A program made the position numbers and the translations under genes. Source: Alloalcanivorax dieselolei B5 (lineage in GTDB: Bacteria; Pseudomonadota; Gammaproteobacteria; Pseudomonadales; Alcanivoracaceae). From it: 64,000 bases of DNA. Where the stretch lies: NCBI RefSeq assembly GCF_000300005.1, contig NC_018691.1, positions 3,100,001-3,164,000 on the forward strand, written 5' to 3'. This document shows positions 1 through 64,000 of this stretch, one piece after another. The notes beneath the pieces are model-generated. The model did no database searches, was not told the origin of the DNA, and saw nothing but the letters and a program-made list of their open reading frames with translations. Position 1 is the first letter of the stretch, and the number at the start of each line of letters is the position of its first letter.

Positions 1-2424
1 CGCCCCGCATTACTTGCCGACTGGCTGCCGTGGGCCGGACTGGTCGCGCCGGGTGTCGTCTTGAACAAGGACGGCAGTTTCCAGCGCACGGCGCGCTTTC
101 GTGGCCCTGATCTGGACAGCGCGACGCAAGGCGAGCTGATCGCCACGACGGCGCGCTTGAACAACGCGCTGCGCCGACTCGGCGCCGGCTGGGCGCTGTT
201 CGTCGAAGCCGAACGCCGGCCGGCGGCGGATTATCCGCGCTCGGATTTCCCCGAACCGTTGTCGTGGCTGGTGGACGAGGAACGGCGCGCGACCTTCGAG
301 GAATCAGGCCACCACTTCGAGAGCGGCTATCACCTCACGCTGCAATACCTCCCGGCGGAGGAATCCCGCGCCCGCGCAGCGAAGCTGCTGTACGAGAACA
401 CGCCGACCGCAGGCGTGGACTGGCGCGAACGCATGACCGCGTTCGTCGCGGAAACGGGCCGCGTCTTCGACCTGCTCGATGGTGTGATGCCGGAGATCGA
501 CTGGCTCGATGACGCCGAAACGCTGACCTACCTGCATGCGACCGTCTCGACACGGCGCTACCGCGTCGCCGTGCCGGACGTGCCGTTCCACCTTGACGCG
601 CTGCTTGCTGACGCGCCCTTGATCGGCGGCCTCGCACCAATGCTTGGCGACCAGCACCTGCGCATCGCCACGGTACGCGGCTTCCCAACCTCGACCTGGC
701 CGGGGATTCTGGACGACCTCAACCGGCTGGGCTTCGCCTACCGCTGGAGCACGCGCTTTTTGTGCATGGACAAATCGGAGGCCGAAAAGGAACTCGGCCG
801 CCTGCGCCGGCAGTGGTTCGCCAAGCGCAAGAACGTGGTGGCGCTTCTGCGCGAAACCATCTTCCAGCAGGAAAGCCCGTTGGTGGATACCGACGCCAGC
901 AACAAATCGGCGGATGCCGACGCTGCCTTGCAGGAACTGGGCAGCGATCAAGTTGCCTTCGGCTACGTCACCGCGACCGTGACGGTGCTCGATGCCGATG
1001 CCAACACGGCTGACGAGAAGCTGCGCATGGTGGAGCGCGCGATTCAGGGTCGAGGGTTCGTGACGATTCCCGAAACCCTCAATTCGGTGGAGGCGTGGCT
1101 ATCGTCGGTGCCAGGCAACGCCTACGCCAACGTGCGACAGCCCATCGTCTCGACGCTGAACCTCGCGCACCTGATGCCGGTATCGGCGGTGTGGGCCGGG
1201 CCGGAGAAGAACGCCCATCTCGACGGCCCGCCGTTGATCGTCACCCGCACCGAAGGCGCGACGCCGTTTCGGCTGGTGACGCACATCGGCGACGTGGGTC
1301 ACACGCTGATCGCCGGCCCCACCGGCATGGGCAAGTCGGTCTTGCTTGCTACGCTGGCCATGCAGTTCCGCCGCTATCCCGGCTCGCGCATTTTCGCGTT
1401 CGACATGGGCCGCTCCATGCGGGCGACGGCGCTGGGCCTGGGCGGCGAATACTACGATCTCGGCGCTGATGGCGCGATCGCCTTCCAGCCGCTCGCGCAC
1501 ATCGACCGGGAGAGCTATCGAACCTGGGCCGCCGAATGGGTCGAAGGTCGCCTGACCCACGAAGGTGTCCCCGTCGGCCCCGACGAGAAGGCGGCCATCT
1601 GGTCGGCGCTCGGGAGTCTCGCCGGCGCGCCGGTCGAACAGCGAACGCTCACGGGCCTGTCGGTGTTGTTGCAGTCGAACGCGCTGCGCCAGGCACTCGC
1701 GCCCTACGTGCTCGGCGGCGCGCACGGCAGGCTGCTCGATGCCGATCACGACCGCCTGGGCGCGGCCGACGTGCAGTGCTTCGAGATGGAGGAGCTGATG
1801 CACAGCAAGGCTGCGGTGTTAGCTGTGCTGGGCTACCTGTTCGCGCGCTTCGATGAGCGGTTCGACGGTGCGCCGACTTTGCTGATCCTCGATGAATCCT
1901 GGCTGTTCCTCGACGATCCGGTATTCGCCGCGCGCATCCGCCAGTGGCTGAAGACGCTGCGCAAGAAGAACGTCAGCGTCATCTTCGCCACGCAGTCGCT
2001 TGCAGACATCAAGGATTCGAGCATCGCGCCCGCGATCATCGAAAGCTGCGCGAGTCGCATCTTCCTGCCGAACCCGCAGGCAACCGAGCCGCAGATTCGC
2101 ACGATCTACGAAGGCTTTGGCCTCAACAGCCGCCAGATCGAGATCGTCGCCACCGCGCAGCCCAAGCGCGACTACTACTACCAATCCCGTGCAGGCAATC
2201 GCCTGTTCGACCTCGACTTGGGATCGGTCACGCTTGCATTCGCAGGCGCCTCGATGCCCCAGGACCAGCGCGCCATCGACGGCGTGCTGCGCGACGCAGG
2301 AGCGCCGGGCTTTGCTGGCGCCTGGCTGCGCCACAGCGGCCTGGATTGGGCGGCCGACCTGTTGCCGTCCGCGCCATCTGCCGCTTCCTTCCTCGCTTCT
2401 CAACCACTGGAGGTTTCACCATGA
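1..2424 (+). CDS. trbE: TrbE, VirB4-type conjugal transfer ATPase (5' partial)
   Basis: The reading frame is open from the first base of the window, so the gene begins upstream and the TTG at 61 is not its start. TrbE is the VirB4-like ATPase that powers assembly and operation of the mating-pair-formation type IV secretion system at the inner membrane. A Walker A motif (GPTGMGKS) is encoded at 1315-1338 and a Walker B (LLILDE) at 1879-1896, followed by the FATQSLADI segment typical of VirB4 proteins. The stop codon overlaps the trbJ start (ATGA at 2421-2424), which indicates translational coupling. The order trbE-J-L-F-G-I downstream supports the assignment. Confidence 0.95.
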   Translation, partial: RPALLADWLPWAGLVAPGVVLNKDGSFQRTARFRGPDLDSATQGELIATTARLNNALRRLGAGWALFVEAERRPAADYPRSDFPEPLSWLVDEERRATFEESGHHFESGYHLTLQYLPAEESRARAAKLLYENTPTAGVDWRERMTAFVAETGRVFDLLDGVMPEIDWLDDAETLTYLHATVSTRRYRVAVPDVPFHLDALLADAPLIGGLAPMLGDQHLRIATVRGFPTSTWPGILDDLNRLGFAYRWSTRFLCMDKSEAEKELGRLRRQWFAKRKNVVALLRETIFQQESPLVDTDASNKSADADAALQELGSDQVAFGYVTATVTVLDADANTADEKLRMVERAIQGRGFVTIPETLNSVEAWLSSVPGNAYANVRQPIVSTLNLAHLMPVSAVWAGPEKNAHLDGPPLIVTRTEGATPFRLVTHIGDVGHTLIAGPTGMGKSVLLATLAMQFRRYPGSRIFAFDMGRSMRATALGLGGEYYDLGADGAIAFQPLAHIDRESYRTWAAEWVEGRLTHEGVPVGPDEKAAIWSALGSLAGAPVEQRTLTGLSVLLQSNALRQALAPYVLGGAHGRLLDADHDRLGAADVQCFEMEELMHSKAAVLAVLGYLFARFDERFDGAPTLLILDESWLFLDDPVFAARIRQWLKTLRKKNVSVIFATQSLADIKDSSIAPAIIESCASRIFLPNPQATEPQIRTIYEGFGLNSRQIEIVATAQPKRDYYYQSRAGNRLFDLDLGSVTLAFAGASMPQDQRAIDGVLRDAGAPGFAGAWLRHSGLDWAADLLPSAPSAASFLASQPLEVSP

Positions 2425-3158
2425 AGACCCGCTTGCTTTCCGCTTCCCTCGCCGTCGCGCTGTCTGGCTCGCTCATGCTCGCCCAGCCGGCATCCGCTAT
2501 CACGGTCATCGACCCGACCAATCTCGTGCAGAACACGCTGACGGCGATCCGCACGATGGAAATGATCGAGAACCAGATCAACCAGCTCCAGAACGAAGCG
2601 CAAATGCTCGTCAATCAGGGGCGCAACCTGGCCAGCCTGCCATTCAACGTGGTCAACCGGCTGCGCTCGACGCTCGCTGCCACCGACCGGCTGATCGCGC
2701 AGGCGCAGGGGCTAGCGTTCGAGGTACAGAACATGAATCAGGACTTCGCGCGCCTGTACCCGGAGCAATACGCCGCCACCGTGAGTGGCAATCAGATGTA
2801 CCAGGACGCACAACAGCGTTGGCGCAACACGATGGGCGGCTTGCAGACTGCGATGCAGATGCAGGCGCAGGTATCGCAGAACCTGACTGAAGACGAAAGC
2901 GTGCTGACGGATTTGGTCGGTCAGAGCCAGTCGGCCACCGGCGCTTTGCAGGCCCAGCAGGCGACCAATCAACTTCTGGCCTTGCAGGCGAAGCAATCCA
3001 TCCAGGCGCAGCAGCTCCAGCTCACGCAGGGCCGCGCGACGGCGCTGGAACTGGCGCGGCAGGCTGCTGCCGTCGAACGTGGCCGCGAGGTAACACGGCG
3101 CTTCCTCGGCACCGGCACGCCGTACACGCCGCAGCCCGTGAACTTCTACAACAACTGA
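2421..3158 (+). CDS. trbJ: TrbJ, VirB5-like conjugal transfer protein
   Basis: This 245-residue protein has an N-terminal signal peptide ending near residue 26 (PASA followed by ITVIDPTN), so it is periplasmic or surface exposed. The rest is Gln- and Ala-rich and probably helical and coiled coil, as in TrbJ/VirB5 proteins, which are minor pilus components. The NQINQLQNEAQ segment near residues 52-62 is characteristic of TrbJ. The ATG overlaps the trbE stop and is preceded by GGAGG (2409-2413). It lies between trbE and trbL as in Tn4371-type and IncP systems. Assignment rests on motif and synteny. Confidence 0.9.
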   Translation: MKTRLLSASLAVALSGSLMLAQPASAITVIDPTNLVQNTLTAIRTMEMIENQINQLQNEAQMLVNQGRNLASLPFNVVNRLRSTLAATDRLIAQAQGLAFEVQNMNQDFARLYPEQYAATVSGNQMYQDAQQRWRNTMGGLQTAMQMQAQVSQNLTEDESVLTDLVGQSQSATGALQAQQATNQLLALQAKQSIQAQQLQLTQGRATALELARQAAAVERGREVTRRFLGTGTPYTPQPVNFYNN

Positions 3159-3169
3159 CGGGCACTGCC

Positions 3170-3451
3170 ATGACGCGCGCGCCTGTCCTTGTTGCCTTGT
3201 GCCTGCTGGCCGGCTGCGACCGGCCCCAGGCCCTCTCGGTCGATACGTTGGCCGCCGATCCGACGCGACTGCACACGCTGCGCGCGCAGTGCAGCCGTGG
3301 CGAGCACAACGGCGCGTTCTGCGAGCAAGTCGCCCAAGCCGATCTGCGGCGCTTCCTTTCCGGGCAGGCCGGGCCGGATGAATACCAGACGCTGACCGAT
3401 CTGCCGCCGATTCCGGCCAGCTTCGATGACCCCATGGAGGGGCGGCCATGA
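3170..3451 (+). CDS. TrbK/EexN-like entry-exclusion lipoprotein
   Basis: A 93-residue protein with a lipoprotein signal: a short hydrophobic stretch followed by the lipobox LLAGC, with the lipidated Cys at residue 16. Two further Cys residues in the mature part (AQCSRGEHNGAFCEQV) match the small EexN/TrbK-type proteins that sit between trbJ and trbL and prevent redundant conjugation between cells that already carry the element. It starts 11 bases after trbJ and overlaps the trbL start by four bases. The position and the lipobox are seen directly; the exclusion role is inferred from the family. Confidence 0.75.
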   Translation: MTRAPVLVALCLLAGCDRPQALSVDTLAADPTRLHTLRAQCSRGEHNGAFCEQVAQADLRRFLSGQAGPDEYQTLTDLPPIPASFDDPMEGRP

Positions 3452-4794
3452 ACGACGTTGCCATTATCGACCGCTTCCTCAACGTCTTCTCCACCTACAT
3501 CGATTCCGGCTTTGGCCTGTTGCGTGGCGAAGTCGCGTTCCTGACCGCCACGCTGGTCGTCATCGATATGACCCTTGCCGGCCTCTATTGGGCGCTCGGC
3601 CATGCCACCGGCCAGGGCGAAGACGTGATGGCGAAGCTCATCCGCAAGGTGCTCTATGTCGGTGCCTTCGCCTACATCATCGGCAACTTCAACTGGCTGG
3701 CGAGCATCGTGTTCCGCTCGTTCGCGGGACTGGGTCTGACCGCGACCGGATCGATCGACATGGCGACGTTTCTGCAGCCGGGGCGTCTCGCCAAGGCCGG
3801 CATCGATGCGGCTGCGCCAATCCTCGACCAGATCAGTGACATGGCCGGCTTTCCGGAAGTGTTCATCAACATCACGCCCATCGTCGTGATGTTCCTCGCC
3901 TGGCTGACCGTCATCGTCTGCTTCTTCGTGCTGGCGGTGCAGCTTTTCATCACGCTGATCGAGTTCAAGCTGACCACGCTTGCCGGTTTCGTCCTGGTGC
4001 CGTTCGCGCTCTGGAATAAGACCGCGTTTCTCGCCGAAAAGGTACTCGGCAACGTAGTGTCGTCGGGCGTCAAGGTATTGGTGCTGGCCGTCATCGTGGG
4101 CATCGGCACCGGCCTATTCGCCGAGTTCCAGGTTACACCCGACGAGCCATCCATCGAGCATGCGCTTGTCGTGATGCTGGCCTCGCTTGCCTTGCTGGCT
4201 CTTGGCATTTTTGGACCCGGCATCGCCACGGGGCTGATTTCCGGCGGTCCGCAACTCGGTGCGGGTGCGATGGCTGGCGCGGCCTTGGCCGCGGCCGGAA
4301 CCGCTGTCGCGGTCGGTGCCGCTGCCACTGGCGTCGGTGGTGCTGTTGCGGCGGGAGCGCGTATGGCGCCAGCGGCCGCGAAGATGGCCGGCAGCGGTGC
4401 GCGTGCCGCCGCCTCGACCGCTGGTAGCGCGCGGTCGGCGTTTCAGGCCGGTTCTACCTCTGTCGGCGGTGGCGCGAAGGGTGCGATGGCTGGCCTGGGC
4501 AACGTCGCCAAGACCGGTGCGCAGGCGGTCGGCCAGAAGGCCGCCGCCGGCGCGCGCTCTTTCGGGCAACGAGCCGCAGCCGCCTTCAGCGGCGACGGTG
4601 CCGGGGCATCTGGTCCTGCTGCCACAGGCGAAGCCCCGACCAATGCAGCCAACCAACAACAACCCGCTTGGGCCAAGCACCTGCATCGCCGCCAGCAGAT
4701 CGCCCACGCCGCAACTACCGCCGCGCACACGCTGCGCGGTGGTGACGGCGGCGGCTCGGCACAAGGCCCCAGCCTGAGTGATTCCAATTCATAA
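3448..4794 (+). CDS. trbL: TrbL, VirB6-type inner-membrane channel protein
   Basis: A 448-residue polytopic membrane protein. The first about 260 residues contain several strongly hydrophobic segments and the rest is a low-complexity Ala/Gly/Ser-rich tail (from about residue 268), as in TrbL/VirB6 proteins. It forms part of the inner-membrane pore of the mating channel. The start overlaps the preceding lipoprotein stop (ATGA). The C-terminal tail is compositionally biased, so local similarity there means little. No frameshift or truncation is visible, and the length is normal for the family. Confidence 0.92.
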   Translation: MNDVAIIDRFLNVFSTYIDSGFGLLRGEVAFLTATLVVIDMTLAGLYWALGHATGQGEDVMAKLIRKVLYVGAFAYIIGNFNWLASIVFRSFAGLGLTATGSIDMATFLQPGRLAKAGIDAAAPILDQISDMAGFPEVFINITPIVVMFLAWLTVIVCFFVLAVQLFITLIEFKLTTLAGFVLVPFALWNKTAFLAEKVLGNVVSSGVKVLVLAVIVGIGTGLFAEFQVTPDEPSIEHALVVMLASLALLALGIFGPGIATGLISGGPQLGAGAMAGAALAAAGTAVAVGAAATGVGGAVAAGARMAPAAAKMAGSGARAAASTAGSARSAFQAGSTSVGGGAKGAMAGLGNVAKTGAQAVGQKAAAGARSFGQRAAAAFSGDGAGASGPAATGEAPTNAANQQQPAWAKHLHRRQQIAHAATTAAHTLRGGDGGGSAQGPSLSDSNS

Positions 4795-4806
4795 GGAGAA
4801 CGAACC

Positions 4807-5511
4807 ATGCGATTCAGACGACCGCAGGTGCGCTATGCCGATACGCCGCAACCTGCCACTCCGTATCAAGCCGCTGCGCAGGCATGGGACGAGCGCATCG
4901 GCTCGGCCCGCGTGCAGGCGAAGAACTGGCGGCTGATGGCCTTTGGCTCCTTCGTGCTCGCGCTGCTGATGGCGGGCAGTCTGGTGTGGCTTTCGGCGCA
5001 ATCCATCGTGACGCCCTATGTGGTTGAGGTGGACAAGTCCGGTCAGGTACGCGCGGTCGGCGAAGCCGCCACACCATACCGGCCGGAGGATGCGCAGGTC
5101 GCTTTCCACCTAGCGCACTTCATCACGCTGGTTCGCTCGCTGTCGATCGATCCCATCGTCGTGCGGCAAAACTGGCTCGATGCCTATGACTACACCACCG
5201 ACCGCGGTGCGGCAGTGCTCAACGACTACGCGCGTACGAACGATCCGTTTGCGCGCGTCGGCAAGGAGTCGGTGACGGTGCAAATCACCAGTGTCGTGCG
5301 CGCCAGCGATTCGTCATTCAACGTGCGCTGGACGGAGCAACGTTTCGTCAACGGCGCACCGGCCGGCACCCAACGCTGGAACGCAGTGATTTCCGTCGTC
5401 CTGCAAACCCCGCGTACCGAGCAACGCCTGCGCAAGAACCCGCTGGGCATCTACGTTAACGGCCTGTCGTGGAGCCGCGAGCTGGATGCGTCTGAAGGAG
5501 CCAAGCCATGA
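4807..5511 (+). CDS. trbF: TrbF, VirB8-like conjugal transfer protein
   Basis: A 234-residue bitopic protein with a cytoplasmic N-terminus, one membrane segment at about residues 43-64, and a periplasmic NTF2-like domain as in VirB8/TrbF. It is an inner-membrane scaffold component of the conjugation channel. The start is supported by AAGGAGAAC just upstream of the ATG. It ends in a four-base overlap with trbG. The canonical trbL-F-G-I order supports the name. Confidence 0.93.
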   Translation: MRFRRPQVRYADTPQPATPYQAAAQAWDERIGSARVQAKNWRLMAFGSFVLALLMAGSLVWLSAQSIVTPYVVEVDKSGQVRAVGEAATPYRPEDAQVAFHLAHFITLVRSLSIDPIVVRQNWLDAYDYTTDRGAAVLNDYARTNDPFARVGKESVTVQITSVVRASDSSFNVRWTEQRFVNGAPAGTQRWNAVISVVLQTPRTEQRLRKNPLGIYVNGLSWSRELDASEGAKP

Positions 5512-6497
5512 ACCTGTCTTTCCGCTTTTACGCTTTTGTCCTGACCTTGGCGGCCCTGTCGGGCTGCGCCTCGCAGGGCAAGCCACCGCCGCACATCTCA
5601 CTCGATGAGCCGGTGCTGGCGCAGCCGTTGCCCGAACCACCAAAGCCGGTGGAAGTGGTGGAGATGCCGAAGGTGCTGCCGATGCCGGCGCAGATGAAGC
5701 CGCTACCTGACGTGGATGAAGCCAAGCCCGCGCAGGAGCCGGCCGACGAAACCATGCGCGTCTCGCGTGCGAACGCCGAGGCGCGCATTGCGCCGACTCG
5801 CGAAGGCTACGTCAACGCGATTCAGGTGTGGCCGTTCACCGATGGCGCGCTGTACCAAGTCTATGCCGCGCCGGGACGCGTCACCGTCGTATCGCTCCAG
5901 CCGGGCGAGGAGCTGGTGACGGTGGCCGCCGGCGACACCGTGCGCTGGATTGTCGGCGATACGTCAAGCGGAGCCGGCGACAAATTGCGCGTCAACGTGC
6001 TGGTAAAGCCCACCCGGTCGGGCCTCAAGACCAATCTGGTCGTCACGACGAACCGCAGGACATACCTGCTGGAGCTGACCTCGACAGAAAAAACATGGAT
6101 GGCATCGGTGTCCTGGGACTATCCGAAAGACCGGATGTTGGCCTTGCAGCGCCAGTCGCAGGCCGCGCAGGCGACTGCGCCGGTCGATACCGGTTTATCG
6201 CTGGAGAAGATCCGCTTCCGCTATGCGGTCAGCGGCAGCAATCCACCGTGGAAGCCGCTGCGTGCCTTCGACGATGGCGAGAAGGTCTATATCCAGTTCC
6301 CGGAAGGCATCGCTCAGGGCGAGTTGCCGCCCTTGTTCGTGATCGGTGCGCAGGGCGACGGTCAACTGGTGAATTACCGCTTTCGCTTACCGTACTACAT
6401 CGTCGATCGGCTGTTCGGCGCGGCCGAACTTCGCCTGGGCGGTGACAAGGGCGACGTGGTGCGCATCGAGCGCACGGATGGCAGGCGGGGGAACTGA
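5508..6497 (+). CDS. trbG: TrbG, VirB9-like outer-membrane-associated protein
   Basis: A 329-residue protein with a lipoprotein-type signal (LSGC, Cys20), a Pro-rich linker at about residues 25-75, and a VirB9/CagX-type beta domain. In the last third, the segments FRYAVSGSNPPWKP and FDDGEKVYIQFPE are typical of this family. It forms the outer-membrane core complex with TrbI. Its start overlaps trbF and its stop is two bases before trbI, consistent with one polycistronic message. Confidence 0.93.
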   Translation: MNLSFRFYAFVLTLAALSGCASQGKPPPHISLDEPVLAQPLPEPPKPVEVVEMPKVLPMPAQMKPLPDVDEAKPAQEPADETMRVSRANAEARIAPTREGYVNAIQVWPFTDGALYQVYAAPGRVTVVSLQPGEELVTVAAGDTVRWIVGDTSSGAGDKLRVNVLVKPTRSGLKTNLVVTTNRRTYLLELTSTEKTWMASVSWDYPKDRMLALQRQSQAAQATAPVDTGLSLEKIRFRYAVSGSNPPWKPLRAFDDGEKVYIQFPEGIAQGELPPLFVIGAQGDGQLVNYRFRLPYYIVDRLFGAAELRLGGDKGDVVRIERTDGRRGN

Positions 6498-6499
6498 CC

Positions 6500-7783
6500 A
6501 TGAGCGAGGAAGAAACCCCAGACGTGCCAATTCCCGATGCTGCGCCGAAGGTCGCGCCCGAGAATGTGGCGCTGCGGGCTCAGCCGCGCCCCGTGACACG
6601 CTTGAATCGGCGGACACTGGCGCTGCTGACAGGCGGCCTCGGCGTCGTCGTTCTGGGCGCAACGATATTGTCATTACAGCCGACGCATCGGCGCGGCGGC
6701 AACGAGCCGGCCGAGCTTTACAACGTCGATCGAGTCTCGCGTTCCGAAGGACTGGACCAGCTTCCAGCCGATTACTCCAAGCTGCCGCCCAAGGTGCCGG
6801 AACTGGGGCCGCCGTTGCCCGGCGATCTGGGGCCGGCCATCGTGAAGGCAGAGCAGCCGGCCGTGGCCAGCTACAGGCCGCCTGGCCATGACCCCGCCGC
6901 TGCCGAGCGTGACGCGCGGCGCAAGGAAGCCGAAGCGGCAGCGGGATCGTCAGTGTTCTTCCACTCCAGCAACCAACGCGCCGCTAACGCGCCGGCGCAG
7001 GTGGCCGCTGCCAGCCCAACTCCTGGCTTGGCGGGCTTCGATCCGCAGGCCGCTGGGCCAGCCTCGACGGCGGCCCAGCCCGCCGACCCGACGGCCTTAC
7101 AGAACAGGCAAGACCAGAAGGAGGCGTTCCAGCAAGCCGGAACCACGGACCCACGGAATTCCGGCAACCTGCAAATGCCGACTTCGCCGTACCAGGTAAT
7201 GGCTGGCACGGTGATCGCGGCCGCGCTCGTAACGGGCATCAAGTCCGACCTGCCGGGTGACGTGATCGGCACAGTGACGGAGCCGGTGTACGACACCGCG
7301 ACCGGCCGCTATCTGCTAATACCGCAGGGGTCGCGCATCTTCGGGAAGTACAACAGCCAAGTCGCTTATGGGCAAAGCCGTGTGCAGGTGGTGTGGAACA
7401 GGGTCATTCTGCCGGACACGTCCTCGCTCACGCTGGACAACCTAGCCGGCACAGACCCAGCCGGCTATGCCGGACTGGAGGATGGCGTCGATTGGCATTG
7501 GGGTCGCATCTTCGCTGGTGCGGCGTTGACGACGCTGCTGGGCGTCGGCGCCGAACTGGCCGCGCCGGAGAACCGCCAGGGCGACGATCGCGTCATCATC
7601 GCCGGCCGCGACAGCCTGCAGGACAGCGTGAACCAGGCCGGGCAGGAGATGACCCGGCGCAATCTCAACATCCAGCCAACTCTGACAGAGCGGCCAGGCC
7701 TGCCGGTGCGCATCATCGTCAACCGCGACCTTGTGCTGCGGCCCTACCAACCGTTGTTCTTCAACCGGAGCACTTCACGATGA
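6500..7783 (+). CDS. trbI: TrbI, VirB10-like channel protein
   Basis: A 427-residue protein with one membrane anchor at about residues 39-59, a long Pro/Ala-rich periplasmic linker, and a C-terminal VirB10/TrbI domain (from about residue 235, with DLPGDVIGTVTEPVYDT and a LLIPQGSRIFGKYNS segment). VirB10 proteins span the inner membrane and contribute to the outer-membrane pore, sensing ATP use by VirB4/VirB11. It is the last classical trb gene, and its stop overlaps the next small gene (ATGA at 7780-7783). Confidence 0.95.
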   Translation: MSEEETPDVPIPDAAPKVAPENVALRAQPRPVTRLNRRTLALLTGGLGVVVLGATILSLQPTHRRGGNEPAELYNVDRVSRSEGLDQLPADYSKLPPKVPELGPPLPGDLGPAIVKAEQPAVASYRPPGHDPAAAERDARRKEAEAAAGSSVFFHSSNQRAANAPAQVAAASPTPGLAGFDPQAAGPASTAAQPADPTALQNRQDQKEAFQQAGTTDPRNSGNLQMPTSPYQVMAGTVIAAALVTGIKSDLPGDVIGTVTEPVYDTATGRYLLIPQGSRIFGKYNSQVAYGQSRVQVVWNRVILPDTSSLTLDNLAGTDPAGYAGLEDGVDWHWGRIFAGAALTTLLGVGAELAAPENRQGDDRVIIAGRDSLQDSVNQAGQEMTRRNLNIQPTLTERPGLPVRIIVNRDLVLRPYQPLFFNRSTSR

Positions 7784-8025
7784 GCACGACGCGCAAGCTA
7801 CGACTGGGCCCGTTGCCCAAGACCGAAAGCGTCAAGCTGACCTTCGCTTGCCCGGCCAGCCTTAAGACCGATCTTGAACGCTACGCCGCGCTGCACGCGC
7901 AGGCCTACGGCGAAGTAGTCGATGCGACCACACTGATCCCTCACATGCTTGAGGCGTTCATGGCGGGCGATCGGGGGTTCAGGAAAGGAGGCGGGGCCAA
8001 GGCCCCGCCCCCGAAACCTGGCTGA
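7780..8025 (+). CDS. DUF2274 family protein at the end of the trb operon
   Basis: An 81-residue basic protein beginning MSTTRKLRLGPLPK, translationally coupled to trbI. Small DUF2274 proteins of this kind commonly follow trbI in Tn4371-like elements; their function is not known. The segment KLTFACPASLKTDLERYAALH resembles a ribbon-helix-helix DNA-binding fold, which would fit a small regulator, but that is inference. The C-terminus is Gly/Pro/Lys rich. No further transfer gene follows, so this is probably the last gene of the element on this side. Confidence 0.8.
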   Translation: MSTTRKLRLGPLPKTESVKLTFACPASLKTDLERYAALHAQAYGEVVDATTLIPHMLEAFMAGDRGFRKGGGAKAPPPKPG

Positions 8026-8292
8026 CGACGTTTCGACCATCGGCAGCCCAAGGGCTGCGCTTTCACTTTCAGCGGTGAGAAGGATGAGACAATGCTCCGA
8101 TGGTTGCTCTACTGCCCACCATGACGCGATGAGGCTTTCTGCCGCGATGCTCCTATGTGGTTCCTAGCCCTTCAAGCCGGAAGCCCTGAAAGCAACCTCA
8201 ATCCGGTCTAACTCGTTGTCCTGTATAGCCTTCTGATGCGACCTGCATTCAGTCAAAGCGCTTGACATGAGCCCTTTTTTATGACCGCCGCT
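8026..8292. other. Conjugative element/chromosome junction with candidate att core
   Basis: This gene-free stretch lies between the last element gene and the murB stop codon. It has no convincing ORF or RNA gene. A near-palindrome (TCAAAGCGCTTGA, 8253-8265) is followed by a T-run, TTTTTTAT at 8275-8282, only 10 bases from the murB stop. From memory, Tn4371-family elements end in a short T-rich core close to TTTTTCAT, so this is a candidate attachment core. The exact boundary cannot be fixed without the other end of the element. Confidence 0.45.
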
Positions 8293-9315
8293 TCAGGCTC
8301 CCGGCATCAACACCGGTTCCTGCTCCAGCTCCACGCCGAAGCGTTGCCGCACGTCTTCCCTAACCGCCGCCGCGAGACTCAATACATCAACGGCGGTGGC
8401 GCCACCATGATTGACCAGTACCAGCGCCTGCTGGTCGTGCATGCCCACCGGGCCAAGACGGCGGCCCTTCCAGCCGCTGCGCTCGATCAGCCAGCCCGCC
8501 GCCAGTTTCCGGCCTTCGGCCACCGGGAAAGAAACCAGATCCGGATAGCGCTCCAGCAACCGCTGGTAGTGAGTCAGCGAGACCACCGGATTCTTGAAAA
8601 AACTGCCGGCATTGGGCAGCGTCGCCGGATCCGGCAGCTTGCTTTGGCGCAACGCGATGACGGCTTCGCGCACCCGCGCCGGCGTCACCGGCCCGTCGCC
8701 TGCGAGCCGCTCCGCCAGCCCGCCATAGTCCAATCGGAAAGAGTCCAATCGGCAGGCGTTGCCACGGCGCAGATTCAACGTCAGGTGGGTAATAATGAAT
8801 TCACCCCGGCAGCGACTCTTGAACAGGCTGTCCCGATAGGCGAATTCGCACTGGTCGGCATCGAAGCTGATATTGCTGCCGTCTTCCACCGACACCGCTT
8901 CCACCGTCGATACCACTTCCGCCAGCTCCACACCGTAGGCACCGATGTTCTGGAATGGCGCCGCGCCGGCGTTGCCGGGAATCCAGGAAAGATTCTCCAG
9001 CCCCTGCCAGCCGGCAGCGACGGTGTCCGCCACCAGCCGGTCCCAGACCACGCCCGCGCCAACCCGGACCTGGGCCAGGCCCTCATCCACCTGCCGATAG
9101 CTTACCTCATCGAACACCGGCATCACCGTCAGGCCGGGCAAGTCCCCGGTCAGCACCAGGTTGCTGCCACCACCGAGTACGAACAGCGGATCCGCCCCGC
9201 GCCCGGTCAACACCCGGGCCAGTTCATCCACATCGGCGGGACGGGCCAGCCGCTCGGCGCGGGCCGGCAGGGCCAGGGTATTGGCGGTGCTCAGATCCAC
9301 ATCGGTGTCGATCAC
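8293..9315 (-). CDS. murB: UDP-N-acetylenolpyruvoylglucosamine reductase
   Basis: MurB reduces UDP-GlcNAc-enolpyruvate to UDP-MurNAc with NADPH and FAD in the cytoplasm, the second committed step of peptidoglycan synthesis. The FAD-binding GGGSN motif is at about residues 48-52, SWIPGNAGAAPFQNIGAYG at about 110-128, and the catalytic-Ser segment NAGSFFKNP at about residue 230. I chose the GTG at 9315, which overlaps the upstream gene's stop (GTGA) and gives 340 residues, the usual type I length; a GTG at 9342 is the alternative. It is the last gene of the envelope operon and ends 10 bases from the conjugative element junction. Confidence 0.93.
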   Translation of the reverse strand: MIDTDVDLSTANTLALPARAERLARPADVDELARVLTGRGADPLFVLGGGSNLVLTGDLPGLTVMPVFDEVSYRQVDEGLAQVRVGAGVVWDRLVADTVAAGWQGLENLSWIPGNAGAAPFQNIGAYGVELAEVVSTVEAVSVEDGSNISFDADQCEFAYRDSLFKSRCRGEFIITHLTLNLRRGNACRLDSFRLDYGGLAERLAGDGPVTPARVREAVIALRQSKLPDPATLPNAGSFFKNPVVSLTHYQRLLERYPDLVSFPVAEGRKLAAGWLIERSGWKGRRLGPVGMHDQQALVLVNHGGATAVDVLSLAAAVREDVRQRFGVELEQEPVLMPGA

Positions 9316-9797
9316 AGCGATGCCCGCAACTGTTCCAGCCACAGCTCGCTGGCCCGTTCCACCAGATCCAGCACCTGATCGAAGCCGTCTTCACCACCGT
9401 AATAAGGGTCCGGCACTTCCTCCGGTTCCCCTACTCCGAGCACTTCGAGAAAGCGGGCCACCCGAGCCCGCCCCTGGGCCGGCGCCAGCGCGGAGACGTC
9501 ATGGAAGTTGCTGTGGTCCATGCACAGAATGAGGTCGAAACGGTGAAAGTCATCCACCCTGATCTGACGGGCACGCAGTTCATCCATGACGTAACCGCGC
9601 CGGGCCGCGGCGGCGGCGGCACGGCGGTCCGGGGCCCGGCCGATGTGCCAGTCACCGGTGCCGGCGCTGTCGATCTCCAGCCGGCCGTTCAGCCCCGCCG
9701 CGGCCACCCGCTGGCGGAATACCGCCTCGGCGGTGGGCGAACGGCAGATATTGCCCAGACAAACGAACAACACCGCCGGCTTGTCAGCATCAGTCAT
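9312..9797 (-). CDS. Low-molecular-weight protein-tyrosine phosphatase
   Basis: A 161-residue cytoplasmic phosphatase. The active-site P-loop CLGNICRS occupies residues 13-20 (nucleophile Cys13, Arg19), and the general-acid loop PDPYYGG is near residue 130, both as expected for LMW-PTPs. Length is normal. It overlaps the kdsB stop upstream and the murB start downstream, so it is cotranscribed with them. The same kdsB-ptp-murB order is found in Pseudomonas. The physiological substrate is unknown; family members often act on bacterial tyrosine kinases. Confidence 0.93.
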
Positions 9798-10554
9798 GCG
9801 CCCCTCCCCGCAGCAAAGTCCGCATACGTTCCAGATCCTCCGGCGTATCCACGCCACCGGGCACGTCCTTGCAGGCCGGCGCCACATGAATCGCCGCGCC
9901 ATTAGCCAGTGCCCGCAATTGTTCCAGGGATTCCAGTTTCTCCAGCGGCGCCGGCGGCCAGTTGACGAACTGGTGCAGAAAACCGGCACGGTAGGCATAG
10001 ATACCAATGTGCCGCCACCATTCCCCGTCACCAAGCTGCTCTCGATCCTTGGCGAACGCGGTGCGATCCCAGGGAATCGGCGCCCGCGAGAAATACAGGG
10101 CACGGCCACGGTTGTCGAACACCACCTTGCAAATGTCCGCGCTGAACAGGTCCCCGGCGGCGGTGATCGGCTCGCATAACGTGGCCATCTGACAATCCGG
10201 ATTGGCGGCCAGATTTTCCGCCACCTGATTGATCACCTCCGGCGGAATCAGGGGCTCGTCCCCCTGCACATTGACGATGATGTCGTCGTCGGCGAGCCCC
10301 AGTTGCGTCACCACTTCCTGTAAACGATCGGTACCGGAAGGATGATCCGGCCGCGTCATCACCACCGGACAGCGTTCGCCCACGGCATCGGCGATACGCT
10401 GATCATCGGTGGCCACCCACACCTGCCCGGCGGCGCTGAGCAGGCAGCGCTCCGCCACCCGCAACACCATCGGCTTACCGGCCAGATCCGCCAACGCCTT
10501 GCCCGGCAGACGCGCCGACGCATAGCGGGCCGGCACCACCACGGAAAAACTCAT
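9790..10554 (-). CDS. kdsB: 3-deoxy-manno-octulosonate cytidylyltransferase
   Basis: KdsB activates Kdo as CMP-Kdo for lipopolysaccharide inner-core assembly. The N-terminal signature [21 protein letters not shown] (about residues 8-28) is the family's nucleotide-binding motif, and [10 protein letters not shown] is also present. The start is the ATG at 10554, which overlaps the lpxK stop (ATGA); that gives 254 residues, normal for KdsB. A longer open frame upstream is only read-through inside lpxK. Confidence 0.95.
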
Positions 10555-11582
10555 TCTCTCTCCTTCTCGACGGATTCCGGCGCCGTTGCGGACGGCGCCG
10601 AATCCGGATTCAATGCGCGGTCGATCATGGCGTCCAGCACCGTGCCCGGCAAGGCGGCCCGCACCGGCAGCATCCATAGTCGGGTATTGTCGAAGCCCTG
10701 GCATTTGACCGCGTCTTTCTCGGTCATCACCACCGGGCGACCATCGGCGAACGCCAGATCCTCGGGTTTAAAAGCATGGTGGTCGGCAAACGCATGCGGC
10801 GTCACCGCCAGCCCCAGTACCGCCAGGGAACGAAAAAAGCGCTCCGGGTGGCCAATACCGGCAACCCCGTGCACGGCGCCAAAGCGCTCTCTGAACGCCT
10901 CGCCGTCCAGGGTCAGGCCATCGCTCAAACGGGTCAGTTTACCGGGTTTGAGATGCATGGTGACGGCCCGCGGCCAGACGCCGCCATTGGCCACCAGAAA
11001 ATCCACCTGATCAAGACGGCTGGCCGGTTCCCGCAGCGGGCCGGCGGGCAGGCAGCGGCCATTGCCGAGCCCCCGGCGGGCATCGATCACCACGATCTCG
11101 GCGGAACGGGGCAAGGCATAATGCTGCAGGCCATCGTCACTGATCACCAGGTCCGGTGCCAGCTCACGCACCACATAGTTCAAGGCACGGTCGCGGCGTG
11201 GATCCAGCACCACCGGCACTCCGGCCCGGCGCACGATCAACAGGGGTTCATCACCGACCACCGCGGGGTCGCTGGACGGCGTCACGGTCATCGGGTAGCG
11301 GCCGGCCTTGCCACCATAGCCCCGGGAGATCACCACCACGCTGAGGCCACACTCGCTGGCGCGCTGCGCCAGAGCTACCACCAGCGGGGTCTTGCCGGTG
11401 CCACCGACGGTGATATTGCCGACCACCAGCACCGGCACCGGCGGCGCTGTCCGCTGCCGCCGGAAGGCGTCCAGACGGCGTCCGGCCACCCGCCCCACCA
11501 GCCATCCCAGAGGGCGTAGCGGCGTCAGCCAGGGGCTGCCTTGATACCAGCCCCGCTCCACACGGCGGGCGAAATCAGTCAT
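10551..11582 (-). CDS. lpxK: Tetraacyldisaccharide 4'-kinase
   Basis: LpxK phosphorylates the lipid A precursor disaccharide-1-phosphate at the inner membrane. The Walker A-like loop VGGTGKT is near residues 59-65 and is preceded by the hydrophobic VPVLVVGNI strand; an amphipathic N-terminal helix (about residues 8-35) is typical. I chose the ATG at 11582 (MTDFARR), which overlaps the end of msbA and gives 343 residues. Pseudomonas has a small Trm112-like gene between lpxK and kdsB; here the two overlap directly, so that gene is absent from this position. Confidence 0.95.
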
Positions 11583-13323
11583 TAACGTCGTCGGCGAAAT
11601 CCATCTTGTAGAGTTGAGTGTAGAGTCCATTCTTTTCCAACAGCTCGGCGTGAGTGCCCTGTTCAATCAACTGGCCCTGATCCAGCACCAGAATACGGTC
11701 CGCTTTCTCAATAGTGGACAGGCGATGGGCGATCACCAGCGTGGTGCGGCCTTCCATCAGACGTTCCAGCGCCTTCTGGATATGGTGTTCCGATTCCGTG
11801 TCCAGCGCACTGGTGGCCTCATCCAGAATCAGGATCGGCGCGTCCTTGAGCAGCGCCCGGGCGATGGCCACGCGCTGGCGCTGGCCACCGGAAAGCTGAG
11901 CGCCGTCCTGGCCGACCATGGTGTCCAGGCCCTTGTCCAGGCCCTGAATGAAATCCCAGGCATAGGCGTTACGGGCGGCCTGCTCCACCGCCGCCTCGTC
12001 GGCATCGCGCATCTCGCCATAGGCGATGTTGTTGCGCACGGTATCGTTAAACAGCACCACTTTCTGGCTCACCATGGCGATCTGATGGCGCAATTCCACC
12101 AGCTTGTAGTCCGGCAGCGGCACGCCATCGAGCAGCACCGAGCCCTGGTCCGGATCGAAGAACCGGGGCAGCATGGCGGAGATGGTGCTCTTGCCGGCGC
12201 CGGAGCGGCCAATCAGCGCCACTGTCTCACCGCTGCGAATGGAGAAACTGAGATTACGCAGCACCGGCTGATTCGGGTCATAGCCGAAGGTGACATCGCG
12301 GAACTCCACGTTGCCCTCGGTGCGCGGCAGCGTCAGTTGCCCCAGGTCCTGCTCCACCGGGCGGTCCATCAATTCAAACAAAGAAGAAGCGCCGGTAACA
12401 CCACGCTGGATCTTGACGTTGACGTCGGTGAGCTGCTTGAGCGGTTTCTGTACCATGCCGGCGGCGGCGATGTAGGACAGGAAACCGCCCACGGTAAGCT
12501 GCTCGCCCATCATCGTGATATACAAATAAGTGATGGCGCCGATACCCACCGCCACGAACAACTGCACGATCACCGTGGAAGCGATCTTGCTGGCATTGAG
12601 CTTGGTATTCTGGCGCGCGAACCGGCGGCTGACACTGTGAAAGCGGTCCCCTTCCAGTTTCTGACCACCGAAAATCTTCACCGCCTGATTACCCTCGATG
12701 GCTTCACCGAGAAACTGGGTGATGTTACCCATGGACGACTGAATGCGGCGGCTGATATGGCGGAACCGTTTGCTGGTGACGTTCACCACCAGACCGATCA
12801 CCGGCGCCACCACCAGCAGAATCAGCGTCAGTTTCCAATTCTGATAGAACAGGAACGCCATCAGCCCGATCACCGTCAGTCCTTCCCGGAAAATCACCAT
12901 CACCGCGTCGGTGCCGGCGCTGGTCACCTGCTGGGCATCGAAGATGATCTTCGACATGATGCGCCCGGAAGCGTTGTTGTTGTACTCCGACTGGGGCAGC
13001 CGCAGCACATGGCCAAACACTTCATTACGCATGAAATAGACGATTTCCTGAGCCACCCAGGCCAGGGTGTAACTGCCGAGGAACTGCCCGACGCCCTGAG
13101 CCAGGGCGATGATCAGCGGCGCGATGGACACCACCAGCACCCGGTAAGGCTGTGGATCCAGCACGGTTTCACCCAGATAGCCGGCCAGTTGAGCGGCGGC
13201 GGCCTGAGTGCCGGCATAGATGGCATAGCCGAAAAAACTGGCGAGTAACAGAAGCCAGTGGGGTTTTACATAGCGCAGCAGCCGTTTATACGTTTGCCAT
13301 GCACTTTCCGATTGTTGGCTCAT
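11575..13323 (-). CDS. msbA: Lipid A export ATP-binding/permease MsbA
   Basis: A 582-residue half-transporter, the same length as E. coli MsbA, with an N-terminal six-helix domain (about 1-330) and a C-terminal nucleotide-binding domain. Walker A (GRSGAGKST) is near residue 377, the LSGGQRQR signature near 480, and Walker B (ILILDEATSALD) follows. It flips lipid A-core across the inner membrane. It overlaps exbD upstream and lpxK downstream by a few bases, which places lipid A completion and export in one operon. Confidence 0.95.
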   Translation of the reverse strand: MSQQSESAWQTYKRLLRYVKPHWLLLLASFFGYAIYAGTQAAAAQLAGYLGETVLDPQPYRVLVVSIAPLIIALAQGVGQFLGSYTLAWVAQEIVYFMRNEVFGHVLRLPQSEYNNNASGRIMSKIIFDAQQVTSAGTDAVMVIFREGLTVIGLMAFLFYQNWKLTLILLVVAPVIGLVVNVTSKRFRHISRRIQSSMGNITQFLGEAIEGNQAVKIFGGQKLEGDRFHSVSRRFARQNTKLNASKIASTVIVQLFVAVGIGAITYLYITMMGEQLTVGGFLSYIAAAGMVQKPLKQLTDVNVKIQRGVTGASSLFELMDRPVEQDLGQLTLPRTEGNVEFRDVTFGYDPNQPVLRNLSFSIRSGETVALIGRSGAGKSTISAMLPRFFDPDQGSVLLDGVPLPDYKLVELRHQIAMVSQKVVLFNDTVRNNIAYGEMRDADEAAVEQAARNAYAWDFIQGLDKGLDTMVGQDGAQLSGGQRQRVAIARALLKDAPILILDEATSALDTESEHHIQKALERLMEGRTTLVIAHRLSTIEKADRILVLDQGQLIEQGTHAELLEKNGLYTQLYKMDFADDVND

Positions 13324-13745
13324 TGGCCCTCTTCAGCGGCTTCACGTGTAGTGAGCGACAGCTTATCAAAGCCCAGCTGGCCCGCCACGTCCATCACCGT
13401 CACCACCGCCTGGTAGCTGGCGTAGGCATCGGCGGTGATCAACATGGGCCACCCGGTTTTGTCCTGGCCCAGCCGCAACAGTGCGGAGCGCAGGCCGGCG
13501 TCGCTGTTATCGATCAGTTTTTCGCCGTTGATCACATACTCACCCGCCGACGACACCAGAATCTCCACCGCCTGGGGCGCCTGTTCCGGTGGTATGCCCT
13601 GCGCTTCCGGCAGAGTCAGCGACAACTGCGTTTCGCGGGTGAAAGTGGTGGATACCATGAAGAAAATCAACAGCAGGAACACCACATCGATCAACGGCGT
13701 CAGGTTGACGCTGATTTCTTCCTGCCGGGGCCGTGGGAATTTCAC
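13320..13745 (-). CDS. exbD: ExbD/TolR-family biopolymer transport protein
   Basis: A 141-residue bitopic protein with a short cytoplasmic N-terminus, one membrane helix at about residues 18-38 carrying the conserved Asp (D20 in VNLTPLIDVVFLLLIFF), and a periplasmic domain. ExbD works with ExbB as a proton-driven stator that energises an outer-membrane or envelope process. The start is a GTG overlapping the exbB stop (GTGA at 13742-13745). Its place next to msbA/lpxK rather than tonB leaves open whether it serves TonB or lipid transport. Confidence 0.93.
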   Translation of the reverse strand: MKFPRPRQEEISVNLTPLIDVVFLLLIFFMVSTTFTRETQLSLTLPEAQGIPPEQAPQAVEILVSSAGEYVINGEKLIDNSDAGLRSALLRLGQDKTGWPMLITADAYASYQAVVTVMDVAGQLGFDKLSLTTREAAEEGQ

Positions 13746-14377
13746 GACTTCGCTCCTTGCCCCTGCTCCGGCTCGCGGTCACCGTGCACCAGATCGACCA
13801 GATGCACCGCGTTTTGTTCCAGCCCGACGGTGATCTCCTCCACCCGGCGCACAAAGAAGCGGTGGAAGAAAATCGCCGGAATCGCCACCACCAGCCCGCC
13901 GGCGGTGGTCAGCAGGGCCTGGGAAATGCCGCCGGCAAGCTGGGCCGCATCGCCGGTGCCATGAATCATGATCGCGGCGAACACATCGATCATGCCCACC
14001 ACCGTGCCGAGCAGGCCCAGCAAGGGGGTGATGGCGGCGACCGAGCCCAGCGTCGCCAGATATTTCTCCAGGTCGTGGACCACCCCGGTGGCCGCCTCCT
14101 GAATGCTCTCCTTCATGATCTCACGGCCATGGCGGGCATTGGCCAGCCCCGCCGCCAGAATCACACCGAGGGCGGACTGCGATTTCAAGGTTTCCAGCCG
14201 CTCATCGGACAGTTGCCCTTTCTTCAACCACCCCTGCACTTCCGCCAGGGTGCCCGCCGGCGCCAGCCGGGACGGACGTAAAGTCCAGAACCGTTCCGCC
14301 ACGATGGCCAGCGCCACCACCGAACAGATCAGGATCGGGAGCATCATCCAGCCCCCGGACTGCACCAATTCCTGCAC
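13742..14377 (-). CDS. exbB: ExbB/MotA/TolQ-family proton channel protein
   Basis: I place the start at the GTG at 14377 because AAGGGG stands 8 bases upstream and the product (VQELVQSGGWMMLPI) then matches the family's usual N-terminus; the ATG 42 bases earlier has no such support. The 211-residue protein has three membrane segments (about 10-30, 105-130 and 150-175) and the GLLGTVVGMIDVF motif of MotA/TolQ/ExbB channels. It forms the stator pore with ExbD. It follows comEC after 63 bases and overlaps exbD. Confidence 0.92.
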   Translation of the reverse strand: MQELVQSGGWMMLPILICSVVALAIVAERFWTLRPSRLAPAGTLAEVQGWLKKGQLSDERLETLKSQSALGVILAAGLANARHGREIMKESIQEAATGVVHDLEKYLATLGSVAAITPLLGLLGTVVGMIDVFAAIMIHGTGDAAQLAGGISQALLTTAGGLVVAIPAIFFHRFFVRRVEEITVGLEQNAVHLVDLVHGDREPEQGQGAKS

Positions 14378-14440
14378 GTTATTATCCCCTTGCTCAGTTG
14401 CGGTGGCGCGCCGCGACATCAGGCCAATCCGGTAACCCCC

Positions 14441-16669
14441 TTACCAGAAACCGCCGGGCCCATGCCAGGGCCGGCCATGATCGTCACGCCACCTTGTTAT
14501 AGGCGCGGCATTATCGGTGGCCCCCAATTGAAACTCAATCATACCGGCCCGGTCGGTGCGCAGAACCGTGACGCCTGCCGCTTCCAGACGCTCCAGCACC
14601 GCCGGCGCCGGATGCCCGAAACGATTGCCATAGCCGGCAGAGGCCACCGCCCAACGGGGCTGTAATCGCGACACCCAGGCCCGCGACGTGCCGGTGCCGC
14701 TGCCATGATGCGACAGCACCAGAACGGTTACCGGCGTCACCTGATTCAATAGCCGGTATTCCACCTGGTGGGTGATATCGCCGGTCAGCAGCACGCGGTG
14801 CGGGCCGGCCTCCACCCACAGGACACAACTGGCGTCATTCCCTTGCCAGGCCCGGTCGCGAGGCCACAGAAAACGAAACGTCACACCGTCCAGAGTCCAG
14901 CTCTGCCCGGCCTGGCAAGGTGCCGCGCCGGCGGTACGGTCCGGTTCGCCGGACAGCAACAAACCTGGCTCGCGCAGGTCCCTCAAGCCGCCGGCGTGAT
15001 CCAGGTCGCCATGGCTGATGACGGTAATGGATGGCCGCAACCGCTGGTGGCGCAGCCACGGCTCCAGCACACCGGCGCCGGCGGAACCACCGGGCCAGGC
15101 CGGGCCGGTATCGTACAGGACCAGATGCTCATGGGTGCGCAGCGCCACCGCCTGGCCCTGCCCCACATCAAATACCGTCATGCGCAATTGTCCGGGCGGG
15201 GGCGCGCTATTCTGCGGCCACAGCCAGGGCACCATCAGCAATGGCAGCATGCGGCGCGGCCAGGGCCAGGCTCTCAGCGTCGCCAATGCCACCGCCAGCA
15301 ACAGCGCCGCTGCGGCCACCCCCGTCAGCAGCGGCGGCGACCCCGGTGAGAACCGCGCCAGCACCGTCATCAATGCCACCGCGCCTTCCACCCCGGTGGC
15401 CGCCCCCAAGGACAGCGCCGGCCAATCCAATAAAGCACCACTCAAGGCCAGCGGCACGATCAAAAGACTGAACAAGGGCACCAGCACGGCGTTGGCCACC
15501 GGCGACGTCCAGTGCCAGCTGTCAAACAGCACCGCGCTGATCACGCCCATCATCAACGGCAGGCCGATCCACAACCAGGGCCCACCCGTCCGCGCTATCA
15601 GCAGGATCGCCAATACCGCGCCGAAGGACAGCCACAGACTGGCCGACAACGCCGCCAGCGGATCCCGTAAAAGCACTACACACAGAGCCAGGGCAAGGAT
15701 CTCCAGCGGCGGCCGTGGGCGGCGGCGACATATCGCCAGGGCCAACACCGAGATCATCAAGGCCGCGCGCTGGGTGGGCAGGCTGAAACCAGCCAGCGCC
15801 GCGTACCCCCAGGCCGCCGCCACCGCCGGAGGCCAGGCCAGCAGCGCCAGCGGAAGCCGCCGCAGCGGCCCGCACAGCCACTGACAGAGAGGGCCGAGCA
15901 GAACTCTGGCCAGCCACCAGACCATGCCGCTCACCAAGGTCAGATGAAGTCCGGAGATAGCCAGCAAGTGCGCCGTGCCGGTATCCCGAAACAAATCCCA
16001 CAACGGCGCCGGCAAGCCACGGCGATCGGCCACCACCAGGGCCGGCACCACCGCCGCGCCATGGGGACTGGCCGCCAGATGGCCGGCGATCCGGTCGCTG
16101 ACCGCCTGCCGCCAACCCGGCAGGCCGCCGCCGCCCCAGCGCGCCTCCACGGCCCGCACCGTGGCGCGGGCGTCGATGCCCTCGGCCAGGAAATAGCGTT
16201 CTGAATCAAAGCCCGCTTCGTTATAGGTGCCGCGAGGCACATGCGGACGCAGCCGTGCCCGTACCCATTCGCCGGCGCGCAGCGGCGGGTCCGGATTCCA
16301 GTAACTCACCCGCAGCCGATGCCGTCCCGGCCAGCGACCCCGCGGCGCGCTGACCCGGCCTTCCAGCCGCGCGATCTGGTTGATACCAGCCTGACCGTAA
16401 TGCACCCCACCGCGGGTCTCCGGTAACGACACCACCCGCCCGACGAACAGCAGATCCTCGCCGTTGAGGTGTTCCGGCAAACGGGCCTCCAGTGCCAGTT
16501 GCAGCACCGCTACGGCGTAAAGATAGGTCAGCACCGGCCACAACCAGCCCCCGATGGATCCGCCCCGGCGCCGGGCCAGCAGCGCCAGCGCCAATCCCAC
16601 CGCCACCGGCCATAACAGGCCGTACCACACCGCCGCCGTCATCGCTGCGGCCATACGCCACCAAGGCAT
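14441..16669 (-). CDS. comEC: DNA internalization-related competence protein ComEC/Rec2
   Basis: ComEC forms the inner-membrane channel that imports single-stranded DNA in natural transformation. The protein has an N-terminal membrane part with DUF4131-like sequence, a central polytopic competence domain (LLAISGLHLTLVSG), and a C-terminal metallo-beta-lactamase-like domain with HGDLDHAGG and LSHHGSGTGTS. I chose the ATG at 16669 (MPWWRMAAAM), which has GGGAGG five bases upstream; an ATG at 16711 is in frame but has weak support. The resulting 742 residues are normal. The exbB-exbD block follows, as in Pseudomonas. Confidence 0.9.
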   Translation of the reverse strand: MPWWRMAAAMTAAVWYGLLWPVAVGLALALLARRRGGSIGGWLWPVLTYLYAVAVLQLALEARLPEHLNGEDLLFVGRVVSLPETRGGVHYGQAGINQIARLEGRVSAPRGRWPGRHRLRVSYWNPDPPLRAGEWVRARLRPHVPRGTYNEAGFDSERYFLAEGIDARATVRAVEARWGGGGLPGWRQAVSDRIAGHLAASPHGAAVVPALVVADRRGLPAPLWDLFRDTGTAHLLAISGLHLTLVSGMVWWLARVLLGPLCQWLCGPLRRLPLALLAWPPAVAAAWGYAALAGFSLPTQRAALMISVLALAICRRRPRPPLEILALALCVVLLRDPLAALSASLWLSFGAVLAILLIARTGGPWLWIGLPLMMGVISAVLFDSWHWTSPVANAVLVPLFSLLIVPLALSGALLDWPALSLGAATGVEGAVALMTVLARFSPGSPPLLTGVAAAALLLAVALATLRAWPWPRRMLPLLMVPWLWPQNSAPPPGQLRMTVFDVGQGQAVALRTHEHLVLYDTGPAWPGGSAGAGVLEPWLRHQRLRPSITVISHGDLDHAGGLRDLREPGLLLSGEPDRTAGAAPCQAGQSWTLDGVTFRFLWPRDRAWQGNDASCVLWVEAGPHRVLLTGDITHQVEYRLLNQVTPVTVLVLSHHGSGTGTSRAWVSRLQPRWAVASAGYGNRFGHPAPAVLERLEAAGVTVLRTDRAGMIEFQLGATDNAAPITRWRDDHGRPWHGPGGFW

Positions 16670-16822
16670 CCTTGCCTCCCGCCGCCAACCCCCGCTGTTG
16701 ACAGCTTCCATTCAGCTTGTCTGTTCTACACTGCCTGAGCGGCGGGACGGATCACGCACACTAGGCGCGACCGTCCCACATCGGCATAATGCGCGCACCT
16801 GGAACCGGATTCTCGACTTTCC

Positions 16823-17341
16823 ATGCCGAAACGGTTATTCCGAAAATATCTGCCCTCCCCCGAGAAACTTCGCGGCCATCGCTCCCTGAAGTTCCTTGGC
16901 GAGATCCTGTCGGATCCGAACCTGTGGCACATTAATCGGCATTCCCTGGCCGGCGCCGCTTTCATCGGTGTGTTTACCGGACTGTTGCCCATTCCCATGC
17001 AGATGGGACTCGCGGCCTTCCTGGCGGTACGTTTCCACTGCAACCTGCCGCTGTCGATGGTGCTGGTCTGGCTGTCCAATCCGCTCACCTATGTTCCGGT
17101 GTTCTATTTCAACTACCGTATCGGCGCCTGGCTGATGGGTCTTCCTCCCCATCACGGCGAAGGCATCACCACCGCCTGGTTTCTGCAACAACTGGTTCCC
17201 CTGTGGATCGGCTCACTGATCGTGGCCCTGGTGGCGGGGCTGCTTTCCTACGGGGCGGTGAAAGTATTCTGGCGTCTGGCGGTGGTGCGCAGCTGGAAGC
17301 TACGATCCAGAAAACGCCGGAAGCCGGTGAACGAACCCTAA
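16823..17341 (+). CDS. DUF2062 domain membrane protein
   Basis: A 172-residue membrane protein with a basic N-terminus and the DUF2062 pattern (HSLAGAAFIGVFTGLLPIPMQM, then WLSNPLTYVPVFYFNYRIG). Two or three hydrophobic segments fall at about 45-75, 80-105 and 125-155. The function of DUF2062 is not established. It is divergent from comEC, the same neighbour it has in Pseudomonas. The 153-base gap to comEC must carry both promoters. Confidence 0.85.
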   Translation: MPKRLFRKYLPSPEKLRGHRSLKFLGEILSDPNLWHINRHSLAGAAFIGVFTGLLPIPMQMGLAAFLAVRFHCNLPLSMVLVWLSNPLTYVPVFYFNYRIGAWLMGLPPHHGEGITTAWFLQQLVPLWIGSLIVALVAGLLSYGAVKVFWRLAVVRSWKLRSRKRRKPVNEP

Positions 17342-17464
17342 CCCGGCATCACGGCGGTGGCTGTAAGCTTTCGTGGTGATCGGCTGTAAGCCGGAGGCTT
17401 GATCTGACGGTGCGCCCAACGGCCGCTCCAACGTCGGAGACCTAAAATCAAGGCTCTCTACAAG

Positions 17465-17543
17465 GCCGCTGTAGGAGCTTGCCCTGCAAGCGAATGGCGC
17501 TGCGTTCCAAGAGTTCGCTTGCAGGGCAAGCTCCTACAGCGGC
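17465..17543. repeat. REP-like perfect inverted repeat, copy 1
   Basis: Two perfect 30-bp arms (17465-17494 and 17514-17543) flank a 19-base spacer. Each arm contains the core GTAGGAGCTTGCC followed by TGCAAGCGAA. The structure lies between the 3' ends of the convergent DUF2062 and epmC genes, a typical position for REP elements and a possible bidirectional transcription stop. Related copies occur at 30125-30197 and 32909-32984. No transposase lies nearby. Confidence 0.85.
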
Positions 17544-17585
17544 TTCGTGGCCCCGTCCGCGGCAGCCGCCCGGGCGGCACTCCAC

Positions 17586-18152
17586 TTATTCCGTCACGCC
17601 GTCGGGAAAGATAAAGACCCGATCCAGACTTTCCGCTCCACCATTCCAACCGGTATTGAAACAAGCCGCCAACGCCTGGCACCAGGCCAGCGGACGCGCA
17701 GGCAATCCCTCCTCGAGATAACGCCGGGCCCGCCGGTACACCAGCTCCGCGAAAGCGGTCTCCAGCCGCCGGGCGGCCTCGTCACCGTCGAGGTTGTCCA
17801 TGGAGACGCGGAAATCATGGCCACAGGCGGCACAGAACAAGGCTTCAAGCGCCTGTGGCATTTCCTCCACCCGGGCAAACAGGCGTTGCTGCGCGGCATC
17901 GCGGCCATCCGGCGCGTACCAGTAGCCGTAATCCTCCAGGGTACGGCGACGGCGGCCGGCCACGCACCAGTGCGCCACCTCGTGCAGAGCGCTGCGGAAA
18001 TAGTCGCGGGTATAGACAATGCGGTGGGGACTGCCCGGTCTATCCTCACCCGGTAAATAAACAGGCTCCTCGGCGCCACCCTCCAGCACCGTGTGATAGC
18101 GCGGGTAAAAGGTATCGCGAAACAGTTTTTCCAGGATTCGGGAGCGGTACAT
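17586..18152 (-). CDS. epmC: Elongation factor P hydroxylase EpmC
   Basis: EpmC (YfcM) hydroxylates the beta-lysylated lysine of EF-P. The metal-binding region HEVAHW (His57, Glu58, His61) followed by DYGYWYAPDGRD is the family signature. I chose the ATG at 18152 (MYRSRILEKLF), giving 188 residues, close to the E. coli length; the longer frame upstream lies in the divergent promoter region. The epmA, epmB and efp partners are not in this window. Confidence 0.9.
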   Translation of the reverse strand: MYRSRILEKLFRDTFYPRYHTVLEGGAEEPVYLPGEDRPGSPHRIVYTRDYFRSALHEVAHWCVAGRRRRTLEDYGYWYAPDGRDAAQQRLFARVEEMPQALEALFCAACGHDFRVSMDNLDGDEAARRLETAFAELVYRRARRYLEEGLPARPLAWCQALAACFNTGWNGGAESLDRVFIFPDGVTE

Positions 18153-18209
18153 CCCGGGGACGCTTTGCGGTATGGTAGCCGCCCCGTGCCTCTGCTCCCG
18201 ATCCGCATC

Positions 18210-19598
18210 ATGTCCATTCGCCGTAAGGAATACGCTGCTCAACTCGCTCTCGCCCTGCCGATTCTGGGTGGTCAGTTGGCGCAAACCGCCAACGGCTTCG
18301 TCGATACCATGATGGCCGGTCGCGTGGGCGCCGAGCACCTGGCCGCGGTGGCGGTGGGCGCCAGCATCTGGGTTCCGCTGTTCCTGTTCATGACCGGGGT
18401 ACTGACCAGCGCCACGCCGATTTTATCGCGCCATCTGGGGGGCGAAGCTTACCATCGGGTCAACCCGCTGGCCCAGCAGGCGCTGTGGCTGGGACTGGGG
18501 CTGGGTTTGTTCGCCGCCGTGGCGTTGCGCAGCATGTCACCGGTGCTGCATGCCATGGACGTGGATCCGGCCATGCTGCCTCTGGTGCAGGGCTACCTGG
18601 AAGGTCTCAGTTGGGGCATGCCCGGCGCCGCCCTGATGCTGGCCATGCGCAGCTACACGGAAGCCATGCGCCACACCCGTCCGGTGTTGTGGATCAGCAT
18701 CATCGGTCTGCTGATCAATATTCCCACCAACTATGTCCTGATCTACGGCAAACTCGGCTTCCCGGCCATGGGCGGTGTCGGCTGCGGTTGGGCCACCAGC
18801 GTGGTGATGTGGTCCATGGCGCTGATGATGGGGCTCTACATCCGCCGCCATCCGGTCTATCAGCCGGCGCGTCTGAATCTGCGGCGGCGCCATCTGGAAT
18901 TCGCCAGTCTCGCTTACATGCTGCGGCTGGGGCTGCCGGTGGGGTTGTCGATCTTTTTCGAGGTCAGTATTTTCGCCGTGATCGCCCTGCTGATCAGCAG
19001 CCTGGGGCCGGAAATCGTCGCCGGCCATCAGATCGCGCTCAACTTCACCTCGCTGATTTTCATGGTGCCGCTGAGTTTTTCCCTGGCCGCCTCGGTGCGG
19101 GTGGGCCACGCTCGCGGCCGTCACAACCGTGATGACCTGAGTCTGGCGGTGGGCAGCGCGTTACGCATGGTCAGCCTTGTGGGGATTGGCGCCGCCGCCC
19201 TGCTGGTGTTGGTACGGCACTGGGTTCCCTGGATCTATACCGACAACCCGGCCGTCATCGCCCTGGCCTCGCATCTGTTGCTGTTCGCCGCGCTCTACCA
19301 GATCTCCGACGCCATTCAGGTGGTGGCCAACGGCTGCCTACGCGGCTTCGAGGACACCGCCTGGCCGATGGTCATGACCCTGTTCGCCTACTGGGGTATC
19401 GGCCTGCCGCTGGGCTATGCGCTCGCCCTCACCGACCTGCTGGTGCCGGCCATGGGCCCCAGCGGCTTCTGGATCGGCCTGGTGGCCGGGCTCACCTGCG
19501 CCGCCATTCTGCTCGGTATCCGCCTGCGCTGGCGTCTGCGGCAACCGCTGGCCGCCCGTGCCGGCGATGGTGGTCAGTCTCTGGACCGCGCCGCCTGA
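18210..19598 (+). CDS. MATE family multidrug/sodium antiporter (NorM-like)
   Basis: A 462-residue protein with about twelve membrane segments and the internal two-fold repeat of MATE exporters. The segments LPILGGQLAQTANGFVDTMMAGRVG near the N-terminus and VLIYGKLGFPAMGGVGCGWAT in the middle are typical of NorM. It would export cationic or amphipathic compounds in exchange for Na+ or H+. It is divergent from epmC with only 57 bases between the starts. The ATG at 18210 was chosen on alignment with the family N-terminus; no strong ribosome binding site precedes it. Confidence 0.9.
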   Translation: MSIRRKEYAAQLALALPILGGQLAQTANGFVDTMMAGRVGAEHLAAVAVGASIWVPLFLFMTGVLTSATPILSRHLGGEAYHRVNPLAQQALWLGLGLGLFAAVALRSMSPVLHAMDVDPAMLPLVQGYLEGLSWGMPGAALMLAMRSYTEAMRHTRPVLWISIIGLLINIPTNYVLIYGKLGFPAMGGVGCGWATSVVMWSMALMMGLYIRRHPVYQPARLNLRRRHLEFASLAYMLRLGLPVGLSIFFEVSIFAVIALLISSLGPEIVAGHQIALNFTSLIFMVPLSFSLAASVRVGHARGRHNRDDLSLAVGSALRMVSLVGIGAAALLVLVRHWVPWIYTDNPAVIALASHLLLFAALYQISDAIQVVANGCLRGFEDTAWPMVMTLFAYWGIGLPLGYALALTDLLVPAMGPSGFWIGLVAGLTCAAILLGIRLRWRLRQPLAARAGDGGQSLDRAA

Positions 19599-19727
19599 CT
19601 TGCGCCTCCGCCCGCAACCGTCTAGTGTGAAAATCGTAGAGTCTGGAATAGCCCGTGCGAGGACGATCCGCCACGGGATCGGTGCCGACGCAGGGGTATT
19701 CCACGGTTCTCTTGGGCGGAGGCGCTT

Positions 19728-20411
19728 ATGGTTCGGGCTAACCGGCAGGATCCACGCGGCAGTAACGTCATCCCCTTCACCCCCAGACGGCGCTCCGGCA
19801 AGCCGTCCATATTGAGACTCTCTCCAGAGTACGACGGCATGGAGTTGCTCTATGCCAATGATCAACATCCCGACACTCTGTTTTCCCTGAAAATTCTCGC
19901 CTGGGCCCGTCTCGAGGACGGCACCACCCAGGCGCTGGTGCCCTGGTTGCGCGACCTGGTCACCGCCAGTGCGTTGTCCGATCCACTCAATGGCCGCTGG
20001 GAAGGTTATCGCCTCCCCGACAGCGACTACCTGTTCCGTGATGCGCCGGAGCACAAGGTGCAGGAACTGGACGCGGCGCTGCGCTTTTTCGGCAAACCGG
20101 GCGACCACGGTTGCCAGGAGATTCCCGACACCATTGGCACCCACGCGGTGTTTTCCCAGGACGAATTCGAGACGCTGTCGTTGATGGAGGTGGTGAGCTG
20201 GCGCGTACACGGTGACGGTACGCCCCAAGCCATGGTGGCGGACGAGGCGGCGGTGACACAAACACCGGTATTACCCGGCGACGCCAGTCTGGTCGCCGCC
20301 GAGCAACAGGAAGGGTTCCGCTATTTTTTCCAGCATGGCATCGCCAACCGGCTCAAGGAACACGACCCCGAAGCCCTGGCCGCCATCGCCATGCTGGCGG
20401 CCCGTTACTGA
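19728..20411 (+). CDS. Unrecognised protein
   Basis: A 227-residue protein I do not recognise. It has no signal peptide or membrane segment, a basic N-terminus (about residues 1-30), then an acidic, mixed alpha/beta-like remainder. The segments MELLYANDQHPDTLFSLKILAW and TTQALVPWLRDL suggest a compact soluble domain. Codon use resembles the neighbours. It stands alone, 129 bases after the MATE gene and 359 bases before the efflux pair. The ATG at 19728 follows GGCGGAGGCG, a plausible ribosome binding site. Confidence 0.7.
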   Translation: MVRANRQDPRGSNVIPFTPRRRSGKPSILRLSPEYDGMELLYANDQHPDTLFSLKILAWARLEDGTTQALVPWLRDLVTASALSDPLNGRWEGYRLPDSDYLFRDAPEHKVQELDAALRFFGKPGDHGCQEIPDTIGTHAVFSQDEFETLSLMEVVSWRVHGDGTPQAMVADEAAVTQTPVLPGDASLVAAEQQEGFRYFFQHGIANRLKEHDPEALAAIAMLAARY

Positions 20412-20770
20412 CGTCGACATCACTCCCCGGTCCGCCGCAACCGGCGGACCGCCGCTGCCCCGGTGGCCGGCCCGGCCGACCACCGGTGGCTCTCGCCGGT
20501 TGAACGTGCTTTACGGCTCCGGCACCACCCTGTAGTTTTCCTACACCCGCCTCCTCTCCCGGCTGTCAGACCGGCGACACCCCGAATGTTGCTGACCGGC
20601 GGCACGCCCGGGCCAGGCGGTCATATCCGCGCAAAACAGGAATGCTAGTCTGTCTCTTTTATTGAACGGACCCGTGCTTGAACACGATGCCAGGGCGCCG
20701 GCGCGCCGTAGAGCCTGTTTACGATCTAAGGGAATCATCAACGGATTGATACGCGTCTAATCGGACTTTT
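20412..20770. other. Intergenic region with GC hairpin
   Basis: This 359-base gap contains no convincing gene. A perfect 9-bp stem hairpin (20429-20450, arms GGTCCGCCG/CGGCGGACC, 4-base loop) begins 18 bases after the upstream stop and could end that transcript, although no T-run follows. The 3' part must hold the promoter of the efflux pair; I could not identify a confident -35/-10 pair. Confidence 0.5.
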
Positions 20771-22036
20771 ATGAAAAAAACCACTCTCGCATTGATTGCC
20801 GCCGCCATGGTGCTCGGCGCCTTGGCCGTGGTGGCCATACTGGCGGCCATGCGCCCGCAACCGGAGGTCGAGGAACGGCCGGCGATGGCGGAAATCGTCG
20901 ATGTGCTGCCGATCAAAACCGCCCACAGCCAGTTTCAGCTGCGCTCCCAGGGGACCGTGCAACCGCGCATCGAAACCCAACTGGTGGCGGAAGTATCCGG
21001 CAAGGTCATCCGCATCGCCGATGAGTTCGTTGCCGGCGGTCTGTTTCAGGCCGATCAGGTGCTGATCGAAATCGACCCCAGCAATTATCGCAATACCCTT
21101 GCCCAGGCGCAGGCGGAATTAAAGCGGCTGCGGGCGGCGCATCGCCTGGCCCGCCAACAGCTGGACCGGTTCGAGAATCTTTATCAGCGCAAGAACATAT
21201 CGAAATCGGATCTGGAACAGCGGCAATCGGAAGCGGAACAGACCCAGGCCGCTATCCAGTCACAGCAAGCCCTGGTTCAACAGGCGCAGCGGGACCTGGA
21301 GCGAACCCGCATCCATCTCCCCTACGACGGCCTGGTCAAGGAACGCAGTGTGGATCTGGGTCAGTTCGTGGCCGCCGGCAATCCGCTCGGTACCGCCTTC
21401 AGCGTCAAGGAGGCGGAAATACGGCTGCCGTTATCCCAGCAGGACAGTGCCTTCATTGATCTGCCACGCCCGGGCTACCGGCCGCCCTTGCTGCCCGAAG
21501 TGGCACTGCACGCGCGGGTCGGCGGCGAACCAGTGACCTGGCACGGCGAGATCGTTCGCACTGAAGGCGTGGTCGATGAACGCACCCGGTTGATATATGC
21601 GGTGGCCCGGGTACAGGATCCGTACGATCTCGAAGGCGGCGGCAAACAGCCGCCACTGCCCATCGGCACCTTCGTCAGTGCCCGCATCCAGGGCCGCTCG
21701 GCCGAGGGACTGGTGGTGCTGCCGCGAGTCGCCTTGCGTAACGGCGACCAGGTCTATGTGGCGGACGGCGACGACAAGCTCGCCATACGCCAGGTCCAGG
21801 TGGTGCGCAGTACGCCCCAGCAGGTCTACACCAACGATGTGTTCCAACCCGGCGACCGCGCGGTGATCACCGCGATTCAGACACCGATACCGGGCATGGC
21901 CTTGAAAATCCGGGATCTGGACGCGGACCAGGACGACAGCGAGCCGTCCGCCCCGGCACCGGTGACCTCACCGGGGGAACCCGGCAACGCCGAGCCCGCT
22001 GACGATCAGGGAGCCGCGCATGTCGTCGCCCCCTGA
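20771..22036 (+). CDS. RND efflux periplasmic adaptor (membrane fusion protein)
   Basis: A 421-residue HlyD/AcrA-family adaptor. It is anchored by one N-terminal hydrophobic segment (about residues 5-26), followed by a lipoyl/barrel half motif, a coiled-coil hairpin at about 105-185 (AQAELKRLRAAHRLARQQLDRF), and the second barrel half with PYDGLVKERSVDLGQFV. It links the inner-membrane pump encoded next to an outer-membrane channel. No outer-membrane factor gene is nearby, so it probably borrows a TolC-like protein. The stop lies 17 bases inside the pump gene. Confidence 0.92.
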   Translation: MKKTTLALIAAAMVLGALAVVAILAAMRPQPEVEERPAMAEIVDVLPIKTAHSQFQLRSQGTVQPRIETQLVAEVSGKVIRIADEFVAGGLFQADQVLIEIDPSNYRNTLAQAQAELKRLRAAHRLARQQLDRFENLYQRKNISKSDLEQRQSEAEQTQAAIQSQQALVQQAQRDLERTRIHLPYDGLVKERSVDLGQFVAAGNPLGTAFSVKEAEIRLPLSQQDSAFIDLPRPGYRPPLLPEVALHARVGGEPVTWHGEIVRTEGVVDERTRLIYAVARVQDPYDLEGGGKQPPLPIGTFVSARIQGRSAEGLVVLPRVALRNGDQVYVADGDDKLAIRQVQVVRSTPQQVYTNDVFQPGDRAVITAIQTPIPGMALKIRDLDADQDDSEPSAPAPVTSPGEPGNAEPADDQGAAHVVAP

Positions 22037-25000
22037 TGCGGATAACAAACAATCCGAAGCGCCACGGCTGAACGCTTACACCGGCCTGATCGCCTGGTTC
22101 ACGCACAACCCGGTGGCGGCCAACCTGCTGATGGCGATTCTGATCATCGGTGGCGCCATCACCGCGTTCACCATCACCAAGGAAATCCAGCCGCAGGTGG
22201 AGACCAACTACGTCACCATCACGGTGCCCTATCTGGGGGCCACGCCCACGGATGTGGAACAGGGTGTGCTGATCAAGATCGAGGAAGCGATCCAGGATCT
22301 CGAAGGGATCAGGGAAATCGTCTCCATCGCCAGTGAAGGCAACGGTTCGGTGCAAGTGGAAGTGGCCCCGGATTACGACATCCGCGAAGTGATGGACAAC
22401 ATCAAGATGCGGGTGGATTCGATCACCACCTTCCCGGCGGAGACCGAGCGGCCGATATACCAGCGCAACGTCTGGAGCACCGAGGTGATCTGGGTGGCGG
22501 TGTCCAGCATCGACGTGGACGACCGCACCCTCAAGGAAGTGGCGCGACGGGTGCGCGATGACATCACCGCCCTGCCCTCGGTGACCAAAACCGAACTGAT
22601 TGGCGATCGTCCCTACGAGATCGGCATCGAGGTCAGCGAGGAAACCCTGCGCAACTACGGCCTGACGCTGACCGAAGTGGCGGACGCGGTGGGCCGCTCC
22701 TCCCTGGACCTGCCCGGTGGCCGCATCCAGGCCGCCGGCGGCGATATTCTGGTGCGCACCGTGGGCCAGGCCTACGTGGGCCGGGATTTCGAGGAAATCG
22801 TGGTGCGCACCAACCCGGACGGCAGTCGCCTGCTGCTCCGCGACATCGCCGATATCCGCGACGGTTTCGTCGAGGACAACTACTACCTGACCCATAACGG
22901 CCGTCCCGCCGTGGGTATTCGTGTGCTGGCCCTGGGCGAACAGGACGCGCTGGCACTGTCCCGGGAAGTCCGCGACTACGTGGACCGGATGCAGGAGAGT
23001 CTGCCCGGTGGTGTCCAGGTGAACTGGATGATCGACGTGTCCTACTACCTGGAAGGCCGGCTCAACATGATGTCGGAAAACCTGTTGATGGGCGCGGTGC
23101 TGGTGTTCCTGATCCTGTCGTTGTTCCTGCGTCTGAAACTGGCGTTCTGGGTCATGGCCGGGCTGCTCACCGCCTTCCTCGGCACCCTGTTCACGCTGCC
23201 GCTGTTCGGCATCACCATCAATCTGATCAGTTTGTTCGCTTTCCTGGTGGTGCTCGGCATCGTCGTCGACGACGCCATCATTATCGGCGAATCCGCCTAC
23301 ACCCGGATTCAACGGGATGGCCATTCCACCAACAACGTGGTGCTCGGTGTGCTCGATGTGGCCGGCCCCGCCACCTTCGGCGTGCTGACCACCATGGCCG
23401 CGTTCCTGCCAATCCTGCTGGTCTCCGGTATCTGGGGGCAGTTTTTCGCCTCCATTGGCGGCGTGGTGGTGATCTGCCTGTTCTATTCGCTGATCGAATC
23501 AAAACTGATTCTGCCCGCCCATCTGGCCCATATGCGCGACGCCCCCCCGGAAACCTCGAAGCCGAATCGAATGATCCGCTTCCAGCGGCGCTTCTCCGAC
23601 GGCCTGTTCCGTTTCGTCGACAACACCTACCTGCCCCTGCTCCGGCGCATCCTGCGCCATCGTTATCTGGCGCTGGCCGGCGCGCTTTCCGTGCTGATTC
23701 TGGCCGTGGGCCTGATTGTCGGCGGACTGTTGCGAGTGGTGTTCATTCCCGACCTGAGCGGCGACTTCGTTCAGGTGGAACTGGAAATGAACAAGGGCAC
23801 GCCGGCCTACGTGACCCAGACCAATCTGGACACCATCGGCAAGGCGCTCACCGAAGTGGACCAGGAACTCCAGCAGGAATTGGGGTTGAATGAGCCACTG
23901 GTGCGCACCCAACTGGCATGGACCGAGAGTGACACCACCGGCGGCATCATCGTGGAACTGATAAAGAGCGAGAACAGTCTGGTGTCGGTGCCGGAACTGT
24001 CACGGCGCTGGCGGGAAAAAGTCGGCCGCATTCCCGGTGCCCGCACTTTCCACATCGGTGGCGAGGGCGGCCCGGACGACAACGATATCTCACTGGAGTT
24101 GGTGGGCCAGAATCAGGCCCATCTGGAGGCGGCCAGCACCGAGCTGGAACAACGATTGCGGGACTACAACGGCGTTTACGACCTGCGTAATTCCCATGAC
24201 AGCGGCGTACGGGAAATCCAGCTCAGGATCAAACCGGAAGCGGAACTGCTGGGACTGAGCCAGAGGGATCTGGCGCGACAGGTGCGCCAGGCGTTCTACG
24301 GCGAGGAAGTGCAACGCATCCAGCGAGGCCAGGACGAAGTGAAAGTCATGGTTCGCTATCCCAGGACGGAGCGACAGTCCGAGGGTTATCTGGAAGACAT
24401 GCGCATTCGCACCGGCGATGGTCAGGCCGTGCCCTTCTCCGCCGTGGCCGACCTGGACATGGGTAGCAGCCCAGCCACCATCCGTCGCTTCGACCGCCAG
24501 CGCTCGATCAGCCTCACCGCCCGGGTGGACAAAGCGGTGGCCGAGCCCGGCCGCATCACCAAGGATCTGATCGAGCATCAGTTGCCGGACATTCTCAGCC
24601 ATCATCCCGGCGTCAGTTATCGTGTCACCGGCGCCACCCGGGATCAGGAAAAGATGATGGTCGATCTGCTCTATGGCACCGGCCTGGCTCTGTTTCTGAT
24701 CTATGCGCTGATGGCGATCCCGCTGAAATCCTATGTGCAGCCGCTGATGATCATGTCGGTGATTCCGTTCGGCACCATCGGCGCGGCGGTCGGCCATCTG
24801 GTACTGGGCATGCCGTTCAGTCTGTTATCCATGTTCGGCATCGTCGCCCTGGCCGGGGTGGTGGTGAACGACAGTCTGATCCTGGTGGATTTCGTCAATC
24901 GCTACCGCCGCGATGGCGAGCCTCTGGTGGAAGCCGCGATCAAGGCGGCGCGCGCCCGCTTCCGGCCGATCATTCTGACTTCGCTGACCACCTTTCTGGG

Positions 25001-25208
25001 GCTGGTGCCGATCGTGTTCCTGGAATACAGCCTGCAGGCACAGGTGGTGAAACCGATGGCGGTATCACTGGCTTTTGGTATCGTCTTCGCCACTTTGATT
25101 ACGCTGGTACTGATCCCGACGCTCTATATGGTGATGGACGATGTGACGGGATGGTTCGGCGGGCGGCGCAAGAATGCAGCGCCGGCCGGTGATGAGAATG
25201 CAGGATAA
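22020..25208 (+). CDS. RND efflux pump permease (AcrB/HAE1-like)
   Basis: A 1062-residue proton-driven inner-membrane pump with about twelve membrane helices (the first at about 30-50), two large periplasmic loops and the duplicated RND architecture. FLVVLGIVVDDAIIIGE in the first half carries the paired Asp of the proton relay. The start at 22020 has AGGGAG just upstream and overlaps the adaptor gene. Substrates cannot be predicted. It is one of the short adaptor-permease pairs without its own outer-membrane factor or adjacent regulator. Confidence 0.93.
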   Translation: MSSPPDADNKQSEAPRLNAYTGLIAWFTHNPVAANLLMAILIIGGAITAFTITKEIQPQVETNYVTITVPYLGATPTDVEQGVLIKIEEAIQDLEGIREIVSIASEGNGSVQVEVAPDYDIREVMDNIKMRVDSITTFPAETERPIYQRNVWSTEVIWVAVSSIDVDDRTLKEVARRVRDDITALPSVTKTELIGDRPYEIGIEVSEETLRNYGLTLTEVADAVGRSSLDLPGGRIQAAGGDILVRTVGQAYVGRDFEEIVVRTNPDGSRLLLRDIADIRDGFVEDNYYLTHNGRPAVGIRVLALGEQDALALSREVRDYVDRMQESLPGGVQVNWMIDVSYYLEGRLNMMSENLLMGAVLVFLILSLFLRLKLAFWVMAGLLTAFLGTLFTLPLFGITINLISLFAFLVVLGIVVDDAIIIGESAYTRIQRDGHSTNNVVLGVLDVAGPATFGVLTTMAAFLPILLVSGIWGQFFASIGGVVVICLFYSLIESKLILPAHLAHMRDAPPETSKPNRMIRFQRRFSDGLFRFVDNTYLPLLRRILRHRYLALAGALSVLILAVGLIVGGLLRVVFIPDLSGDFVQVELEMNKGTPAYVTQTNLDTIGKALTEVDQELQQELGLNEPLVRTQLAWTESDTTGGIIVELIKSENSLVSVPELSRRWREKVGRIPGARTFHIGGEGGPDDNDISLELVGQNQAHLEAASTELEQRLRDYNGVYDLRNSHDSGVREIQLRIKPEAELLGLSQRDLARQVRQAFYGEEVQRIQRGQDEVKVMVRYPRTERQSEGYLEDMRIRTGDGQAVPFSAVADLDMGSSPATIRRFDRQRSISLTARVDKAVAEPGRITKDLIEHQLPDILSHHPGVSYRVTGATRDQEKMMVDLLYGTGLALFLIYALMAIPLKSYVQPLMIMSVIPFGTIGAAVGHLVLGMPFSLLSMFGIVALAGVVVNDSLILVDFVNRYRRDGEPLVEAAIKAARARFRPIILTSLTTFLGLVPIVFLEYSLQAQVVKPMAVSLAFGIVFATLITLVLIPTLYMVMDDVTGWFGGRRKNAAPAGDENAG

Positions 25209-25217
25209 GAGCCGGTC

Positions 25218-26171
25218 TCAAGCGTCCTCTTCCAACAGAAAGTGACGCCACAGATTCAGGCATTTTCGCGTGGCCAGGCGCCCCGCCGTCAATGAGGCGT
25301 CCACCCGCAGCGACAGGGTCAACCGGCCATTGACGATAATGGCGCCGTTGGCGACCGGGTGGTTGGGACTGCCTGGCCCGCATACCGCCAGACAAGCGGC
25401 ATCGGAAAAGCCGGCGGCGCTGAGATCGAGCCGCCAAACCCCCAGGTTGCTGAAGGAACCGAGATGACCGGGACCCTCGAGCATGCGCCGGCATAACCAA
25501 TTCACGCCGCGCTCACCGACCCAGCGACCGACATGCGCCAAATGCCAGAAACGCCAGTGCTGCTGCTGGCGCAGCCCCTCGCGCAAAGTGGCGTACAACG
25601 CCGCCACCGATTGCTCCGGCGCCACCGGCACATAAAAGCCACTGGACAGGTTCATGTCATCGCGGGCGCGGCTCACCGCGCCGCGCATGTTCACCGGATA
25701 TAACCAGCTGCCGGTGGACGGCGTCTCCAACAGCGTCTCGCCTACCGCCCGGTGCAGACGATGCAGCAATAAACTGTTCAACGAACCGTGCTCCCGCTTC
25801 GCCCGCGCCATGATCGCCGCCGTGGCTTCGGGATCGAAACAGGTGGTTTCCACCTGGCCATGGGGTTCGGGGCCACGCGAACGGCGCCAGGGAAGCGGCT
25901 GTCCGGGCGGCGCCCCCGGTGCCCGCAGCCATTGCCACCAGGGTGGAGGGGAACTCTGACGGCTGTGTGGCACCGGCGGCAACGGTACTCCCCATTGCCG
26001 CAGCAACACCAGCAAGCCGCCGATGCCATCGTGATGTCGATGGGGAATCGAGTAGTACCGCTCACCGACGCCCTCCGGGTCGATCACCGCGAAGTGGATG
26101 GCATCGTCGATGCCGCAGCGGCGCCGCGCCTGATACCACATGCCGATATAATCTTTATCCGCCGCAGTCAT
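25218..26171 (-). CDS. Condensation/WS-DGAT-like acyltransferase-fold protein
   Basis: A 317-residue protein. Residues 43-49 read PHRHHDG, which matches the HHxxxDG active-site pattern of the condensation-domain/chloramphenicol acetyltransferase/wax-ester synthase superfamily with the first His replaced by Pro and the catalytic second His kept (His44). A SNLGVW segment near residue 240 resembles the second conserved region. It is about two-thirds the length of a wax-ester synthase, so it may be a single-substrate acyltransferase. It overlaps the GNAT gene upstream (ATGA), making it the last gene of a four-gene operon. Function is inferred at family level only. Confidence 0.6.
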   Translation of the reverse strand: MTAADKDYIGMWYQARRRCGIDDAIHFAVIDPEGVGERYYSIPHRHHDGIGGLLVLLRQWGVPLPPVPHSRQSSPPPWWQWLRAPGAPPGQPLPWRRSRGPEPHGQVETTCFDPEATAAIMARAKREHGSLNSLLLHRLHRAVGETLLETPSTGSWLYPVNMRGAVSRARDDMNLSSGFYVPVAPEQSVAALYATLREGLRQQQHWRFWHLAHVGRWVGERGVNWLCRRMLEGPGHLGSFSNLGVWRLDLSAAGFSDAACLAVCGPGSPNHPVANGAIIVNGRLTLSLRVDASLTAGRLATRKCLNLWRHFLLEEDA

Positions 26172-27256
26172 AGCCGGGCCACTTCCACGTAAGGGATCCG
26201 ATCAGGGTGCAATCGCGGACGCGGGTCTTCACCATAACTGACCAGATAATGGTCGCTGAGCAGGGTGCGGCGGCGAAAACCGCGCACCGCCTCGCGCAAC
26301 GGGTCCTGCGTGAAAAAGCCGCACACCACCGCGCCGTGATCACGATGATGGGCATGCACGGCGTGCTCCAGCAGTGGCGCCAACCATTGCGGGTCATTGT
26401 TCTCGGTCACCAGGGTATGCAGGGTGACGAACGACAGACACTCGCCCGGCGCCGGCAGCCGCAAACCGCCGTGCAGCGGGCGGGTGGCATTATGCAGCGG
26501 CCGCAGCCACTCCAGAGCACCGCGATAACCGCTCACCCGCGTCTGTTTGATATCGCTTTGATTCCAGCTGCCCAATACGCCCTTGAGCGTTTCGCCCTGC
26601 CAAACACCGACCCAGTCGCCCAGGCTCAGACCATGAAAATAGGGAGAGGAATGCAGCTCACTCAGATCCAGCCAGGGGAAAAACTGCTTGCGCGGCCCTT
26701 CCCGTTCCAGCAACGCCAGCAGCGCGCCACGATCCGCCCGGGTCATGGTACGCACGGTAAGCCCCGCCGGTGCCTGAAAGCGGCCCGGGCGGGTGTAAAT
26801 CACACTGGTCTCGATGGTGCCGAAGGGATAATAGCCCGGCAGCCCGGCGCGGCCGCTGGCCACGGTATTCCGTGATACTCCGTTATCGCGCAGGATCACC
26901 GTCTGCATCCACTCTGCTTCCTGCAGAGTGGCTTTCAAAGTGCGGAACAGACGGAACAACAGACGGCTGCCCTGATGCCCGGGCGCGATACGCAGATCAT
27001 GCGCATAACGGATCGGCACGCAATCGCCATTCACCCATACCCGGCGACGGCCCACGTTGTACACCGCGCCCAGCTCCGGCGAGGGCCCGTCACTCTCCGC
27101 CACCCAGACTTCCGGTTCTTCGCAGGTAATGGCGGCCCCACGGAAATAATCCGGGCGCCGTTCAAACGTCAATGTCATCGCCCCCGGCTGCGCCGTGTTT
27201 TCCAACAGCGCCAGAATCGCCGGGTTGTCCTGACTAGTGGCTCTTCGGATACGCAT
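26168..27256 (-). CDS. GNAT family N-acyltransferase
   Basis: A 362-residue protein with a GNAT domain in its N-terminal half: MRIRRATSQDNPAILALLE opens the fold, and DLRIAPGHQGSRLLFRLFR (about residues 87-105) carries the acyl-CoA pyrophosphate-binding motif. The C-terminal half (from about residue 175, TVRTMTRADRGALLALLERE) looks like a second, more diverged GNAT domain. I chose the ATG at 27256; an open extension upstream is Arg-rich and unlikely. It is 10 bases from the GH3 stop and overlaps the downstream acyltransferase gene. The substrate is unknown. Confidence 0.7.
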   Translation of the reverse strand: MRIRRATSQDNPAILALLENTAQPGAMTLTFERRPDYFRGAAITCEEPEVWVAESDGPSPELGAVYNVGRRRVWVNGDCVPIRYAHDLRIAPGHQGSRLLFRLFRTLKATLQEAEWMQTVILRDNGVSRNTVASGRAGLPGYYPFGTIETSVIYTRPGRFQAPAGLTVRTMTRADRGALLALLEREGPRKQFFPWLDLSELHSSPYFHGLSLGDWVGVWQGETLKGVLGSWNQSDIKQTRVSGYRGALEWLRPLHNATRPLHGGLRLPAPGECLSFVTLHTLVTENNDPQWLAPLLEHAVHAHHRDHGAVVCGFFTQDPLREAVRGFRRRTLLSDHYLVSYGEDPRPRLHPDRIPYVEVARL

Positions 27257-27266
27257 GGCCCCCTCC

Positions 27267-28877
27267 TCAGGCTGAAACCGGCGACGGCGCCGGTGCCAGA
27301 AACGCCGGCGCGGTTCCCGGCCAGGCACGCAGGGCCTCGATCTTGATGTTGCCCTCGATCATGCCCTGGTCCCGGCAATGGCCCAGATACCGTTCGCGCA
27401 TGTCCGCCAGCACCACACAACGCAGCGGCGCCAACTGGTGCAGGTTGCGCGCGAGACGATAATGGAAGTGGCCACCGAAGGCCTGCTCCAGATGCTCGGC
27501 CAGCGCTGCCACCGGCGCTTGCGGAGCGCCTTCCAGCAACGCCAGATAACCGGGTTTTCCTTCACCGGCATCCTCACAGGCCACCACGCCCACCGGCGTC
27601 ACGCCGGGCGGCAATGGCGCCTGCGCGAAGGCGTCGTTGACCGCCTCGCCGGTCATCTTCTCGCCGACCAGATCGACGGTGCCGCGCCGCCCCAGGAAAC
27701 GCAGGCAAGGCACGGTGCGCCAATGTTCGGTCACTTCCACCAGATCATTCAGCCGGTAGCGCAGCAAGCCGCTGCCGGTGCTCAGCAACGGCATCACCCG
27801 CTGCCCGGCTTCCAGCTCCCAGGGGGCGTAGATGGCACCGTCGTCCGGATCCTGGAACTCATACACGTGGCTGCGATACGCCAGCGGGTAACGGCCCTGA
27901 CAGGGAAAGGTCACCACCCCTTCGGTGGCCCACAACCCCTTGCCCTGGAACTCCGCGTGCGGCAACAGCGATTGCAGGCGCCGCGCCCAAGGTTCGGACG
28001 CGGCGGTATCCCAGGCGCTGACCAGCGCCAGCGCCGGCCACAGGACACGGAAAAAATCTGCCGTCAGTTCACCATCCCAAGCCCGCAGCAGGGCTGCCGC
28101 ACGGGGGCAACGCGGACACCCGGACTCCGCCATCGCCGCTCGCCGTGTTCCCCAGTCGCCCTGGTTCAACACTTCCGCCAGTTCCTCGCGCCATTTGGCC
28201 AGGCCTTCCAGCAGGCCAATGCCGAAGGTGGGGCTCCACACCGACAGCAGACTCAGGCGGCGGTCAGCGACCAGGTACGCCAGGGTAGCGAACAGGGAAT
28301 CGTCGGAGCTGCGGGCCAGAGCCACCGTGGACGGCACGCTCTGGGTGGCACCGGCGATCAACCGCTTGCCCCAGGACATCAACGCCAGATCGTCATTCAA
28401 TTCCTCGCCGAGGGACTCCCGCAGCGCGGTGGGCATCCAGGACAGCGACCAATAATGCCGGCCGCGCCGCAGCTTCGGATAACACTGATAAAGGTCCGCC
28501 AGCCAGGGGCCGATGGCGCCGTCCAGTTCGCCGAGAAAGGCACGGCTGTACGGAATCCATTTGATCGCCGAGGTGGAACCACTGGTGGGCTGGTAACGGG
28601 CGGTGGGCGAGGCGATCAGCGGATTGACGCCCTCCCGCCGGCCCTGCTCCACCCGGGCGCGCCAGTCTTCGTAGCCGGTAACCGGTAACCGTTCGGCGAA
28701 GCGCTCCCAGGACCAGTCCTCACCGATCCCCTGCTCCCGCCCCGCCGGTGACGCCGCCACCTGCCGCATCAACTGGCGATGAAGAAACCGCTGGGTGTGC
28801 TCCAGATGGGAAAGGCCGGCGCGGAAACGCCGTCCGGCGGGCAGCACCCCCAGATGCAATAGCCGTTGGCTGAGCAT
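27267..28877 (-). CDS. GH3-family acyl-acid amido synthetase
   Basis: GH3 enzymes adenylate a carboxylic acid and transfer it to an amine. This 536-residue protein has the ATP-binding loop TSGSTSAIK at residues 98-106 followed by WIPYS, the LSTGSGLLRYRLNDLVEV region, and FLGRRGTVDLVGEKMTGEAV, all hallmarks of GH3/acyl-adenylate enzymes. The start at 28877 is preceded by GGAGAGGG. Bacterial GH3 proteins are little studied; here it is the central enzyme of an operon with an unknown protein upstream and two acyltransferase-fold proteins downstream. The acid and amine substrates are unknown. Confidence 0.85.
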   Translation of the reverse strand: MLSQRLLHLGVLPAGRRFRAGLSHLEHTQRFLHRQLMRQVAASPAGREQGIGEDWSWERFAERLPVTGYEDWRARVEQGRREGVNPLIASPTARYQPTSGSTSAIKWIPYSRAFLGELDGAIGPWLADLYQCYPKLRRGRHYWSLSWMPTALRESLGEELNDDLALMSWGKRLIAGATQSVPSTVALARSSDDSLFATLAYLVADRRLSLLSVWSPTFGIGLLEGLAKWREELAEVLNQGDWGTRRAAMAESGCPRCPRAAALLRAWDGELTADFFRVLWPALALVSAWDTAASEPWARRLQSLLPHAEFQGKGLWATEGVVTFPCQGRYPLAYRSHVYEFQDPDDGAIYAPWELEAGQRVMPLLSTGSGLLRYRLNDLVEVTEHWRTVPCLRFLGRRGTVDLVGEKMTGEAVNDAFAQAPLPPGVTPVGVVACEDAGEGKPGYLALLEGAPQAPVAALAEHLEQAFGGHFHYRLARNLHQLAPLRCVVLADMRERYLGHCRDQGMIEGNIKIEALRAWPGTAPAFLAPAPSPVSA

Positions 28878-28887
28878 AACCCTCTCC

Positions 28888-29661
28888 TTATTCGTAAGCC
28901 GCCGGACGGAGGGCCAGACGCAGGCGGCGCGGCCGTTTGCGCCACAGCTTGGCGAGATAGGCCTGCGCCGTGCCACGATCAAAGACACCGACACAGGGCA
29001 GCTCGGTACCCCGCTCCCAGGTCGGGTTACGCTCTTCGAAGAAGCGGATCTTGACGTTGCCGTCGCGCATTTCCTGGGAAATCGGCGCCACCGCGCCCTT
29101 GAGCGCGGAATAGTTTTCGCCGAAATCCAGCAGCTTGCGCTCGGAGCAATAGCTGCCGAAATAGAGCCGCTCGCAGTAGTGGTCGACGTAATCCGCCAGA
29201 TCCTGATGGTGGCCATCGGGATGGGGATAGTACCGATTGAAGTTATTGGCCAGCAGTAAGTAGGTCTTGTAGCCCTTGGAGATCAGCAGCCACACCAGCA
29301 TTCTCGTCGGGCGCTTCATTTTTTCCCGCACCATCCACCGCAGGAAAGCGGTTTGCAGGGAGCGATCCCCCCAATATTGTTTCTCGAGGATAGTGTCACC
29401 ACTGAAGACGCCGGTGGCCGCCCGTCCCCTGACGTTCATCGGCACGGTTTTCAGTGTCGAAAAGCCCACCACTTGCTGATCCAGGGTCCGGCGCACCATG
29501 AAGACGCCGCTCTTCTCCGACATATCCTTGACGAAGACCTCCAGGGACACGTTCTGGTAGTACTTTTCGTAAAGCCCGTACATCTCCTTCATGTCGATAA
29601 AGGAGATCCGCTCGATGGGTACGTAGCGTGTTTTCAACGTATTGCCGGTATCACCCGCCAT
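28888..29661 (-). CDS. Unknown protein, first gene of the GH3 operon
   Basis: A 257-residue protein I do not recognise. It is rich in aromatic and basic residues, lacks a signal peptide, and contains ILEKQYWGDRSLQTAF and SKGYKTYLLLANNFNRYYPH. The order of strand, helix and a basic loop loosely recalls a GNAT-like acyltransferase fold, but this is weak. The start at 29661 is preceded by AGAAGGAAC. It lies 10 bases before the GH3 gene in the same orientation, so a shared pathway is likely. Confidence 0.75.
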   Translation of the reverse strand: MAGDTGNTLKTRYVPIERISFIDMKEMYGLYEKYYQNVSLEVFVKDMSEKSGVFMVRRTLDQQVVGFSTLKTVPMNVRGRAATGVFSGDTILEKQYWGDRSLQTAFLRWMVREKMKRPTRMLVWLLISKGYKTYLLLANNFNRYYPHPDGHHQDLADYVDHYCERLYFGSYCSERKLLDFGENYSALKGAVAPISQEMRDGNVKIRFFEERNPTWERGTELPCVGVFDRGTAQAYLAKLWRKRPRRLRLALRPAAYE

Positions 29662-30124
29662 GTTCCTTCTCCATCCTTGATAGTGCACTTGGCCGCGCCG
29701 CGGCACGACGATTCCCGTCCGGTATCAAACCGGAACCATGGTCCCTTATCTGGCGTTACTTATTTGACGTTATGTTTGGCGCAATAAGCTGCTTGTATCC
29801 CGAGCGTCACCGTCTTCCCGGTGTCACGGTTATCGTTCTAACCGATTCGTCTGAACAATCGATGACAGCATCTAGCCAGGGCAAGAAAGAGAAAACAAGT
29901 GCAATGTCATGAAATCGGAACTGGAACCGACGAATCGCGCAAAGCACTATTTTTTATGAGGTTATTCGGCGCAACAAAGGTCTCAGTTTCAACAAAGAAC
30001 AACAAAAAATTCATTGAAATGAAGGAAAGATTCGGAGAGGAATGGCGTTTGAAAAAGCGGATATCCACATACTCAGAATGGATCTTCTCTTGCCAGTCTG
30101 GATAATCAGAGCCTGCTACAAGGC
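29662..30124. other. AT-richer gene-free region upstream of the GH3 operon
   Basis: This stretch holds the promoter region of the GH3 operon (29662 onward on the minus strand) and then a segment of clearly lower GC than the surroundings (about 29780-30110). A 68-codon frame at 29899-30105 has no ribosome binding site or recognisable motif and is probably not a gene. It ends at a REP-like repeat. I see no RNA gene here. Confidence 0.5.
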
Positions 30125-30197
30125 CGCTGTAGGAGCTTGCCTTGCAAGCGAAGGGATTGCGGCAGGATATTCGCTTGCAAGGCAAGCTCCTACAGCG
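30125..30197. repeat. REP-like perfect inverted repeat, copy 2
   Basis: Two perfect 28-bp arms (30125-30152 and 30170-30197) flank a 17-base spacer. The core GTAGGAGCTTGCC, the flanking CTACAAGGCCGCTG on the left and the CTTCG after the right arm are shared with the copy at 17465. It lies 75 bases downstream of the tusA stop codon. Confidence 0.85.
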
Positions 30198-30271
30198 ACT
30201 TCGTAGTTCCTTCCGAGGGAAACCAGCGGCACTTCACTTAGCCGCGATTAGCGTGTTGCGTATGAGCGCTC

Positions 30272-30514
30272 TCAGCGCTTCTTCTCGATCCAGTACAGAA
30301 ACAGCTCGCCGTCCTGCTGCCGGGCCAACAGCGTGTGGCCCAGGAACTGGCAGAACTTGGGGATATCCCGTTCGGTGGAGGGATCGGTGGCGCGGACTTC
30401 CAGTACTTCGCCCGGCGCCATGTCGCGCACCTTGCTGTGCAGCAACATCACCGGCTCCGGGCATAACAGACCGGTGGCGTCGAGGTGGTGCTGGGCATCA
30501 ATGGCGTCGGACAT
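30272..30514 (-). CDS. tusA: TusA-family sulfurtransferase
   Basis: An 80-residue SirA/TusA-type protein with the active-site motif CPEP (Cys18) in [13 protein letters not shown]. TusA accepts persulfide sulfur from a cysteine desulfurase and passes it to tRNA thiolation and other sulfur routes in the cytoplasm. The start at 30514 was chosen because the rest of the open frame lies inside the upstream permease gene. It follows that gene after 17 bases in the same direction. Length and motif are normal. Confidence 0.93.
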
Positions 30515-30531
30515 GGTATTTCCGCGGAGAT

Positions 30532-31803
30532 TCAGGAGTGATTGGGCGCGCCAGTATAACGCCCCGTCACGCCGGGCCCAAGCGGCGGCCGCCAGGCCAA
30601 CGCCAGCAACGCCACCGCGCAGGCCAGCAGCGCCGCCAGCAGGAAGTGGCCGGCGTAGCCGAAATAGCCGGCGCTGAACCCGCTGGCCAGCGTGAACACC
30701 CCCACCGCCATCAGTTGTAATGACGCCTGCAGCGTGTAATCCCCCCCTTCCGAGCCGGGCCGGCAATAGGCCATCATCACCACGAACAAGGCCACCGTGG
30801 AGGCACCGTCCGCCGCCTGCTCGAACAGGGAAACGGCCCATATCGCCAGCACCCCGCTATCGCCTCGAGCCACCCACCACCAACCCACGAACGCCAGCCC
30901 CTGCCACAGGCCAAGCCCCACCAGGGCCCGCCGATAATGCCAGCGGCGCATCAGCACGCCGGCCAGCAAGGCACTGAGCAGCCCCACCAGCGAGGCCACC
31001 AGATCGAGCCGTCCGATGGCGGCAAGCGTCCAGCCCTGATCCACCAGATAGGGCTTGATCATGCGGGTACCAAAACCGTCACCGACCTTGTAACCGAGCA
31101 GGATCACCGCCCAGAGCAACAGCCCCGGCCGCCACCAGAAGTCGCGTGACCGCTGCCACCACCACAGCACCCCACGCCGCTGTGGAAACGGCGCCGCGGC
31201 CTCCGCCGGCTCGGGGAAACGCCGTATTCCAATCAACAGCACGCTAATCATGACGGTCAGCAACCACAGCGAGCCGCGCCAGCCGATCAGGTCGTTGGCG
31301 ATCAGAAACAAACCACCACTGAGCATCAGCCCGATCTTGTAGCCGGACACCTGGATGCCATTACCGATGCCACGCAGGTCGCCCCTGAGCCAGCGTACCG
31401 CCAGGCCATCGGCGGCCACGTCCTGGGTGGCACTGGCCAGATTGATCAGGAACAGGATCAAAAGCAGAAACGGAAACGCCTCGCCAAACCAGAGCGGGCG
31501 CTCCAATAACGACAGCACCAGCAACAGCGCCGTCACCAGCAGTTGCGCCCACACCACCCAGCGCAGGCGATGGCCGGCGCGGGCACCGGCCATCGGGTCC
31601 ACCCAGGGCGCCCAAAGGAACTTCAGCGCCCATGGCAACGCCGCCAGGGCCAGCAGACCGATCCATTCCGTGGACAGTCCCGCTTCCCGAGCCAGCGCCG
31701 GCACCGCCTTGGCCAGCAGACCGGAAGGCAGACCTTGCAGAAAGTAGAGCCCGGCCAGGGTCAGCAGCACGTATGCCGGGGCCGGCCCGCGCTCAGGGGG
31801 CAC
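30532..31803 (-). CDS. AmpG-like MFS transporter
   Basis: A 423-residue permease with about twelve membrane segments. The N-terminal [25 protein letters not shown] and the [15 protein letters not shown] motif in the middle match AmpG/SLC33-type transporters, which import muropeptides or acetyl-CoA-like solutes. The start is a GTG at 31803 overlapping the rlmM stop. Whether it carries anhydro-muropeptides, as E. coli AmpG does, cannot be told from sequence. Confidence 0.8.
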
Positions 31804-32833
31804 GAGTATCCACCCAGACGGTGATTTCCTCGCGATCGTAGTACAAATGAGCGGCGTTGATGCGCGCGGCCAACCCCTGTTTTTCCAGGCCTTCCGCCAA
31901 TCGTTCCAACAGCACCCGCGACTCGCGATAACGGCGCGCCATCGGCAATTTCAGGTTGAACAACGCCGTCCGGGCCCAACCCTGGGTGAGCCATTTCAGC
32001 ATCAGCGATTGCGTGCGCGCCGGTTTGTCCACCACATCGCAGACCACCAGGTCCACCGGCCGCTCCGGGCGCCAGGTGAACGCGTCGGCGGAAACGTGCC
32101 GTACCGGGTATTCCTCCAACAGGCGGGTATCAAGACGGCCATGGTCGATGCCGGTGACCTTGATGCCCAGACGCGCCAGCTGCCAACTCCAGCCGCCGGG
32201 AGCGGCGCCCAGGTCCACCGCCGTGTGCAGCCCCTCCGGCCGGCCGCGCCCGAGGAAACGCAACATCGCCTCTTCCAGTTTCAGCGCCGACCGGCTCGGC
32301 GCCTCCGGCGCCAATCGCAGCCGCTGAATACCGCCTTCGGGCAGCGGCAGCCGTGCCGGGCTGACGCCGATATGGCCGTGGCGGGAATCGTCGAAGTAAA
32401 GGTGTAAACGCTGACCGGCATTTGAGCGCAGCAACCCTTCCTTGCGCAGACGCGGCTCCAGAGCCTTGCGGAAGCCGCGCAGGAAGCCGGCCAGCTCACG
32501 GCGATCATTGGTGTCCGCGTGTTCCAGATACAACTCCGTGTAAGGGCCGTTGCGTTTCAGCCTCGGCCACAAGGCGCCGATGCGGTCCCGCTCCGGCAGA
32601 TCATCGAACGCCGCCACCAGCGGATAGAAGGTCCGCGCGAAAATCAGTCCGCTCTCCAGAATCGGCGCCGGATCCCCTTGCAGGTTCTCCCAGAACACGC
32701 AGCCACTGTCCGGCTGCGCCTGAGGATAACCGGCGGCGCCCAGATCAGCAGCCCGATCCGACAGCTCCGCCGCCAGATCCGACTCAAACCCGGGCCGGCA
32801 CAAGGCCAGGTAGCGGTGTGGTTGATGAGCCAT
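31793..32833 (-). CDS. rlmM: 23S rRNA 2'-O-ribose C2498 methyltransferase
   Basis: RlmM methylates the ribose of C2498 in 23S rRNA. The 346-residue protein has an N-terminal THUMP-like part and a C-terminal Rossmann methyltransferase domain with the S-adenosylmethionine motif [19 protein letters not shown]; the K-D-K-E type catalytic residues fit [18 protein letters not shown] and FNLKLPM. The ATG at 32833 gives the family's N-terminus; the extension upstream reads through a repeat and is not coding. Confidence 0.92.
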
Positions 32834-32852
32834 AAAACCTCGGGAAAGCAGT

Positions 32853-33042
32853 TGACAGTTGATAGTGGACAGTTGACAGCGGAAGGAAAAAGTCACTCCC
32901 TGTGTTTTCTGTGGGAGCTTGCTTGCAAGCGAATATTGCCAAGTGCCGAGCGAACCTCATTCGCTTGCAGGCAAGCTCCCACAGCGGCTAAAGATCGCCT
33001 GTTCCTGTTTTTCCGCTGTCAACTGTCCACTATCAACTGTCA
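32853..33042. repeat. Nested inverted repeats with REP-like copy 3 inside
   Basis: The outer repeat has two perfect 32-bp arms (32853-32884 and 33011-33042) built from the unit TGACAGTTGATAGTGGACAG. Inside lies a third REP-like copy, arms 32909-32934 and 32959-32984 (26 bp, one mismatch), whose core reads GTGGGAGCTTGC instead of GTAGGAGCTTGC. The whole unit fills the gap between the purU stop and the rlmM start. It could fold as a long cruciform or hairpin and may affect expression of both genes. Confidence 0.8.
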
Positions 33043-33050
33043 CTTTGTTC

Positions 33051-33923
33051 TTACTTAACGAACACCACCGTCTTGTTGCCGTCGACGATGATCCGGTCTT
33101 CCAGATGCCAGCGTACCGCGCGCTGCATCACCTGGCGTTCCACGTCCTGCCCCAGGGCGCGCAGTTCGCTGGCCGAGTGGCGGTGGGAGACGCGCTGTAC
33201 GTTCTGCTCGATGATCGGCCCCTGGTCCAGATCCTCGGTGACATAGTGGCTGGTGGCGCCGATCAGTTTGACGCCACGGTCCCAGGCCTGCTGGTAGGGA
33301 TTGGCGCCGACGAAGGCCGGCAGGAAAGAATGGTGAATATTAATGATGCGATGGGGATGCCGGGCGACGAACTCCGGGCTGAGAATCTGCATGTAACGGG
33401 CCAGCACGATCACGTCCACCTGGCCTTCCAGCAATTCCAGCGCCTGGGCCTCGGCTTCCGCCTTGTTTTCCCGGGTCACCGGAATGTGATGGTAGGGAAT
33501 GTCGAAGCGCTCCACCTCGGCGCGCAGATCGTCATGGTTGCTGATCACCATGGCAATGGTCGCGGACAGATCATCGCGCGAGACCCGCCAGAGCAGATCC
33601 ATGAGCACGTGGTCGTGACGGGACACCAAAATTGCCACGCGCTTCTTCTCGGCGGCATAGCTGATGTGCCACTGCATACCGTACCGCTCCGCCACCCGCT
33701 TGCGGAAATTGTTCTCCAGGGCGTCCCGGGAACAATCCAGATCCGGAGTCTGGAATTCCAGGCGCAGAAAGAAGGTTCCGTCCTGGGTATCGCTGGAGTG
33801 CTGGTCCAGGTCGGTGATATTGGCGCCGTGGTTGTAGAAGAAGGTGGAAACCGCGCTGATGATGCCGGGCTGGTCCGGGCAGGTCACCAGCAGCCGCGCG
33901 GTGGCGGCGTCAGGGGTGCTCAT
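33051..33923 (-). CDS. purU: Formyltetrahydrofolate deformylase
   Basis: PurU hydrolyses 10-formyl-tetrahydrofolate to formate and tetrahydrofolate, balancing one-carbon pools. The 290-residue protein has an N-terminal ACT domain (about 8-85, CPDQPGIISAVSTFFYNHGANI) and a formyltransferase-like catalytic domain with INIHHSFLPAF and the ATSHYVTEDLDQGPII motif carrying the catalytic His and Asp. The ATG at 33923 has GGAGAAACG upstream. The start overlaps the AraC gene's end, so the two may be cotranscribed. Confidence 0.95.
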   Translation of the reverse strand: MSTPDAATARLLVTCPDQPGIISAVSTFFYNHGANITDLDQHSSDTQDGTFFLRLEFQTPDLDCSRDALENNFRKRVAERYGMQWHISYAAEKKRVAILVSRHDHVLMDLLWRVSRDDLSATIAMVISNHDDLRAEVERFDIPYHHIPVTRENKAEAEAQALELLEGQVDVIVLARYMQILSPEFVARHPHRIINIHHSFLPAFVGANPYQQAWDRGVKLIGATSHYVTEDLDQGPIIEQNVQRVSHRHSASELRALGQDVERQVMQRAVRWHLEDRIIVDGNKTVVFVK

Positions 33924-34938
33924 TCGTTTCTCCAAAGTGGGTCCGCCGGTACGCCGACGGGGTCATGTTGGTCCATTTCTTGAACGCCCGGTGAAACGAG
34001 CTGGCTTCACTGAAGCCCATCAACAGGGCAATTTCGTCAATACTGAGTTCCGCTTTGGACAGGTAATACACCGAGGCGTCCTTGCGGATCGAGTCCTTGA
34101 TTTCCTGATAGCTGGTGTTGTCATCCTTGAGACGGCGGCGCAGGGTCTGCGGTGTCATTTGCAAACGCCGGCAGACTTCGCCGAAGTCCGGGAAATGACC
34201 GCCGTAATCCTCGGACAGCAAGCCACGGATACGCGCCGGCAGCCCCACGTTATGCACGTTGCCTTCGAACAGCTGCGCCAGCGACTCGCGCAGAAAATGG
34301 GACAACGACAGCTCATTTCTCACCAGAGGCAGGTCCAGGTAGTGGGCGGGAAACACCACCTGATTGACGCCACTATTGTAATAGGTCGGACAGTTGAACA
34401 TGAAGCGGTGTTCATCGTCCTCCTTGAGCGGCTGGTAATCCAGGTAAACCGCCTGGGGCTCCACCACCTTGCCCACCAGCCAGCTCATGAAGCGCAGGCT
34501 GAGAAACAGCATGGCATCGATGATCACATCACGAAAATCCAGGCGCGGATCGACTTCGGTGACCAGCCGGGCCTGGTCGCCTTCGCGCCGCAGCCAGGTG
34601 CGCATGTTGAGGTCGAACAACTCATAGAAGCGGATCCCCCGGCGCACCGCCGCATCCAGGGTCGGGCAATTGATCACCGCATGGGCCATCATCGAGAAAG
34701 TGCCGGGCTTGGACTTGCGGCCCTGGCCGAAGCCGAGGAACTCATCCTGGGTCTGTTCCATCACCAGCAGCATCAGCCGGATAAAGGTATCCCGCTCGAT
34801 GCGGGTGTCTGGCTGTTCCAGAACATGCCGCTCGATACCGCACTGGTCCAGCAACTCGGGGATGCTCACGCCGCTGCGCGCCGCCCCCTGCAGCACCTTG
34901 ACCACTCGCCGCACATTGATGGTTCTTCGTTGATTCAT
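33910..34938 (-). CDS. AraC-family transcriptional regulator with Arabinose_bd domain
   Basis: A 342-residue regulator with an N-terminal arabinose-binding-type ligand domain (about 1-210) and a C-terminal double helix-turn-helix (about 240-335, LSIDEIALLMGFSEASSFHRAFKKW). Members with this layout (OruR and AlkR-like) control catabolic genes in Pseudomonas and related bacteria. The ATG at 34938 (MNQRRTINV) is the natural N-terminus. It overlaps purU, an unusual pairing, and its targets are not evident nearby. Confidence 0.88.
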   Translation of the reverse strand: MNQRRTINVRRVVKVLQGAARSGVSIPELLDQCGIERHVLEQPDTRIERDTFIRLMLLVMEQTQDEFLGFGQGRKSKPGTFSMMAHAVINCPTLDAAVRRGIRFYELFDLNMRTWLRREGDQARLVTEVDPRLDFRDVIIDAMLFLSLRFMSWLVGKVVEPQAVYLDYQPLKEDDEHRFMFNCPTYYNSGVNQVVFPAHYLDLPLVRNELSLSHFLRESLAQLFEGNVHNVGLPARIRGLLSEDYGGHFPDFGEVCRRLQMTPQTLRRRLKDDNTSYQEIKDSIRKDASVYYLSKAELSIDEIALLMGFSEASSFHRAFKKWTNMTPSAYRRTHFGETNEHP

Positions 34939-35268
34939 CCGCGATCCTGAACATGGGGACGGCGGTTTGCGCCACGACGGGTCAAGCCGCCGGCCCCGAC
35001 TATCCCCGGGAAAGACCCAATGATAAATAAAAGCGCCGCCGATTGGCATGGTGATCCCGCCGATCCTGGGTGTCGTCACCGCTGAAGCCCATGCCTGACG
35101 GGAAAATTCCCAAAGGGAGCGGAAATTGAGTTAATCACGAATTAGGTTATCGAATACCGTTACCAGAGAGAATCGCCCAAAGGCCTCCCCACGGCCGCCG
35201 TCCAGCCACGGCTGGACGAATTGCTCGCCAGCCCCCCCGGAACAGCTGAATGTCGCCCCGCTCCCGCG
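34939..35268. other. Intergenic region with GC hairpin
   Basis: This 330-base gap separates the AraC gene start from the thioesterase stop. I see no gene. A perfect 9-bp inverted repeat (35199-35218, arms CGTCCAGCC/GGCTGGACG) lies 51 bases downstream of the thioesterase stop on its strand and could help end that transcript, though it lacks a T-run. The AraC promoter must lie in the AT-richer part near 34990-35160. Confidence 0.45.
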
Positions 35269-35685
35269 TTACCGCCGCGGCACCACCGCCAGGGTAACGG
35301 TGGCCTTGGCCACCAATTTGTGTTCGCCGTTGTCGTCCTCGGCGAACACTTCCGATTCCGCCACCGTCACCGCCTTGCCGGCTTTCAGTACTTTGGCTTC
35401 ACATACCAGGGCCCGTCCCACTGCCGGGCGCAACAGGTTGACCTTGAACTCGATGGTCAGCGGCATGAAGCCTTCCGCCATCACCGTGGCCGACGCGGCA
35501 CCGGCGGTGTGATCCGCCATGGTGCCCACCACGCCGGCGTGGACATAGCCATTTTGCTGGTGGTGATCCTCGCGAACGGTCAATCTGGAAACCACCTTAC
35601 CGCTTTCCACGCCGACCGCTTCCAGACCGAGCAGCTTGAGAAACGGCGCATTCATCACCCATTTGAAGTCGTCAGTCAGGCTCAC
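35269..35685 (-). CDS. PaaI-type hotdog thioesterase
   Basis: A 138-residue hotdog-fold protein with QNGYVHAGVVGTMADHTAGAAS, the PaaI-family active-site helix with its Asp. It probably hydrolyses an acyl- or aryl-CoA. I set the start at the GTG at 35685, which has GGGAGG seven bases upstream; no good ATG start exists. It stands alone between the AraC gene and the sigma-54 activator operon. The substrate is unknown. Confidence 0.82.
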   Translation of the reverse strand: MSLTDDFKWVMNAPFLKLLGLEAVGVESGKVVSRLTVREDHHQQNGYVHAGVVGTMADHTAGAASATVMAEGFMPLTIEFKVNLLRPAVGRALVCEAKVLKAGKAVTVAESEVFAEDDNGEHKLVAKATVTLAVVPRR

Positions 35686-35795
35686 TGTTGTGCCTCCCGC
35701 CAAAGGAAAGCAGCAGCATTGCCGATTCCCGCGATCATGGCCATTGCCAAAAACGACCTGTGTGGGTGGCATGGATGATCTGATCGGCCTGCCTT

Positions 35796-37391
35796 TCAGT
35801 TCGATGGAGCGTCCTGATCGTCCAGTTTCTGCAAATGATAGCGAAACTGTCTCGGCGTCATCCCCAGAGTGCGCGCGGCACGGCTCTTGTTGCCCGCGGC
35901 CCGTCTCAAGGCGTCTTCCAGCATTGCCCGGTCCTGCTCCCGTACCCGGCGATAGGGGCGTTCCGATACCGCCGCCAACGGTGCCGGTGTCGCGATTGTT
36001 GGCGGAGCGTCGCTGACGGGACTGGATTCCTGAGCCAGGATCCGCTCCACATCGGTGCCCGCCAGGATGTGGTCCTGAGCCATCAGTACCGCGCGGCGAA
36101 GAATGTTCTCCAACTGGCGAATATTGCCGGGCCAGCCATAGCGCTCAAGCTGCTCCATGGCCTCCGCGGACAACACCACATCGCGCTGGTATTCACGGTT
36201 GGTGCGATAGAGGAAGTGCCGGGTCAACAGACGTACGTCGCCGTGCCGCTCACGCAGTGGCGGCAAATGAATCGGCAGCACATTGAGCCGGTAATAAAGA
36301 TCCAATCGGAAGTGCCCCGCTTCCACCGCCCGTTGCAGGTTCTTGTGAGTGGCGGCGATGATACGTACCGATACCGGAATATCGCGGCTGCCACCCACTC
36401 TCTGCACCGCGCGTTTCTCCAATACCCGCAGCAATTTGCTTTGCAAGTCCGGGTTCATGTCACCGATTTCATCGAGAAACAAGGTGCCGCTATCGGCCAG
36501 CTCGATCTTGCCTTTTTTCTGTGTATTGGCGCCGGTGAAGGCGCCTTTTTCGTGACCGAACAATTCCGATTCCAACAGCTGTTCGGGAATGGCGGCGCAG
36601 TTGATCGCCAGGAACGGGCCGTCCTGGCGGGGGCTCTGGTTGTGCAATAACTCGGCGAATCGCTCCTTGCCGGTACCCGACTCACCGGTCAGCAACACCG
36701 TCACATCGGTGGCGGCCACCTTGAGCGCATTGGACAGCGCTTCACGCAGAGGCGCACTTTCGCCAAGAATGCCATGGCCGGGCCGACAATGGCTGAGCGC
36801 GTCCTTCAGTTGCCGGTTCTCATCGCGCAGGCTGGCGGTGCGTTCCTCCAGCAGGGTGTGGCATTTCAGAATCTGAACGATGAATACCGCCACCGTGCGC
36901 AAGGTAGCCAGATCACGATCGAACTTGCGGGGCCGCTGCCGCAGACGATGGGCCGCCAGCACCCCCATGGGCACACCACCGTCCATCAGCGGCACGGCCA
37001 CATAGGAAACGATTTCGTCCGGCAGCGTGCGCCGGCCCACGGCGCGGAACAGGAACAGCGGCTCCTCGTCGATGTCTTGAACCACCGCAATCTGTCCGCT
37101 ATCCATCACCCGGCCAACGATCCCCTCACCAGGCCGATAGCGGCCCCGGGCCCGTTCTTCATTGGTCAGGCCATAAGCATAGCGAATGCTCAATCCGTGA
37201 TCCTGGATTCCCGGCAGCAGAACCCTGGCACGGTTCAAACCGAGCATCTGCGACAGCAGTCGCAGAATGCTGCCGATGGCCAGCTCCGGCGTGTCGGCAC
37301 GGCTGATCAGCTGCGCCGCTTCACGCAGCACGATCAGATCCACATCCTCGCCGCGGCCGGCGTCGCCAACATTCAACCCGGAGCTCAGCAT
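35796..37391 (-). CDS. GAF-AAA-Fis sigma-54-dependent transcriptional activator
   Basis: A 531-residue enhancer-binding protein. A GAF sensor domain covers about residues 20-175, the AAA+ domain has Walker A GESGTGKE (236-243) and an intact GAFTGA loop (283-288) for contacting sigma-54, and a Fis-type helix-turn-helix ends the protein (NKSRAARTLGMTPRQFRYHLQKL). Its architecture is that of NifA. The ATG at 37391 overlaps the permease stop (TGATG), so it is made with the importer. It most likely activates the two sigma-54 promoters found in 40311-40791, including its own operon's. The GAF ligand is unknown. Confidence 0.9.
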   Translation of the reverse strand: MLSSGLNVGDAGRGEDVDLIVLREAAQLISRADTPELAIGSILRLLSQMLGLNRARVLLPGIQDHGLSIRYAYGLTNEERARGRYRPGEGIVGRVMDSGQIAVVQDIDEEPLFLFRAVGRRTLPDEIVSYVAVPLMDGGVPMGVLAAHRLRQRPRKFDRDLATLRTVAVFIVQILKCHTLLEERTASLRDENRQLKDALSHCRPGHGILGESAPLREALSNALKVAATDVTVLLTGESGTGKERFAELLHNQSPRQDGPFLAINCAAIPEQLLESELFGHEKGAFTGANTQKKGKIELADSGTLFLDEIGDMNPDLQSKLLRVLEKRAVQRVGGSRDIPVSVRIIAATHKNLQRAVEAGHFRLDLYYRLNVLPIHLPPLRERHGDVRLLTRHFLYRTNREYQRDVVLSAEAMEQLERYGWPGNIRQLENILRRAVLMAQDHILAGTDVERILAQESSPVSDAPPTIATPAPLAAVSERPYRRVREQDRAMLEDALRRAAGNKSRAARTLGMTPRQFRYHLQKLDDQDAPSN

Positions 37392-38218
37392 CAGCTTTCC
37401 ATGCGCCAATTGAAACGACGCATCAGCAATCCGCAGAGACTGTCCAGGCCATAGCCGATCACGCCGATCACCAGCACCACCGCGGCCAGCGCGGAGTAGT
37501 CGAGAGTGTCGCGGGCATCATTGATGGCATAGCCCAGGCCACTGGTCACGCCGAGATATTCCGCCGGCACCAGCACCACCCAGGCGACGCCCACCGCCAA
37601 TCGGATCCCCGCCATCATATCCATCATCACCGCCGGCAAAATCACCTTGCGCAACATCTGCGCCCCACCGGCGCCAAGATTACGAGCCACCTTCAGCCAA
37701 CCCGGATCGATACGGCGCACGCCGTGGGCGGTGGAAAACAGAATCGGCCACAGCGCCGCCATGGCGATCAGGAACACAATGGCGCCATCCCAACTATCAA
37801 AGATCATCACCGCCAACGGCATCCACGCCAGCGGACTGACCATGCGCAGAAACTGAAACGGCAGATTGGCCATCTGCATGGCGGTGGTGAAATAGCCCAC
37901 CATGATGCCGAGCGGAATCCCCAACAGGCAGCCCCAGAACAAACCCGCGCCAATCCTGTACAGGCTGGCGCCGATGGCATCCCATAACGCGCCTTCTCCC
38001 AACATCTGTTGCAGTGAGGCCAGTGTCGGCCCCGGTGCGAAACCGGCAAAAATAACGGTGTCCGGATTGCCCGTCAGGACCCACCCGCCCAGCCACCAGC
38101 ACAGAAACATGATCGCTATCCCGGCCAGCGGATAGGTCACCGCCTGCAGCCGCCGCCGGGCCACGGCGCTCAGACCGACGGCATTCTGGTTGGGTATCGA
38201 TACGCTCGGGGCCTTCAT
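37391..38218 (-). CDS. ABC importer permease (nitrate/sulfonate/cyanate type)
   Basis: A 275-residue inner-membrane permease of the NrtB/SsuC/CynB type with about six membrane helices. The cytoplasmic coupling loop (the EAA-like region NLGAGGAQMLRKVILPAVMMD) is near residues 185-207. The start overlaps the substrate-binding-protein stop and the stop overlaps the activator gene. Together with the adjacent ATPase and binding protein it forms a complete importer. Cyanate, nitrate, sulfonate or a nitrile-like solute are all possible for the family. Confidence 0.88.
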   Translation of the reverse strand: MKAPSVSIPNQNAVGLSAVARRRLQAVTYPLAGIAIMFLCWWLGGWVLTGNPDTVIFAGFAPGPTLASLQQMLGEGALWDAIGASLYRIGAGLFWGCLLGIPLGIMVGYFTTAMQMANLPFQFLRMVSPLAWMPLAVMIFDSWDGAIVFLIAMAALWPILFSTAHGVRRIDPGWLKVARNLGAGGAQMLRKVILPAVMMDMMAGIRLAVGVAWVVLVPAEYLGVTSGLGYAINDARDTLDYSALAAVVLVIGVIGYGLDSLCGLLMRRFNWRMES

Positions 38219-39477
38219 ACCTTGATTACCTCCTCCCGTTCATAGGAGACGGAACCGGCTTCCAGTCCGACCCGCCATTGCGCGTCCGCCTCCAGCGCCT
38301 TACGGATAAAACGGTCGTCCACCAGATCGCCGGCGACAAAATCCGGGTCCAATTTCTGCAGGAAAGTGGTATCGCCGCTGACCAGCGTCTGCTTCATTTG
38401 ATCGACGATAAAACGGGTGGCGGAGGGATAAGGCCAGCCGTGAAAGTCCACCCGTCCGTTTTCCCATTCCGGATGGCGAATGGCGTCCGGCGACGGATAG
38501 TCCTGATCGGCGTAATAGGTCATTGCCCTTTCCACCACCGGGGCCCGCATCGGCAAATAGCCCTTGCCGTCCTTGGACAGCATGTGCGCCACTTTCTGTT
38601 TATTGGCCTGGGTGTAATTCTGCGCGCGCACCAGCGCGTTTATTACCTTCTGCGTCCACTGCGGCCGCGCCGCCACCTGCTGCTCGTTCATGCACACCAC
38701 ACAACAGGGATGATTCTTCCACATGTCGCCGGTGAAGCGCAGCACCCGCCCGCCGGCGAGCATTTCACCGGCGGCGTTGAACGGCTCGGCCACAATGAAG
38801 GCATCAATTTTTCGCGCCGCGAGAGCCGCCGGCATGTCCGGCGGCGGCATGATCTGCAAATTCACTTCGTTGGCGGCCAACGCTTCGCTCTGCCCTTTGA
38901 TCACCGGCGTCAATCCAGCCTGACGCAGCCCCATCTGAATCACTACGTTGTGCATGGAATACCAGTACGGTACCGCCACCTGCATACCGCCAAGGTCACT
39001 GAATTCCTTGGCCTCGGTATGCCGGCCCACAACCACGGCGGAGCCATTGACGTGGGCCCAGGACATGATTTTCACCGGGAAACCGCTGCTGTATCGCATC
39101 CACACCGGAATCGGCTTCAACAGGTGCACCAGATTGAATTTGCCGCTGGCAAACCCTTCCACCAATGGCGACCAGCCGCGAATCAGCGTCGGCCTTTCAG
39201 TGACGATACCTTCTTCCTCGAAATAACCCTGTGCATGAGCCACCAGCAACAAGGCAGCGTCAACGATCGGCAGGTAACCGATGCGCAGTACTTCGTCCTC
39301 CGCTGCCGCCATCGCCGGACTGGCCAGTCCCATGGCGGAAGCCCCCAACATGCCGGCACCAGTGGCGGCCAGAATGTCGCGCATGAAATCACGGCGGTTC
39401 AGTGCGCCGTCGTGACATTGGCACGTCAACAAAGTGTGATCGTCGTGCTCGCAATAATCGTGATTTGACTGACCCAT
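38215..39477 (-). CDS. NrtA/CmpA-type substrate-binding protein with Tat signal
   Basis: A 420-residue periplasmic binding protein of the nitrate/bicarbonate/cyanate/taurine class. A twin-arginine signal (NRRDFMRDILAATGAG, Arg28-Arg29) ends in an AMA-type cleavage site near residue 57, so it is exported folded. Before the twin Arg, residues 5-22 are unusually rich in Cys and His (Cys9, 19, 21; His6, 11, 14, 22). The mature part has the IGYLPIVDAALLLVAHAQGYF start typical of the family. The ATG at 39477 has GGGGAGAG upstream. It lies between the ATPase and permease genes. Confidence 0.88.
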   Translation of the reverse strand: MGQSNHDYCEHDDHTLLTCQCHDGALNRRDFMRDILAATGAGMLGASAMGLASPAMAAAEDEVLRIGYLPIVDAALLLVAHAQGYFEEEGIVTERPTLIRGWSPLVEGFASGKFNLVHLLKPIPVWMRYSSGFPVKIMSWAHVNGSAVVVGRHTEAKEFSDLGGMQVAVPYWYSMHNVVIQMGLRQAGLTPVIKGQSEALAANEVNLQIMPPPDMPAALAARKIDAFIVAEPFNAAGEMLAGGRVLRFTGDMWKNHPCCVVCMNEQQVAARPQWTQKVINALVRAQNYTQANKQKVAHMLSKDGKGYLPMRAPVVERAMTYYADQDYPSPDAIRHPEWENGRVDFHGWPYPSATRFIVDQMKQTLVSGDTTFLQKLDPDFVAGDLVDDRFIRKALEADAQWRVGLEAGSVSYEREEVIKV

Positions 39478-39503
39478 GAAACACTCTCCCCAATTCGAAG
39501 ACA

Positions 39504-40310
39504 TCATCCGCCAACGCGGCGCAGCGCCACCCGGTCCCGGGAAGGCTTGCCCATCGGCGTTACGTTTTCGGAACGTTCGAACTGCTCCATCAAAACCCGT
39601 CGCCGCGCCTGAAAGTCGACACCGGCGGTATCCCGTGGCCAATCCAGCGCCACCTCAAACTCATGTTCGATACGGCCCGGATTACGATTCATGATCATCA
39701 CCCGGTCGGCCATCAGGATTGCTTCATCGATATCGTGAGTAACGGTAACCAGGGTGATGCCGAAGTCACGGCAAATGGCGGCGACTTCCTTCTGCAGACT
39801 GGCTCGGGTAAAGGCATCAAGGGCCGAGAACGGTTCGTCCAGCAACAACACTTCCGGATTAGTGGCCAGGGAACGGGCCAGCGCCACCCGCTGTTGCTGG
39901 CCACCGGAAAGGCTCCGCACGTTGGCGTCGCTGTACTCCGACAAGCCGACCAATGTGAGCAGTTCATCGACCCGACCGCGGATCTCCGCCTTCGGCCGCC
40001 CGGCGAACTCCAATCCCAGGCCGGCGTTCTGACGCACATTCATCCACGGATACAACGAAGGCTTCTGGAACATCATGTTCCACTTGGCCATTGGCCGGAC
40101 CACCTGGTGGCCGTTGATCTTGACGCACCCCTCGGAAGGCTGCAGCAAACCGGCGATCAGATGCAGCAAGGTGGATTTGCCACAGCCGCTGCGGCCGATC
40201 AGAACCACGCATTCGCCGCTGTCGATGCGGTTTTCGATGTTCTGCAAAACCGGATCCGCGCCGGCTTTGTAGTGGTGGGTAATACCATTGATGCTGATCG
40301 TCGCGCCCAT
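39504..40310 (-). CDS. ABC importer ATPase (NrtD/SsuB/TauB type)
   Basis: A 268-residue nucleotide-binding protein with Walker A GRSGCGKST (39-47), the LSGGQQQR signature (134-141) and Walker B (VLLLDEPFSALD). It is the first gene of the leftward operon, with a candidate sigma-54 promoter 50 bases upstream of its ATG and GGGAGAAG as ribosome binding site. It energises the importer encoded by the next two genes. Confidence 0.93.
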   Translation of the reverse strand: MGATISINGITHHYKAGADPVLQNIENRIDSGECVVLIGRSGCGKSTLLHLIAGLLQPSEGCVKINGHQVVRPMAKWNMMFQKPSLYPWMNVRQNAGLGLEFAGRPKAEIRGRVDELLTLVGLSEYSDANVRSLSGGQQQRVALARSLATNPEVLLLDEPFSALDAFTRASLQKEVAAICRDFGITLVTVTHDIDEAILMADRVMIMNRNPGRIEHEFEVALDWPRDTAGVDFQARRRVLMEQFERSENVTPMGKPSRDRVALRRVGG

Positions 40311-40359
40311 CCGTTACTTCTCCCGTTTGCACAAAGCCATCGGCTGTCTCCCTGACAAG

Positions 40360-40375
40360 AGCAGAAAGCATGCCA
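40360..40375 (-). promoter_or_regulatory. Candidate sigma-54 promoter of the importer/activator operon
   Basis: On the minus strand this reads TGGCATGCTTTCTGCT, which fits the -24/-12 consensus TGGCACG-N4-TTGCW with the invariant GG-N10-GC spacing. The predicted transcription start is near 40349, about 40 bases before the ATPase ATG. The activator gene is in the operon it would control, which points to autoregulation. Confidence 0.7.
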
Positions 40376-40542
40376 AGCGGACCAAAGTTCGCTGACGGTT
40401 TGGGAAAACGATCGGAGGAAGGACGGAAAACAACGATTTATCAAGGTATTAGCTTCGCGGCGACGGCATTGTTTCAGGCACCCGGCCCCTATGAAAGAAG
40501 GCGAAACGTGATCGACGACGACATGGAAACGCAACAAAAACG

Positions 40543-40572
40543 AACATTGTTCCACTTTGTCCGACATTGTCC
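40543..40572. promoter_or_regulatory. Candidate enhancer: three phased 10-bp repeats
   Basis: Three tandem 10-mers, AACATTGTTC, CACTTTGTCC and GACATTGTCC, repeat with exact 10-bp phase, so all face the same side of the helix; the first sits in a perfect 11-bp palindrome (GAACATTGTTC, 40542-40552). They lie about 125 bases upstream of the rightward -24 element and about 170 bases upstream of the leftward one, typical enhancer distances. A related CATTGTTTC is at 40467. I infer binding by the encoded Fis-type activator. Confidence 0.55.
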
Positions 40573-40695
40573 GGCCCGATCTTTTGCCGACGGCGCCATC
40601 CGCTCCCGTGTCGACCGCCTGACATGCCCATCCGTTTTATTTACTTGTCTGTTTTTAAAGTCTTTTTTCTCAACCTTGCCGGCTTTTAGCAATCC

Positions 40696-40711
40696 TGGCA
40701 CAGCCTTTGCC
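40696..40711 (+). promoter_or_regulatory. Candidate sigma-54 promoter of the osmC-cynS operon
   Basis: The sequence TGGCACAGCCTTTGCC matches TGGCACG-N4-TTGCW in all but two positions and has the exact GG-N10-GC spacing. The expected transcription start is near 40722, about 70 bases before the OsmC start codon. Confidence 0.78.
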
Positions 40712-40791
40712 ATACCCCATCGGGAAGCGCGGACGGGCCCAGGGCCTGAACCGCTGCGTCCAACCTGTCAAAACCAGCAAGGAGTCTTGTC

Positions 40792-41343
40792 TTGAGCACT
40801 CAAACCAGCGTCGAAACCGTTTCCGCTTATCTGCGCCCGATCGACCGCGACGGCCTGCTTGGCTTTGCGGAAAAAGGCCGCGCCAACCCGCAGGCACGCG
40901 GCACCAACAAGGTCCACACCGTCTGTGAAGGCCAATACCGTACCCTCAGTTATGTCGGCGATCATGAACCGGTAGTGGTGGACGAACCCCCGCACTTGTT
41001 CGGCCAGGACACCGCGCCCGCCCCCGGCGAAATCGTGTTGTCGGCGCTCGGCGGCTGTCTGGCCGTGGGCATCACCGCCGTTGCCACCTGGAAGCAGGTG
41101 AAGCTGTCCCGTCTGGAATTGTTCCTGGAAGGTGATATTGGCAACAGCGCCGCCTGGGGCGCCGGCGGCGCCCAGCGTATTCCTTCGCAAATGGGATTCC
41201 AGGAAGTACGGGTGAAAGTGCGGGTGGAAGGCGACGCCAGCCGCGAGGAACTGGATCAGATCGTGCAGCACGCCAACTACTTTTCGCCGGTGGCCAACAC
41301 CATCCGCAACCCGATCAACTTTTCCATCAGCCTTGCCGACTGA
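40792..41343 (+). CDS. OsmC-family protein
   Basis: A 183-residue OsmC/Ohr-fold protein. It starts with TTG at 40792, chosen because AAGGAG (40779-40784) stands seven bases upstream. The reactive Cys of the central helix is present (LSALGGCLAVG, Cys89), but the second, C-terminal Cys of classical peroxide reductases is replaced by Ser (YFSPVANT), so a two-Cys hydroperoxidase mechanism is unlikely. It is the first gene of the rightward sigma-54 operon. A thiol or electrophile-handling role is possible, but not shown. Confidence 0.85.
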   Translation: MSTQTSVETVSAYLRPIDRDGLLGFAEKGRANPQARGTNKVHTVCEGQYRTLSYVGDHEPVVVDEPPHLFGQDTAPAPGEIVLSALGGCLAVGITAVATWKQVKLSRLELFLEGDIGNSAAWGAGGAQRIPSQMGFQEVRVKVRVEGDASREELDQIVQHANYFSPVANTIRNPINFSISLAD

Positions 41344-41382
41344 CAACGGCGGCGCCCTCCGGCGCCGTCCACGGAGACCGCT

Positions 41383-42516
41383 ATGAACAGCGCCTTGCAA
41401 CGAGCCACCGATGACATCGCGCCGGTGGACATGGAACGCGTGCGCGCCATCGCCGAGGGGCCATTGGCGGCGTTGGCCAACCGCATCGATCACGACGGCT
41501 ACTATCCCCTGGAGGTACTCGCCGATCTCGGTGAGGCCGGCGCCCTCGCCGCCCATCTGGAAAGCCACGGTCAACGCTTTGATCTGGCTGTCGATGCCAT
41601 GCGCGAGGTCAGTCGCCATTGCGGCACCACCGGCTTTCTGATCTGGGCCCACCAGGTGTGTGGACTGTATATGGAGCAGTCCGGCAATCCTCACCTGCAA
41701 GGCACGCCGCTGCAGGCCCACCGCAGTGGCCAGACTTTCGGTGGCACCGCCCTGTCCAATCCGATGAAAGCGTTATCCGGCATCGAACGCATGGCGCTCA
41801 TCGCCAAAGCCGACGGCCACGGCGGCTATCGGGTATCCGGTTCCCTGCCGTGGGTCAGTCACATCGGGCCGGGCCAGTATTGCGGTGCCCTGGCATCAAT
41901 CCGCGACGATAAGGACCAGCCCGCCGGCGAACTGATGTTCCTGCTGCATTGCAACGACCACGTCACCCTGCGGCCGTGCCCCACGTTCTCGGGGATGGAA
42001 GGCAGCTCCACCTGGGGACTGCGTCTGGACCAGTATCCGGTGACCGCGGAACAGATCATCGCCGAACCGGCCGCGCCTTTCGTTTCACGTATTCGGGGCG
42101 CTTTCATTCTGTTGCAGATCGGCATGGCCCTGGGTGTGGCGGAAGGCGCATTGGACAGCATGCAGGAAGTGGAAAGCCAACTGGGCCACGTCAATCAGTT
42201 TCTGCATGACCGTCCCGAAGCGCTGCGGCGCGAGTTCGACGACATGGGCCGGCGACTGGCGGGCCTCACCGGCACGCCTTACGCCACCGATCGCGACTAT
42301 CTGCTGGACCTGCTGGACCTGCGCGCGCAAGGCGCGGAATTCGCTCTGCGCGCGGCGCAGTCCGCCATGTTGCACCAGGGTGCCCGGGGTTATGTGATGA
42401 GCGCCGCCGCCCAACGGCGGCTGCGCGAAGCGCAGTTCGTCGCCATCGTCACCCCGGCGATCAAGCATTTGCGCTGGGAAATGGATCGGCTTTCCCGGGA
42501 GGAGTGGCCGCAATGA
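41383..42516 (+). CDS. Acyl-CoA dehydrogenase-like flavoprotein (possible FMN/FAD monooxygenase)
   Basis: A 377-residue protein with the acyl-CoA dehydrogenase fold: an N-terminal helical part, a middle beta domain ([22 protein letters not shown]) and a C-terminal helical bundle. In this superfamily, SfnB- and DszC-like members are flavin-dependent oxygenases acting on sulfur or nitrogen compounds rather than acyl-CoA. The context (rubredoxin-reductase and cyanase, no beta-oxidation genes) favours that reading, but it is inference. It overlaps the next gene's start (ATGA). Confidence 0.75.
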
Positions 42517-43838
42517 CAACCCGTCCCTGGAAGCAATACATCTGTCTGGCCTGCGGTCTGATTTACGATGAGGAGAAAGGCGATCCGGATGGTGGCCTGC
42601 CGCCGGGTACCCGCTTCGAGGACATCCCGGAGGATTGGGAGTGCCCGTTATGCGGCGTCGGCAAGGCGGATTTCGAACCGTATGAGCCACCACCACATTC
42701 GGTGGTGGAAACCCCGGCCACGGCCCATCACCAGAACGATGAAGAACCCGTGGTGATCGTCGGCGCCGGCATCGCTGGCTGGAGTGTGGCGCAAGCGCTG
42801 CGTGGCCTGGACCCGGCGTTGCCGATTGCCCTGGTCACCGCCTGCGATGGCCACCGTTATCACAAGCCTGAATTATCGGTGGCGCTGAGCCGCGACGCCG
42901 GCCCCGAGGATCTGGTGCAACAAACCGGAACGGATGCCGCGCGGCGACTCGGTGTGCGGCTGTTATCACAAACCTACGCGGTGGGATTATCCACCGACAG
43001 CCGTCAACTGCGTACCACACGCGGCACGCTGCGTTATCGTGCCCTGATTCTGGCCCACGGCGCCCACCCGCTGTTGCCGCCGGCGTTGCCGCCGGAGCTG
43101 TGCTGGCGGGTCAATCACCTGGACGGCTTCAGAGGCCTGCGCCGCGCTTTGGCCGACGGCCCGCGACGGGTGGCGGTGGTCGGGGCCGGCATGATCGGCT
43201 GCGAGCTGGCCGAGGATTTGAGCGCCAGCGGCCACCGGGTCACCTTGATCGATCGCCAGTCCACGCCACTGGAGGCGCTGCTGCCGGAACCGGCCCGTCA
43301 ACGCCTGCGCCGGCACCTGGAAGCACTGGGCGTCACCTTCCTGGGTACCACTGAGATCACCGCTATCAACGCCATGGGTCAAAGCAAGCACATCACCACC
43401 AACCGCCATGGCCTTATTGAAGTGGATCAGGTGGTGGTGGCCACCGGCCTGGTCACCAATGGCCGGCTGGCACGGCAGGCCGGGCTGGCATTCGAAAACG
43501 GCATCGTGGTGAATCCCCGCACCCTGGCCACCAGTGCCGATCATGTCTACGCCCTCGGTGACTGCATCAGTCTGAGCGGCACACCCTGCCGCTTTATCGA
43601 ACCCATCGCCCACCAGGCCCGGGGGATCGCTCATGCCATCACCGGCAGTAGCGGAGGTGACTATCAACATCGGGACCCGGTGATCCGTCTGAAAACCCGA
43701 CGTCTGCCGATCGTGCTGCGCGGTTGTGGCGACGTCGCTCTACCCTGGCGGACCCTGGTGGATGAACCGGATTACCTGCATCTGGAACAACGGCGCGGCG
43801 ACCAGGTGATCGCCAGTCTCAGTGTCGGGCACCGCTAA
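42513..43838 (+). CDS. Rubredoxin-rubredoxin reductase fusion protein
   Basis: A 441-residue fusion. Residues 1-55 are a rubredoxin with its four Fe ligands in two CxxC pairs (Cys11/14 and Cys44/47). The rest is an FAD/NAD(P)H oxidoreductase with [16 protein letters not shown] (about 83-98) and [17 protein letters not shown] (about 225-241). In most bacteria these are separate proteins; here electrons can pass from NAD(P)H to rubredoxin within one chain, probably to the upstream flavoprotein. The ATG at 42513 follows GGGAGGAG. Confidence 0.9.
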
Positions 43839-43887
43839 TCGCCTTTCGTTTCACATTAATTATTTTCCATTGATTCAGGAGTGACCC

Positions 43888-44331
43888 ATGATTGAACAAC
43901 GCAACGAAATCCCCCACCTGATCCTCGCCGCCAAAGTGCGTAAAGGGCTGAGCTGGAGCACCATCGCCGACGCCCTCGGCCAAAGTAAGGAATGGGCCAC
44001 CGCCGCCTGCCTCGGCCAGATGGCACTGGACGCGAACCAGGCCAGAACCGTGGCGGAACTGTTCGAACTGCCCGAGGACGCCGCCGCCTGGCTGCGGACC
44101 GTTCCGCACAAAGCCGCCGATAACCTGGCCAGCGACCCTCTGGTTTACCGCCTCTATGAGGTCATTCATGTCTACGGCGGCGCCATGAAGGAACTGATCC
44201 ATGAGGAATTCGGCGACGGCATCATGAGCGCCATCGATTTCGACATGGACATCCAGCGTCAGGACGATCCCAAGGGCGACCGCGTCCGCATCGTCATGAC
44301 CGGTAAATTCCTGCCCTACAAACGTTACTGA
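43888..44331 (+). CDS. cynS: Cyanate hydratase (cyanase)
   Basis: Cyanase converts cyanate and bicarbonate to ammonia and CO2 in the cytoplasm. The 147-residue protein has an N-terminal helix-turn-helix-like part and a C-terminal catalytic domain with the three conserved residues Arg88, Glu91 and Ser114 (E. coli Arg96, Glu99, Ser122), in YRLYEVIHVYGG and GIMSAIDF. CAGGAGTG precedes the ATG. It is the last gene of the sigma-54 operon, and its product suggests that the pathway, or the imported compound, yields cyanate. Confidence 0.95.
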   Translation: MIEQRNEIPHLILAAKVRKGLSWSTIADALGQSKEWATAACLGQMALDANQARTVAELFELPEDAAAWLRTVPHKAADNLASDPLVYRLYEVIHVYGGAMKELIHEEFGDGIMSAIDFDMDIQRQDDPKGDRVRIVMTGKFLPYKRY

Positions 44332-44343
44332 TCACTCCTCCCC

Positions 44344-44364
44344 GTGGCCGGGTCCTCCGGCCAC
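44344..44364. terminator. GC hairpin after cynS
   Basis: A perfect 8-bp stem (GTGGCCGG/CCGGCCAC, 5-base loop) lies 12 bases after the cynS stop. No T-run follows, so it may stabilise the 3' end or act with Rho rather than terminate alone. Confidence 0.4.
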
Positions 44365-44383
44365 CCCCCTATATGACATAAAA

Positions 44384-44417
44384 TCTCATTTACAAATGAG
44401 AACTATTACTATATAAA
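44384..44417 (+). promoter_or_regulatory. Fur-type promoter of the TonB receptor operon
   Basis: A perfect 18-bp palindrome (44384-44401, TCTCATTTACAAATGAGA) continues into AACTATTACTATA, giving the AT-rich inverted pattern expected of a Fur site. It overlaps a -35 element TTTACA (44389-44394) and, 17 bases on, a -10 element TATAAA (44412-44417). Iron-loaded Fur would therefore cover the promoter. The predicted start is near 44424. Confidence 0.65.
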
Positions 44418-44453
44418 GTGACCTCAATCAGGCCGTCATCCGGCCCTTTCGCC

Positions 44454-44490
44454 GGCTCTCCTCTCACAGGGAGGGGAGAGCCATTTTTTT
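44454..44490 (+). terminator. Intrinsic terminator between the Fur promoter and the TonB receptor gene
   Basis: A 12-bp stem with one mismatch (GGCTCTCCTCTC/GAGGGGAGAGCC, loop ACAGG) is followed by A and seven T residues (44484-44490). It is a textbook rho-independent terminator, but it lies downstream of the Fur-type promoter and upstream of the receptor gene. It may end read-through from cynS, act as an attenuator in the receptor leader, or end a short transcript of about 65 nt. Confidence 0.7.
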
Positions 44491-44578
44491 ATGGCAGCCG
44501 CCCCACGGGCCGTCACCGAGGTGACGTTAAAAAACACGCCCGGTTCGCAGGCTTGTCATGTTTTCGAGAGGTTTGCCC

Positions 44579-46618
44579 GTGTTGTCATCACTTCGATTCC
44601 CTATGGGGGCGCTTCCCCGCGCCGTTCTGGCCGGCACCGCCACCCTTGTCGCCCATCACGCCCTCGCCGAGGAACAAAGCCCCCATGTGCTGGAAGCCGT
44701 GACGGTGGTGTCCGCCGCCGGCTTCGAGCAGCACATCGCCGACGCCCCGGCCTCGATCTCGGTGATCGACCGGGAGCAATTGGAAACCAAGAGTTACACC
44801 GATGTCACCGATGCCTTGAAGGACATCCCCGGTGTCACCGTCACCGGCGGCGGTTCTCGGCAGGACATCAGCCTGCGCGGTATGTCGCCGAAGTACACCA
44901 TGATTCTTGTGGACGGCCGCCGGCTGTCCGGCCGCGAGGCTACCGCCAACGGCAATGACAGTGGTCTGGAGCAGAACTATCTGCCGCCGTTGCGCGCCAT
45001 CGAACGCATCGAGGTGATTCGCGGGCCGATGTCCTCCCTCTATGGTTCCGAGGCCATGGGCGGGGTGATCAATATCATTACCCGAAAAGTACCGGAACAC
45101 TGGCTCGGTTCCTTCGGCGCGGAGGCCACCCTGCAGGACAATGCCAAGTCCGGTAATGCCCGTCAGTCCGATCTGTATCTCGCCGGCCCGTTACTGAAGG
45201 ACAAACTTGGCCTGCAGGTGAACGGCCAGGTTCGTCACCGTGACGAAGATGAAATCCTGGAAGGTTTCGAGGAACAGAAAGTGCGCGGCGGTGGCGCCAA
45301 GCTGGTATTCACTCCGGATCAAAGCAACGAGATCGGACTGTCCTATCAGGAAACCCGCCAGGAGCGTAACGGCTCACCGGGTAAGTACTACGAAGAAGGT
45401 TCGGAGCCCTCCAATCGTCGTTTCGACAAAGAGGTGGCGGCGCTCACTCACAACGGCAACTTCGGTAACTGGAGCACCGACGCCTACATCCAGAATGAAA
45501 AAACCGAGAACCCGGATCGGGTCGGTGAATTGCGTAACGGCATCACTCTGGAAACCCTGACCGCCAACACCCAGGCCACTTATTTTGCCGATCGGCACAT
45601 TATTACCGCCGGGGCGCAATACAAGGATGAGGACCTCACCGACTACGCCACCAACCGTCTGCCCACCAGCAGTACCACCGAGATCAGCCGCTGGCAGTAC
45701 GCGGTGTTTCTCGAGGACGAATGGCGTCTGACCAATGATCTGTCGCTGACCGGCGGACTGCGCTTCAACCAGGACGAAAATTTCGGCGATCACGTGTCAC
45801 CACGGCTGTACGCGGTGTACCACCTGAATCCGGCATTGACCTTGAAAGGCGGTGTCTCCACCGGTTACCGGCAGCCTTCCCTGCGCGAAGCGGCGGATGA
45901 CTGGGGCAGCATCACCGGCGGCGGCGGCTACCCGGCCGGCCATCCGCGCGCCATCATCAAGGGCAACCCGGACCTGGATCCGGAAACCAGCATCAACTAT
46001 GAGATGGGTCTGGCGCTGGATCTGCCGTCCGGTTTCGCCACCAGCGTGATGCTGTTCCAGACCGACTTCAAGGACAAGATCACCGAATACCGCGAGTGCG
46101 ATAACGGCGGCGACCGTAACGATCCCAGCACCTGGAGTTGCGATTACGAAGGCCAGACCTATATGTTCGTCAGCGACCGCATCAACGTGGACGAAGCACA
46201 AATGCAGGGCGTGGAAGCAACGCTGGCCTGGCACCTGACGGCCACCGTGCTGCTGAACGCCAGCTACACCTTCACCGATTCCGAGCAGAAAACCGGCGAA
46301 TTCAAAGGTGAGCCGCTGAATAAAATTCCGCGCCATATGATCAACGCCGGTGTCGACTGGCAAACCACCGATCGCCTGCAAAGCTGGGTACGGGTCAATC
46401 ACCGCAGCCGCACTTCGGACTATCAGTCCCGCACCAGCATGGCTGACGGCACTCCCGGGTATTCCATGGTCGATCTGGGCCTGAACTACCGGGCCAGCGA
46501 ACACCTCACACTGAAAGCCGGCGTTTACAACGTGGGGGATCGCCGCGTCACCGACGCCGATTATGAAATGGTATTGGACGGCCGCCGCTACACCGCCGGC
46601 CTGGTGGTGGATTTCTGA
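44579..46618 (+). CDS. TonB-dependent siderophore receptor (FepA-like)
   Basis: A 679-residue outer-membrane receptor with a signal peptide ending near ALA/EEQS, a plug domain (about 25-160, including VTVVSAAGFEQHIADAPASISVIDREQL and IRGPMSSLYGSEAMGGVINIITRK) and a 22-strand barrel ending in aromatic VVDF. I set the start at the GTG at 44579, which has GAGAGG seven bases upstream; the ATG at 44558 has no ribosome binding site. The plug resembles catecholate receptors. It is cotranscribed with a Tat-exported esterase, which suggests ferric-trilactone use. Confidence 0.9.
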   Translation: MLSSLRFPMGALPRAVLAGTATLVAHHALAEEQSPHVLEAVTVVSAAGFEQHIADAPASISVIDREQLETKSYTDVTDALKDIPGVTVTGGGSRQDISLRGMSPKYTMILVDGRRLSGREATANGNDSGLEQNYLPPLRAIERIEVIRGPMSSLYGSEAMGGVINIITRKVPEHWLGSFGAEATLQDNAKSGNARQSDLYLAGPLLKDKLGLQVNGQVRHRDEDEILEGFEEQKVRGGGAKLVFTPDQSNEIGLSYQETRQERNGSPGKYYEEGSEPSNRRFDKEVAALTHNGNFGNWSTDAYIQNEKTENPDRVGELRNGITLETLTANTQATYFADRHIITAGAQYKDEDLTDYATNRLPTSSTTEISRWQYAVFLEDEWRLTNDLSLTGGLRFNQDENFGDHVSPRLYAVYHLNPALTLKGGVSTGYRQPSLREAADDWGSITGGGGYPAGHPRAIIKGNPDLDPETSINYEMGLALDLPSGFATSVMLFQTDFKDKITEYRECDNGGDRNDPSTWSCDYEGQTYMFVSDRINVDEAQMQGVEATLAWHLTATVLLNASYTFTDSEQKTGEFKGEPLNKIPRHMINAGVDWQTTDRLQSWVRVNHRSRTSDYQSRTSMADGTPGYSMVDLGLNYRASEHLTLKAGVYNVGDRRVTDADYEMVLDGRRYTAGLVVDF

Positions 46619-47589
46619 TGGTTGCCGACCAGCAACGACGGCGTTTTCTGCAAGCGGCTCTGGCCGGAGCCTGCGTCGCTACCCTGCCCGGCGCCGTGCT
46701 GGCGCGCCCGGATATGACGCGCACCATGGGCACCACGCTGGCGGATACCGGCCTTGCCGGCTATCGCTTCGAAAGCCGCACCTTCGCCGGAGCCGAAGGC
46801 CGGCGTCGGCACCGGGTGTGGCTGGCGATCCCCGAAGGCACGCCGCCGCCAGCCGGCTTCCCGGCGCTGTATCTGCTTGATGGTAATGCGGTGCTGAGCC
46901 GGCTGCGACCCGAGTGGCTGACAACGCTTGGCACAGACACGCCACCGGTACTGGTGATGATCGGTTACGACACCGCTCTGCTGTTCGATGGCGATGCCCG
47001 TCACTACGACTACACGCCGGCGTCCGCAGGGAAAACGCCCGCACCGGACCCGCGCCACCCGCAACGGCAGGGCGGTGGTGGCGCCGCTTTCCTACAGCGG
47101 ATCGAATCCGGGATCACCCCCTGGGTAATGGACACCGCGCCGGTAAACCCCGACCGCAAAGCGTTGTGGGGCCACTCCTTTGGCGGCCTGTTCACACTGT
47201 TCGCGCTGTGCACCCGGCCTGATGCCTTCCGCACTTATCTGCCGGTGAGTCCTTCATTGGGATGGGCGGATAACGTGTTGCGACATTATCTGAAGGGGCT
47301 GGCCTCGCGACCGCCACAACACACCCGGCAAGTATGGTTGTGCCGTGGCAGCGAGGAGGTGCGCGCGACGCCGGACATGACTCCGGAACAGGTGACGCGG
47401 CGGAAGACCCGAGCCACCAGGCACTTCATCCGCTTCGCCGCCGACCTGAACCGGATTCCACGAACACAGGTGCGCCATCGTGTCTATCCGGGCCAGGGTC
47501 ACGGCCCCATGTTCAGCACCGCCCTGCCGGAGGCGCTGCGTCTGGCCGCCGGGCTGGCGCCGGATCAGGATTGGTCCTCAACCGGATGA
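46618..47589 (+). CDS. Tat-exported IroE/BesA-type siderophore esterase
   Basis: A 323-residue alpha/beta hydrolase with a twin-arginine-type signal (RRRFLQAALAGA, residues 7-18), so it is periplasmic. The nucleophile elbow GHSFGG places the catalytic Ser at residue 187, and the catalytic His is probably in GQGHGPMF near residue 297. Enzymes of this type hydrolyse trilactone siderophores in the periplasm and are linked to TonB receptors. The ATG shares one base with the receptor stop (TGATG). Its 3' end overlaps the convergent moaE by 25 bases. Confidence 0.82.
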   Translation: MVADQQRRRFLQAALAGACVATLPGAVLARPDMTRTMGTTLADTGLAGYRFESRTFAGAEGRRRHRVWLAIPEGTPPPAGFPALYLLDGNAVLSRLRPEWLTTLGTDTPPVLVMIGYDTALLFDGDARHYDYTPASAGKTPAPDPRHPQRQGGGGAAFLQRIESGITPWVMDTAPVNPDRKALWGHSFGGLFTLFALCTRPDAFRTYLPVSPSLGWADNVLRHYLKGLASRPPQHTRQVWLCRGSEEVRATPDMTPEQVTRRKTRATRHFIRFAADLNRIPRTQVRHRVYPGQGHGPMFSTALPEALRLAAGLAPDQDWSSTG

Positions 47590-48056
47590 GAATCAGAGTG
47601 ATCGCCCGGCTGCGAGTCCGGGCGAATGCAGCAGCCCTGCACATAGGCGCTGCTGCCGTCGGTATAAAATTCTTCCTTCCAGATCGGTGCCTGATGCTTC
47701 ACTTCATCCACCAGGTAACGGCAGGCCTCGAACGCCTCCGCCCGGTGCGCGGCCCGCGCCACGCACACGATCGCCACGTCACCGATGCGCAGCGCGCCCA
47801 GACGGTGCGCCACCCGGCAATAGCTCAGGCCGAAGCGCTCACGGGTCTGTCGTTCAATTTCGGCGATGCGCTTCTCCGCCAACGGCGCGTAGGCGGTATA
47901 GCGCAGGCTCTCCACCGGCAAGCCCTGGTGGTGGTCACGCACGGTGCCGGCGAACAGGGCCAGACCGCCGCATTCGGGATAGTGATCCAGCGCCAGCAGT
48001 TCATCGATGGCAATCGGCTGTTCGGTCAAATGCGTCCTGTTACTCGAATCCGTCAT
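47565..48056 (-). CDS. moaE: Molybdopterin synthase catalytic subunit
   Basis: MoaE forms molybdopterin synthase with MoaD, adding two sulfurs to cyclic pyranopterin. The 163-residue protein contains FAGTVRDHHQG and the catalytic lysines Lys120 and Lys127 in DEVKHQAPIWKEEF. The ATG at 48056 was chosen; the longer frame upstream runs into moaD. It overlaps the 3' end of the convergent esterase gene, so transcription interference is possible. Confidence 0.95.
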   Translation of the reverse strand: MTDSSNRTHLTEQPIAIDELLALDHYPECGGLALFAGTVRDHHQGLPVESLRYTAYAPLAEKRIAEIERQTRERFGLSYCRVAHRLGALRIGDVAIVCVARAAHRAEAFEACRYLVDEVKHQAPIWKEEFYTDGSSAYVQGCCIRPDSQPGDHSDSHPVEDQS

Positions 48057-48058
48057 AG

Positions 48059-48307
48059 TCAACCTCCCGCCACCGGCGGCAACAGCACCAGATGGCCGGT
48101 TTCCGGCAGTGGATCCGAACGCAACAGAATGTCGGTATCGCGCACCGCGGCACACTGGTCCAGGCGCGGTTGCAGGGCCGGACACTGATCCGCCAGCAAC
48201 ACCAGCGCCTCGGCCACCGTGGCCGGCGCCGTTGCGGTGGCGAGGGTGATGCGCTCGCCACCCGCCAGCGCAATCAGTTCACCGTAAAGTTCAAAGGACA
48301 GATTCAT
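48059..48307 (-). CDS. moaD: Molybdopterin synthase sulfur carrier subunit
   Basis: An 82-residue ubiquitin-like MoaD ending in the required Gly-Gly, which carries the thiocarboxylate used by MoaE. The fold markers YGELIALAGGERI and the hydrophobic VLLPPVAGG tail are clear. The start overlaps the moaA stop (TGATG) and the stop is two bases before moaE, so moaA-moaD-moaE is one operon. Confidence 0.95.
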   Translation of the reverse strand: MNLSFELYGELIALAGGERITLATATAPATVAEALVLLADQCPALQPRLDQCAAVRDTDILLRSDPLPETGHLVLLPPVAGG

Positions 48308-49308
48308 CAGCCTCCCATCCCGTGCATGGTGATTGGTCGGTCCACCGGGCCAGGCGTGGCCGCGTAACCGGCGTCCTTGTGCCAGACTCTTTGTTCGATG
48401 CGACACCGCAGCTGGGCTTCGCTTTCCCCGGTGCGCAGCGGCGTCAGCAGGTCGTGCCCCTGGCGGGCGAACAGACAGGTGTAAAGATGCCCGTTGGCGG
48501 TCAGCCGCAGCCGGTCGCAGTCGGCGCAAAAGGGCCGTGTCACGGTGGAGATCACGCCCAGCGTATAGCTCTCGTCGAGCCGGTATTCGGTGGCCGGCGC
48601 GGCGCCGCGTGGCCGCGCCTCGATGCGATAGCGCGCCGCCAGAGTGTCGAGAATGCGTGCCTCGGACACCACCTGCTCCTCACGCCAACGGCCCGGTTCG
48701 TCCAGCGGCATGTATTCGATGAAGCGCAACGGCAGATCACGGGCCTTCGCCCAGTGGGTCAGCGGCAGGATCTGGTCGTCGTTGTACCCCTGTATCAACA
48801 CCGCGTTCAGCTTGACCGGAAGGCCGCTGTCGCGGGCTTTTTCGATCCCCGCCAGCACCGGCGCCAGCGGGCGGCGAGTGAGCGCCTGAAAGCGGCCCTC
48901 GTCCACCGCGTCCAGGCTAATGTTCAGATCGTCCAGGCCGGCCTCGATCAGGTCGTCGAGCAATGCCGGCAAGCGGGTGCCATTGGTGGTCATCGACAGC
49001 CGCTTCAGCCCGTGCTCACGCAACCGGGACAGCGCCGCCACGCACGCCACCACGTCCTTGCGCAGCAGCGGCTCGCCGCCAGTCAGACGCAACTCTTCAA
49101 TACCGTTGTCCACGAACAGGGTCGCCAGCCGCAACAGCTCCTCCCGGTCCATCAGCTCTCGCCCGGGCAGCCATTGCGGGTGTTCCGGCATGCAATACCG
49201 GCAACGGAAGTTGCAGCGGTCGGTCAGCGACAAGCGCAGCTTGCGTTTGACCCGGCCAAAACGGTCACTGAGGGCTTGTTCCTTTACTGGTAAAAATGCG
49301 GCCCCCAT
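48307..49308 (-). CDS. moaA: GTP 3',8-cyclase MoaA (radical SAM)
   Basis: MoaA starts molybdenum cofactor synthesis by rearranging GTP. The 333-residue protein has the radical SAM cluster CNFRCRYC (Cys32, 36, 39), the LRLTGGEPLL motif, a second C-terminal cluster region (FCADCDRLRLTANGHLYTCLF) and the catalytic Gly-Gly C-terminus. AAGGAC precedes the ATG. It is divergent from the molybdenum hydroxylase operon, which its product presumably serves. Confidence 0.97.
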   Translation of the reverse strand: MGAAFLPVKEQALSDRFGRVKRKLRLSLTDRCNFRCRYCMPEHPQWLPGRELMDREELLRLATLFVDNGIEELRLTGGEPLLRKDVVACVAALSRLREHGLKRLSMTTNGTRLPALLDDLIEAGLDDLNISLDAVDEGRFQALTRRPLAPVLAGIEKARDSGLPVKLNAVLIQGYNDDQILPLTHWAKARDLPLRFIEYMPLDEPGRWREEQVVSEARILDTLAARYRIEARPRGAAPATEYRLDESYTLGVISTVTRPFCADCDRLRLTANGHLYTCLFARQGHDLLTPLRTGESEAQLRCRIEQRVWHKDAGYAATPGPVDRPITMHGMGG

Positions 49309-49660
49309 AACAGTGTCCTTCTTTTCCTGACATCATCGCGAATATGCCGACTTACTATTTTCAGAAACAGAACCTTTCACTCCGCCTGAAATCACGCACT
49401 GTTTCCAGACGCTATCACAGGCCCGCCATCCGCCTCCATTAGCGAATCCTGATGGACCTGATCAGCCTCCCTGATAAGCGCATGACGGGACGCACCTCCA
49501 GAAGTCAGAGATCAGGATGCACGGCATCGCCCCCATCAAACAATCAGACTATTTGGTAAATTTCCGGACCCAGGGGCAGTTCTTCATAACCACCGGCAAG
49601 GCATCGTTCTGAAAATCACCCGAGACTATAAAAATCGAATAACAGAACAAAGGTCCTCGG
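49309..49660. other. Divergent promoter region between moaA and the Mo-hydroxylase operon
   Basis: The gap of 352 bases has no gene. CCTGATC/GATCAGG arms about 55 bases apart (49460-49520) could pair, but I cannot match them to a known riboswitch. A possible -10 element TATAAA at 49627-49632 lies about 30 bases upstream of the hydroxylase start. No sigma-54 motif was found here. Confidence 0.4.
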
Positions 49661-52645
49661 ATGAGCACGCATCAAGCCGGTGCGAGAGTCGAAGGTGGCC
49701 ACCTGGGTCAGCGACAACTCCGCCTTGAAGACACCGCTCTGTTGCGAGGGCTGGGCCGCTACGCCGACGATCTGGCGACGCCTCCCGGCACCTTGCATGC
49801 AGCCATTGTCCGTTCCCCCCATGCCCATGCCCGGTTGCTGGCCGTGGATGCTTCCAGGGCGTTGGCGCAGAAAGGCGTACGCGCGGTCCTGACCGGAGAG
49901 GACGTGAAACGTTGGGCCAATCCCTTCCCGGTCGGGGTACGGGCGCCGATGGAGCACTGGTGCCTGGCGGTGGATAAAGTGCGCTATGTGGGAGAACCGG
50001 TGTGCGTGGTGATCGCCGAGGACCGTTATCTGGCCGAGGACGCGCTGGACGCGGTACGGGTTGAGTACGAGCCGCTCAAACCGGTGATCGATCCGGAAAA
50101 GGCAGCCGCCAAGGAGGCCCCGGTGCTGCATGAGGCGGTGGGCAGCAACGTGGTCAACGAACGCCACTTCAATTACGGCGCCCCGGACAAGGCCTTCAAC
50201 GAGGCGGCCCACCGGGTATCCATCAAGGTGCGTTACCCCCGCAACTCCTGCACCCCGATCGAGTGCTACGTGGTACTGGGCCAGTACCTGCCCGCCTCGG
50301 GCAGCTACGATATTCTTTCCAACTTCCAGGGCCCTTATGCCTTGCACTCGGTGATGGCACGGGCCCTGGACGTCTCCAGTAACCGTCTGCGTTTGCGTAC
50401 GCCACCGGACTCCGGCGGCAGCTTCGGTATCAAACAAGGCGTGCTCACCTATGTGGTGCTGATGGGCCTGGCAGCGCGTAAGGCCGGCGCTCCGGTGAAA
50501 TGGGTGGAGGATCGCCTGGAGCATTTGCAAGCCTCATCCAGCGCCACCAATCGAGTGGCGGATATGGAAGCGGCGGTGGATGCCGATGGGCGCGTCACCG
50601 CCCTGCGCTACGACCAGATCGATGATTGCGGCGGTTACCTGCGCGCGCCGGAGCCCGCCACCTTCTATCGCATGCACGGCAACCTCACCGGCGCCTATGA
50701 CATCCGTAATCTGGCGGTGCGTAACCGAGTGGTGCTCACCAACAAGCTTCCTAGCGGTTTGAACCGGGGTTTCGGCGGCGGCCAGATGTATTTCGCACTG
50801 GAGCGGTTGATGCATCAGGTGTCACGCCAGCTGGGATTGGATCCGCTGGAGGTGATGCGTCGTAACCTGCTGCCCGCCGACGCCTTCCCTTATCGCACCG
50901 CCTCCGGGGCGCTTCTGGATTCCGGAGACTATGGCGCCACCGTGGATCTGGCGCTGCGCGACGGCGGCTTCAGCGAATTGCTCCAGCGCCGTGACCAGGC
51001 GCGGGCCGAAGGCCGCCTCTATGGCATTGGTCTGTGTGCGGTGGTGGAGCCTTCGATTTCCAACATGGGCTATATCACCACCGCTCTGACTCCGGAACAA
51101 CGTCGCAAGGCCGGCCCCAAGAACGGCGCGGTGAGCACCGCCACCATTGGCATCGATCCGCTCGGCGGTATCACCGTGCACGTGTCTTCCACGCCCCAGG
51201 GCCAGGGACATCAGACCGTGGCCGCTCAGGTGGTCGCCGAAGTGCTGGGCGTGGCCCCCAAGGACATTATGGTCAATGTGGAGCTGGACACCGGTAAGGA
51301 CGCCTGGTCGATCGCCTCCGGCAATTATTCCAGCCGCTTCTCGGGCGCGGTAGCCGGGGCCGTCTACAAAGCCGCGCTAAAGGTGCGCGAACGTTTGGCC
51401 AATATCGCCGCCACAATGTGGGACCTGGACGCGGACCAGGTCCGTTTCGCCGGCGGCAAGGTATTCATCGAGGGCGGCCCCAGCCTGGGCTTCCATCGGG
51501 TCGCCGGTACCGCCCACTGGTCCCCCGCCCTGCTGCCGGAGAACGAGCCCGGCGGCCTGCGCGAAACCGCCTTCTGGACGCCGCCGCAACTGGAGGCCCC
51601 GGACGACGATGACCACATCAACAGTTCCCTGTGCCACGGCTTCATTTTCGATTTCTGCGGGCTGGAGATCGACCGTGTCACCGGCGAGATCCATATCGAC
51701 CGCTACGTCACCAGCCACGACGCCGGTCGGTTGCTCAACCCGATGCTGGTGGACGGCCAGATCCGCGGCGGTTTCACCCAGGCCCTGGGCATCGCGTTGA
51801 TGGAAGAGTTCGCCTATGGCGAAGATGGCAGTTTCCTGTCCGGTACCCTGGCCGACTATCTGCTGCCCACCGCTCCGGAAGCGGTGGAGCCGCTGATCCT
51901 GCACACTGAAACGCCGTCGCCGTTCACGCCCCTGGGCGCCAAGGGCGTGGGGGAAGGCAATAACATGAGCACGCCGGTGTGCATCGCCAACGCGGTGGCC
52001 GATGCCCTCGGCCGCGCTGACATCCAACTGCCGCTGACGCCATCCCGGGTCCGTGCGCTGATCGGCATCGATGAACCGCCCGCGCCGGAAGGGCTGGAAC
52101 CTCTGGCGGCACCGCGCGCCGGCGGCCCGGCACTGCAGGCACGGGACTCCGTGGAGATACCGGCCTCACCGCAAACCGTTTACGACACTGTCCTCGATCC
52201 GGACACCCTGCGCGCCATCATCCCCGGCTGTCACGCCCTGGAACTGGAAGGCGATAACCAGTACCGCGCCGATGTCACCGTGGGCGTGGGCATGATCAAG
52301 GCGCGTTTCGCCGCCAAGGTGACCCTCAGCGATCTGGATCCGCCGCACTCCCTGCGTCTGTCCGGGTCCGGCGACAGCTCCATGGGCTCCGCCTCCGGCA
52401 GCGCCCACGTGACCCTGGTGGCACTGGATAACGGCCATACCCGGCTGGACTACGTCTACGAAGTGGACGTCGGTGGCAAGATCGCCGCCGTCGGCGGACG
52501 CATGCTGCAAAGTGCCTCGAAAATCATCATCGGCCAGGTCTTCAACCGACTCGCTCAGCGCCTTACCGGCCAACCCAGCGGTGGACTTTGGCAACGATTA
52601 CGCACCTTGCTGGCACGGCTGCTCGGAAAAGGAGACGCATCATGA
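49661..52645 (+). CDS. Molybdenum hydroxylase large subunit fused to a CoxG-like domain
   Basis: A 994-residue protein. Residues 15-800 are a xanthine-dehydrogenase-family molybdopterin-binding subunit with the conserved Glu of the active site at residue 765 in GVGEGN. The active-site loop reads SGLNRGFGGGQ (365-375) instead of the AYxCSFR of CO dehydrogenase, so it is not a form I CO dehydrogenase. Residues about 830-985 are a CoxG/SRPBCC domain normally encoded separately. It would hydroxylate an aromatic or heterocyclic carbon with water as oxygen source. It overlaps the FAD subunit gene. Confidence 0.9.
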   Translation: MSTHQAGARVEGGHLGQRQLRLEDTALLRGLGRYADDLATPPGTLHAAIVRSPHAHARLLAVDASRALAQKGVRAVLTGEDVKRWANPFPVGVRAPMEHWCLAVDKVRYVGEPVCVVIAEDRYLAEDALDAVRVEYEPLKPVIDPEKAAAKEAPVLHEAVGSNVVNERHFNYGAPDKAFNEAAHRVSIKVRYPRNSCTPIECYVVLGQYLPASGSYDILSNFQGPYALHSVMARALDVSSNRLRLRTPPDSGGSFGIKQGVLTYVVLMGLAARKAGAPVKWVEDRLEHLQASSSATNRVADMEAAVDADGRVTALRYDQIDDCGGYLRAPEPATFYRMHGNLTGAYDIRNLAVRNRVVLTNKLPSGLNRGFGGGQMYFALERLMHQVSRQLGLDPLEVMRRNLLPADAFPYRTASGALLDSGDYGATVDLALRDGGFSELLQRRDQARAEGRLYGIGLCAVVEPSISNMGYITTALTPEQRRKAGPKNGAVSTATIGIDPLGGITVHVSSTPQGQGHQTVAAQVVAEVLGVAPKDIMVNVELDTGKDAWSIASGNYSSRFSGAVAGAVYKAALKVRERLANIAATMWDLDADQVRFAGGKVFIEGGPSLGFHRVAGTAHWSPALLPENEPGGLRETAFWTPPQLEAPDDDDHINSSLCHGFIFDFCGLEIDRVTGEIHIDRYVTSHDAGRLLNPMLVDGQIRGGFTQALGIALMEEFAYGEDGSFLSGTLADYLLPTAPEAVEPLILHTETPSPFTPLGAKGVGEGNNMSTPVCIANAVADALGRADIQLPLTPSRVRALIGIDEPPAPEGLEPLAAPRAGGPALQARDSVEIPASPQTVYDTVLDPDTLRAIIPGCHALELEGDNQYRADVTVGVGMIKARFAAKVTLSDLDPPHSLRLSGSGDSSMGSASGSAHVTLVALDNGHTRLDYVYEVDVGGKIAAVGGRMLQSASKIIIGQVFNRLAQRLTGQPSGGLWQRLRTLLARLLGKGDAS

Positions 52646-53469
52646 AACCCGCGTCCTTTGACTATGTGCGCGTCTCCAGCAAGCGAGAGGTCCTGCAACT
52701 GCTGCACGAACACGGCGAGGACGCTCGCGTACTGGCCGGCGGCCAGTCGCTGATGGCCACACTCAATATGCGCCTCACTCAACCTAAGCTGGTGATTGAT
52801 ATCAATCGGGTGGAGGAATTGCGCTCGATCCGCAACGAACGCGGCCATCTGGCGGTAGGCGCGGCGGTGCGCCAGGTGGAACTCACCGACCGCACGGAAT
52901 TGGCGACGGAAGTACCCCTGCTGGCCCAGGCGTTGCCCTGGATCGGCCACTTCCAGACCCGCAACCGGGGCACGGTATGCGGCTCAGTGGCCCACGCCGA
53001 CCCCAGTGCCGAAATCCCGCTATGCCTGGTGACCCTGGGTGGCACCGTGGTGCTGGAATCGCTGAAGGGCAAACGCCGTGAAGTACCGGCGGCGGACTTT
53101 TTCCAAGGCCTTCTCACCACCGCCCGCCAACCCCGGGAATTGATCTCCGAGGTACGTTTCCCGCTGGCGCAGGACGGCACCGAATACCGCTTCCGGGAGA
53201 TCGCCATGCGCCACGGCGATTTCGCCCTGGTGGCACTGGCTCTGTGTCTGAGCGACCACGGTGCCCGCCTGGGCGTGGGCGGTGTCGCCGACCGGCCGGT
53301 GGCACAGCCCCTGCCCCTGGGCGATGCCCTGCCCGACACCCTCAATACTCTGGCCTGGTCGCTGGGCGCTCAGGACGACATTCACGCCTCCGCCGCCTAC
53401 CGGCGCCAACTGGTTCGCGAACTGGGCCGCCGACTGATCGAGGAGCCTTCCCATGCACGCACCCGCTGA
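52642..53469 (+). CDS. Molybdenum hydroxylase FAD-binding (medium) subunit
   Basis: A 275-residue CoxM-type flavoprotein that takes electrons from the Fe-S subunit. The FAD motifs AGGQSLMATLNMRL (about residues 32-45) and RNRGTVCGSVAHADPSAEIPL (about 110-130) are intact. The ATG at 52642 has GGAGACG upstream and overlaps the large-subunit stop. Its end overlaps the small-subunit gene by 17 bases. Confidence 0.93.
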   Translation: MKPASFDYVRVSSKREVLQLLHEHGEDARVLAGGQSLMATLNMRLTQPKLVIDINRVEELRSIRNERGHLAVGAAVRQVELTDRTELATEVPLLAQALPWIGHFQTRNRGTVCGSVAHADPSAEIPLCLVTLGGTVVLESLKGKRREVPAADFFQGLLTTARQPRELISEVRFPLAQDGTEYRFREIAMRHGDFALVALALCLSDHGARLGVGGVADRPVAQPLPLGDALPDTLNTLAWSLGAQDDIHASAAYRRQLVRELGRRLIEEPSHARTR

Positions 53470-53983
53470 CCAGCGCTTCCCCATCGAACTGCGCCTCAAC
53501 GGCGAGTCCCGCCGCGGCAGCGCCGAGCCACGCATGCAGCTGTGCGATTTCCTGCGCCATGAACTGGGCGCCACCGGCGTGCATGTGGGCTGCGAACACG
53601 GCGTATGCGGCGCCTGCACGGTACTGGTGGACGGCGTCGCCTCGCGCTCCTGTCTGATGCTCGCGGTACAGGCCGATGGCCGCCGCATCGATACAGTGGA
53701 ATCCCTGGCCCGCGATGATGTGATGAACGATCTGCAGCAGGCCTTTCGCCGCCATCACGCCCTGCAGTGCGGCTTCTGCACCAGCGGCATCCTGATGTCC
53801 TGCGTGGAGTTTCTCCAACGGGGGCCGGCCCCGGACGAGGCCCAGGTACGCGACATGCTCTCCGGGCATCTGTGCCGCTGCACCGGTTACACCGGCATTG
53901 TTCGCGCGGTACTTGAGGTAGCCAAGCAACGCCGTGAGGGCGAATCACAACAACAAGCCTTGGAGAATCACAACGATGTTTGA
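53453..53983 (+). CDS. Molybdenum hydroxylase 2Fe-2S (small) subunit
   Basis: A 176-residue CoxS-type protein with two [2Fe-2S] clusters: the plant-type ligands Cys47, 52, 55 and 67, and the second cluster Cys106, 109, 141 and 143 (CGFCTSG and CRCTGY). It passes electrons from the molybdenum site to the FAD subunit. It overlaps the FAD subunit gene and ends 8 bases inside the CoA ligase gene. Confidence 0.95.
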   Translation: MHAPADQRFPIELRLNGESRRGSAEPRMQLCDFLRHELGATGVHVGCEHGVCGACTVLVDGVASRSCLMLAVQADGRRIDTVESLARDDVMNDLQQAFRRHHALQCGFCTSGILMSCVEFLQRGPAPDEAQVRDMLSGHLCRCTGYTGIVRAVLEVAKQRREGESQQQALENHNDV

Positions 53984-55511
53984 TCTTGGACGCAGCTTCC
54001 TGGCAGCGGTGGAACGCCGCCCGCAAGCCACGGCGATCAGCGACGGACCACGGCGCCTCACCTACGAGGCCTGGTTCGACATCATTCAGCGCGCCGCTCA
54101 CGGCCTGCAGTCACTGGGGTTGAACAAGGGAGATCATCTGCTCGCCGCCATGCAGAATCGCTGGCAGATGGCCACCCTGCACTGGGCCTGTCAGTGCGCC
54201 GGCATCGTAATGACGCCGCTGAACTGGCGCTGCTCCGCCGACGATCTGCAATGGAGCCTGGACAACGCGGACGCCCGTGCTCTGCTCCACGACGAAGCGG
54301 TGCTCGACGCGGTGACGACCCTCGGCGCTCCGGCGATCCCTTGCGTGAGCGTGGGCAGAAAACCGTTCGATACGGCGCACACCTTCGAGGATCTGTGCGC
54401 CCAGGCACCGGCGGACACCATTCTGCGCGCCGGCCCGGACGACGGCTCCTTGATGTTGTACACCTCCGGCACCACCAGCCACCCCAAGGGGGTACCCCGA
54501 CGGCACCGCGCCGAACGCGCCGCCGCTCTCGCCCATGTGGCCCAGAACCTTTACGCCCATGGCGAATGCACGTTGGGTGTAATGCCGCTGTATCACACCA
54601 TGGGCGTGCGCTCACTGCTGGCGATGGCACTGCTGGATGGCCACTTCGTATGCATTCCCCGCTTCGACGTGGAAGCCACTCTGGACGCCATCGAGCGCGA
54701 GCGCATCAGCAACCTCTATCTGGTCCCCACCCTGTATCACATGCTGATCGAGCATCCGGCGTTCAGCCCGGAACGGGTGGCCAGCGTGCGCAAGATCGGC
54801 TTCGCCGGAGCGCCCATGAGTGACGGCCTGATGCAACGGGTAGAAGCCGCCTTTCAACCCGAGCTGTTCGTCAATCATTACGGCAGTTCGGAAATCTACA
54901 CCTTCACCATCGACCAGGCCGCCCACCGCAAGCCGGGCTCCTCCGGGCGCGGCGCCCTCAACCAGCGCATCCGCGTAGTGCCGTTGAACACGGACACACC
55001 AGCCGAGGAGGTCCCGGCCGGCGAGGAAGGCCAGATCATCGCCGACCTGGCCAGCGATGAAGCCTTCGAGGGCTATTGGCGGCGCCCGGACGCGGACGCC
55101 AAATCGATCCGCGACGGCTGGTACTTCACCGGTGACACCGGCTTCTTCGACGAGGACGGCGACCTGTTCGTGACCGGCCGGGTGGACGACCTGATCATCA
55201 CCGGCGGCGAGAACGTCAGCCCGGCGGAGATCGAGAATGCCTTGTCCCTGCATCCGGCGGTGGAGGAAGTGGCCGTGGTGGGCCTGCCCGACGAACAGTG
55301 GGGCAAGCTGGTGACGGCGTTCATCAAGACTCGGCACCCGGTGAGCGCGGAACAACTGGATGCCCATTGCATCGCCTCCGGTCTGGCACGCTTCAAGCGC
55401 CCGCGCCGCTATGAGTTCATCGACCAGATACCCAAATCACCGGTGGGCAAGATACTGCGCCGTGTTCTGATCGCCGACTACGGTGATCCGCAGCCCGCCG
55501 AGCAGTCCTGA
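53976..55511 (+). CDS. Acyl/aryl-CoA ligase (AMP-forming)
   Basis: A 511-residue ANL-superfamily enzyme that activates a carboxylic acid as a CoA thioester. The P-loop YTSGTTSHPKG is at 162-172, TGDTGFFDEDGD and GRVDDLIITGGENVSPAEIE mark the hinge region, and the C-terminal catalytic Lys is in PKSPVGKILRRVL. The start at 53976 overlaps the Fe-S subunit gene. The substrate is probably the hydroxylated acid made by the Mo enzyme or its precursor; sequence alone does not say which. Confidence 0.9.
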   Translation: MFDLGRSFLAAVERRPQATAISDGPRRLTYEAWFDIIQRAAHGLQSLGLNKGDHLLAAMQNRWQMATLHWACQCAGIVMTPLNWRCSADDLQWSLDNADARALLHDEAVLDAVTTLGAPAIPCVSVGRKPFDTAHTFEDLCAQAPADTILRAGPDDGSLMLYTSGTTSHPKGVPRRHRAERAAALAHVAQNLYAHGECTLGVMPLYHTMGVRSLLAMALLDGHFVCIPRFDVEATLDAIERERISNLYLVPTLYHMLIEHPAFSPERVASVRKIGFAGAPMSDGLMQRVEAAFQPELFVNHYGSSEIYTFTIDQAAHRKPGSSGRGALNQRIRVVPLNTDTPAEEVPAGEEGQIIADLASDEAFEGYWRRPDADAKSIRDGWYFTGDTGFFDEDGDLFVTGRVDDLIITGGENVSPAEIENALSLHPAVEEVAVVGLPDEQWGKLVTAFIKTRHPVSAEQLDAHCIASGLARFKRPRRYEFIDQIPKSPVGKILRRVLIADYGDPQPAEQS

Positions 55512-55533
55512 TTCGTTAGCAGAGGAAATCACC

Positions 55534-56337
55534 ATGACCCCCAATGAGATTGATCAGTACCTGGCCTCCGACTTCGACGGCTTCAAGGTGGAACTGCACA
55601 CCGACCAGGAACGCGGCGACATCATCCTCGGCCGCCCCCCCTACAACGTCATCGCCATGAGTCAGCGCGAGGACCTGCGCCAGGTGTTCGAGGCCCTGGA
55701 CGCCCATCCGGATGTGCGTGTCATCGTGCTGCGCGCCGAGGGTCAGCATTTCTCCAGCGGCGGCGACATCCGCGGCTTCCTGGAGGCATCTCCGGAGCAC
55801 GTATCCAAACTGGCCTGGAACGTGGCCGCTGCGGAACGCTGCAGCAAGCCCGTCATCGTCGCCAACCGGGGTTACACTTTCGGTGTCGGTTTCGAGTTGT
55901 CGCTGGCCTGCGATTTCCGTATTGCCTCCGAGACCGCCCGCTACGCCCTACCGGAACAAAATCTGGGACAGATCCCCGGCTCCGGTGGCTCTGCCCGCCT
56001 GCAAAAGATGATCGGCATCACCCGCACCAAGCATATGGTGATGCGTGCCAAGCGGGTATCCGGCGCACAAGCTCTTGATTGGGGCTTCGTCACCGAGTGC
56101 GTGCCGGACACGGAGCTGGAAAGCGCCACCGACGCTCTGGTGGAAGAACTGCGCCGCTTCTCACCACTGGCCCAACGCACCGCCAAGAAGCTGATCAACG
56201 ATAACGAGGATTCACCGCTCAAAGTAGCCATCGAGATGGAAGGCCACTGCTACAGTCGCCTGCGCAGCTCCGCGGACTTCAAGGAGGGCGTGGAGGCCTT
56301 CCATGCAAAACGCCCGGCGGTCTTTCGTGGAGAATAG
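55534..56337 (+). CDS. Enoyl-CoA hydratase/isomerase family protein
   Basis: A 267-residue crotonase-fold enzyme. Both glutamates used by hydratases are present (Glu121 in GFELSLACDF and Glu141 in LPEQNLGQIPGSGG), with the oxyanion segment HFSSGGDI at 72-79. It would hydrate or cleave an unsaturated acyl-CoA produced after the ligase step. The ATG at 55534 has AGAGGAAA upstream. It follows the ligase after 22 bases. Confidence 0.9.
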   Translation: MTPNEIDQYLASDFDGFKVELHTDQERGDIILGRPPYNVIAMSQREDLRQVFEALDAHPDVRVIVLRAEGQHFSSGGDIRGFLEASPEHVSKLAWNVAAAERCSKPVIVANRGYTFGVGFELSLACDFRIASETARYALPEQNLGQIPGSGGSARLQKMIGITRTKHMVMRAKRVSGAQALDWGFVTECVPDTELESATDALVEELRRFSPLAQRTAKKLINDNEDSPLKVAIEMEGHCYSRLRSSADFKEGVEAFHAKRPAVFRGE

Positions 56338-56423
56338 CCACAGAGAATGATCCGGACGAACAACCGCCCGCCGGGGCCCTGCCCCGGCCTGCCCGGCTTA
56401 TAACAAAAAACGGAGGCAGCACC

Positions 56424-57686
56424 ATGCCCAAGAAAATACCCGCCAGCGGTACCGACGCCCGATTGCCCAATCGGGGCGTCGCCCCATTGCGTGCCGCCCT
56501 CAACACCCGCACCATCAGTACCGGCGTGGTCGCTACTCTGTTCGGCTGCACCGGCCCGGCGGTCATTGTCATGAACGCCGCCGAGAGTGGCCATCTCAGC
56601 GACGCGCAAACCGTGGCCTGGCTGTTCGCCATCTACGTGCTGGGCGGTTTGATCAGCGTGATTTTCTCCCTGCGCTACCGGTTGCCGATCAGCGGTGCCT
56701 ACACCATCCCCGGTGCCGCCATCCTGGCGGCGTCCCTGCAGACCATTCCCTTTAACGAAGCGGTAGGCGCTTTCATCGCCAGCGGCGTCATGGTACTGGC
56801 GCTGGGCGCCAGTGGTCTGATCGGCCGCCTCGCTCACTGGCTGCCGGTCCCCATCGTCATGGCGATGATCGCCGGCGCCCTGTTCCGTTTCGCCACCGGC
56901 GCGGTGGACTCGGTAGTGTCGGCGCCCTGGGTGGCAGGCATCGCCGCCCTGGCGTTCTTCCTTACCGGCCGGCTGCTACGTTCGGTACCGCCGGTGCTGG
57001 TGGCGGGCCTGGTCGGTCTGGGCATCGCCTTGTGGCTGGGCCAGTTGCAACCCACCGAGGTGAGTCTGGGTTTCGTGATGCCCAGCTTCACCGCGCCGGC
57101 GTTCTCCTGGCAGGCGTTCTTCGCCATCGCCGTGCCGCTCACCGCCCTGGTGATCGGCGCCGAGAACGCCCAGGCCATCGGCGTGCTGATGGCGGAAGGC
57201 TATGAGCCGCCTGTCAACCGCATGACCATCGCCAGTGGCGTGGGCGGCATCCTGGCCGGCCTGCTGGGCGGCCACAACGCCAATATTGCCGGGCCCATGA
57301 CCGCCATCTGCTCTTCGGAGCAGGCCGGTGCCGATCCACGTCTGCGCTACGGCGCCTCGCTGATCAACGGCGCGCTGTTCATGCTGTTCGGTCTGTTCGC
57401 CGGCCTCGCCGTCCCCTTCATTCTTGCCTTGCCCAAGGCCTTGATCATGGTGATCGCCGGTCTCGCCATGATCGGTGTGCTGCTGGGTGCTTTTCAGCAG
57501 GCGTTTGGCAAGAATAGTCCCTGCCAGGTGGGGGCTTTCGTGGCCCTCACCGTGGCCATGAGCCAATTCTCCCTGCTGGGGGTCAGCTCACCATTCTGGG
57601 CCTTGATATCGGGCGTGGCAGTATCCGTGCTGCTTGGCGAGATCAGCGCGGCTCGTGCCACCCGGAGCGCGGAGGTGGGGACATGA
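56424..57686 (+). CDS. benE: Benzoate/H+ symporter (BenE family)
   Basis: A 420-residue inner-membrane protein with about twelve helices. The segments PAVIVMNAAESGHLSDAQTVAW, RLPISGAYTIPGAAIL and GVGGILAGLLGGHNANIAGPM are typical of BenE, whose members import benzoate with protons. In this operon it may carry the aromatic acid substrate, or a related one. GGAGGCAGCACC lies just before the ATG, and the stop overlaps the TRAP permease gene (ATGA). Confidence 0.88.
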   Translation: MPKKIPASGTDARLPNRGVAPLRAALNTRTISTGVVATLFGCTGPAVIVMNAAESGHLSDAQTVAWLFAIYVLGGLISVIFSLRYRLPISGAYTIPGAAILAASLQTIPFNEAVGAFIASGVMVLALGASGLIGRLAHWLPVPIVMAMIAGALFRFATGAVDSVVSAPWVAGIAALAFFLTGRLLRSVPPVLVAGLVGLGIALWLGQLQPTEVSLGFVMPSFTAPAFSWQAFFAIAVPLTALVIGAENAQAIGVLMAEGYEPPVNRMTIASGVGGILAGLLGGHNANIAGPMTAICSSEQAGADPRLRYGASLINGALFMLFGLFAGLAVPFILALPKALIMVIAGLAMIGVLLGAFQQAFGKNSPCQVGAFVALTVAMSQFSLLGVSSPFWALISGVAVSVLLGEISAARATRSAEVGT

Positions 57687-59626
57687 AAAAATTTATGACT
57701 CCGGCCACCCTGGTCGCCCTGCTGTGGGCCCTGTTCCAGATCTGGATGGTCTATGGTACGCCCCTGGAGTTGATCGTGGCGGTGCCCATCCATGTGATGT
57801 TCGGCGTCATTCTCACCTTCATCATCCATCCGTTGAGGCCCCGGGAGGACGGTCGCTTCACTTTGTTCCGGGCCAGCGATTATCTGCTGGTGGTGGTGGC
57901 CGCCACCATCGCCGTGCACTACTACCTGAGCGGTGAGATGCTCACCACCCGTATCGCCATGGTGGATCCCCCCGCTCCACGCGACCTGATGGTCGGCGTG
58001 GCCACCCTGGCACTGGTGGTGGAGGCGGTGCGCCGCTCCCTGGGCATGGGCCTGACCACGGTGATTCTGGTGTTCCTGGTCTATCAGTTCTGCGGCCCGC
58101 TGCTGCGCGAATTACCACTGTTGCGCATTATCGGCCACGACGGTGAGCCCGGCCGGCTGTTCTTCGAGACCTTCATCGACATGCAGACGATGCAGAACGA
58201 GGGCGTGTTCGGGATCCCCAGCATCGTCTCCTACGGCCAGGTGTTTTACTTCCTGCTGTTCGGCGCCTTTTTGCAGTTCTTTGGCGGCGGTCAGTTGTTC
58301 ATGGACTTGTCCGTGCTGCTGGTGGGCAAGTTGCGCGGCGGCATGGCCAAGGTATCGATTCTGTCTTCCACCCTGTTTGGCTCGGTGAGCGGCAGCGCCA
58401 CCGCCAACGCGGCGGTAATGGGCATGTTCACCATTCCCGCCATGAAGCGCTCCGGCATGAGCAGCGAACAGGCCGCCGCCGTGGAGGCCTCGTCTTCCAC
58501 CGGCGGGCAGTTGATGCCGCCGGTGATGGGCGCCGCCGCTTTCCTGATCGCCCAGTTCATGGGGGTGCCCTACGCGGAGGTGGCGATGGCGGCGATCATT
58601 CCCGCCCTGCTGTTCTACCTGGCGTTATACTTCGTGGTGGATCTGCTGGCACGCCGCAATAACCTCACCGGACTCCACCAGGAAGAGATCGAAACCAACT
58701 GGGCCGGCGTGCTCAAGCGGCTTTATCTGTTGATCCCGGTGTTCGTGCTGGTCTACCAGATCATGGCCGGCCGGGCTCTCAGCTCCGCCACCCTGGAGGC
58801 GATCTGGCTGACCCTGTTGCTGGGGCTGTGCGGACGCGGCTGGGCAGGCTTGCGCGCCGGCGGCGCCGGCGGTTTGCTGCGTGCGGTGGGTACCGCGCTC
58901 GACGACTCTCTGCAGGCGCTCGCCTCCGGCGCGCGCGGTGCTATCGCCGTGGCCATTCCCTGCGCCGGTGCCGGCATCGTGGTGGGTATCGCCTCCACCA
59001 CCAATCTGGGGCTCACCTTCGGCACTTTCGTGACCGCCCTGTCCGGTGGCATGACCATTCCCGCCCTGTTGCTGGTGATGGTCATGGTGATCGTCATGGG
59101 TATGGGCATGCCCACCACCGCCGCCTACATCATGGGGGCCATCCTCGCCATTCCAGCCCTGGACAAATTGGGCATCTCAGAGCTGTCTTCGCATTTCTTC
59201 GTGCTCTACTTTGCCGCCCTCTCCATGGTCACGCCGCCGGTGGCGCTGGCCGCCTTCGTCGCTGGCGGCATCGCCAAGGCCAACGTCTGGCAAACCGGCT
59301 GGGCGGCGTTCCGTTATAGCCTGGCCGGCTTCCTCGTGGCGTTCGCCTTCGCCTTCAGTCCGGCGTTGTTGTTGCAGGGCGACTGGCAGAACATCGTCGC
59401 CGCCACGGTGACCGCGGCGGTCGGCTGCTACGCCCTGGCCGGCTGCGTGGCCGGCTATCTGCGCGCACCCAACACGCGGGCCGAATCGCTGTTGTTGCTG
59501 GTCGCCGCCGCCATGCTGATCACTCCCAAGCCGATCATTTCACTGATCGGCCTGGCGCTGCTCGCCGTCCTCTGGGGCGGGCAGCTGTGGCGCCGTAAAC
59601 GCGATGCCGCTTGCCGGGCCGCCTAA
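57683..59626 (+). CDS. TRAP transporter fused permease (TAXI type)
   Basis: A 647-residue protein in which the small (DctQ-like, about residues 1-150) and large (DctM-like, about 190-640) TRAP permease subunits are fused, as usual for TAXI-type systems. The DctM part carries GSVSGSATANAAVMG and ASSSTGGQLMPPVMGAAAFL. It works with the adjacent TAXI binding protein to import a carboxylate by ion-gradient-driven transport. Confidence 0.92.
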   Translation: MKKFMTPATLVALLWALFQIWMVYGTPLELIVAVPIHVMFGVILTFIIHPLRPREDGRFTLFRASDYLLVVVAATIAVHYYLSGEMLTTRIAMVDPPAPRDLMVGVATLALVVEAVRRSLGMGLTTVILVFLVYQFCGPLLRELPLLRIIGHDGEPGRLFFETFIDMQTMQNEGVFGIPSIVSYGQVFYFLLFGAFLQFFGGGQLFMDLSVLLVGKLRGGMAKVSILSSTLFGSVSGSATANAAVMGMFTIPAMKRSGMSSEQAAAVEASSSTGGQLMPPVMGAAAFLIAQFMGVPYAEVAMAAIIPALLFYLALYFVVDLLARRNNLTGLHQEEIETNWAGVLKRLYLLIPVFVLVYQIMAGRALSSATLEAIWLTLLLGLCGRGWAGLRAGGAGGLLRAVGTALDDSLQALASGARGAIAVAIPCAGAGIVVGIASTTNLGLTFGTFVTALSGGMTIPALLLVMVMVIVMGMGMPTTAAYIMGAILAIPALDKLGISELSSHFFVLYFAALSMVTPPVALAAFVAGGIAKANVWQTGWAAFRYSLAGFLVAFAFAFSPALLLQGDWQNIVAATVTAAVGCYALAGCVAGYLRAPNTRAESLLLLVAAAMLITPKPIISLIGLALLAVLWGGQLWRRKRDAACRAA

Positions 59627-59655
59627 CTCTTGCTCACGAATCAGGAGAACAACAA

Positions 59656-60651
59656 ATGAAACCTCTCAATCCTCGTGCCCTGCTGGCCGCCCTGTTCGCC
59701 ACCCTGCTCGCCCTGGCCGGGCCCACCCTGGCCGCGGATCCGATCAAGGTGAAGTTCGCCGCCGGCCCCACCGGCACCACTTGGTACGCCTACGCCGGTG
59801 CCCTGCGCACCGAGCTGCTCAACGCCCTGCCGCAAGGTTCCACCGTGGATATTCAGGGCACGCCAATGGCGATCGCCAACACCAAACTGCTGGCCGCCGG
59901 TCGGGCCGATATCGGCCTGATCTTTCCACCGGTGGCCGCCTGGGCCGGACGCGGTTTCGGCCCGTTCGACCGGAAGATCGACAATATCCGTGGTCTGGTG
60001 GGCGGCCTGGACCAGTACTACCAGCGGATTACCGTGCAGACCGACAGCGATATCAAAAGCCTGGCCGACATCAAGGAACAGAAGCTCGCAGTACGCATCG
60101 GCACCGGTCCCCAGGGCAGCCTCAATGAATACATCGCGCGGTTGATCCTGGCCGCCAACGATCTCGGCTACGAGGACATTGAAGCCTTTGGCGGCAGTGT
60201 CACCCGCTCCAGCCTGAGCATTCTGCAGGATCAGTTCGGCGACCGGAAACTGGACATGATCATCGGCATCACCACCGCCGGCCACCCCAACACCGCGCAG
60301 CTTTCCATCACCCCGGGGCAGCGTTTCCTGAGCCTCAGCGACAAGGCGGTGAAGTACCTGGAGCAATACGGCTTCGTCACCGCCACCATGCCGGCGGACC
60401 TGTTCGAAGGCCAGAGCGAGCCGGTCAAGGGCGTGGGTTTCAGCACCTCCATCTACGCCGGTGCCGACATGTCCGACCAGGAAGCCTACGCCATCACCAA
60501 GGCGATCATGGATCACCGGAAGGCAGTCAAGAGCGCCTTCGGTTCCATGGCCGGCTGGACCCTGGAAGGTGCCTCCGCCAGAGAAAACCTGGCGGCACCG
60601 CTGCATCCGGGTGCCAGAAAGTACTACGACGAAGCGGAACAAGCGCAATGA
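59656..60651 (+). CDS. TAXI-family TRAP substrate-binding protein
   Basis: A 331-residue periplasmic binding protein with a cleavable signal (ending LAA/DPIK near residue 28) and TAXI-type FAAGPTGTTWYAYAGAL. It binds the solute for the fused permease encoded just upstream. The ATG at 59656 has CAGGAGAAC upstream; an earlier in-frame codon at 59611 would spoil the signal peptide. The stop overlaps the next gene (ATGA). Confidence 0.92.
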   Translation: MKPLNPRALLAALFATLLALAGPTLAADPIKVKFAAGPTGTTWYAYAGALRTELLNALPQGSTVDIQGTPMAIANTKLLAAGRADIGLIFPPVAAWAGRGFGPFDRKIDNIRGLVGGLDQYYQRITVQTDSDIKSLADIKEQKLAVRIGTGPQGSLNEYIARLILAANDLGYEDIEAFGGSVTRSSLSILQDQFGDRKLDMIIGITTAGHPNTAQLSITPGQRFLSLSDKAVKYLEQYGFVTATMPADLFEGQSEPVKGVGFSTSIYAGADMSDQEAYAITKAIMDHRKAVKSAFGSMAGWTLEGASARENLAAPLHPGARKYYDEAEQAQ

Positions 60652-62291
60652 ATCAACACAGCAACCAGGTCCGTAACGGCGGCCAATTGATCGTCGACAG
60701 ACTGCGTGCCAATGGCGTGGACCGGGTATTCACGGTACCGGGAGAGAGCTTTCTACCGGTGCTGGATGCCCTCCACGACGCCCAGGACATTCAGTTGGTC
60801 GTGTGTCGCCAGGAAGGCGGCGCCACCATGATGGCCGAGGCCCACGCCAAGCTCAGCGGCCGCCCCGGAGTCTGCTTCGTCACTCGCGGACCGGGCAGCG
60901 CCAATGCCCTGGCCGGCCTGCACGTGGCGGCCCAGGATTCCACCCCTTTGCTGGTCTTTGTCGGTCAGGTGCCAAGCGACTTCCAACAGCGCGAGGCCTG
61001 GCAGGAAGTGGACGTGGCCGCCCTGTTTGGTCCGGTAGCCAAATGGGCCCTGGATGCGCAGCACGCCGAGCGGTTGCCGGAACACCTGAACCGGGCCTTC
61101 GCCACCGCTCAGGCCGGCCGCAAAGGTCCGGTGGTAATGGGACTCCCCGAGAACCTTCTCTACGAAAACGTGGAAACGGCGGCGGCCCCCACGGCGGTCA
61201 ACGCCGCGCAAAGCCACCCGGCGGCCCGCGACGTTGAGGATCTGGAGCGCCGCCTGGCGGCGGCACGGCGGCCGCTGGCGATATTCGGCGGCAGCGGCTG
61301 GAGCGCGGAGGCCCGGGACACCCTGACGCACTTCGTCGAGGCCCGGGGTATTCCGGTGATCACCGGTTTCCGTCGTCAGGATCGCTTCGACAACACCCAC
61401 CCACTCTATGCCGGCGACGCCGGTCTGGGCATGAACCCGGCGCTGGCCGAACTGATCCAGGGCGCGGACCTGATCCTGGCGGTGGGTACCCGGCTGGGCG
61501 ACATCACCACCCGCCATTACCAACTGCTGTCCGTGCCCCGGCCGCGCCAGCAAGTGATCCATGTGCATCCACAACCGGAGGAGCTCGGGCATGTCTACCA
61601 GACCGATCTGGCGATCTGCGCCGGCGTCGAGGCATTCGCGGCAGCCCTGTCGCCGCACACCGATCGCCTCCCGGACGATGAACGGCGTGCCTGGATGGAG
61701 CGGGCCAGCCAGGTTCATCGCGGCTGGGTACGCCCCACCGAGTCACCAGGGCCAGTTCAGTTGGCACGCATCGTTCGTTGGCTGGGTCAACGGCTGCCTC
61801 CGGAAGCGGTGATCAGCAACGGCGCCGGCAACTATACGCTCTGGGTGCACCGCTTCTATCCGTTCAGGGCCCTGGGCAGCGCCCTGGCGCCGACCTCCGG
61901 GTCCATGGGCTACGGCCTGCCGGCGGCGATCGCCGCCAAGCTCGACAACCCGTCAAGGCCGGCGGTGTGCTTCGCCGGCGACGGTTGCTTTCTGATGACC
62001 TGCCAGGAACTGGCCACGGCCGCCCAGTACGGCGCCAACGTGATCGTCATCGCGGTCAACAACGGCTCCTACGGGTCGATTCGTATGCATCAGGAGCGGC
62101 AGTATCCGGGCCGCCGTTACGGTACCGACCTGGTCAATCCGGATCTGATTTCCCTGGCGCGCGCCTTCGGCGCGGAGGCGGAACGGGTGACGAAGACGGG
62201 GGATTTCGAGGCGGTGTTCGAGCGCGCTTTATCGGCGCAATGTCCCTTCCTGATCGAGCTGCCTCTGGATCCGGGCATTCTCAAACCCTGA
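60648..62291 (+). CDS. Thiamine diphosphate-dependent enzyme (acetolactate synthase-like)
   Basis: A 547-residue ThDP enzyme with an N-terminal pyrimidine-binding domain (catalytic Glu56 in CRQEGG), a central domain, and a C-terminal pyrophosphate-binding domain (GDG at 444-446 and the following NN in VNNGS). It would decarboxylate, ligate or cleave a 2-oxo acid, for example a benzoylformate- or acetolactate-type reaction. Being the last gene of the operon, it may handle the ring-cleaved or side-chain product. The exact reaction is not predictable. Confidence 0.85.
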   Translation: MNQHSNQVRNGGQLIVDRLRANGVDRVFTVPGESFLPVLDALHDAQDIQLVVCRQEGGATMMAEAHAKLSGRPGVCFVTRGPGSANALAGLHVAAQDSTPLLVFVGQVPSDFQQREAWQEVDVAALFGPVAKWALDAQHAERLPEHLNRAFATAQAGRKGPVVMGLPENLLYENVETAAAPTAVNAAQSHPAARDVEDLERRLAAARRPLAIFGGSGWSAEARDTLTHFVEARGIPVITGFRRQDRFDNTHPLYAGDAGLGMNPALAELIQGADLILAVGTRLGDITTRHYQLLSVPRPRQQVIHVHPQPEELGHVYQTDLAICAGVEAFAAALSPHTDRLPDDERRAWMERASQVHRGWVRPTESPGPVQLARIVRWLGQRLPPEAVISNGAGNYTLWVHRFYPFRALGSALAPTSGSMGYGLPAAIAAKLDNPSRPAVCFAGDGCFLMTCQELATAAQYGANVIVIAVNNGSYGSIRMHQERQYPGRRYGTDLVNPDLISLARAFGAEAERVTKTGDFEAVFERALSAQCPFLIELPLDPGILKP

Positions 62292-62304
62292 TCCTCACGG
62301 CGGC

Positions 62305-63063
62305 TCAGTGCATCACCGAACCGCCATCCACCACCACACTTTCGCCGGTCATAAAGGCGCTCTCATCGGAGGCCAGGAACAGCAGCGGGCCGATCAGGTC
62401 CTCCGGGGTCTGGTCACGCTTGAGGGCGCGGCTGGCCAGCACCGGAGCGGTGAGTTTGTCACGCATGGCCTGGTTGGCGATCACCCCTTCGCTGAGCACC
62501 AGCCCCGGCGCCAGGGTGTTCACGGCGATACCGTGTTCGCCCAATTCCCGGGCCAGGGCCCGGGTCAGGGCCAGCACCGCGCCCTTGGAGGTGACGTAAT
62601 GCAACAGGTTGGGCGTGCCCTTGAACGGCGTGCCCGAAGAGATGTTGATAATACGGCCGTAACCACGCGCCTTCATGCGGGGCGCCACCGCCCGGGCACA
62701 GATAAAGGGACCGCGCACATTCACCGCCATCACCTTGTCCCACTCGTTCAGGTCGATATCCTCGAACGGCTGAATTTCCAGCGAGGCATAGATGGCCGCG
62801 TTGTTGACCAGTACATCAATGCGTCCGAAGCGCTTCATCGCGGCCTGCGCCATCGCCTTCGCGGACACTTCGTCGGCAACGTCGGCGCGCACCGCCATGG
62901 CCTCGGCGCCGGAGGCATTGATCTCTTCCGCCAGGGGCGCGCCATCGAGCACATCGGCGATCACTACCCGGGCGCCCTCGGCGGCCAGGGCCTTGGCATA
63001 GACAGCTCCGATGCCCTGGGCGGCGCCGGTAATGATCACCACTTTATCCTTCATTCGGGTCAT
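62305..63063 (-). CDS. Short-chain dehydrogenase/reductase (SDR)
   Basis: A 252-residue classical SDR with the NAD(P) motif TGAAQGIG (12-19), NNAA, and the catalytic Ser and YxxxK in NISSGTPF and HYVTSKG. The start at 63063 is supported by GGGAGA seven bases upstream. It is convergent with the ThDP gene (13-base gap), so it belongs to the leftward transcript that includes the TRAP permease. It probably oxidises a hydroxyacyl or alcohol intermediate. Confidence 0.9.
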   Translation of the reverse strand: MTRMKDKVVIITGAAQGIGAVYAKALAAEGARVVIADVLDGAPLAEEINASGAEAMAVRADVADEVSAKAMAQAAMKRFGRIDVLVNNAAIYASLEIQPFEDIDLNEWDKVMAVNVRGPFICARAVAPRMKARGYGRIINISSGTPFKGTPNLLHYVTSKGAVLALTRALARELGEHGIAVNTLAPGLVLSEGVIANQAMRDKLTAPVLASRALKRDQTPEDLIGPLLFLASDESAFMTGESVVVDGGSVMH

Positions 63064-63095
63064 TCCAGTCTCCCTTGCCTTCATCAAAATTACTT

Positions 63096-63125
63096 TTAAG
63101 CGTTACTTCCAAGCATAACGTTTAA
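63096..63125. promoter_or_regulatory. Inverted repeat between the TRAP permease and SDR genes
   Basis: Two 10-bp half-sites, TTAAGCGTTA (63096-63105) and TAACGTTTAA (63116-63125), form an inverted repeat with one mismatch and a 10-base spacer. The right half-site overlaps the permease stop codon. It may be an operator for an internal SDR promoter or a weak 3'-end structure. Confidence 0.35.
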
Positions 63126-64000
63126 GAAAGAAACGCCGTGACCAGATCCGGCTGCCAGGAGATCAGGATCATCACCACCAGGGTGACCAGCAGGAACGGC
63201 AACAACGATTTAATGATGTCGCCGGGGCGACACTCGGTAACCCGGGACGCCACATAAAGCGCCGCCCCCACCGGCGGCGTCAGCAGGCCCAGGGTCAGGT
63301 TGATGCACATCACCACGCCCAAATGATAGGGGTCGATGCCGTACACCGACTGCGCCACCGGCAGCACGATCGGCACCAACAGGATCAGCGCCGCGATACC
63401 ATCGATGACCATGCCCACCAGCAGCAACAGACCGATCAGCAGCAACAGATAGACAAAGGGATCGGAGGTCATGCTCTGCATCAGGTCACCCAGCTGCTGG
63501 GGAATCTGTTCGTAGATAATCACCCAGCCGAATACCGCGGCGGCAGCCACCAGCGCCAGCACCACGCCGCTGTTGATGCCCACCCGCAACAGCATGTCCC
63601 CCATGCGATGCAACTTCATCTCGCCGTGGGCGAAGCGTCCTACCAGCACCGCCATGGCGGCCCCCACCGCCGCCGCTTCGGTGGGCGTGGCAATGCCACC
63701 GACGATACTGCCGATCATCACCGCCGGCACGCTCAGCGATGGCAGGCCCGCCAGCAGATCATGCAGAATCCGGCCTGGGGTCAGGCGTTCGTTCCTGGGA
63801 TATTCGTGAATAAAACCGAGAATCGCGATGACCAGAATGAAGCCCACCGTCATCATCAGACCAGGAATAATGCCGGCAATGAACAGGTCACCAATGGAGA
63901 TCTGCGCTAAGACACCGAAGATAACGAACAGCATGGACGGCGGAATCACCGGTGCCAGCAACGCGCCGGCGGCGGTGGTGGCGGTGGCGAAATCCCGTTT
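63122..64000 (-). CDS. TRAP transporter large permease DctM (5' partial)
   Basis: The C-terminal 292 residues of a DctM-family permease; the 5' part lies beyond the window edge and the frame stays open to base 64000 (KRDFATATTAAGALLAPVIPPS at the edge). Typical segments are LLAPVIPPSMLFVIFG and LTLGLLTPPVGAALYVASR. It is a second TRAP system, separate from the TAXI type, and is transcribed with the SDR gene downstream. Confidence 0.9.
   Translation of the reverse strand, partial: KRDFATATTAAGALLAPVIPPSMLFVIFGVLAQISIGDLFIAGIIPGLMMTVGFILVIAILGFIHEYPRNERLTPGRILHDLLAGLPSLSVPAVMIGSIVGGIATPTEAAAVGAAMAVLVGRFAHGEMKLHRMGDMLLRVGINSGVVLALVAAAAVFGWVIIYEQIPQQLGDLMQSMTSDPFVYLLLLIGLLLLVGMVIDGIAALILLVPIVLPVAQSVYGIDPYHLGVVMCINLTLGLLTPPVGAALYVASRVTECRPGDIIKSLLPFLLVTLVVMILISWQPDLVTAFLS

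Follow-up and report, generated by a model that had tools for sequence, protein, structure and literature searches.

What would a bacterium do with a divergent locus that joins an ABC importer, an OsmC-family protein, an acyl-CoA dehydrogenase (ACAD)-like flavoprotein, a rubredoxin reductase and cyanase? Here, we analysed a 64,000-nucleotide stretch of the Alloalcanivorax dieselolei B5 genome (contig NC_018691.1, positions 3,100,001 to 3,164,000; hereafter the window) and read this locus, with a probability of about 0.5, as a sigma-54-controlled catabolic unit for thiocyanate, which would serve as nitrogen and perhaps sulfur source through a cytoplasmic flavin 'cyanate pathway'. The gene set is widespread in bacteria and uncharacterised; we found no paper on it in the accessible parts of the open-licence PMC literature, which does not by itself establish its absence from print.

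The first-pass annotation, made from the sequence alone, had placed eight genes between positions 35796 and 44331, four leftward and four rightward, and all eight indeed sit at these coordinates (Table 1). It had also postulated two divergent operons with sigma-54 elements in the shared gap, and this was borne out, as a match precedes each operon and relatives carry like elements. The 18 sigma-54 -24/-12 matches in the window, versus 21 expected, are not unusual in number; it is the conservation in relatives, not the count, that supports them. Of 98 loci, among them the window and a few near-duplicates, 70 have a site upstream of osmC that reaches p<=0.05 against dinucleotide shuffles. Upstream of the ATPase gene, a sigma-54-like site that fits 6 or more of the 8 scored positions is present at 17 of the 25 loci with the window's importer, again including the window. 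The motif ACATTGT/ACAATGT was found in 55 of 74 upstream regions, versus 2.1 expected from mononucleotide shuffles. Neighbourhoods were counted within 10.5 kb on either side of the flavoprotein at 80 named loci, 43 of them with full flanks; an activator homologue of at least 60 bits is present at 60 of the 80 and at 37 of the 43. With its -24/-12 element, its distal repeat and an AAA activator that carries GAFTGA, the locus has the sequence features of a predicted sigma-54-controlled unit.

Table 1. Features of the divergent locus (positions in the window)
Feature	Position	Strand	Remarks
GAF-AAA(sigma-54)-Fis one-component activator	35796..37409	-	GAF, AAA, HTH_8; GAFTGA motif; listed start TTG
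ABC importer permease	37391..38218	-	BPD_transp_1; SaoP/NtrB/TauC-like, under equivalog cut-offs
Substrate-binding protein (NMT1_2), Tat-type signal	about 38215..39477	-	distant NrtA/CmpC relative; ORF as listed begins farther out, at 39642
ABC importer ATPase	39504..40310	-	sigma-54-type element upstream
Sigma-54-type -24/-12 element, leftward operon	40360..40375	-	TGGCATGCTTTCTGCT; 2 mismatches
Putative activator-binding repeat	40542..40573	.	two ACATTGT motifs, spacing 20 bp, between promoters
Sigma-54-type -24/-12 element, rightward operon	40696..40711	+	TGGCACAGCCTTTGCC; 1 mismatch
Single-cysteine OsmC-family protein	40792..41343	+	Cys89 kept; Ser165 replaces other Cys
ACAD-fold flavoprotein, proposed thiocyanate-oxidising enzyme	41383..42516	+	Thr357 replaces dehydrogenase catalytic Glu
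Rubredoxin fused to rubredoxin-reductase-like flavoprotein	about 42504..43838	+	four Cys; proposed electron supply
Cyanase (CynS)	43888..44331	+	above both NCBIfam cyanase cut-offs
Terminator-like hairpin 3' of cyanase	44454..44482	+	12 pairs then T run; consensus scan only

Do these genes belong together? OsmC, ACAD and rubredoxin reductase are all present in 79 of the 80 named loci and remain joined where the importer type or the cyanase varies; they are a real module, which we found in Alloalcanivorax, Marinobacter, Halomonas, Stutzerimonas, Burkholderiales, Methylobacterium and acetic acid bacteria. Chance neighbourhood was rejected by association statistics. The right-hand genes are mostly linked to cyanase (near 35 of the 43 full-flank loci) and to an importer (near 39), but the linkage fails at 13 of the 80 named loci, where no importer, activator or cyanase is in reach; 11 of these 13 form one group of metagenome bins, and flanks are complete on just three of the 13 contigs. 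In the 11-bin group the core stands beside an Ldh_2-family gene without the three partners, so that the substrate there may differ.

The importer, which had been annotated as NrtA/CmpA-type, is a complete ABC importer, but its binding protein is related to that type only distantly and scores under the NCBIfam transport-family cut-offs. An importer lies near most loci, yet this exact type is not essential, since a CynA/NrtA-type importer is nearby at 44 of the 80 named loci and the window's type at 11. The window's binding protein belongs to another family than CynA, and the arrangement of a CynABD-type importer beside cyanase, which defines a cyn cluster, is absent here. Homologues of this binding protein (374-564 bits) accompany distant flavoproteins on plasmids, two from Rhodobacterales and one each from Methylocystis and Synechococcus. 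The importer type switched several times between two families; on a quick tree with long branches the CynA label changes 16 times, at least 8 of them forced.

The cyanase of the window scores 161.4 bits against TIGR00673 (cut-off 113.3), and Arg88, Glu91 and Ser114, which we take to be the catalytic residues, are invariant in 69 of 69 rows. The same genome encodes a second cyanase elsewhere (G000:C1:1186416). The tie between cyanase and flavoprotein withstood comparison across genomes: in an even gammaproteobacterial sample without the window genome, 12 of 12 genomes that encode the flavoprotein have cyanase as well, versus 38 of the 356 that do not encode it (Fisher p 1.1e-11); in 10 of the 12 the two genes lie within about 10.5 kb on the same contig, in 2 on different contigs. 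A phylum sample gave 11 of 14 versus 58 of 383 (p 5e-7), with five of the 14 flavoprotein genomes from one genus; in three of the 14 cyanase was not found, which counts against thiocyanate. In one genus outside the class, five genomes combine OsmC-ACAD-rhodanese with CynABD-cyanase. Could the core instead act on a nitrogen-free sulfur compound, such as a sulfonate or a thiosulfate-like one, with cyanase linked otherwise, e.g. through CO2/bicarbonate or nitrogen supply? Such a role would fit the Rhodobacterales, Methylocystis and Synechococcus plasmid versions, none of which has cyanase nearby, and the similarity, below cut-off, of the binding protein to the SsuA family. We consider it very improbable in view of the strong association in two even samples and of the cyanase in the Synechococcus elongatus control genome. 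Cyanase is in any event a poor pathway marker.

The description of the flavoprotein as acyl-CoA-dehydrogenase-like is right for the fold but not beyond it. Its AF2 model (mean pLDDT 89.9) matches butyryl-CoA dehydrogenase in Foldseek with E about 1e-14, at 16-22% identity among the matches listed, and thus has the ACAD fold. The catalytic Glu of acyl-CoA dehydrogenase, which we place in the Y-E-G-T segment, is absent, however, with Thr357 at the aligned position in 54 of 54 rows; a beta-oxidation enzyme of the SCAD type was rejected on this ground. OsmC/Ohr peroxidases have a pair of conserved cysteines. Of the 107 rows of the OsmC alignment, 106 keep Cys89 and one has a gap there, while Ser165 occupies the second site in all 107, and a two-cysteine peroxidase was likewise rejected. 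The fusion protein matches both PF00301 and PF07992, with the four rubredoxin cysteines in 96 of 97 rows and one gap. Rubredoxin reductase is absent or weakly matched (<75 bits) in the divergent versions from Rhodobacterales, Methylocystis and Synechococcus plasmids and from genus g387, which counts against thiocyanate. An ACAD fold without its catalytic Glu, a dedicated electron chain and a single-cysteine OsmC are the chemistry that we count for thiocyanate oxidation.

The same proteins might instead be redox passengers of a plain cynF-cynABD-cynS cluster for cyanate assimilation, with OsmC and ACAD-rubredoxin reductase handling peroxide or repair. The OsmC and AhpD families are both linked to peroxide, and a CMD/AhpD-family gene stands in osmC's place at three loci, where a peroxide-defence role would fit too, a point against thiocyanate. 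The accessible part of one report also describes the cyn cluster of Pseudomonas pseudoalcaligenes as a Fis-type CynF, CynABD and CynS (PMC8567248). This reading nevertheless appears decidedly unlikely to us: OsmC-ACAD-rubredoxin reductase is kept together despite changes of importer type or cyanase, one of the two OsmC cysteines is gone in every row, one locus has a CynABD-cyanase unit plus a second importer beside OsmC-ACAD, and sulfur genes recur.

Which substrate, then, would yield both cyanate and sulfur? The first-pass annotation held the substrate to be unpredictable from sequence, and here we depart from it, since, judged by the sulfur genes of relatives, thiocyanate is the strongest candidate. 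Around the flavoprotein of the 80 named loci, to a distance of 10.5 kb, we counted a persulfide dioxygenase at 23, rhodanese at 18, TauE/SafE at 15 and any of the three at 39; the corresponding counts for the 43 full-flank loci are 16, 9, 11 and 23. None of the three lies near the module in the other 20 of these 43, which counts against thiocyanate, nor was any found beside the window's locus, whose genome has its dioxygenase homologue about 2 Mb away. One dioxygenase representative matches 4ysk/4ysl, presumably SdoA, with E 9e-100; it also matches the Blh model over its second half, with 338 bits, under the whole-model cut-off; in 75 even-sampled genomes only 23 homologues reached E<=1e-15, 8 of these E<=1e-70. 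A distant flavoprotein homologue and a homologous importer also lie with cysK in one stretch of an 89 kb Synechococcus plasmid, which is described in the available part of its report as having a sulfur metabolism cluster in common with pANL (PMC9239245). Taken together, the means to dispose of cyanate and of sulfane sulfur and the anion type of the importer point to thiocyanate.

The same gene logic would hold for another small S-C-N compound (an organic thiocyanate, isothiocyanate, thiourea or thiocarbamate) that releases cyanate and sulfane sulfur or sulfite, and with two importer families the substrates could vary by clade. Still, the importers look like those for the anions nitrate, bicarbonate and cyanate, and no carbon-skeleton gene is widely recurrent outside Alcaligenaceae-type bins; the commonest neighbour clusters, judged by eye, are SDR-like (6 loci) and aldehyde dehydrogenase-like (4). 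We regard such a substrate as unlikely, if worth keeping in mind. Hydrogen cyanide, which passes through membranes, is a further candidate. The flavoprotein would then be the long-sought cyanide monooxygenase (HCN + O2 + NADH -> cyanate) ahead of cyanase, rhodanese being a parallel detoxifier, and an old question would be answered. The linkage of cyanase and rhodanese agrees with this, and a cyanate-making cyanide monooxygenase is proposed, without experimental proof, in the accessible part of PMC11049912. However, cyanide would account neither for an importer, given its permeation, nor for the persulfide dioxygenase and TauE/SafE near the module, nor for the occurrence in a sulfur region of a cyanobacterial plasmid, and we regard it as quite unlikely.

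How might thiocyanate be broken down? The gene content, the linkage, the conserved promoter elements and the loss of the dehydrogenase Glu and the second OsmC cysteine are observations; from gene linkage only, we propose that the module proteins convert SCN- to OCN- and sulfur. We infer the substrate, the cofactors in action, the use of O2, the acceptor role of OsmC and the order of steps as follows. SCN- would enter through the ABC importer. NAD(P)H would feed electrons into rubredoxin reductase, from which they would reach the ACAD-fold protein's flavin by way of rubredoxin; using O2, the ACAD-fold protein would then oxidise SCN- at its sulfur. The activated sulfur may then pass to the lone OsmC cysteine as Cys-S-SCN, whose hydrolysis would give cyanate and a Cys-persulfide on OsmC. 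In the many relatives with rhodanese and persulfide dioxygenase nearby, these would convert the persulfide to sulfite for export, perhaps by TauE/SafE, and cyanase would turn cyanate into ammonia and CO2. Only tentatively do we suggest a new enzyme class here, a rubredoxin-fed ACAD-fold thiocyanate monooxygenase with a single-cysteine OsmC as obligate sulfur acceptor. If true, this pair would be the missing cyanate-forming step of heterotrophs that draw nitrogen or sulfur from thiocyanate, and ACAD-fold and OsmC proteins would gain an unusual job. The module would be a concrete, testable candidate and would mark thiocyanate use genetically in seawater, soil and mine waste.

Thiocyanate dehydrogenase (TcDH) of Thioalkalivibrio, a copper enzyme, carries out the overall reaction that we propose here, SCN- to OCN- and sulfur. 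In the accessible parts of the reports TcDH is the one enzyme named for the cyanate route and is tied to chemolithotrophic sulfur oxidisers; ABC transporter genes and a sigma-54 Fis-type regulator are likewise part of its locus, and the enzyme itself, located in the periplasm, has links to copper genes and to flavocytochrome c (PMC5328954, PMC5744179). The route proposed here differs in its presumed-cytoplasmic flavoprotein with rubredoxin and OsmC. Thiocyanate hydrolase of the COS pathway likewise makes thiocyanate a nitrogen source, which several heterotrophs are said to use, but is an NHase-type enzyme that yields COS and NH3 and no cyanate (PMC5328954, as far as available). NHase-alpha PF02979 had no match in the window genome, nor in any of the 14 control genomes of that search. 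The same model gave none in the genomes of two relatives with the module, Stutzerimonas and Halomonas, but it did hit two further genomes. Methylorubrum thiocyanatum DSM 11490 has both the module and thiocyanate hydrolase (TIGR03887 above cut-off), so that its growth on thiocyanate is not creditable to the module. For this reason we dropped its phenotype contrast with M. populi BJ001 (cyanate and thiocyanate both positive versus both negative, as carbon sources; PMC4135167, Table 1, the part available). The two type strains have 97.8% ANI according to the accessible part of PMC8561711; the M. thiocyanatum species description speaks, by its title, of nitrogen sources, not carbon sources.

Other likenesses concern single proteins. 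XiaF, 3-HSA hydroxylase and 3-sulfinopropionyl-CoA desulfinase have, as does our flavoprotein, an ACAD fold off the beta-oxidation path; the first, which we take to be an oxygenase, and the second match the flavoprotein profile weakly, and the desulfinase, a Foldseek match, works on sulfur. We know of none of them encoded with a rubredoxin reductase and a single-Cys OsmC. Blh/SdoA persulfide dioxygenase with rhodanese presents the same sulfane-sulfur genes as those near the module in relatives, but its role would be downstream and not the primary attack. The cynABDS genes of cyanobacteria are reportedly a cyanate utilisation cluster, and the cynF-cynABD-cynS cluster of Pseudomonas pseudoalcaligenes/oleovorans CECT5344 likewise combines a Fis-type activator, an NrtA/CynA-type ABC importer and cyanase. 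Its descriptions, in their accessible parts, name neither an OsmC protein nor an ACAD-fold flavoprotein nor a rubredoxin reductase, and the window's importer family differs. In many relatives, cyn-type activator, importer and cyanase genes adjoin the module.

The eight genes named in the first-pass annotation, together with their order in two divergent operons, were all borne out by the gene listing and by domain and family model searches. The permease and activator genes overlap as listed, the gene for the rubredoxin-rubredoxin reductase fusion overlaps that of the acyl-CoA-dehydrogenase-like (ACAD) flavoprotein, and a consensus scan places a terminator-like hairpin 3' of the cyanase gene. 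The substrate-binding protein (SBP) carries a twin-arginine-type signal. The genome around the window is one contig of 4,928,223 bases.

Features of the locus and of compared loci (L-numbers)
Record	Position	Strand	Feature
Window	35796-44331		divergent operons
Window	about 40311-40791		gap between the operons
Window		-	leftward operon, from the gap outward: ABC ATPase, SBP, permease, GAF-AAA-Fis activator
Window	38215-39477	-	SBP
Window		+	rightward operon: OsmC, ACAD-like flavoprotein, rubredoxin-rubredoxin reductase fusion, cyanase
Window	41383-42516	+	flavoprotein
Window	35269-35772		hotdog thioesterase gene, immediately 3' of the activator gene
Window	33910-35079		AraC-type regulator, Arabinose_bd domain
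Window	44558-47589		TonB-dependent receptor gene, then PF00756 esterase family gene, directly past the locus
L129	G000:C1:1183088-1186616		second cyanase and persulfide dioxygenase homologue, about 3 kb apart, in the window's genome
L013	7145-7696		CMD/AhpD gene beside flavoprotein
L153	10899-11438		CMD/AhpD gene beside flavoprotein
L156	9087-9632		CMD/AhpD gene beside flavoprotein
L158 (Methylorubrum thiocyanatum, G799)	873-2522		thiocyanate hydrolase gamma gene and adjoining apparent beta-alpha fusion gene
L024, L025, L033, L034, L036, L041, L042, L046, L047, L053, L054			metagenome bins keeping the OsmC-ACAD-rubredoxin reductase core

Is the linkage of these genes a common property of the flavoprotein? 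A scan of named genomes returned at least 523 stretches encoding its relatives, and we kept the best 80, counting as neighbours matches of at least 60 bits within 10.5 kb of the flavoprotein. Among these best 80 of at least 523, OsmC was found in 79, rubredoxin reductase in 80, the activator in 60, cyanase in 47 and an importer in 55 (11 window-type, 44 CynA type). Short contigs are common in this set; for the 43 of the best 80 whose contig covers both flanks, the counts were 43 for OsmC, 43 for rubredoxin reductase, 37 for the activator, 35 for cyanase and 39 for any importer. Since the best 80 are top matches of one family and thus non-independent, we turned to two even genome samples. In the first, of 369 gammaproteobacterial genomes, 13 encode the flavoprotein (E<=1e-50) and 51 cyanase; leaving out the window's genome, cyanase is present in 12/12 flavoprotein genomes vs 38/356 others (p 1.1e-11), ten of the 12 pairs lying within about 10.5 kb and the other two being split between contigs. 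In the second sample (398 genomes of the phylum), cyanase accompanies 11/14 flavoprotein genomes, five of the 14 belonging to one genus and one (G163) being counted in both samples, vs 58/383 others. No cyanase was found in the remaining three (G513, G591, G739), whose flavoproteins are among the more divergent matches (39-41% identity); three other flavoproteins of this sample, at 38-40% identity, come from genomes that do have cyanase. That the core is a passenger redox unit riding on a cyanate cluster appears to us very unlikely.

Importer, activator and cyanase are all absent in reach at 13 of the best 80 loci, ten of these 13 contigs being short. Eleven of the 13 are metagenome bins, titled mostly Alcaligenaceae or beta proteobacterium, in which the core adjoins an Ldh_2-family gene and, in nine loci, a Cupin_2-family gene; three (L033, L041, L046) have a perfect sigma-54 site despite the missing genes. 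The core may therefore serve another substrate in these bins. The bin of L041, titled Bordetella parapertussis, clusters with Alcaligenaceae-type bins on the flavoprotein tree and may be misnamed. The importer type switches several times on this tree, so the unit is not tied to one importer. A different S-C-N compound as the substrate is rather unlikely in our view.

We grouped the remaining neighbours by unsupervised clustering. The largest cluster (25 loci) is a metallo-beta-lactamase-fold protein, whose one searched representative both a family model and a structure-bank match identify as a persulfide dioxygenase; TauE/SafE permeases make up two clusters, of 9 and 4 loci (searched with one representative each), and a tandem rhodanese, first met in a Rhodobacterales plasmid, recurs near the module. 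Among the 43 full-flank loci of the best 80, the dioxygenase occurs in 16, rhodanese in 9, TauE/SafE in 11 and at least one of them in 23; none of them lies within 10.5 kb in the other 20. Across 75 even-sampled gammaproteobacterial genomes the dioxygenase has just 23 homologues at E<=1e-15, 8 of which reach E<=1e-70. Given this rarity, its presence in 16/43 stretches of about 21 kb is, by rough estimate, far above chance; this background control covers the dioxygenase only among the three sulfur genes. In five genomes of one genus outside the class (g387), OsmC-ACAD-rhodanese is followed by CynABD-cyanase. Two Rhodobacterales plasmids and one Methylocystis plasmid combine a window-type importer with OsmC and ACAD, both Rhodobacterales plasmids also carrying rhodanese. 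A Synechococcus elongatus plasmid encodes a distant ACAD homologue together with cysK, gamma-glutamyltransferase and a window-type importer. According to two papers, the 89 kb S. elongatus plasmid has a sulfur metabolism cluster in common with pANL (PMC9239245), and srpI of pANL was named for sulfur regulation (PMC8049743). Next to the second cyanase of the window's genome stand a SulP sulfate permease gene and one that combines a BLH_phosphatase with a pyridine-nucleotide oxidoreductase domain. A sulfur substrate free of nitrogen seems highly improbable alongside the cyanase counts.

We propose that the module oxidises thiocyanate (SCN-) to cyanate (OCN-) and sulfur. Conversion of SCN- to OCN- and zero-valent sulfur is a two-electron oxidation. 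In the likely chemistry, rubredoxin reductase would supply electrons and the flavoprotein, as a flavin monooxygenase, would activate SCN- at sulfur; the OsmC thiolate would capture the activated species as Cys-S-SCN, whose hydrolysis would yield cyanate and a Cys-persulfide, with rhodanese, persulfide dioxygenase and TauE/SafE then acting on the sulfur side and cyanase on the cyanate side. Here the substrate, the use of O2 and the role of OsmC are all inferred. Oxygenation of cyanide, the remaining alternative, we hold to be unlikely.

The nearest known systems are the cyn cluster, the thiocyanate dehydrogenase pathway and thiocyanate hydrolase. A defining feature of the first is a CynABD-type importer, which the window's locus lacks, and one of the last is an NHase-type gamma subunit, for which the window's genome gave no match. 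We file the locus as a candidate for cyanate-route thiocyanate breakdown by an enzyme set differing from the known one, with a new enzyme class as a possibility. M. thiocyanatum, described as growing on thiocyanate, encodes both the module and a thiocyanate hydrolase, whose apparent beta-alpha fusion matches 2dd4 chain B, then chain A; the presence of both systems voids the correlation of the module with this growth, which we dropped as evidence.

The structure model of the flavoprotein is of high confidence (pLDDT 89.9) and shows an ACAD fold. When SCAD-type enzymes are aligned with it, Thr357 takes the position of their catalytic Glu in Y-E-G-T and is present in 54/54 rows; of 12 distinct distant relatives listed, 11 have Thr-Pro there and one Ser-Pro. 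In OsmC, Cys89 is found in 106/107 rows, the remaining one being a gap, and Ser165 occupies the expected second cysteine site in 107/107; characterised members have a cysteine pair. At three loci, including one Moraxella plasmid, a CMD/AhpD (carboxymuconolactone decarboxylase) family gene stands in osmC's place, as if two unrelated thiol proteins filled one role. Distant flavoprotein homologues in L018 (a Neisseria gonorrhoeae record) and L156 adjoin rubredoxin-reductase-query matches of only about 70 bits, that of L018 being a short frame resembling a stand-alone rubredoxin; importer and cyanase matches are absent from the stretches read. The SBP is distantly similar to NrtA and CmpC. In SBPs of several clades, those of the window and of L015, L017, L019, L115 and L155, a short Cys/His-rich stretch (e.g. 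C-x2-C) precedes the twin-arginine-like signal; none was seen before the signal in Marinobacter/Amphritea-type SBPs.

About 80 bases separate osmC from the end of a -24/-12 match (TGGCAC-N5-TTGC) on its 5' side; a weaker match is found some 50 bases 5' of the ATPase gene. Such matches are not in excess across the window (18 found vs 21 expected), and we therefore examined their conservation across loci. In 70/98 regions upstream of osmC the site scores better than expected from 100 dinucleotide shuffles (p<=0.05), and most sites lie at about -70 to -125 from the nominal start. Rhodanese is the next listed gene upstream in 12 of the 28 failing regions, where the promoter may lie farther upstream; L039, L044 and L070 share this layout yet pass. 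Within 200 bases 5' of the site, counting only regions whose sigma-54 site scored 5 or more, ACATTGT/ACAATGT occurs in 55/74 regions vs 2.1 expected from mononucleotide shuffles; the window has two such copies, 20 bases apart, between the promoters. For the window-type importer, 17/25 loci examined show a sigma-54-like site (>=6/8) 5' of the ATPase gene and eight do not (L039, L115, L120, L014, L015, L016, L154, L155), the last five, outside the class, showing no activator nearby.

Beyond the locus, the receptor and esterase genes are perhaps a siderophore uptake pair. GliR/QhpR models match the AraC-type regulator below their cut-offs, and genes resembling the hotdog thioesterase form a neighbour cluster near the module in L019, L020 and L022.
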